23,109 nt of DNA. It comes from Coprobacillaceae bacterium UN01-12pH3A. GTDB taxonomy: Bacteria > Bacillota_I > Bacilli_A > Erysipelotrichales > Coprobacillaceae. The stretch spans positions 1 to 23,109 of the forward strand of contig JAQENU010000019.1 of NCBI GenBank assembly GCA_027676805.1. The letters are read 5' to 3'. Below, piece by piece: positions 1-23,109 of this stretch. The notes beneath the pieces are model-generated. The model made no database searches and was not told the origin of the DNA. It saw only the letters and a program-made list of their open reading frames with translations. The translations under genes were made by a program, and so were the position numbers. The number at the start of each line of letters is the position of its first letter. Positions within the stretch are counted from its first letter, which is position 1.

Positions 1-40
1 TTATTTATTTCCCATGTCTACTTGACAGGGGTTGGTTCAT
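1..40 (-). mobile_element. terminal inverted repeat of an IS3/IS150-like insertion sequence (left edge)
   Basis: Read on the minus strand from 39 this begins TGAACCAACCCC and continues through AAGTAGACA. IS3-family, IS150-group ends start with TG, a run of C and a GTT/GTA.GACA core. All 40 bases recur inverted at 23069-23108. The element would extend leftwards out of the window, so no transposase is seen. The family call rests on the end motif alone. Confidence 0.7.
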
Positions 41-42
41 TG

Positions 43-57
43 AGGCTTGGCTTTTTT
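43..57. terminator. possible orphan arm of a terminator cut by the IS
   Basis: The + strand shows a GC-containing arm (AGGCTTGGC) followed at once by six T. This looks like the right arm of an intrinsic terminator, and it lies next to the stop of the gene ending at 56. The matching left arm is absent because the IS end begins 3 bases away. It may have been separated by IS insertion. This is inference from one arm only. Confidence 0.25.
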
Positions 58-1384
58 ATTCATCTATTCTTTTTAACTGGCAATTTTTAAGCTGTACATA
101 TTGTCCCTCTTCTAAAGTAATAGGATCATCTAATGTATTTTTATAGCGTTCTTCAATCGGAGAATCACGATAATAACTGTCTTTAAAAACGTTCACCTGA
201 TTAGAATAATTAGTGCTGTTTTTAGGAATGATCTGATACTCTCCGGCAGGCAGATGAAGTCCGACCTTGAATATACCATTCGTCGTTAGCGTTACAGGAG
301 GATTGGCATCAATAGAATAAAAATAATCTGAACCGGTGTAATGAATATATTCCCCTTCCTTTACACTGATTACCAATGTTCGATTCGTATACAGTGTCTC
401 TTTATTGAGGGTTTGGCTGTAATCCTTCGGTCCTGATTTGACATTAAAACTGCTGCCAAAGTCATAGAAAACAATGTATTCTCCGGCAGGAATATCCGTT
501 CCGGCTTTATAAACACCACTGCCATAGCGATTTTCAATCAATAGTTTTTGTTGAGATTCATACTCCTGCACCAGCGGTTCTAATGCGATCAGACGCTGCG
601 ACCATTCCTCATATTCTTTTAAATATTGGGGCACATTCATTTTCTCTACATGGCTTTTTGCCATGTTGTAATGGCGCTGTGTCGGTTCATTTTCAAGGAT
701 TGTAAACTCATTATTGACGGAAGTGATATATTCGTTTCTAAGCTTTGATTCATGCTCGGCTATAAAATTCTCTGCTTCTAAATCTAAAGCTGCAAAAAGC
801 TGGTCATACTCTGTAGCATTGATGCTGTTTTCCTGAGTAAAACGTAATCCTTTCATTGCTTTTTTTAAGGCTTTTGTTGTTACTGTTAACTGCTCACTAT
901 TAGTATCCTTTGTGGAAGTAATCAATACAACATTATCAATTTGAATGGTGTTGTATTGATATTTATAAGCGATGTCACTAGCAACGTAATCACCATAGGA
1001 CTCAGTCGTATAGATTTCTGAGCTGTATGTCAGAAGTGATTCTAAATATTTTATTCTTAATTCTGCCGCCACTTTATTTTTATATATTTCGATACGCCCG
1101 TATTGCTGGTCAATATACCTAAAAGTAGTATAGGACAACGGATAATAGCGCGATAATGTATCAGGCGGATTAAGATTAATGTCTACAACTGAATTGTTAA
1201 CATCACCGACCGCATTTTTAAAATCTGAATCTTTGAGCATTCTTTCCACAATTATCTTTGCCTCGCAGTTAACGAGGTCCTGCTTATTAAGAAAGAAGCC
1301 GGAGACTGCAATCACCCCAATAATGACTGCGATTAAGTAAATAAGTTTAGAATATTGTTTCATAAGTGTATGTAGTATTTTCAT
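56..1384 (-). CDS. membrane-anchored protein with tandem C-terminal beta-type repeat modules, unknown function
   Basis: This 442-residue protein has a short cytoplasmic N-terminus, one hydrophobic segment at about residues 14-32, and a long outside region. Residues about 190-285 are helical and charged. The C-terminus carries two related modules, at about 289-350 and 369-436. Each opens G-Y/F-K-G-IPAGEY-type (TDIPAGEY near 296, LHLPAGEY near 376) and closes L.EG.Y-type (KEGEYIHY, EEGQYVQL). The start at 1384 has a GGTGGGG site 5 bases upstream. An extended -10 promoter precedes it, and the neighbouring operon is closed by a terminator, so it is probably monocistronic. The two modules look like extracellular beta-sandwich repeats found in Bacillota surface proteins. 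That is a resemblance, not an identification. No catalytic motif is visible. Confidence 0.85.
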   Translation of the reverse strand: MKILHTLMKQYSKLIYLIAVIIGVIAVSGFFLNKQDLVNCEAKIIVERMLKDSDFKNAVGDVNNSVVDINLNPPDTLSRYYPLSYTTFRYIDQQYGRIEIYKNKVAAELRIKYLESLLTYSSEIYTTESYGDYVASDIAYKYQYNTIQIDNVVLITSTKDTNSEQLTVTTKALKKAMKGLRFTQENSINATEYDQLFAALDLEAENFIAEHESKLRNEYITSVNNEFTILENEPTQRHYNMAKSHVEKMNVPQYLKEYEEWSQRLIALEPLVQEYESQQKLLIENRYGSGVYKAGTDIPAGEYIVFYDFGSSFNVKSGPKDYSQTLNKETLYTNRTLVISVKEGEYIHYTGSDYFYSIDANPPVTLTTNGIFKVGLHLPAGEYQIIPKNSTNYSNQVNVFKDSYYRDSPIEERYKNTLDDPITLEEGQYVQLKNCQLKRIDE

Positions 1385-1404
1385 TTTATCCCCACCGTAT
1401 TTCT

Positions 1405-1410
1405 ATTATA
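1405..1410 (-). promoter_or_regulatory. extended -10 promoter of the 56-1384 gene
   Basis: On the minus strand TATAAT is preceded by TG and one base (TGGTATAAT), 20 bases before the start codon at 1384. The -35 region is weak, which is common with an extended -10. Confidence 0.6.
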
Positions 1411-1427
1411 CCATCTATTTTGAATCC

Positions 1428-1460
1428 TGAATAATAAAAATCCAAGGAACGCTTGGATTT
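1428..1460 (-). terminator. intrinsic terminator of the envelope operon
   Basis: A perfect 9-bp stem (AAATCCAAG at 1438-1446 with CTTGGATTT at 1452-1460) has a 5-base loop. On the minus strand it runs into a T-rich tract. It lies 18 bases after the stop of the last operon gene at 1479. Confidence 0.8.
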
Positions 1461-1478
1461 CTTGTAAAGAATAGTCAT

Positions 1479-1814
1479 CTATAAGTAGAAAATAATAATC
1501 CCGATGACAATAATGATATTGCCTAATAGTTTGCGTTTTGTTATTTTCTCATTTAAAAAGAAATAACTTAAAATCATGACAATAAAATAACCGATGGATT
1601 CAATGATCGGTCCTTCTTTATAATGAAGTCCGGAAAAGGCGACTATCGTTAAGATCGTAGAAATAATCATTAAACTATAGCCGAAAATGACATAAGGATT
1701 TAAATATTCTTTTATTAATGAATCATAGTGACGATAAGTGCTTTTTTTAAGGAAAATTTGAGATATACTAGCGACAATGACGCTAATGATCAGTATCAGA
1801 TGATGTTTGTTCAT
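1479..1814 (-). CDS. SMR/EamA-type 4-TM protein, ArnE-like flippase subunit candidate (second of pair)
   Basis: This 111-residue protein has four predicted membrane helices (about 6-22, 41-62, 70-87, 95-111), the size and plan of the small multidrug resistance superfamily. The ..EKITKRKLLGN loop before the last helix is typical. The glutamate of helix 1 that drives drug export in EmrE is not present: the equivalent stretch reads SVIVASISQIFLKKS. ArnE/ArnF-type lipid flippase subunits also lack it. ATG at 1814 is chosen over TTG at 1817. No clear ribosome binding site is visible, but the start lies inside the preceding gene (32-bp overlap), so coupled translation is likely. With its partner it could flip an undecaprenyl-phosphate-linked sugar across the membrane. 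It could also be an uncharacterised SMR exporter. Confidence 0.85.
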   Translation of the reverse strand: MNKHHLILIISVIVASISQIFLKKSTYRHYDSLIKEYLNPYVIFGYSLMIISTILTIVAFSGLHYKEGPIIESIGYFIVMILSYFFLNEKITKRKLLGNIIIVIGIIIFYL

Positions 1815-2154
1815 CAAGATTGACTAGAATGATGCCGCAAATGGCAACACCGATTCCGATAATATTCATTAATGTAATGTTTTCCTTAAAAATAAATAAA
1901 GCAAAGATCACTGACCAAAGCAGTCCGGCTGCTCGGTTGGCGTAAGCAATCGAGAGATCAAAATGTTTGATGACCTGCTGCCAAAGAATCGCATAAATAC
2001 CTAAAATAAGAATTTCAATTCCATAGAATAAAATGAACTTAGGAGAGAGAAAAGTTTCATTGGAAGCAAATTTAGCGCAGACACTGGATAAAGAATAGAT
2101 AATAATCACGAGCTGCAATATAATAATGTTTTTAAATTTCGGTTTTGTTTTCAT
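1783..2154 (-). CDS. SMR/EamA-type 4-TM protein, ArnF-like flippase subunit candidate (first of pair)
   Basis: This 123-residue protein has four predicted helices (about 9-28, 38-57, 68-88, 95-113). The AYANRAAGLLWSVIF stretch followed by FKENIT matches the helix 3 to helix 4 pattern of SMR/EamA proteins. Like its partner it has no glutamate in helix 1. The two sizes (123 and 111 residues) resemble the ArnF/ArnE pair of enterobacteria. It overlaps the ATP-grasp gene by 23 bp upstream and the second SMR gene by 32 bp downstream, so the two are probably made together as a heterodimer. An AAGGAA site lies about 9 bases before the ATG. The flippase role is inferred from the surrounding aminotransferase, GT2 and GT-C genes. 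Confidence 0.87.
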   Translation of the reverse strand: MKTKPKFKNIIILQLVIIIYSLSSVCAKFASNETFLSPKFILFYGIEILILGIYAILWQQVIKHFDLSIAYANRAAGLLWSVIFALFIFKENITLMNIIGIGVAICGIILVNLDEQTSSDTDH

Positions 2155-3277
2155 GTGTAAGGATTCCTTTTAACTGATCTTTTTGATCACATTTTAAAAT
2201 AAAGTAACCATGACGGCTGCCGCTGTCAACAATCTTTAGGCTGGGATGTTCATCAAGATATATTTTATCGATCCACTGCGGATTCGTTTTTTTGATATCA
2301 TCAAGTAATTTTATGTCTTTATCACCGAATATAAAATGAATCAAGGCGACTTTAGGTTCTTGTATTTTCTGTATTTTTGGCTGAATGCCCAAAGCGATGT
2401 CCAACACATAACGGACAAAGTTATAACCGGTGGAAATCTGCACCAAGTGACTGCCGATACAGTCGCCGCCCATACGCGCCCCGATTTCAATGATTCGCAT
2501 TCCATCATTCGTTAAACGAAACTCTCCGTGAATGGCACTGTTTTGAATGTTCAGCGCTTTAAATGCCGCTAACAGCTGTGAAGAGATCATCTGTTGTGTT
2601 TTTTCATCAAGATCACTTGGCTGTAAATGAGCAGTTTCAATGAAGTGCGGGGCACCGGTCGTATACTTTTTAGTAAAGGCTAAAAAATGATATTCGCCTT
2701 GGTAAGCAAAAGCTTCCACACTGTATTCCGGTCCATCGATATATTCTTCAATAATCGCCTTTTTTTCAAAGCTGTAGTCCATTGCCTGCATGATGCACTC
2801 AGATAGTTGATCAGGACTTTCTACTTTGAATATTCCGCGGCTGCCAGAACGGTCGGTCGGCTTGACAATCACCGGGAAAGGAAAATCAATGGTTTCCTCC
2901 TTGGCAGCAACGACTTTAAAAGAAGGGGTTGGAAGGCCGGCTTTTTTTAATGCTTGACGCATGGCGTATTTATTAGTTGTATTTTTGACACATTCCATGT
3001 CATTGCAAGGCAGAGACAATCTTCTTGCCAGTTCATTGACGGTGACAGCCGCAAGATCGGAAGCAATCGAACAAATCGCATCCGGTTTTATTTTCAGACA
3101 GACTTCGTAAATCTGATCAATTTCTACAATACTGATCGGATAAAAGTAATCAGCTTGCTTTTCTCCGACATCCCCGCATTCCCACGCAAAGACGTGGGTG
3201 ATGCAGCCTTGTTTCTTAGCTTCTAAAATTAGGGGCAGCTGGAAATCATTTGCCCCTATGATGACGATATGTTTCAT
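2132..3277 (-). CDS. ATP-grasp carboxylate-amine ligase
   Basis: This 381-residue ATP-grasp enzyme resembles the biotin-carboxylase/L-amino-acid ligase branch. An N-terminal Rossmann-like domain (MKHIVIIGAND, 1-95) is followed by the ATP-grasp core: VIVKPTDRSGSRG near 136-148 (nucleotide lysine K139 and the flexible loop), IIEEYIDGPEYSVE near 175-188, and HGEFRL with IIEIGARMGGD near 250-272, whose E252 and E264 would bind magnesium. Such enzymes join a carboxylate to an amine through an acyl phosphate. The reading frame stays open to 3448, but the family start is at 3277, one base after the aminotransferase stop (TAACATG), so translation is probably coupled. Placed directly after an amino-sugar-forming transaminase, it may acylate the new amine with an amino acid or another acid, or formylate it as PurT does. 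The substrate is unknown. Confidence 0.88.
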   Translation of the reverse strand: MKHIVIIGANDFQLPLILEAKKQGCITHVFAWECGDVGEKQADYFYPISIVEIDQIYEVCLKIKPDAICSIASDLAAVTVNELARRLSLPCNDMECVKNTTNKYAMRQALKKAGLPTPSFKVVAAKEETIDFPFPVIVKPTDRSGSRGIFKVESPDQLSECIMQAMDYSFEKKAIIEEYIDGPEYSVEAFAYQGEYHFLAFTKKYTTGAPHFIETAHLQPSDLDEKTQQMISSQLLAAFKALNIQNSAIHGEFRLTNDGMRIIEIGARMGGDCIGSHLVQISTGYNFVRYVLDIALGIQPKIQKIQEPKVALIHFIFGDKDIKLLDDIKKTNPQWIDKIYLDEHPSLKIVDSGSRHGYFILKCDQKDQLKGILTHENKTEI

Positions 3278-3278
3278 G

Positions 3279-4406
3279 TTATTGATAGAAATCCTTGATT
3301 GCGTTGATGACACTGCTGATTTCATCATCGGTAATATTATAGAAAAGCGGCAGTCGTAATAAACGTTCGCTTTCTTTTGTGGTGTATTCATCAGTCCCGT
3401 GGAAATAGCCGAATTTTTGACCTGCCGGAGAGCTATGTAATGGCACATAATGGAACACGGCTTGGATTCCGTTTTCTTTTAAGTGATTTATTAATGCACT
3501 TCGCTGTGCAAGATCTTTGGTTTTGATATAAAACATATGGGCATTATGTGTGCATTCACTAGGAACATATGGAAGCTCGATATGTCCGGCTTCTGCTAGC
3601 GCGGCTAAGCCATCATAGTATTTCTGCCAAGATCTTAAACGATGGTTATTGATCGTGTCAGCCGCTTCTAACTGCGCCCAAAGGTAGGCGGCATTTAAAT
3701 CGCTTGGCAAATAGGATGACCCGTAGTCAACCCAAGTATATTTATCTACTTGCCCACGGAAGAACTTTGAACGGTTTGTTCCCTTTTCACGGCTGATCTC
3801 AGCTTTTTCTTTATACTGATCATCATTAAAAAGAATAGCTCCGCCTTCACCCATGCTGTAGTTTTTCGTTTCATGGAAGCTATAGCAGCCAAAATCACCG
3901 ATCGTTCCTAATGCTTTTCCTTTATAATAAGCGGTTACTCCCTGAGCAGCATCTTCGACTACTAAGAGATGGTGTTTTTTGGCAATCGCCATAATGGCAT
4001 CCATTTCACAGCTGACCCCTGCATAATGAACCGGCACAATAGCTTTTGTTTTATCGGTAATGGCAGCTTCGATCTTTGTTTCATCGATATTCATCGTATC
4101 CGGACGAATATCCACAAATACAATTTTAGCCCCTCTTAATACAAATGCATCGGCAGTCGAAACAAACGTATAAGAAGGCATGATGACTTCGTCACCTATC
4201 TGAATGTCACAAAGAATCGCAGCCATTTCCAAAGCATGTGTGCATGAAGTGGTTAATAAGACATTATTGATATTAAAACGTTTTTTCATCCACTCACTGC
4301 AAAGCTGAGTGAATTTTCCGTCACCGCAGATCTTATGCAGATCGACGGCTTCCTTGATATAATCCAATTCTTTTCCGACATATGGCGGACGGTTAAAATC
4401 TAGCAT
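3279..4406 (-). CDS. wecE: dTDP-4-amino-4,6-dideoxygalactose transaminase (WecE/RffA type)
   Basis: This 375-residue PLP enzyme of the DegT/DnrJ/EryC1 family has almost exactly the length of enterobacterial WecE (376). Long stretches read as WecE: FNRPPYVGKELDY at the N-terminus, GDEVIMPSYTFVSTADAF, NIDETKIEAAITDKTKAIVP, VEDAAQG near 150, SFHETKN with the PLP lysine K181, EKGTNRSKFFRGQVDKYTW, and TKESERLLRLPLFYN at the end. WecE converts dTDP-4-keto-6-deoxyglucose and glutamate to dTDP-Fuc4N. ATG at 4406 is preceded by GGGGGAGA at 8 bases. The open frame to 4478 runs back into the GT-C gene and is rejected. It starts 14 bases after the GT-C stop. No rmlA/rmlB-type genes for the precursor sugar lie in the window. 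The likeness to a proteobacterial enzyme suggests transfer between phyla, but I cannot measure identity here. Confidence 0.93.
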   Translation of the reverse strand: MLDFNRPPYVGKELDYIKEAVDLHKICGDGKFTQLCSEWMKKRFNINNVLLTTSCTHALEMAAILCDIQIGDEVIMPSYTFVSTADAFVLRGAKIVFVDIRPDTMNIDETKIEAAITDKTKAIVPVHYAGVSCEMDAIMAIAKKHHLLVVEDAAQGVTAYYKGKALGTIGDFGCYSFHETKNYSMGEGGAILFNDDQYKEKAEISREKGTNRSKFFRGQVDKYTWVDYGSSYLPSDLNAAYLWAQLEAADTINNHRLRSWQKYYDGLAALAEAGHIELPYVPSECTHNAHMFYIKTKDLAQRSALINHLKENGIQAVFHYVPLHSSPAGQKFGYFHGTDEYTTKESERLLRLPLFYNITDDEISSVINAIKDFYQ

Positions 4407-4420
4407 ATTATTTTCTCCCC

Positions 4421-5728
4421 CTAGTAGTAATATGGAATGATGATGAAAAATAAACTGTACATCAGTGTAAAGATACACGTACTACTCATTATTATAACAT
4501 AGTGCTTTTTCCATTTGAAACGTTCTAGTAAATATTGTGTCCCCAATACAATAAAGTAAGCTAACGGAATAATCATTGGCATACTGTAGCGTCCCTGCGG
4601 CTGAAAATCATTGAAATAGGAATAGTAAAGGTTTAAGAGATTCGGGATGATTAAAGCAATGAGCATTCCCCAGTTAAACAAGCCTTTCATAAATTCTTTG
4701 GAAAATAAGATTTCTTTGATCTTATAGAAGCACCCGATTACTCCCACAATAATGACCATTCCCCAAATAGGATAGAACCACAATGGCGGAAAAATCATCA
4801 TACCGCCAAAACGGGCAATGAATGAAGTTAAAAAGATCAGCAGCCATTGCTTTGATATCAGCATTTCCCATAGTGACATGTTTAGGTTGCTGGGCGAAGC
4901 GATGAGTGAGGGCTTAAATTGATCAACAGCATATAATTCTGCATAATAATTGCTGGTGCTCATGCCGATAAAATCTCCATCATATAAAAGATAGTTGCGA
5001 ATAAACCACCAACCCGCTAAAAGCAAAGCAAGAGCGGAAATATAGAGACCCTTGATCATTAACGGTTTAAACCATTGCTTTGGATGAAAATGAATCATCG
5101 AACCAATAAAAATAAAGATACTAACTAAAATAAAGCCATAAGCATTATAGTAGGACAGTGCACAGACAGCCAAACCGACAGCCAATAAAGTACAGCTTCG
5201 ATAGGACCACTGATCCTTGAAGCCGCTTAACCAGGCATAAACGATAAGTGAACAGCTGAATAAAGCCAATCCGTCATTATTGACATAGGTAAAGATAAAA
5301 GCAAACTGGGGCAGACAACCAACAAATAGGATAAACAGCCATTGCCATCGTTCCTCTTTAAAAAGGATTCGCCCGATTTTTATAGTCAGATAAATTGTTC
5401 CAACCGCTAAAACGACATTCATCATTCTGGCACCCAGCCAAAGATAATGTGCATTAGAAGTGAATAAAGAAACAACTTTCATCGGAATTGCACACAGCAT
5501 ATACGCTAAAATGGGGGTGAATGCATAGGATTGTCCCCATGTCCAATTCATGATTTCTGGATCTGCTCCATGGGGCAAGGACCCATGATTGAATATATAT
5601 TGACATATTGAATAACGCATACTCTCGTCCGGTCCGGCATTCACAGGCTGAATCATTGCCCAAAGACCGTAAAACAAAAATATACAGATTAAAAAATAGT
5701 AGTGTTTTTTCTCTAAACGATTTTCCAT
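4421..5728 (-). CDS. GT-C-type membrane glycosyltransferase (DUF2142/PMT/ArnT-like)
   Basis: This 435-residue protein is very hydrophobic, with roughly ten membrane helices. The first extracellular loop carries GPDESMRY (acidic pair at about 34-35), the position of the catalytic or metal acidic residues in GT-C enzymes. The helix 4 region reads CLPQFAFIFTYVNNDGLAL near 138-155, as in DUF2142 and PMT-like proteins. Such enzymes use a polyprenyl-phosphate sugar on the outer face of the membrane and pass the sugar to a glycopolymer or lipid. ATG at 5728 has GGAGGAA 5 bases upstream; the longer TTG start at 5740 would overlap that site and is rejected. It is first in the minus-strand operon and is followed by wecE, the ATP-grasp ligase and the SMR pair. 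The sugar donor is presumably the product of those genes plus the divergent GT2. The acceptor is unknown. Confidence 0.85.
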   Translation of the reverse strand: MENRLEKKHYYFLICIFLFYGLWAMIQPVNAGPDESMRYSICQYIFNHGSLPHGADPEIMNWTWGQSYAFTPILAYMLCAIPMKVVSLFTSNAHYLWLGARMMNVVLAVGTIYLTIKIGRILFKEERWQWLFILFVGCLPQFAFIFTYVNNDGLALFSCSLIVYAWLSGFKDQWSYRSCTLLAVGLAVCALSYYNAYGFILVSIFIFIGSMIHFHPKQWFKPLMIKGLYISALALLLAGWWFIRNYLLYDGDFIGMSTSNYYAELYAVDQFKPSLIASPSNLNMSLWEMLISKQWLLIFLTSFIARFGGMMIFPPLWFYPIWGMVIIVGVIGCFYKIKEILFSKEFMKGLFNWGMLIALIIPNLLNLYYSYFNDFQPQGRYSMPMIIPLAYFIVLGTQYLLERFKWKKHYVIIMSSTCIFTLMYSLFFIIIPYYY

Positions 5729-5747
5729 AACTTCCTCCAATGGTTAA

Positions 5748-5776
5748 ATAATAGCATTTATGAGGGATTTCTACAA
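5748..5776 (-). promoter_or_regulatory. promoter of the envelope operon
   Basis: On the minus strand TTGTAG (5771-5776) and TATTAT (5748-5753) are separated by exactly 17 bases. TGC sits just before the -10, giving an extended -10. It is placed about 20 bases before the GT-C start at 5728. Confidence 0.7.
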
Positions 5777-5790
5777 GTTTACCCTTTAAA

Positions 5791-5813
5791 TAATTCGGAT
5801 TAAATGATATGAT
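5791..5813 (+). promoter_or_regulatory. weak promoter candidate for the GT2 gene
   Basis: A TATGAT -10 lies at 5808-5813, with only a weak TTTAAA-like -35 seventeen bases upstream. It would give a very short 5' leader before 5832. It faces away from the envelope operon promoter. Confidence 0.35.
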
Positions 5814-5831
5814 TGATAACTGGTGATAAAT

Positions 5832-6782
5832 ATGAAAAAAATATCAATAATTGTACCGGTTTATTATAATGAAGATAATCTTTTGCCACTATATGCGGAT
5901 TTAAAGGAAAAAGTGCTGGATCCGATTCAGCATCGTTATCGTTATGAGATTGTCATGGTGGACGACGGTTCTAAAGATCGCTCGTTTGAAGTGATGAATC
6001 ATCTTGCCAGTATCGATGAACATATCAAGATCTATAAACTTTCTCGTAATTTTGGTGAGCATTCTGCTTTGTTAGCGGGGTTGAATGTCTGTACCGGCGA
6101 TATAGCGGTCAGAAAAGCGGCAGATTTACAGGAGCCTAGTGAAATGATTCTTGATATGCTTAAAGAATATGAAGAAGGCAATTCCGTCATACTGGCCGTC
6201 AGAGAAGGACGGGAAGAATCGGAGGGACAAAAGTTCTTTTCCAATCTTTATGCCTATCTGATGCGTAAATTTGCTTTATCCAATATGCCAAAAGGCGGAT
6301 TTGACTCATTTATGATCGATCGTCAGGTCATTGATACCCTGATTCAAATGAATGAAAAAAACACCTCGCTGATGGCACAGGTGTTATGGTGCGGGTTTCC
6401 TACCAGCCGAATTGGCTATGTACGTAAAAAGCGTGAAATCGGAACGTCAAAATGGACCTTGTCGAAGAAAATTAAGCTGGTGTTGGATTCACTGCTAGGG
6501 TTCTCCTATTTTCCGATTCGCTGTATTTTAATGATCGGGGCAGCCAGCTTCGTGATATCGTTTATCTGGTCGATCGTACTGATTGTTCAGAGGCTGATGA
6601 ATATCATTACGGTAGAGGGCTATACGACTATCATTATTTTAATTTTATTTGCGTTTAGTATCATCATGGGCTCTTTGGGTATTTTAGGAGAATATATCTG
6701 GCGTATGTTTGATGCAACTCGCAACCGTCCGCCGTTTATCTTTGATCATCGGACTAAAGAAGAAATGACAAAATCTAAATAA
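5832..6782 (+). CDS. polyprenyl-phosphate glycosyltransferase, GT2 (GtrB/ArnC/CsbB type)
   Basis: This 316-residue protein has the GT2 fold at residues 1-225 (IIVPVYYNEDN at 6-16, VDDGSKDRS at 43-51, LSRNFGEHSALLAG at 70-83, REIGTSKWT at 201-209). Two C-terminal membrane helices follow, at about 233-253 and 265-287. This is the plan of enzymes that load a sugar from a nucleotide onto undecaprenyl phosphate on the inner face. The usual DAD of the DADLQ.P motif reads AAD here (AADLQEP at 96-102), so the first aspartate is missing. ATG at 5832 with GGTGAT upstream is preferred over GTG at 5823. It is divergent from the wecE operon and very likely supplies its lipid-linked sugar. It is closed by a terminator at 6788-6821. 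Confidence 0.9.
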   Translation: MKKISIIVPVYYNEDNLLPLYADLKEKVLDPIQHRYRYEIVMVDDGSKDRSFEVMNHLASIDEHIKIYKLSRNFGEHSALLAGLNVCTGDIAVRKAADLQEPSEMILDMLKEYEEGNSVILAVREGREESEGQKFFSNLYAYLMRKFALSNMPKGGFDSFMIDRQVIDTLIQMNEKNTSLMAQVLWCGFPTSRIGYVRKKREIGTSKWTLSKKIKLVLDSLLGFSYFPIRCILMIGAASFVISFIWSIVLIVQRLMNIITVEGYTTIIILILFAFSIIMGSLGILGEYIWRMFDATRNRPPFIFDHRTKEEMTKSK

Positions 6783-6787
6783 TACAT

Positions 6788-6821
6788 AAAAATCATGGGA
6801 ATAGTTGCCCATGATTTTTTT
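6788..6821. terminator. bidirectional intrinsic terminator
   Basis: A 12-bp stem (AAAAATCATGGG at 6788-6799 with CCCATGATTTTT from 6808) has an 8-base loop. It is followed by T on + and flanked by A, so it can also act on the minus strand. It sits between the convergent GT2 and DUF421-like genes and touches the stop of the latter. Confidence 0.85.
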
Positions 6822-7056
6822 AGGTACGCTTTCTTATGATAAGGATGGCGATCCAGTAAATGGCAATGATGCTCAGCATGACTGCGAACTGATCCAACGG
6901 TCCGGTTGCCATTTTAGCGGCAATGAGACAAAAGGTAATGCCAATCACATAATCATATAATGTGAGATGCTTTATTTCTTTGCCGCCCCATAGCTTAACG
7001 GTAATACATAATACGATAATGGAACTGACAGCCATCACGATCGTTTCTAAAATCAT
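6820..7056 (-). CDS. short DUF421/YetF-like membrane domain protein
   Basis: This 78-residue protein has three predicted helices (about 5-21, 36-50, 57-74). The KLWGGKEIKHLTLYDYVIGI stretch matches the GK..I..LT.fDyVigI signature of the N-terminal membrane part of DUF421 (YetF/YdfS-type) proteins. The soluble C-terminal domain those proteins carry is absent. After the stop there is only the shared terminator, so no remnant is left. ATG at 7056 has GAGGTG 6 bases upstream, better than the longer frame up to 7104. It may be a natural minimal form or the stable product of an old truncation. The function of the family is poorly known; roles in envelope or spore membrane have been reported for some members. 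Confidence 0.7.
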   Translation of the reverse strand: MILETIVMAVSSIIVLCITVKLWGGKEIKHLTLYDYVIGITFCLIAAKMATGPLDQFAVMLSIIAIYWIAILIIRKRT

Positions 7057-7074
7057 CCTCTTCACCTCAAAATA

Positions 7075-7104
7075 AGTATAACCATTTCTATTATTAGTAA
7101 ACAA
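7075..7104 (-). promoter_or_regulatory. promoter of the DUF421-like gene
   Basis: On the minus strand TTGTTT (7099-7104) and TATACT (7075-7080) are 18 bases apart. They lie just upstream of the GAGGTG site. Confidence 0.55.
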
Positions 7105-7139
7105 ATGTTTAGTATATTTTTAGTAACAAACAATATATT

Positions 7140-7160
7140 CAACATATAAACAGTATGTTG
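7140..7160. promoter_or_regulatory. inverted repeat upstream of the XRE regulator, possible operator
   Basis: CAACATA and TATGTTG form a perfect 7-bp inverted repeat around a 7-base spacer. It lies in the 166-base gap between the divergent DUF421-like gene and the XRE gene. Its centre is about 70 bases before the XRE start. An operator for the XRE protein is possible but not shown. Confidence 0.35.
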
Positions 7161-7222
7161 TACAGCCTAGCTATCCACTTTATCAGTAAATTTCTATACA
7201 ATAATAAAAGAGGAGTGGAACT

Positions 7223-7648
7223 ATGGATGAATTATCTCATAAGATATCTAATTATGTAAGAGAAACAAGATTGGATAAGAATCTTACTGTAACCAATGTC
7301 GTCAATAACTGTTCGTTAAGTCGTTCTTATATTAATATGATTGAATCAGGCAGAAATCCTAAAACGAATAAGCCGATTATTCCAACTTTAGAAACAGTCG
7401 AGCAATTATGTAAAGGTTTAGGTGTATCGAAAATTGAATTTCTTACTAAAGTGGGTTTTATTGATACCCGCGATGATGACCCTTTGCTGAATTATAATAT
7501 GACTTTAGAAGAATTAATTACATATAAAACCGCTGTATCCAATATCGCTTTCGATCAATTGTCATTTGATGAAAGAGAACATATTCTAACAGCGGTCGAT
7601 GAATTTATTAATTTTCAGATTTTTAAAATTCTAAGCAGGAATAAATAG
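7223..7648 (+). CDS. XRE-family transcriptional regulator
   Basis: This 141-residue protein has an N-terminal Cro/C1-type helix-turn-helix at about residues 8-70 (YVRETRLDKNLTVTNVV, then SLSRSYINMIESGR as the recognition part and LETVEQLCKGLGVS as the last helices). The C-terminal 65 residues are acidic and helical (FDQLSFDEREHILTAVDEF) and may mediate dimerisation. No ligand or protease motif is seen. A GAGGAGTGG site lies 4-10 bases before the ATG. Its last 26 bases overlap the end of mutY on the other strand, with no room for a separate terminator. Its targets are unknown; the upstream inverted repeat and the divergent DUF421-like gene are candidates. Similar short HTH proteins occur on mobile elements, but nothing else mobile is visible here. 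Confidence 0.85.
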   Translation: MDELSHKISNYVRETRLDKNLTVTNVVNNCSLSRSYINMIESGRNPKTNKPIIPTLETVEQLCKGLGVSKIEFLTKVGFIDTRDDDPLLNYNMTLEELITYKTAVSNIAFDQLSFDEREHILTAVDEFINFQIFKILSRNK

Positions 7649-8651
7649 CTTTTAACACTTTAATATGGGCAGTTGAAATCGGCAGTTCGTCGATTTCTTT
7701 TTTCGTATATAAGTTTTTACTGTCTGAGTTCAGTCTGAACAGATAGACATGCATATACCAAGTGCGATGAGAAAAGACATGCTTGATATCTTTGACATGA
7801 TCAATGACATCAATATCTAATCCGGTCTCTTCTTTAAATGCTTCAATGAAGGTATAAGGACTCTCGACGGCATACTGCGGACAGCCATATAAATTAGCAA
7901 GCAAACCATCGGGACCGTTTTTAATCAGATAAAGCTTCTCCTGATAATAAATACCACCGGTAATATAATGAATATCCTGATTGCTTTTCTTTTTTATATT
8001 AATAGGCAAAACATCTTGACGATGCTGCTGATGGGCAAGACAGTGCTGAACGATCGGACATTTTTCACAAGCGGGATTTTTAGGTCGGCAGATCGTTGCT
8101 CCTAAATCCATGATGGCTTGATTAAAATCACCGGCACAAACCCCTTTTACTAATTCATCGCCGATGGCTTGAATCTGCTTCATGGTTTTAGGCAGGGCAA
8201 TATTGTCCTCCATATTATATAAACGACTGATGATACGCAAACCATTGCCGTCTAAAGCAAAGACGTTCAGATCAAAAGCAATCGATCCGACAGCATTAGC
8301 GGTATAGGGACCGATCCCCTTTAAGGCGAGTAGTTTTTCTATATCTCCGATCATTTTTCCCTGATAGTCTTCCGCGATCATTTTAGCGGAAGCCTGCAAA
8401 TTACGGGCTCTGGAATAATAGCCTAAGCCTTCCCAATATTTATAAACTTCCTCCAAAGGAGCAGAAGCGAGATCTAAAGGGGTTTTAAATCGATTGGTGA
8501 AACGTAAATAATAAGGAATGACCGTATCGACTTGGGTCTGCTGAAGCATGATTTCGCTGATCCAAATAAAATAGGGGTCTTTGGTATGGCGCCAGGGAAG
8601 ATCGCGTTTGTTTTGATCGTACCAAGCTAATAAGTCTAAAGCTATGCTCAT
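7623..8651 (-). CDS. mutY: A/G-specific adenine DNA glycosylase MutY
   Basis: This 342-residue protein removes adenine paired with 8-oxoguanine in base excision repair. LPWRHTKDPYFIWISEIMLQQTQV near 18-41 carries the catalytic glutamate E33. LKGIGPYTANAV near 110-121 is the helix-hairpin-helix, and FALDGNG near 131-137 supplies catalytic D134. C188, C195, C198 and C204 (C-x6-C-x2-C-x5-C) bind the [4Fe-4S] cluster. The C-terminal part (about 225-340, with VFSHRTWYMHVY) is the NUDIX-like domain that reads 8-oxoguanine. The length is usual for the family. The start has GGAGAG 4 bases upstream. The gene stands alone on the minus strand and its 3' end overlaps the convergent XRE gene by 26 bp. Confidence 0.96.
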   Translation of the reverse strand: MSIALDLLAWYDQNKRDLPWRHTKDPYFIWISEIMLQQTQVDTVIPYYLRFTNRFKTPLDLASAPLEEVYKYWEGLGYYSRARNLQASAKMIAEDYQGKMIGDIEKLLALKGIGPYTANAVGSIAFDLNVFALDGNGLRIISRLYNMEDNIALPKTMKQIQAIGDELVKGVCAGDFNQAIMDLGATICRPKNPACEKCPIVQHCLAHQQHRQDVLPINIKKKSNQDIHYITGGIYYQEKLYLIKNGPDGLLANLYGCPQYAVESPYTFIEAFKEETGLDIDVIDHVKDIKHVFSHRTWYMHVYLFRLNSDSKNLYTKKEIDELPISTAHIKVLKAIYSCLEF

Positions 8652-8680
8652 AAATCTCTCCGTTTTCTTTAATCTTTATC

Positions 8681-8704
8681 ATATTCATGACTCTTGGTGA
8701 ATAT
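8681..8704. promoter_or_regulatory. inverted repeat in the mutY upstream region
   Basis: ATATTCA (8681-8687) and TGAATAT (8698-8704) form a 7-bp inverted repeat with a 10-base spacer. It overlaps a TATGAT -10-like element for mutY on the minus strand (8678-8683). It may be an operator, but short AT-rich repeats also arise by chance. Confidence 0.25.
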
Positions 8705-8749
8705 CATATATCACAATCGTTAAAAATGCAAAAATAATGATGATATGAA

Positions 8750-8778
8750 TGGAAAAAAACACTAAAAAATGGTATAAA
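8750..8778 (+). promoter_or_regulatory. promoter of darA
   Basis: TATAAA at 8773-8778 is preceded by TGG (extended -10). A TGGAAA -35-like hexamer lies 17 bases upstream. The darA start follows 21 bases later. Confidence 0.55.
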
Positions 8779-8799
8779 TAAAGTAAGGGGAGTGATAAC

Positions 8800-9126
8800 A
8801 TGAAATTAATTATTGGTATCATTAATAAAGAAGATGCAACTTCTACAACCAAAGCACTAAACGCTGCCGGATATTATGTTACAAAATTAGCGGCAACTGG
8901 GGGATTTCTAAAAAGGGGAAATATTACGATTCTAATTGGTACGGATGAAGAAAAAGTACCTGCCGCTTTGGAAATTATTGATCAGAATGCGAAAAAACGC
9001 ATGGAAAAAGAAAATGCCGCTTCAGCTAAGGCGTTGGAAGAACCTCGTGATAAAACAGCGATGGAAGGGGTTATCGGCGGAGCCACAGTGTTTGTAGTAG
9101 AAGTCGATCGATTCGAGAAAATTTAG
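8800..9126 (+). CDS. darA: PII-like cyclic-di-AMP receptor DarA/PstA
   Basis: This 108-residue protein matches the trimeric PII-like c-di-AMP binders of Bacillota (B. subtilis DarA/YaaQ, S. aureus and Listeria PstA). It starts MKLIIGIINKEDA, has the signature TKLAATGGFLKRGNITILIG near 28-47, and ends GGATVFVVEVDRFEKI. The threonine and glycine-rich stretch lines the nucleotide pocket in the known family. The length equals that of B. subtilis DarA (about 109). GGGGAG lies 7-8 bases before the ATG. The gene is monocistronic, with its own promoter and a UUCG-loop terminator that overlaps the stop codon. It implies that this organism uses c-di-AMP signalling; the downstream partner is not known from the sequence. 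Confidence 0.95.
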   Translation: MKLIIGIINKEDATSTTKALNAAGYYVTKLAATGGFLKRGNITILIGTDEEKVPAALEIIDQNAKKRMEKENAASAKALEEPRDKTAMEGVIGGATVFVVEVDRFEKI

Positions 9127-9151
9127 ATGCTTCGGCATCTATTTTTATTTT
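9124..9151 (+). terminator. intrinsic terminator with TTCG tetraloop after darA
   Basis: The TAGATGC arm (9124-9130), TTCG loop and GCATCTA arm (9135-9141) form a perfect 7-bp stem, followed by TTTTATTTTG. The stem begins with the darA stop codon itself. Confidence 0.88.
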
Positions 9152-9153
9152 GT

Positions 9154-9182
9154 TTGACAATGTCGAAATTTGAAATTATAGT
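9154..9182 (+). promoter_or_regulatory. promoter of the capA-like operon
   Basis: A perfect TTGACA at 9154-9159 and TATAGT at 9177-9182 are 17 bases apart. It starts at the edge of the darA terminator and lies 28 bases before the capA-like start. Confidence 0.8.
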
Positions 9183-9209
9183 TAAATAAGAATAGAAAAG
9201 AGGTGCCTC

Positions 9210-10400
9210 ATGAATAAAAAAATAATCTTTGCTCTCATCCCTGTTATCTGTCTGTTTGCAGCAATCGTGTTTTTAAAAAATGATCCGGTTGTCCATCCTT
9301 TAAAAGAGACAGCGACTAAAGCAGAAACAACACAGCGGGAGGTAACAGCGTCTATTACAGGGGATCTGCTGTTTGAGGGACCTTTGTATGAGTGGATGGA
9401 TCATTATCAGTTTGGAAACTATTTTGATCAGGTCAAGCCATATTTAAAAGGTGATCTGATCATTGGTAATCAAGAGGTTTTGGTCGGTGGTGATGATTTA
9501 GGTATCAGCGGCTGGGGATATTCCTTTAATGCCCCCTATACAATCGGAGAACAATTGCCGAGTTTAGGCTTTAACGTGCTGACACTAGCGAATAATCATG
9601 AAAATGATCGTGGATTACAAGGGATCAAGAATACTCGTCAGTTATTTGATAAGCTGGATATGTTTACCAGTGGTATGTATCTTTCACAAGAGGAAAGAAA
9701 TCAGACGCCTGTCATTGAAAAGAATGGTGTACGCTTTGGCGTGCTGGCATATACGTATTCTACGAATAGTTATGTAGGATCAGATTACGATTATGCGATT
9801 CCTTATTTTTTGGATGCCAATTTACAGTTTACGGATGAATATAGAGAGATTCTAAAACGTGATGTAGAAGCCGCAAAAGAAGTCAGTGATGTCGTGATTG
9901 TGGCGATGCATTGGGGGACAGAATTTACTTATGATCTGACATCCAGTCAGCGCTCTGCTGCGGAATATTTAAATGAATTAGGTGTCGACCTGATTATTGG
10001 CAATCATTCTCATTGCTTGCAGCCAATGGAATATTTAACCAGTTCGACAGGGCATCAGACATTTGTGATCTACTCACTGGGAAATTTTGTTTCTGCAGAT
10101 GTTGTGGTTGACCGTTCCAGTGAACTTTTTAAAAACATGTATCAAGTCGGCGGAATTGTCAACTTAACGATTTGTCATGACATGGCAACCAAGGAAACGA
10201 AAATAGAAAATGTCGAACTGACTCCGGTTGTCAATCAATATGAAAATGATTACCAGAATTTCAGGCTGATTCCTTTTAACCAATATAATGAAACATTGGC
10301 AAGTCAGCATTACCGCCGCCAGTATAGTGACATGTTTACATATGAAGTGATCAGACAGCAAATCGATCAGCTTTATGATGAAAGTATCACCATCAATTAA
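9210..10400 (+). CDS. CapA/YwtB-family metallophosphatase-like protein, membrane-anchored
   Basis: This 396-residue protein has an uncleaved signal anchor at about residues 4-22, so the rest is outside. The CapA (PGA_cap) domain follows: ITGDLLFEG near 49-57, GDLIIGNQEV near 81-90, GFNVLTLANNHENDRG near 120-135, VAMHWGTEF near 231-239, DLIIGNHSHCLQPME near 260-274 and VIYSLGNFVS near 286-295. These are the metal-binding motifs of the calcineurin-like fold. CapA of B. anthracis takes part in poly-gamma-glutamate capsule export, but most homologues lie outside capsule operons and their substrate is unknown. No capB/capC genes are nearby, so a capsule role is not supported. The promoter is strong and AGAGGTG precedes the ATG. 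It is first gene of an operon with a HAD phosphatase 9 bases downstream. Confidence 0.9.
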   Translation: MNKKIIFALIPVICLFAAIVFLKNDPVVHPLKETATKAETTQREVTASITGDLLFEGPLYEWMDHYQFGNYFDQVKPYLKGDLIIGNQEVLVGGDDLGISGWGYSFNAPYTIGEQLPSLGFNVLTLANNHENDRGLQGIKNTRQLFDKLDMFTSGMYLSQEERNQTPVIEKNGVRFGVLAYTYSTNSYVGSDYDYAIPYFLDANLQFTDEYREILKRDVEAAKEVSDVVIVAMHWGTEFTYDLTSSQRSAAEYLNELGVDLIIGNHSHCLQPMEYLTSSTGHQTFVIYSLGNFVSADVVVDRSSELFKNMYQVGGIVNLTICHDMATKETKIENVELTPVVNQYENDYQNFRLIPFNQYNETLASQHYRRQYSDMFTYEVIRQQIDQLYDESITIN

Positions 10401-10409
10401 GGAGACAAG

Positions 10410-11099
10410 ATGAATAAAGTTTGTATATTTGATTTAGATGGGACATTAATAGATTCCCTTGAAGATTTAGCGACAGCTGGAAATTATTTAATGGAACAGC
10501 TTGGCTATCCGACACACCCAATCGACGCCTATAAGTTGTTTGTAGGCAGCGGAATTAAGAACCTGATTCTTCGGGCAATACCGGATAGGTCTTTGGATGA
10601 AGCACAATTAAATAAAGCGATGGAGCTTTATATGACCTATTACAGTCAGCATTGCAGTGTATTCACAACGATTTATCCGCAAATTACAGAAGCTTTAGAT
10701 GCGTTAAAAATCATGGGATATCAATTGGCAGTTGTGACCAATAAGCCGGATGTTATCGCTAAAAAGATCGTTGAAGATTTATTTGGTGATCGTTTTTCCT
10801 ATGTGTATGGACAAGTTGAGCATATTCCTGTGAAGCCTGATCCTACTTTAGTGGAACGGGTTTTAAAAAAGACAGAGGTATTAAAAGCGAATGCTTACTA
10901 TATTGGTGATAGCGATGTCGATATCTTTACGGCAAAAAATGCGGGAATCGCTTCTATCGGCTGTCTTTGGGGGAACCGTACAGAAGCAGAACTGAAACAA
11001 GCCGGAGCAAAATTTTTGGCTAAAGATGCTAAGGATATAGTGGATATAATCAGAGGTGAAGAAAATGATCGTAGTGAGTCAATGCTTGTTAGGGGATAA
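10410..11099 (+). CDS. HAD-superfamily phosphatase, phosphoglycolate phosphatase-like
   Basis: This 229-residue protein has all HAD motifs: FDLDGTL at 7-13 (nucleophile D8, acid D10), VVTNKP at 108-113 (T110), K142 in IPVKPDP, and GDSDVDIFTAKNAG at 166-179. A helical cap lies between motifs I and II (subclass IA), as in Gph and PpaX. Substrates of this group include 2-phosphoglycolate and pyrophosphate, and the sequence does not choose between them. TAAGGAGAC lies before the ATG. It follows the capA-like gene by 9 bases, and its last 35 bases overlap the DUF523 gene, so the three are one operon. The final tail (residues after 217) is encoded in the overlap. Confidence 0.92.
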   Translation: MNKVCIFDLDGTLIDSLEDLATAGNYLMEQLGYPTHPIDAYKLFVGSGIKNLILRAIPDRSLDEAQLNKAMELYMTYYSQHCSVFTTIYPQITEALDALKIMGYQLAVVTNKPDVIAKKIVEDLFGDRFSYVYGQVEHIPVKPDPTLVERVLKKTEVLKANAYYIGDSDVDIFTAKNAGIASIGCLWGNRTEAELKQAGAKFLAKDAKDIVDIIRGEENDRSESMLVRG

Positions 11100-11481
11100 C
11101 TGCAAATATAACGGCGGCAACAATTACAGTCAAAAAGTCGTCGATTATCTAAAAAATAAAGAATACATAGCAGTATGTCCTGAACAATTAGGTGGGCTGC
11201 CCACACCAAGAACGCCGTGCGAATGCTGTGGGAAACGCATTATAAATAAAGATGGGGAAGATAAGACTCCGGCATTTATTGATGGGGCAGAGCGATGTTT
11301 AAAGCTCATTGAAGATAAAGAGATTGAATGTGCTGTTTTGCAGCCAAGAAGCCCTAGCTGCGGCAAGGGAAGCATCTATGACGGTTCGTTTACAGGGACA
11401 TTAACTGTAGGAAACGGAGTCTTTGCTAAGATGCTGCTAGAGCGGGGAATTGTCGTTAAACATGAGGATGAGCTTGACTAA
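11065..11481 (+). CDS. DUF523 family protein, TudS-like thiouracil/thiouridine desulfidase
   Basis: This 138-residue protein has the full DUF523 pattern: SQCLLGDNCKYNGGNN near 5-20, VCPEQLGGLPTPR near 37-49, PCECCGK, and QPRSPSCGKGSIYDGSFTG near 93-111. Family members studied as TudS carry a [4Fe-4S] cluster held by three cysteines and remove sulfur from 2-thiouracil or 4-thio-UMP, which recycles tRNA thio-bases. Likely ligands here are the cysteines of SQCLLG, VCPE and SPSCG. ATG at 11065 has GAGGTGA 5 bases upstream; the GTG at 11056 lies in that site and is rejected. It starts inside the HAD gene (35-bp overlap), so translation is probably coupled. The exact substrate is unproven. Confidence 0.88.
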   Translation: MIVVSQCLLGDNCKYNGGNNYSQKVVDYLKNKEYIAVCPEQLGGLPTPRTPCECCGKRIINKDGEDKTPAFIDGAERCLKLIEDKEIECAVLQPRSPSCGKGSIYDGSFTGTLTVGNGVFAKMLLERGIVVKHEDELD

Positions 11482-11488
11482 TTTTTGG

Positions 11489-11516
11489 TTGAATAAAGTT
11501 GAAAATATGGGATAAT
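11489..11516 (+). promoter_or_regulatory. promoter of the malic enzyme gene
   Basis: TTGAAT (11489-11494) and GATAAT (11511-11516) are 16 bases apart. Transcription would begin near 11523, which places the upstream ATG at 11528 too close to the RNA end and supports the start at 11543. Confidence 0.55.
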
Positions 11517-11542
11517 GGAAGAGACGAATGGAGAGTGACAGA

Positions 11543-12724
11543 ATGAGTGATGTATATCAAGAAGCGTTAAAATTACATGAAGCAGCAAAAGGAAAATTAG
11601 AAGTAGGATTAAAAGTCTCTTTAGATAAAAAAGAAGATCTATCATTAGCGTATACCCCGGGAGTTGCACAGCCTTGCCGTGAGATTGCGAAAAATCCGGA
11701 TGACGCTTATAAATACACATGGAAATCTAACAGTGTAGCGGTTGTAACAGATGGAACAGCAGTGTTGGGATTAGGGGATATCGGACCTGCCGCAGCGCTG
11801 CCGGTAATGGAAGGAAAATCAATCTTATTCAAGAAATTCGGAAATGTGGATGCCGTTCCTATTTGTTTGGATACGAAAGATCCTAAAGAGATCATTCAGA
11901 TCGTAAAAAGCATTGCTCCCGGATTTGGTGGAATCAATTTAGAAGATATCAGTGCACCAAGATGTGTGGAAATAGAAAGAACATTGATTGAAGAATTGGA
12001 TATTCCGGTATTTCACGATGATCAGCATGGAACGGCAATCGTAGTGACTGCGGGACTGATCAACGCCTTAAAAGTCGTTAACAAAAAAGCAGAAGATATT
12101 ACCGTAGTGGTCAGCGGAACCGGTGCTGCCGGAAGCTCTATTATTAAAATGATTAAACAGCTGGGAGTTAAAGAAATCTATGGCTTTAATATTAATGGGA
12201 TTGTGTTAAAAGAAGATCAGGAACAATATGACTTCCTGACAAAAGAGCTGGCTGAGATCACAAACTCTCAAAATAAACGTATGACAATGGCAGAAGCTTT
12301 AAAAGAAGCGGATGTTTTTATCGGTGTTTCAGCGCCTAAAATATTAACGAAGGAAATGGCTGCCGGAATGAAAAAAGATGCGATTGTCTTTGCAATGGCA
12401 AACCCGGAACCGGAGATAATGTATGATGATGCGAAAGCTGTCGGTGTCCGTGTGATGGGAACCGGGCGTTCTGATTTTCCAAATCAGATCAATAATGTTT
12501 TGGCATTCCCGGGATTGTTTAGAGGAGCATTAGATGTTCGGGCTAAAAAAATCAATGAGGAAATGAAATTAGCGGCATCGATGGGACTGGCTTCTTTAGT
12601 TAGTGAAGAGGAATTATCAGAAACCTACATTATCCCTGAAGCAATGGATCCGCGGGTTGCTAAAGTGGTGGCTAAAGCAGTATCAGAAGCTGCTGTACGT
12701 ACACATGTCGCAAGAACGGAATAA
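11543..12724 (+). CDS. NAD(P)-dependent malic enzyme (short bacterial type)
   Basis: This 393-residue enzyme decarboxylates malate to pyruvate and CO2 with reduction of NAD(P). The motifs are [11 protein letters not shown] near 36-45 (catalytic Y38 region), [16 protein letters not shown] near 67-82, EGKSILF with the catalytic lysine near 92, [11 protein letters not shown] near 131-141 and FHDDQHGT near 157-164 (metal-binding acids). The dinucleotide-binding [10 protein letters not shown] lies near 190-199. It is the YtsJ/MaeA-like short form without the phosphotransacetylase domain of MaeB. ATG at 11543 with GGAGAG 8 bases upstream is chosen over ATG at 11528. The coenzyme cannot be told by eye. 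It has its own promoter and terminator, so it is probably a single-gene unit. Confidence 0.95.
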
Positions 12725-12740
12725 TCTTCTGTTCTTTTTT
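12712..12740 (+). terminator. intrinsic terminator after the malic enzyme gene
   Basis: AAGAACGGAA (12712-12721) pairs with TTCTGTTCTT (12727-12736), with one G-U pair and a 5-base loop, then more T. It overlaps the last codons and the stop. Confidence 0.75.
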
Positions 12741-12754
12741 AATGTGTATATGAT

Positions 12755-12783
12755 TTGCATTTAAAGCATGCATTCGATATAAT
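12755..12783 (+). promoter_or_regulatory. promoter of the FAD oxidoreductase gene
   Basis: TTGCAT (12755-12760) and TATAAT (12778-12783) are exactly 17 bases apart. An in-frame TTG at 12755 is the -35 itself, so the longer reading frame is excluded. Confidence 0.8.
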
Positions 12784-12811
12784 ACCAAAGGCTTTAATGA
12801 AAGGTGATTGG

Positions 12812-14233
12812 ATGGAAAAAAATTATGATGTTATTATAGTTGGTGCTGGTCCAGCTGGAATTATGGCAAGCTATGAATTGTATTTAAAACAACCAGAATT
12901 AAAAGTGTTATTAGTGGATAAAGGACAGGATGTTATGTATCGCCGCTGTCCGATTAAGGAAAAGAAAATAAAATCTTGTCCGGTCATTAAAGATAATGAA
13001 CCGGGATGTCTGCCTGCATGCTCAATTACTGCCGGATTTGGCGGGGCCGGGGCATACAGTGATGGAAAATTTAATATAACCAGTGAATTTGGCGGATGGC
13101 TGACTGATTATATGAATGATGATGAGGTCATCAAAGCAATTAAATATGTAGATCAGCTATATTTAAAACATGGTGCGACAAAGGAGATAACTGATCCGAC
13201 TACCCAAAAAGTAAAAGAGATCGAGCATCGCGGCTATGCGGTAGGCTTGAAATTGCTTCGCGCTCAGGTACGTCATTTAGGAACGGAAGAAAACTTAAAG
13301 ATTATGACAGCCATGTCTAACGAATTAAAAGAACATATTGATATTCTGTTTAAAACAGCAGTGAAGGATATTCTTGTTGAAGAACGTCAGGCAAAAGGGA
13401 TTGAACTCACAAACGGTGAAAAGATTTATTCTAAAAAAGTAGTGGTTGCTCCGGGACGTGACGGATCTGCCTGGCTGACCAAATGCTTAAAACAGCATGG
13501 TGTTGAGCTTTACAATAATCAGGTGGATATTGGGGTTCGTGTGGAAACAAGCAATATCGTTATGGAAGAAATCAACAAGAATCTTTACGAAGGGAAATTC
13601 GTGTATAATACATCGGTCGGAACAAGAGTCAGAACCTTCTGCTCCAATCCTTCCGGACATGTTGTTATTGAAAATCATTCCGGCACCATGTTGGCAAATG
13701 GACATGCCTATCATGATCCGGCTTTAGGCAGCAGCAACACTAATTTTGCGCTGTTAGTTTCTCATACATTCTCAGAACCGTTTAATCAGCCTAATGAATT
13801 TGCCAATGCCATCGGTCAATTGGCAAACAAGCTGTCCAACGGAAGTATTATCGTGCAAAAATACGGCGATATTAAAAAAGGGCGTCGTACAACAGAAAAA
13901 CGTTTAAAAGAAGGCTATACGATTCCGACTTTAAAAGAAGCGGTACCGGGAGATCTTGGCTTAGTACTGCCTTACAATACCATGAAATCAATCATTGAGA
14001 TGATTGAAGTATTGGATCATGTAACTCCGGGAATTGCAAATGAGCATACCTTATTGTATGGAGTAGAAGCAAAATTCTATTCTGCCCGTCCAAAAGTAAG
14101 AGAAGGCTTTGAAAGCGAAATCGATAACTTATATGTTGCCGGAGACGGAGCTGGTCTGACCAGAGGATTAGCGCAGGCAGGAGCAAACGGTGTGATTGTT
14201 TCTCGCCATATTATCCAACAATTAAAGAAATAA
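12812..14233 (+). CDS. FAD-dependent oxidoreductase, COG2509-type
   Basis: This 473-residue flavoprotein has the dinucleotide-binding VIIVGAGPAGIMASYEL at about 7-23 and an acid-ending second strand (KVLLVDKGQ). ITAGFGGAGAYSDGKFN follows near 79-95, and the FAD C-terminal motif NLYVAGDGAGLTRGLAQAG near 446-464. This matches the uncharacterised 'FAD-dependent dehydrogenase' group COG2509, related to the HI0933/thiamine-like flavoproteins. Several cysteines cluster at about 44-73 (RRCPIKEKKIKSCP, GCLPAC) and may hold a metal or act in redox, which is known for this group only as conservation. AAAGGTG lies 6 bases before ATG 12812. It is a single gene with its own promoter and a strong terminator. 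The substrate is unknown. Confidence 0.9.
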   Translation: MEKNYDVIIVGAGPAGIMASYELYLKQPELKVLLVDKGQDVMYRRCPIKEKKIKSCPVIKDNEPGCLPACSITAGFGGAGAYSDGKFNITSEFGGWLTDYMNDDEVIKAIKYVDQLYLKHGATKEITDPTTQKVKEIEHRGYAVGLKLLRAQVRHLGTEENLKIMTAMSNELKEHIDILFKTAVKDILVEERQAKGIELTNGEKIYSKKVVVAPGRDGSAWLTKCLKQHGVELYNNQVDIGVRVETSNIVMEEINKNLYEGKFVYNTSVGTRVRTFCSNPSGHVVIENHSGTMLANGHAYHDPALGSSNTNFALLVSHTFSEPFNQPNEFANAIGQLANKLSNGSIIVQKYGDIKKGRRTTEKRLKEGYTIPTLKEAVPGDLGLVLPYNTMKSIIEMIEVLDHVTPGIANEHTLLYGVEAKFYSARPKVREGFESEIDNLYVAGDGAGLTRGLAQAGANGVIVSRHIIQQLKK

Positions 14234-14237
14234 AAAT

Positions 14238-14262
14238 GACCCCTAGTAAAAAGCTAGGGGTC
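14238..14262. terminator. bidirectional terminator between FAD oxidoreductase and GH25 genes
   Basis: GACCCCTAG and CTAGGGGTC form a perfect 9-bp stem with a 7-base loop. On the minus strand it is followed by ATTTTTATTT. The + side T tract is poorer. It serves both convergent genes. Confidence 0.85.
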
Positions 14263-14268
14263 TATGTA

Positions 14269-15036
14269 TTAGTAATTGTTTTTTTGTAATCGTCTGATGA
14301 AAGCAGGATAATCATAGAAGCAGTAATTGAGATCGACATTACCGGCAATGCCATGCACTTTTCCATAACAAGTGTATTGCCACATTCCATAATCACCGTC
14401 ATAAACATTTTGTAAATTATAGTTAGCGATCCAAAGATCATAGTTTTTTAAACGTTCCATGTCTAATTGATTAATATGATCGGGATTGGTGTAGATGCCG
14501 ACATAGTAACCGGCTTTTTCAACGGTCTGTAAAAATGTCAAAACAATTTCTGTAAGCTGATCTTTTGTTAAATCATCTTGGCATTCATCTTCAATATCAT
14601 AATAAAGTGGGTATTGAAATTGGATTCCTTTGATTTGGGATAAGAAAAATTCAGCTTCTTTTTTTGCTTCCTCAGGTGTTGTAGCGTAGCTGTAGTGATA
14701 AGCGCCGATGGCAATGCCGTGCTTTTGAGCCTGATCAATATTTTCTTTGAATGTTTTATCGGTATGATCGCCTGTATCGTTCCATGCGTAGCTGGCACGG
14801 ATGATGGCGAAGTCAACGCTGCTGTCAGCAACAGCCTTCCAATCGATTGTTCCCTGATGTTCACTGACATCAATACCTAATCGAAACGTTTCTAAACCCG
14901 TATTTTTAGGATTATAGATCGGGGTCATTATTTCTTTACTGGTAAAATTAAGTTTAGGTATAAAGAAGATAGCAAGAAGGATAATAATGACTAAAACTCC
15001 CATTGCGATTTTCTCGTTATATTTAAATTTCCGCAT
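14269..15036 (-). CDS. membrane-anchored GH25 lysozyme (N-acetylmuramidase)
   Basis: This 255-residue protein has a positively charged N-terminus and one hydrophobic segment at about 10-27 without an obvious cleavage site. The catalytic domain is therefore tethered outside. The GH25 motifs are LGIDVSEHQGTIDW near 53-66 (D56), FAIIRASYA near 76-84, GAYHYSYA near 111-118, YYDIED at 145-150 (D147 and catalytic E149), YTNPDHIN and LWIANYN, and the C-terminal NVDLNYCF. Such enzymes cut the MurNAc-GlcNAc bond of peptidoglycan. No cell-wall binding repeats are present, so a housekeeping role in wall turnover is more likely than a phage endolysin. AGGAGG lies before the ATG. It is divergent from the MarR gene and the two promoters overlap. 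Confidence 0.94.
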   Translation of the reverse strand: MRKFKYNEKIAMGVLVIIILLAIFFIPKLNFTSKEIMTPIYNPKNTGLETFRLGIDVSEHQGTIDWKAVADSSVDFAIIRASYAWNDTGDHTDKTFKENIDQAQKHGIAIGAYHYSYATTPEEAKKEAEFFLSQIKGIQFQYPLYYDIEDECQDDLTKDQLTEIVLTFLQTVEKAGYYVGIYTNPDHINQLDMERLKNYDLWIANYNLQNVYDGDYGMWQYTCYGKVHGIAGNVDLNYCFYDYPAFIRRLQKNNY

Positions 15037-15053
15037 AATTTCCTCCTGTTAAG

Positions 15054-15082
15054 ATTATAACACGTTTATCATATGAGTTGAA
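15054..15082 (-). promoter_or_regulatory. promoter of the GH25 gene
   Basis: On the minus strand TTCAAC (15077-15082) and TATAAT (15054-15059) are 17 bases apart, with TGT before the -10. Its -35 occupies the same bases as the -35 of the divergent MarR promoter. Confidence 0.7.
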
Positions 15083-15106
15083 CTATAAAACCGGATTTGA
15101 TAAAAT
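15078..15106 (+). promoter_or_regulatory. promoter of the MarR-ABC-mgsA unit
   Basis: TTGAAC (15078-15083) and TAAAAT (15101-15106) are exactly 17 bases apart. The expected start near 15113 lies inside the tandem palindrome at 15108-15124. Confidence 0.7.
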
Positions 15107-15107
15107 T

Positions 15108-15124
15108 ACTTAAGTAACTTAAGT
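15108..15124. promoter_or_regulatory. tandem palindromic operator, probably for the MarR protein
   Basis: The palindrome ACTTAAGT occurs twice, at 15108-15115 and 15117-15124, one base apart, so that the whole 17 bases are also an inverted repeat. It lies just after the -10 and over the expected transcription start of the MarR gene. Bound protein there would block the promoter. Confidence 0.65.
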
Positions 15125-15139
15125 ATTGGAGGCGATGGT

Positions 15140-15598
15140 TTGCTTAAAAGAGAAAGTGCGCTTTTTTTAGAGTCTTTGAGGCGTTTTAAAAATCTGGATC
15201 CATTAAAAGAGCTGCTGCCGATTTCCCAGCGTGATTTTATGGTTTTAATGATTGTGCAGGAATACTGTGATAAAAAGGAAGCCGTACGGCCGGGACAATT
15301 GGCGCAATGCTTGGATCTGAGTCTGCCGGCAACTTCGGATATGCTCAAAAGGCAATGTGATAAGGGATTGATCATCAAGAAAACAGATCCATTGGATCGC
15401 CGCTCTTATATTGTTGAACTCAGTGAACAGGGAAAGCAGATTTATATAGAGGGGCAGGAGATCCTTACTCGATTTTTAGAAACGATCATTGAACGTTACG
15501 GAAAAGAGAATATGGATCGCTTACTATTGGTGATGGATGATATCTACCAGTTAATGGCAGTGACGAAAAAGGAAATGTTGGAGGAAAAAGATGCTTGA
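15140..15598 (+). CDS. MarR-family transcriptional regulator
   Basis: This 152-residue protein has the MarR winged helix at about residues 28-105: ISQRDFMVLMIVQEY, then VRPGQLAQCLDLSLPATSDMLKRQCDKGLI (recognition helix with PATSDMLKR), then the wing KKTDPLDRRSYIVELSEQGK with the conserved D-RR. It starts with TTG at 15140; GGAGG lies 7 bases upstream, and the nearby ATG at 15135 is in another frame. It overlaps the ABC transporter gene by 8 bp. This layout, and a palindrome over its promoter, point to a repressor of its own operon that is released by a small molecule. The inducer is unknown. Confidence 0.92.
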   Translation: MLKRESALFLESLRRFKNLDPLKELLPISQRDFMVLMIVQEYCDKKEAVRPGQLAQCLDLSLPATSDMLKRQCDKGLIIKKTDPLDRRSYIVELSEQGKQIYIEGQEILTRFLETIIERYGKENMDRLLLVMDDIYQLMAVTKKEMLEEKDA

Positions 15599-17906
15599 AT
15601 TAAAAAATATAACTAAAAAGTATAAGATTGGCGATGTTGAAACTGTTGCTTTAGATGATATCAGTGTCTCGTTTAGAAAAGAGGAGTTTGTTGCGATTTT
15701 GGGAACCAGTGGTTCAGGAAAAACCACATGCTTGAATATTATCGGAGGATTGGATCGCTATGATTCCGGAGATTTGATCATTAAAGGAAAACATACAACG
15801 GACTTCAAGGAAAGAGATTGGGATGCTTATCGTAATAATTCAATAGGCTTTGTGTTTCAAAGCTATAATTTAATTTCCCATTTATCGATTGTTGCCAACG
15901 TTGAAATGGGAATGACGCTAAGTGGGGTGTCTGCCGCTAAAAAGCATGAGAAAGCCTTGGAATGTTTGAAAAAAGTCGGTCTGAAGGAACACCTTCATAA
16001 AAAACCAAACCAGCTGTCAGGCGGACAGATGCAGCGTGTGGCGATTGCCAGAGCCTTGGCGAATGATCCGGAAATTTTATTGTGTGATGAACCGACCGGG
16101 GCCTTGGATTCTAAAACCAGTGTCCAGATCATGGACTTAATTAAAGAAATTGCTAAAGATAAGCTTGTCATCATGGTCACTCATAATCCTGATTTAGCAC
16201 ATGACTATGCCAACCGTATTGTTGAATTTAAAGACGGACGTATCATTAGTGACAGCAATCCTTATCAAAATGATGATGAGCAAGAGGCGTTTGTATTAAA
16301 TAAGACCAGCATGTCTTTTATTACGGCACTGCGTTTATCATTCAATAATATTAAAACAAAGCTGGGAAGAACATTCTTAACCTCTTTTGCTTCAAGTATC
16401 GGAATTATTGGAATTGCTGTGATTTTAAGTTTATCTGTCGGCTTTCAAGTACAGATCGATAATTATCAGGAAGATGCTTTGGCAGAATTCCCGATTATTA
16501 TTTCTAAGCAGGCTGCCAGTATGGACCCGGAAACGATTCAAAAGCATATGAATGAGATGTCTTCGACTGAATACAGTGAGGAGAATCAAGTGTTTGCGTA
16601 TGATTCATCGGCGAATTCCATTATGCATGAGAATCGCTTTAGCCAAGATTATTTGGAGTATATAAAAAATATAGATCCTACTATTTGTGACAGTATTGGC
16701 TATACACGTATTGTCGGCATGAATTTAGTGCGTGATATTGACGGAACTAAAAAAATGGTCAGTATTTCCGGAAACAGCTCGAATCAAGGAAGCTCAGGAT
16801 TATCTACATTTCCGGTGGCTTCAGATGGAAATATCAATACTTTCTTAGAAAAAAACTATGATGTATTAGCCGGAAATCTGCCGGAAGATAAATTTGATAT
16901 GGTTTTAGTGGTCAATGAAAAAAATCAAGTGGAGCTTTCTACGTTAACGTCTCTTGGATTTGAGGCAGTGGATAAAGAAGGAATCGATTTTGACAAAATC
17001 GTTGGAACAGAGATGAAGCTAGTCGATAATGATGATTTCTATACGACAACACCGTTTCAGTCTTATATGCCTTCAAACGATTATCAGATGATGTATGATT
17101 CAAAGGAATCTCAGACAGTAAGAATCAGTGCGGTTATTCGTGCAAAGGAAGACGCTAATGTTGCGATTTTAAATCCCGGCATTGCCTATAGTGATTCACT
17201 ATCGCAGTATGTCATTGATCAGGCGGAAGGATCAAAAATTGTCGAAGCTCAAAAAGCAGTGGATTACAATATATTGACTTTAGAGGCAATGAATGAGGCA
17301 ACGAAAGAACAGATGGTGGCTTATTTGGGCGGAGATGCTACCCCTTATCTAATCACATTGTATCCGACTGATTTTGAAAATAAAGATAAGATCGTTGAGT
17401 ATTTGGATACTTATAATGATGGGTTAGAAAATCGTGATGATATTGTGGTATATACCGATCTTGCAGCTACAATTTCCTCTTTAACAGGGGGCATCATGGG
17501 AGGAATTACAATGGTGCTGGTTGCTTTTGCCGGAACTTCATTGATTGTAAGTTTAATCATGATCTGTATTATCACGTATACGTCTGTATTAGAAAGAACA
17601 AAGGAAATCGGTATCTTGAAAGCCTTGGGCGCACGTAAGAAGGACATTACACGTGTATTTGATGCGGAAACCTGTATCCTAGGTGTTTTCTCAGGAACCT
17701 TAGGGATTATCATTGCATATTTACTTACATTCCCAATCAACGCAGTGATCTACAGTGTGACCGAATTAAGTAATGTGGCTTCGCTAAAATGGGAGCATGC
17801 TGTTATTTTAATTCTGATCAGTACGATCTTAACGATGGCAGGCGGACATATTCCGGCACGTATGGCTTCTAAGAAAGATGCAGTCGAAGCCTTAAGAACA
17901 GAATAG
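15591..17906 (+). CDS. ABC transporter, fused ATPase and FtsX/MacB-type permease
   Basis: This 771-residue protein has an ATP-binding domain at 1-225: Walker A GTSGSGKT at 38-45, Q-loop Q90, signature LSGGQ at 142-146, Walker B ILLCDE at 162-167 and switch H198. A linker leads to a membrane helix near 262-285 and a large extracellular domain (about 290-625). The FtsX-type permease follows, with three helices near 635-770, including the [19 protein letters not shown] loop. MacB-family machines do not carry solutes through the membrane; they push substrates on the outer side by mechanical motion. In Bacillota they often export or remove antimicrobial peptides. GGAGG lies 6 bases before the ATG. 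With its own MarR regulator it is probably an inducible resistance or lipid/protein release system. The substrate is unknown. Confidence 0.92.
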
Positions 17907-17927
17907 TAAAAGCGGGGAGGAAAAGAT

Positions 17928-18293
17928 ATGAATATTGCTTTAATTGCTCATGATCAAAAGAAATCAGAAATGATTGAATTTGTTAAAAGCTATGAAAAGA
18001 AATTAATGAAACATGAATTGTTTGGCACAGGGACAACAGGTAAAAAAATTATGGAAAACACTTCTTTGGCGGTTCATCGATTTTTATCGGGTCCTTATGG
18101 CGGTGATCAGCAGATCGGGGCTAAAATCGCAACCGGAGAAATGGATTTGGTCATCTTTTTTAGGGATCCATTAACGGCACAGCCGCACGAACCGGATGTA
18201 TCTGCTTTAATGCGGCTATGTGATGTTCATAATATACCATTAGCTTCTAATAAAGCGGCAGCAATAATGATGATGGAGGCGCTCGATGAATAA
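17928..18293 (+). CDS. mgsA: methylglyoxal synthase
   Basis: This 121-residue enzyme turns dihydroxyacetone phosphate into methylglyoxal and phosphate, a bypass of lower glycolysis when phosphate is short. The motifs are [10 protein letters not shown] (H8, D9), GTGTTGK near 33-39 (phosphate binding), [13 protein letters not shown] near 53-65 with catalytic D60, and [18 protein letters not shown] near 74-91 (D80, H87, D90). It is slightly shorter than B. subtilis MgsA, which is usual in Bacillota. GGAGG lies about 7 bases before the ATG. It begins 21 bases after the ABC transporter stop with no terminator between, so it is probably read from the MarR promoter. A terminator overlaps its end. 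Confidence 0.95.
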
Positions 18294-18309
18294 TCGGGCG
18301 TTTTCTTTT
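18280..18309 (+). terminator. intrinsic terminator after mgsA
   Basis: CGCTCGAT (18280-18287) pairs with ATCGGGCG (18293-18300) with one G-U pair and a 5-base loop, then TTTTCTTTT. It overlaps the last codons of mgsA. Confidence 0.78.
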
Positions 18310-18317
18310 AAAACGTC

Positions 18318-18346
18318 TCGACAAAAGTGAAGGATGCTTTTAAAAT
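18318..18346 (+). promoter_or_regulatory. promoter of the glycerate operon
   Basis: TCGACA (18318-18323) and TAAAAT (18341-18346) are 17 bases apart. They lie 20 bases before the glycerate kinase start. Confidence 0.65.
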
Positions 18347-18365
18347 AAAGAAATGAGGTGATATT

Positions 18366-19496
18366 ATGAAAGTAGCTGTAGCCATCGATTCGTTTAAAGG
18401 GAGTTTAAGCTCTTATCAGGCGGCAAAAGCAATTGAAGAAGGCGTTCATATCGTAAATCCGGATGCTGAAGTGGTGATTCAGGCAGTAGCGGATGGTGGA
18501 GAAGGAACCGTCGATGCTTTGATTGAAGGAATGAATGGAAAGAAAATAAATGTTTGTGTGCATGATCCGCTTTTTAGAGAACATGAGACCTATTACGGTG
18601 TGATCGATCAAACAGCTGTGATGGAAATGGCAAGTGCTTCCGGATTGCCTTTGCTTACGTTAGAAGAACGCAATCCTTTGCTGACGACAACATTTGGCGT
18701 AGGTGAGATGATCATGGATGCTATTGAGCGAGGGTATCGTCATTTTATTATCGGTATTGGCGGGAGCAGCACGAATGACGGGGGAATCGGTATGCTAATG
18801 GCGATGGGCTATCGTTTTTTAGATAAAGAGAACCGGTCAATTCGTTTAGGGGCACAGGATCTTGATAAAATAGCTAAAATTGATGATCGCTTGGTTGACA
18901 TGCGAATCAAGGAATGCAGTTTTGAGGTTGCCTGTGATGTATCCAATCCTTTATGCGGAGAAAATGGAGCAAGCGCAGTTTACGGACCGCAAAAAGGAGC
19001 AGATGCTTTTATGATTCAAAAAATGGATGCCGGACTTGCTCATTTTGCGGCGATTACTAAAGCGTATAATAAGACGGATTATCAAGGTGTTTCGGGAACC
19101 GGAGCGGCCGGTGGCTTAGGCTTTGCCTTTTTGAGTTATCTTCCTTCAAAACTAGTAAGCGGAATAGATTTAGTTTTGACATTTGTTCAGCTTGAGGATA
19201 AACTTAAAGATGCAGATTATGTTTTTACGGGGGAAGGCCGTATGGATGGTCAGACCTTGATGAATAAGACACCAATTGGAGTGGCAAGGCTGGCTAAGAA
19301 GCATGGCTGCAGGGTCATTGCTTTAGCTGGACAGATTAACGAAGAGGCTTATATACTGAACGATCATGGGATCGATGCCATGTTTTCTGTTGTTCCCGGG
19401 GTTGTTGATTTGGAGTATGCTATGAAACCGGAGAATGCTTATCGTCACTTGAAAAATATTGTCATACAAATACTGAGATTGGAGAATATAAAATGA
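18366..19496 (+). CDS. glxK: glycerate 2-kinase (GlxK/GarK type)
   Basis: This 376-residue protein of the class I glycerate kinase family phosphorylates D-glycerate to 2-phosphoglycerate. It starts AVAIDSFKGSLSSYQAA, then has VADGGEGTVDAL near 41-52, GIGGSSTNDGGIGML near 130-144, CDVSNPLCGENGASAVYGPQKG near 195-216, GTGAAGGLGF and the C-terminal FTGEGRMDGQT. All are standard for the family, and the length is usual. GAGGTG lies 5 bases before the ATG. Its TGA overlaps the ATG of the next gene by 4 bases (ATGA), so the two are translationally coupled. With the dehydrogenase it would feed hydroxypyruvate or glycerate into lower glycolysis. Confidence 0.95.
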   Translation: MKVAVAIDSFKGSLSSYQAAKAIEEGVHIVNPDAEVVIQAVADGGEGTVDALIEGMNGKKINVCVHDPLFREHETYYGVIDQTAVMEMASASGLPLLTLEERNPLLTTTFGVGEMIMDAIERGYRHFIIGIGGSSTNDGGIGMLMAMGYRFLDKENRSIRLGAQDLDKIAKIDDRLVDMRIKECSFEVACDVSNPLCGENGASAVYGPQKGADAFMIQKMDAGLAHFAAITKAYNKTDYQGVSGTGAAGGLGFAFLSYLPSKLVSGIDLVLTFVQLEDKLKDADYVFTGEGRMDGQTLMNKTPIGVARLAKKHGCRVIALAGQINEEAYILNDHGIDAMFSVVPGVVDLEYAMKPENAYRHLKNIVIQILRLENIK

Positions 19497-20431
19497 AAAT
19501 AGTCATTATTGAACCGTTAGGAATTGAAAAAGAAAACGTTGAAAAGATTAGTCAAGAAAATTTATCGGAACATGAAATTATTTATTATGATACAAGAGTC
19601 ACTGATGAAGCGGCTTTAATTGAACGAGCAAAGGAGGCGGAGATTTTAGTTGTTGCGAATTTACCGTTAAATCGTAATGTTTTATCTGCCTGTCCTCATT
19701 TAAAATTAATTTCTGTTGCCTTTACCGGAATCGATCATCTGGATGTCGATTACTGTAAAGAAAAGAATATTATGATCTGCAACAGTGTTGGATATTCCAC
19801 TGTAGCGGTTGCAGAGGAAGTTTTCGGCATGATTATCGCTTTATATCGTCATTTGCTTGCTAGTGATGAAAGAACCCGTCATCAGCAGACCAAAGATGGA
19901 TTGAACTTATTGGAAATGGCAGGTAAAACAATAGGCGTCGTGGGTGCCGGAGAAATCGGACAGCGAGTAATTAAAATTGCTCAGGCATTCGATTTAAAAG
20001 TACTATGCTATAGCCGTACAAAGCGAATGATTCAAGGTGTAGAATTTGTTGATTTAGATACGCTGATGAAAGAAAGTGACATCGTTACATTGCATATTCC
20101 GGCAACACCGGCGACACATCATTTAATTGATGCGGACAAGATTGCATTAATGAAAAAAGAGGCTGTTTTGATTAATACAGCGCGAGGAACAATCGTGGAC
20201 AGTGAAGCTTTGGCAGAGGCGCTGAATAATCATAAGATTGCCGGAGCCGGAATCGATGTTTTTGAGATGGAACCGCCAATTCCATCAGAACATCCGTTGT
20301 TGAATGCGAAAAATACCATATTGGCACCGCATATTGGCTTTGCGACAAAAGAAGCTCTGGTAAAACGTGCTGATGTCGTATTTGAAAATATAAAAAAATA
20401 TCTTGCAGGTGATCCGCAAAATATTTGTTAG
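19493..20431 (+). CDS. D-2-hydroxyacid dehydrogenase, probable hydroxypyruvate/glyoxylate reductase
   Basis: This 312-residue NAD(P)-dependent dehydrogenase of the SerA/D-lactate family has a substrate-side region LISVAFTGIDHLDVDYC near 72-88 and the Rossmann motif VVGAGEIGQRV near 149-159. The acid-replacing CYSRTKR near 172-178 has an arginine and lysine where NAD enzymes often have aspartate, which hints at NADP. The catalytic triad is R231 (NTARG), E260 (VFEMEP) and H280 (APHIG). The ATGA overlap with the glycerate kinase gene suggests it makes D-glycerate from hydroxypyruvate or tartronate-type precursors, rather than lactate. The last 4 bases overlap the end of the convergent zinc-ribbon gene. 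Confidence 0.92.
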   Translation: MKIVIIEPLGIEKENVEKISQENLSEHEIIYYDTRVTDEAALIERAKEAEILVVANLPLNRNVLSACPHLKLISVAFTGIDHLDVDYCKEKNIMICNSVGYSTVAVAEEVFGMIIALYRHLLASDERTRHQQTKDGLNLLEMAGKTIGVVGAGEIGQRVIKIAQAFDLKVLCYSRTKRMIQGVEFVDLDTLMKESDIVTLHIPATPATHHLIDADKIALMKKEAVLINTARGTIVDSEALAEALNNHKIAGAGIDVFEMEPPIPSEHPLLNAKNTILAPHIGFATKEALVKRADVVFENIKKYLAGDPQNIC

Positions 20432-20814
20432 GATTTTTTATCAAAGCGAGTTTGACATTTAGGGCATGTGATTGTTATTAATCCATGTCCTTTTGGCACT
20501 CTGACGGTTTGGGAACAATTCGGACATTTAAAATAACGATGCGTTTTCTTATCTGCCTGTCGGTTTGCCCATTTCAGCAGCTTCATCTGATAGGGATACA
20601 GCATCTGAGCAAATTTAATATTCTCCTGTCGGCGCTTATAAACCTGTTTGGAGAAAGTTCGATATAAAATATACATTAATAGAACCCAAACAAGAATGGA
20701 TAAGAGAGCTGTCTTAAAAAAGAGGAGGTTGGATAAAGAGATAAGCAGCACAATAAAAAGTAAAAATTGACTTAACTGGTCGGGACCGTTTCGTCCTTTC
20801 AAAAGATTTTTCAT
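20428..20814 (-). CDS. membrane protein with C-terminal zinc ribbon
   Basis: This 128-residue protein starts RNGPDQLSQFLLF, followed by two close hydrophobic segments (about 16-33 and 36-52), a basic helix (YKRRQENIKFAQ) and a C-terminal zinc ribbon with CPNC at 97-100 and CPKC at 117-120 separated by 16 residues. This plan is seen in short uncharacterised Bacillota membrane proteins. The zinc ribbon is probably cytoplasmic, since the preceding stretch is basic. AGAAGG lies 6 bases before the ATG. The end overlaps the dehydrogenase gene by 4 bp on the other strand. Function unknown. Confidence 0.85.
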   Translation of the reverse strand: MKNLLKGRNGPDQLSQFLLFIVLLISLSNLLFFKTALLSILVWVLLMYILYRTFSKQVYKRRQENIKFAQMLYPYQMKLLKWANRQADKKTHRYFKCPNCSQTVRVPKGHGLITITCPKCQTRFDKKS

Positions 20815-20908
20815 ACATAACCTTCTTTCTTATCATGATATTCTACAGGGGATAAATGAATTGAAAGTGAACTTTCTTTATTATTGACGATAAAATAAAA
20901 TTTATATA

Positions 20909-20937
20909 TTGATATGTTCAAAAAATAAAGATATGAT
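20909..20937 (+). promoter_or_regulatory. promoter of the M42 peptidase gene
   Basis: TTGATA (20909-20914) and TATGAT (20932-20937) are exactly 17 bases apart. They lie in an A-rich stretch 37 bases before the start codon. Confidence 0.72.
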
Positions 20938-20974
20938 TAAAAAAGATAGGAAAAATAAAAAAGGGGGAGTATAA

Positions 20975-22054
20975 ATGAGAACAAAAGAACAAAATATTGA
21001 CTTGATTAAACGACTTTCAAATGCGAATGGGGTATCCGGATTTGAAGATGAAGTAGCTCAAATCGGGCGAATCGAAAGCGAAAGCTTTTGTGAAGTCAAG
21101 GAAGACTCTTTGCGTAATTTATATATGACATTAAAGCGCAATACAGGTAAAAAGCCTAAGGTTTGGCTGGACGCTCACAGCGATGAATTGGGATTTATCG
21201 TACAAGCGATTAAGCCTAACGGCACCATGACATTTTTGCCGTTAGGTGGTTGGTCACCTAATAATGTTCCGGCTAGCAAAGTGCGCGTGCAAAATGCAGA
21301 AGGAGACTATTTAAGCGGAGTTGTTGCTGCTAAGCCGGTGCATTTTATGAGTCAGGCAGAAAAAAATGCTTCTTTGAATATTGAAAATATGGTGATTGAT
21401 CTGGGGGCTGTTTCGGCTGAAGACTTAAAGGAAAATTTCCGGATCAGAATGGCAGCCCCGGTGGTGCCTGATGTTGAATGTACCTATGATGAAAAACGTG
21501 ATTTATTTATTGGAAAAGCATTTGACTGTCGTATTGGCTGTGCAGCAGTATTGGAATCTTTGAATCAATTAAAAGAAGAGACATTGGATGTGGACGTAGT
21601 AGCGACATTGTCCGTGCAGGAAGAAGTCGGAGAAAGAGGCATGCATGCTGCCGTTTCAAATATTGATGCGGATATTGCGATTATTTTTGAAGGATGTCCG
21701 GCGGATGATACTTTTTATGAACCCTATATGATTCAAACTGCAATGAAAAAGGGACCGATGCTGAGACATTTTGACCGTTCGATGATTACGAATCCAAGAT
21801 TTATGCGCTATACATTGGATATGTGCGAAGAAAAACAGATTCCGGTTCAGGAATCTGTAAGAAGCGGTGGGGGAACAAACGCCAAGTACATTCATATGTC
21901 ACGTTACGGAGTGCCAACCATAGTGATCGGTGTGCCGGTTCGCTATATTCATTCTCACCATGGTATCTGTGCATATGAAGATTATTTGAATTCTGTAAAA
22001 CTGGCAGTTGAATTAGTAAAGCAGTTAAATAGTGACGTGATTAATCAGTTTTAA
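20975..22054 (+). CDS. M42-family metallo-aminopeptidase (glutamyl aminopeptidase/FrvX-like)
   Basis: This 359-residue peptidase has NGVSGFEDEV near 18-27 and the metal ligands in order: H68 in LDAHSDELGF, bridging D184 in KAFDCRIG, catalytic E216 and ligand E217 in VQEEVGERG, an acid in IIFEG near 239, and H326 in VRYIHSHHG. It also has SGGGTNAKYIH near 298-308. These form the two-metal centre of the tetrahedral aminopeptidases (TET, PepA, YsdC). They trim N-terminal residues from peptides in the cytoplasm; no signal peptide is seen. The length is usual. GGGGGAG lies 5 bases before the ATG. It is a single gene with its own promoter and terminator. Confidence 0.94.
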   Translation: MRTKEQNIDLIKRLSNANGVSGFEDEVAQIGRIESESFCEVKEDSLRNLYMTLKRNTGKKPKVWLDAHSDELGFIVQAIKPNGTMTFLPLGGWSPNNVPASKVRVQNAEGDYLSGVVAAKPVHFMSQAEKNASLNIENMVIDLGAVSAEDLKENFRIRMAAPVVPDVECTYDEKRDLFIGKAFDCRIGCAAVLESLNQLKEETLDVDVVATLSVQEEVGERGMHAAVSNIDADIAIIFEGCPADDTFYEPYMIQTAMKKGPMLRHFDRSMITNPRFMRYTLDMCEEKQIPVQESVRSGGGTNAKYIHMSRYGVPTIVIGVPVRYIHSHHGICAYEDYLNSVKLAVELVKQLNSDVINQF

Positions 22055-22082
22055 AAAAGATATCCTTAGGGTATCTTTTTTT
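22053..22082. terminator. bidirectional terminator between M42 peptidase and GNAT genes
   Basis: AAGATATCC and GGGTATCTT pair around a 3-base loop with one G-U pair. A-rich sequence stands on one side and seven T on the other, so it can end both convergent genes. Confidence 0.8.
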
Positions 22083-22623
22083 AGAAATTAATTTTAAAGA
22101 TTTGTCCTTCTCTAATAAATAAACCATTATCGCTTTTGGTTTCGTAAGTCTTAATTTTTTGTCCGAGACGCAAATAAAAAGGAAAGGCCTTGGAATGCGA
22201 TGATTTTAAATACATGGTTTTCTTGCCAAAATCCTGATAGTAGGGAAAAATGATCTCTTTAAGCCATTTTGTGCCTAAGCCATGCCCTTTTTCACAGATA
22301 TGGAAATAGTTTAAAAGGATGCTTTGGCTAGGATTCTCGATGAGTTCTTTTTGATCTAATAGAATTTTTGAATTGAGTTGTCCATGGCTGATTAAAGCGA
22401 TACCGATGCATTGCTCATGTTTATAGAGGACGTGATAATCCAAAGTCACATTCGGCAAAGCGGATATCTGATGGATTTTTTGATTGCAGTGAAATACTTC
22501 ATCGTAATCATCGTAGCAATGGATAAACTTATCATTTAAATTCATGATTATCGGGCTTAAATATTCGCCTTTAAACGTATGGTGTAATTCAAAGCGATAT
22601 TCTTCTTCTTTTCTAAGTAGCAT
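22081..22623 (-). CDS. GNAT-like N-acetyltransferase
   Basis: This 180-residue protein has a GNAT fold signature in its second half: an acceptor-side strand CIGIALISHG near 72-81, then the acetyl-CoA pyrophosphate loop GHGLGTKWL at 113-121 (G-x-G-x-G/A), followed by KTMYLKSSHSKAFPFYLRLGQKI, which matches the motif B helix with the usual tyrosine. The N-terminal 60 residues are not typical. The substrate cannot be told; GNATs modify proteins, polyamines and antibiotics. AGGAGG lies 5 bases before the ATG. It is divergent from the orphan gene at 22672, with only 48 bases between the two start codons, and convergent with the M42 gene. Confidence 0.8.
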   Translation of the reverse strand: MLLRKEEEYRFELHHTFKGEYLSPIIMNLNDKFIHCYDDYDEVFHCNQKIHQISALPNVTLDYHVLYKHEQCIGIALISHGQLNSKILLDQKELIENPSQSILLNYFHICEKGHGLGTKWLKEIIFPYYQDFGKKTMYLKSSHSKAFPFYLRLGQKIKTYETKSDNGLFIREGQIFKINF

Positions 22624-22637
22624 AATGACCTCCTAAA

Positions 22638-22647
22638 TGGTATAATA
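22638..22647. promoter_or_regulatory. overlapping divergent -10 elements
   Basis: On + TGGTATAAT (22638-22646) is an extended -10 for the gene at 22672. On the minus strand TATTAT (22642-22647) can serve the GNAT gene. The two share five bases, so both promoters cannot be open together. No good -35 hexamer is seen on either side. Confidence 0.5.
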
Positions 22648-22671
22648 TGAAAATGATATGGGGGTAGTGAT

Positions 22672-23040
22672 ATGGAAAAATACATGGAAAACTTTAAACT
22701 GATCGAATGTCCGGATCAGCCATATAAACTGTTTTTGATTTTGCTGTTTTGTCATTCAAAGGTGAATCAGAGACAAATGATTGTCGAACGACTCAATGAT
22801 ATGCATTATGAAGGCGATATCCTTGTTGATAATCTAATGCAGGTTGGGGTAGAAGGATTGCGATTTTATAAAACCAGTTTTAAAGAAGATTTTCTTGATG
22901 CTGGCTTTCCGGTGAAAATCCCGCTGGATTCTCCTTATCGAAAACTGACATGTGATTTTTTAAGAGAGAATAATTTGGTAGTGGGATCTAATTTATCTCA
23001 ACGTAAGATTGATGCTATTAGCAATGGAGAAAACATTTAG
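22672..23040 (+). CDS. orphan protein of unknown function
   Basis: This 122-residue protein is one I do not recognise. It has a mildly hydrophobic stretch near 17-27 (PYKLFLILLFC), mixed charged helices (VNQRQMIVERLND), and no membrane segment that is clearly long enough. GGGGGT lies 6 bases before the ATG, and an extended -10 lies upstream, so it is probably expressed. It ends at a normal TAG about 30 bases before the right IS end, so it is not visibly cut by the element. No terminator follows. Its own terminator, or a downstream partner gene, may lie beyond the IS. The composition resembles a small cytoplasmic protein. Confidence is in the gene, not in a role. Confidence 0.65.
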   Translation: MEKYMENFKLIECPDQPYKLFLILLFCHSKVNQRQMIVERLNDMHYEGDILVDNLMQVGVEGLRFYKTSFKEDFLDAGFPVKIPLDSPYRKLTCDFLRENNLVVGSNLSQRKIDAISNGENI

Positions 23041-23068
23041 TCTATTTTATTCAAAAAAACCTGAATTT

Positions 23069-23108
23069 ATGAACCAACCCCTGTCAAGTAGACATGGGAA
23101 ATAAATAA
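23069..23108 (+). mobile_element. terminal inverted repeat of an IS3/IS150-like insertion sequence (right edge)
   Basis: From 23070 it reads TGAACCAACCCC and on through AAGTAGACA, the same 40 bases as 1-40 in reverse complement, without a mismatch. The element would run rightwards out of the window. IS3-family ends on one element are usually imperfect copies of each other, so identity over 40 bases suggests the same end of two IS copies. Confidence 0.7.
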
Positions 23109-23109
23109 A

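Follow-up and report, generated by a model that had tools for sequence, protein, structure and literature searches.

Six adjacent genes lie at positions 1,479–6,782 of the window (the whole stretch of DNA analysed here, 23,109 nucleotides in length), as an earlier note on this sequence had described. Gene starts were set by eye from alignments with relatives and are likely to lie downstream of the longest-ORF starts. The features are as follows:

5,832–6,782, plus strand: GT2, divergent from the other five genes
4,421–5,728, minus strand: GT-C, with DUF2142 relatives
3,279–4,406, minus strand: WecE-type transaminase
2,132–3,277, minus strand: ATP-grasp ligase
1,783–2,154, minus strand: SMR1 (ArnE-like)
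1,479–1,814, minus strand: SMR2 (EamA-like)
1,385–1,478, minus strand: intergenic region with a terminator-like hairpin, 3′ of SMR2 and before the next gene

The GT-C, WecE, ATP-grasp, SMR1 and SMR2 genes form a single tight minus-strand operon, with gaps of 14, 1, −23 and −32 bases between successive genes, and a divergent stretch of 103 bases separates GT-C from GT2. The hairpin folds at −11.1 kcal/mol, is accompanied by a T-rich run and probably marks the end of the operon. It was not among the sites of a consensus terminator scan, the counts of which were at shuffle level; promoter and terminator consensus scanning returned 23 and 3 sites, respectively, no more than in shuffles. The Gram-positive origin assumed in the earlier note is borne out by Beduini massiliensis GM1 (class Erysipelotrichia), which shares two colinear blocks with the window, spanning 12.2 kb, at nucleotide identities of 83.8% and 87.1%. 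A plasmid origin was considered and rejected, as megablast returned no match for 1,479–6,782 in the plasmid collection.

The earlier note had made its reading depend on the six genes being conserved together elsewhere, and they are. Among the best 80 ATP-grasp loci in public genomes, nine carry all six genes in identical order and orientation, and two further loci are near-identical, one with GT2 downstream on the same strand (L047) and one with five genes and GT2 on another contig (L008). A WecE gene (>250 bits) is found in 72 of the 80 loci, and an SMR pair lies within 7 kb of the ATP-grasp gene (midpoint to midpoint) in 58. Where 5 kb or more of sequence is available on each side (51 loci), WecE is found in 47 and the SMR pair in 39; in 22 of the 80 loci no SMR pair lies within that distance, and 12 of these have such flanks. 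Two phyla were sampled for SMR1 at E ≤ 1e-12, with matches in 6 of 392 genomes of one and 6 of 398 of the other (12 of 790 in total); the best few candidates per genome were scored in these samples (at most 4 or at most 11), and some may have been missed. The resulting 12 SMR1 clusters contain WecE in 11 cases, GT2 in 11 and some ATP-grasp in 10; leaving out the two chosen centre genomes, the counts are 9, 9 and 8 of 10. SMR1 and a close ATP-grasp, each found in six genomes per phylum, coincide in five genomes of the first phylum (hypergeometric p = 4.8e-10, or 2.6e-8 once the centre genomes are left out) and in three of the second (p = 3.8e-5 and 1.3e-3, respectively). The 7-kb contig of genome G740 has no ATP-grasp, and its WecE is incomplete, at the edge of the contig; G570 has the SMR pair but none of WecE, ATP-grasp and GT2. 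Because the set recurs in distant Firmicutes, we regard its association as beyond chance.

The transaminase was said to be of the WecE type, and its product clears both curated family cut-offs (NF008687 of NCBIfam, 659.8 bits against 375; TIGR02379, 650.9 against 434.85). Its match in the PDB to the dTDP-4-amino-4,6-dideoxygalactose transaminase 4piw reaches 591 bits, compared with 166 bits for ArnB (1mdo). We therefore make a firm family assignment to WecE, with the predicted conversion of dTDP-4-keto-6-deoxyglucose to dTDP-4-amino-4,6-dideoxygalactose (dTDP-Fuc4N). Four of the 11 SMR1 clusters with WecE (L098, L099, L101 and L107) have a WecE relative only 51–55% identical to that of the window, and these enzymes may make another amino sugar; the L098 cluster also encodes a sugar-tailoring NDP-hexose 2,3-dehydratase. 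The earlier note had proposed looking for rmlA and rmlB. A match to rmlB scores above the cut-off in 9 of the 11 genomes with the set, one of these matches (G006) holding two stops, and the remaining two genomes have no rmlB above the cut-off.

The ATP-grasp protein is confirmed as a member of its ligase family (ATP-grasp_4 in Pfam, 89.4 bits against a cut-off of 27). The earlier note gave it no role in its comparison with Arn, yet it is among the most constant partners in the set. Profile searches of the PDB returned 4dim (152 bits), deposited as a phosphoribosylglycinamide synthetase, the L-amino acid ligase 3vot (BL00235; 151.9 bits) and BacD (about 89 bits). Residues K139, E177, E178, E252, E264 and R268 are invariant among 30 sequences; K139, E252, E264 and R268 would be those that bind nucleotide and metal, conserved as in an L-amino acid ligase. 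The protein has its ATP-grasp core in common with BL00235 and BacD, whereas the LAL_C2 domain (PF18603) is absent from its Pfam matches at E ≤ 0.001. L-amino acid ligases join free amino acids together; here, by contrast, we propose a sugar amine as the acceptor substrate. In a Blautia genome (L013), the orthologue is fused to a PALP enzyme, an amino-acid PLP enzyme, and accompanied by a second ligase that does contain LAL_C2. The resemblance of the ATP-grasp to L-amino-acid ligases, together with this fusion, makes it probable that the enzyme acylates the amine of the sugar and that an N-aminoacyl (or acyl) 4-amino-4,6-dideoxyhexose is what the lipid carries. A precedent is given in PMC3210612, where surface glycans of Gram-negative bacteria contain N-alanyl 4-amino sugars. 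Alternatively, the set could follow plain Arn-like logic, in which the amine of the exported sugar is unblocked, either from the start or afterwards, while the ATP-grasp serves elsewhere, for example in making a small peptide or polymer precursor. The substrate specificity of an ATP-grasp is unreadable from sequence, and the closest PDB relatives are 4dim and enzymes that join free amino acids. This alternative nevertheless seems unlikely to us, given the WecE gene in 72 of the 80 loci, the position of the ligase gene in the window (1 base after WecE and overlapping SMR1) and the three ATP-grasps in each of the clusters L098 and L101, in which the sugar is tailored differently.

GT2, which had been proposed to load undecaprenyl phosphate, matches PF00535 in Pfam (78.8 bits against 23.3), and its profile aligns end to end with GtrB (5ekp, 287 bits) and ArnC (9hwj, 257 bits). 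Two C-terminal transmembrane (TM) helices follow the catalytic region. Alignment, fold and context predict a GtrB/ArnC-like polyprenyl-phosphate sugar transferase, a candidate for the GT-A-fold polyprenyl-phosphate-sugar synthase of multi-component glycosylation systems, albeit with an altered DxD motif: the window protein reads RKAADLQEP in place of IDADLQDP in GtrB, and the first Asp of DxD is missing throughout the set. The form RK[AS]ADLQEP occurs in all 11 aligned set members, and [VI]RKA[AT]DLQEP in the 120 relatives listed, the best 120 of 7,310. GT2 is present in a single copy at E ≤ 1e-60 in each of the 11 genomes with the set. Its best NCBIfam match is PgfS, at 200.8 bits under a cut-off of 500.

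Assignment of the two small membrane proteins relies on family, motif and context. SMR1 matches Multi_Drug_Res (PF00893, 26 bits against 23.7) and SMR2 matches EamA (PF00892, 32.6 against 28.2). In NCBIfam, SMR1 is closest to ArnE (34 bits, cut-off 92), with QacG close behind (31.1), and scores 21.7 bits against ArnF (cut-off 99); SMR2 has no match, and SMR1 has no sequence relative in the PDB at E ≤ 0.01. The claim that the pair lacks the export glutamate holds: neither subunit has an acidic residue in the hydropathy-assigned TM1, and conserved acidic residues lie outside it (for example, E47 of SMR1 in 16 of 20 sequences and E72 of SMR2 in 18 of 20). Absence of the central TM1 glutamate and paired subunits, here encoded by genes that overlap by 32 bases, are the marks of the SMR lipid flippase subtype. 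In Pfam, none of the six proteins matches a GtrA or Wzx family, and an SMR/EamA pair is present instead. We predict that SMR1 and SMR2 form a heterodimeric flippase in the place of GtcA, in support of the earlier suggestion. GtrA-type proteins occur in 10 of the 11 genomes with the set, and the SMR pair therefore need not be the sole route. It is also conceivable that SMR1 and SMR2 export a small amine or drug, that their place in the operon is fortuitous and that the lipid is flipped by a GtrA or Wzx protein encoded elsewhere; the weak QacG and EbrB matches close behind ArnE, the breadth of GtrA and the G570 pair without sugar genes would fit. We hold this to be very improbable, because proton-coupled SMR exporters have a TM1 acidic residue, according to the accessible portion of PMC9574504, whereas both subunits here have none. 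Moreover, the pair sits beside GT2 and WecE in 11 of 12 SMR1 clusters across two phylum samples, and no match to GtrA was found in G001, the nearest of the named genomes.

Pfam returned nothing for the window GT-C at E ≤ 0.001; a relative in L017 matches DUF2142 (56.6 bits, cut-off 30.1) as well as PMT families. As it has no sequence relatives in the PDB at E ≤ 1, fold comparison was used. The predicted model has an ALG12/PMT/ArnT fold, in agreement with the GT-C enzyme named in the earlier note, and would provide both an ArnT-type fold and the GT-C component of multi-component systems. We infer that the enzyme transfers the sugar on the outer face. A teichoic acid, glycolipid or other wall polymer had been suggested as the acceptor, and the case for these is no stronger than that for protein, which is equally open. 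LtaS-type lipoteichoic acid was rejected as a universal acceptor, with PF00884 (sulfatase fold) found in only 5 of the 11 genomes at E ≤ 1e-25, a strict threshold for genomes that are mostly MAGs. The rhamnan enzyme RgpF, considered as an acceptor clue, is found in 0 of the 11. A PMT-like GT-C could modify a surface protein, as in streptococcal Pgf, rather than a wall polymer; we consider this rather unlikely. Protein glycosylation is compatible with the donor half of the main proposal, from which it differs in the acceptor alone.

The earlier note likened the set to Arn. The Arn-like working of a lipid-linked amino-sugar pathway stands, whereas membership is rejected, every part falling under the Arn family cut-offs: the transaminase scores 205.7 bits against 631 for the ArnB-type UDP-Ara4N family (NF008658) and GT2 155 against 529 for ArnC (NF007986), and neither SMR protein reaches the ArnE or ArnF equivalogs. 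In Arn of E. coli and Salmonella, which acts on lipid A through ArnB, ArnC, ArnE/ArnF and ArnT, the sugar is N-formylated by ArnA and deformylated by ArnD. No gene of the set was assigned as ArnA or ArnD; where Arn has these steps, the present set has the ATP-grasp, and it differs further in its WecE-type transaminase and Gram-positive host. The three-part plan of polyprenyl-phosphate-sugar synthase, flippase and GT-C transferase is the same as in the Gram-positive systems CsbB–GtcA–YfhO, GtlA–GtcA–GtlB and GacI/J/K/L, which, in the accessible text of PMC8035078, use GtrA-type or Wzx-type flippases and, in the tabulated entries, Gal or GlcNAc, and for which no transaminase or ligase is mentioned there. 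The main text of that article has no mention of SMR or ArnE and one of aminoarabinose. Pgf of Streptococcus mutans, a four-gene operon of PgfS, PgfM1, PgfE (an epimerase) and PgfM2 with two membrane proteins, resembles the set in the PgfS-like GT2 and multi-spanning partners and differs in its epimerase and in that no WecE, ATP-grasp or SMR pair is described for it (PMC5856776, in the parts accessible). Ribofuranosylation in Citrobacter youngae (GT136) likewise combines a charging enzyme, an EmrE/ArnE-like four-helix flippase and a GT-C, but with a transporter modelled as a homodimer, a pentofuranose from PRPP and a Gram-negative O antigen, as far as the accessible text of PMC11127046 describes it. 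Among the titles and abstract openings listed in searches of the openly accessible literature, none described a Gram-positive in which an SMR pair accompanies WecE or an ATP-grasp. We propose that the set belongs with the known multi-component glycosylation systems, as a variant in which an SMR pair fills the flippase position.

Taken together, these comparisons make it likely that the six genes encode a line that makes, acylates, lipid-loads, flips and transfers a 4-amino sugar outside the cell, provided that they act as one pathway. RmlA and RmlB, encoded elsewhere, would supply dTDP-4-keto-6-deoxyglucose, which WecE would aminate at C4 to dTDP-Fuc4N. The ATP-grasp would then activate a carboxylic acid, of which an amino acid is the likeliest, as acyl phosphate and couple it to the 4-amine, pulling the reversible transamination forward and taking the place of N-formylation by ArnA. 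GT2 would transfer the capped sugar to undecaprenyl phosphate, the SMR heterodimer, devoid of a proton-binding TM1 glutamate, would pass the lipid-linked sugar across the membrane, and GT-C would hand it to a wall glycan, teichoic acid, glycolipid or protein on the outer face. Of these steps, amination by WecE has a firm family assignment behind it, and loading by GT2 and transfer by GT-C draw on alignment, fold and context; acylation, flipping, the sequence of events and the choice of acceptor are proposals.

More tentatively, and with rather less confidence than in the pathway itself, gut Firmicutes could have a general undecaprenyl-phosphate export route for aminoacyl, even peptidyl, sugars. 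A constant module of 4-amino-sugar transaminase, one to three ATP-grasp ligases, GT2 and SMR-pair flippase would build amino-acid-capped deoxysugars inside the cell and feed interchangeable outer GT-C enzymes (DUF2142, YfhO and others). Such a route would place amino acids and charge on the surface by a genetically encoded means other than D-alanylation, and would add a third kind of flippase for lipid-linked sugars in Gram-positives, SMR-type flippases having so far been described mainly in Gram-negative bacteria. Gut commensals with the module would display an amino-acid-bearing deoxysugar on the surface, of which the literature searched yielded no chemical description in these bacteria. Such a sugar could affect recognition by the immune system, tolerance of cationic peptides and the receptors available to phages. 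The compact set opens donor synthesis, flipping and transfer to gene-by-gene study, and a constant module with an exchangeable GT-C would make acceptor choice testable. Records that carry the set are titled Beduini, Hespellia, Blautia, Lachnospiraceae and Oscillospiraceae, among others.

The window aligns with Beduini massiliensis (class Erysipelotrichia, Bacillota) over 12.2 kb in two colinear blocks of 83.8 and 87.1% nucleotide identity and, by this sequence measure, its source organism is a close relative of that species. From 5728 down to 1479 the minus strand carries five genes, first GT-C and then WecE, ATP-grasp, SMR1 and SMR2, spaced by gaps of 14 and 1 base and then by overlaps of 23 and 32 bases, and the GT2 gene starts on the opposite strand, 103 bases from this operon. 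A hairpin with a T-rich tail stands 3′ of SMR2, so the adjoining gene for a 442-aa protein is probably outside the operon. The features flanking the set are as follows.

56–1384, minus strand: 442-aa protein, hydrophobic over a stretch near its N terminus, with two PAGEY motifs; no Pfam family
6788–6819: terminator-like hairpin between GT2 and the 94-aa ORF
6820–7104, minus strand: 94-aa membrane ORF running towards GT2; no Pfam family; also in the B. massiliensis locus (L001)

A 72% identical copy of the 442-aa protein adjoins the same operon in L001.

Scanning an ATP-grasp alignment against genome contigs gave 451 confirmed relatives, and the counts rest on the best 80 of these. WecE was in the locus in 72 of the 80 and the SMR pair lay within 7 kb of the ATP-grasp gene in 58; in the 51 of these best 80 loci flanked by 5 kb or more on each side, the corresponding counts were 47 and 39. 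The earlier note had proposed looking for this six-gene neighbourhood in other genomes, and nine of the best 80 loci have an identical arrangement, with a divergent GT2 and a DUF2142-type GT-C (L001, L002, L017, L020, L035, L043, L058, L059 and L067). In L047 the GT2 is downstream on the same strand, and L008 is without an adjacent GT2, its genome carrying one on a different contig. In each of these 11 genomes with the set there is a single GT2 of this kind at E ≤ 1e-60 and one strong SMR1 match, situated at the locus. The remaining loci of the best 80 mostly hold a WecE, ATP-grasp and SMR-pair core with other partners and a remoter GT2 (21–33% identity).

Independently of the ATP-grasp anchor, SMR1 and a close ATP-grasp were sought across two phylum samples. 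Around G001, the closest named genome, each was found in 6 of 392 genomes and both in 5; around G005, each was found in 6 of 398 and both in 3 (hypergeometric p = 4.8e-10 and 3.8e-5, respectively, ignoring shared ancestry). Leaving out G001 and G005, which had been picked as holders of the set, gave p = 2.6e-8 and 1.3e-3, again ignoring shared ancestry. Of the 12 genomes with SMR1, 11 have WecE in its neighbourhood, 11 have GT2 there and 10 have an ATP-grasp, two of the last being diverged (G337 and G789); without the two centre genomes the counts were 9, 9 and 8 of 10. In G740, WecE is a fragment at a contig end and no ATP-grasp was found on the 7-kb contig. In G570, WecE, ATP-grasp and GT2 are all absent beside the SMR pair, which thus has at least one other setting. 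There (L103, 7896–8620) the pair adjoins large membrane proteins, and the neighbouring genes, by eye, are presumably LicD, MBOAT and IspD lookalikes. The set is patchy in the host's family, where 4 of 43 genomes have SMR1 at E < 1e-30. In G012, of that family, an SMR1-like copy is fragmented, with internal stops (L085/L092).

On our best reading of the set, WecE would form dTDP-Fuc4N, ATP-grasp would cap it, GT2 would move the sugar onto undecaprenyl phosphate, the lipid-linked sugar would pass through the SMR pair and GT-C would transfer it outside. The supply step is supported by rmlB, which the earlier note had proposed looking for and which is above cut-off in 9 of the 11 genomes with the set (one match has two stops); the other two genomes are MAGs. 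In four of the 12 SMR1 clusters (L098, L099, L101 and L107) the WecE relatives are 51–55% identical to that of the window and, judging from this divergence, may make a different sugar.

Between the window and B. massiliensis, the ATP-grasp (2132–3277) is 84% identical (319/381) and the other five proteins 92–98%, which reads as the ligase changing faster than the others. In L013 (Candidatus Blautia intestinavium, 8947–11121), an ATP-grasp orthologue sharing 51% identity carries a fused PALP domain, whose nearest kin are cysteate sulfo-lyase, D-cysteine desulfhydrase and ACC deaminase. Directly after it comes the gene for another ATP-grasp, which bears an L-amino-acid-ligase C-terminal domain. 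Eleven of 12 other Blautia-titled loci have a 702–737-aa ATP-grasp ORF followed by a 395–425-aa ORF, as judged by length, with Pfam applied to L013 only; the twelfth is truncated where its locus stops. The L098 cluster (5650–13770) holds an NDP-hexose 2,3-dehydratase, a GFO/IDH/MocA oxidoreductase, a ketopantoate-reductase-like enzyme and three ATP-grasps, and L101 resembles it by eye; both perhaps make a 4-amino-2,4,6-trideoxy sugar that bears a compound acyl group. The L013 fusion and the contents of L098 and L101 are as expected of a pathway that tailors a nucleotide-linked 4-amino sugar and acylates the amine. Gram-negative surface glycans are known to contain N-acetylalanyl and related 4-amino-4,6-dideoxyhexoses (PMC3210612). 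A gene-neighbourhood paper describes a modified-sugar cluster of Clostridium acetobutylicum that includes an ATP-grasp amino acyl ligase; the rows covered of the paper's table hold no SMR pair (PMC4000134).

The GT2 reads VRKAADLQEP (6108–6137) against IDADLQDP in GtrB, the first Asp of DxD being replaced. This replacement recurs in all 11 aligned set members and in the nearest 120 listed of 7310 GT2 relatives, whereas 6 other aligned GT2s retain the Asp. Because the altered motif is conserved, it points to a changed donor or metal site and not to decay; alternatively, it could mark a different reaction.

By analogy, the set is best read as working like Arn and like Gram-positive multi-component systems. 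No sequence cut-off tested for Arn membership was reached. A Listeria paper recognizes a third class of lipid-linked-sugar carriers, the SMR transporters, exemplified by E. coli ArnE/ArnF, and counts phage SfX GtrA as a further member (PMC7389260). A 2021 review of Gram-positive systems, whose main text mentions neither SMR nor ArnE, names flippases of the GtrA and Wzx types (PMC8035078); an SMR review assigns the lipid and polyamine subtypes chiefly to Proteobacteria (PMC9574504). We found no description of this system in the open-access literature.

As possible pointers to the acceptor, RgpF was found in none of the 11 genomes with the set and LtaS-type matches (E ≤ 1e-25) in 5. GtrA proteins are in 10 of the 11, so most of these bacteria may also own a three-component system of the ordinary kind. 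Clusters differ in what fills the GT-C position (DUF2142 in the window, YfhO in L097), which suggests one donor type serving several acceptors.
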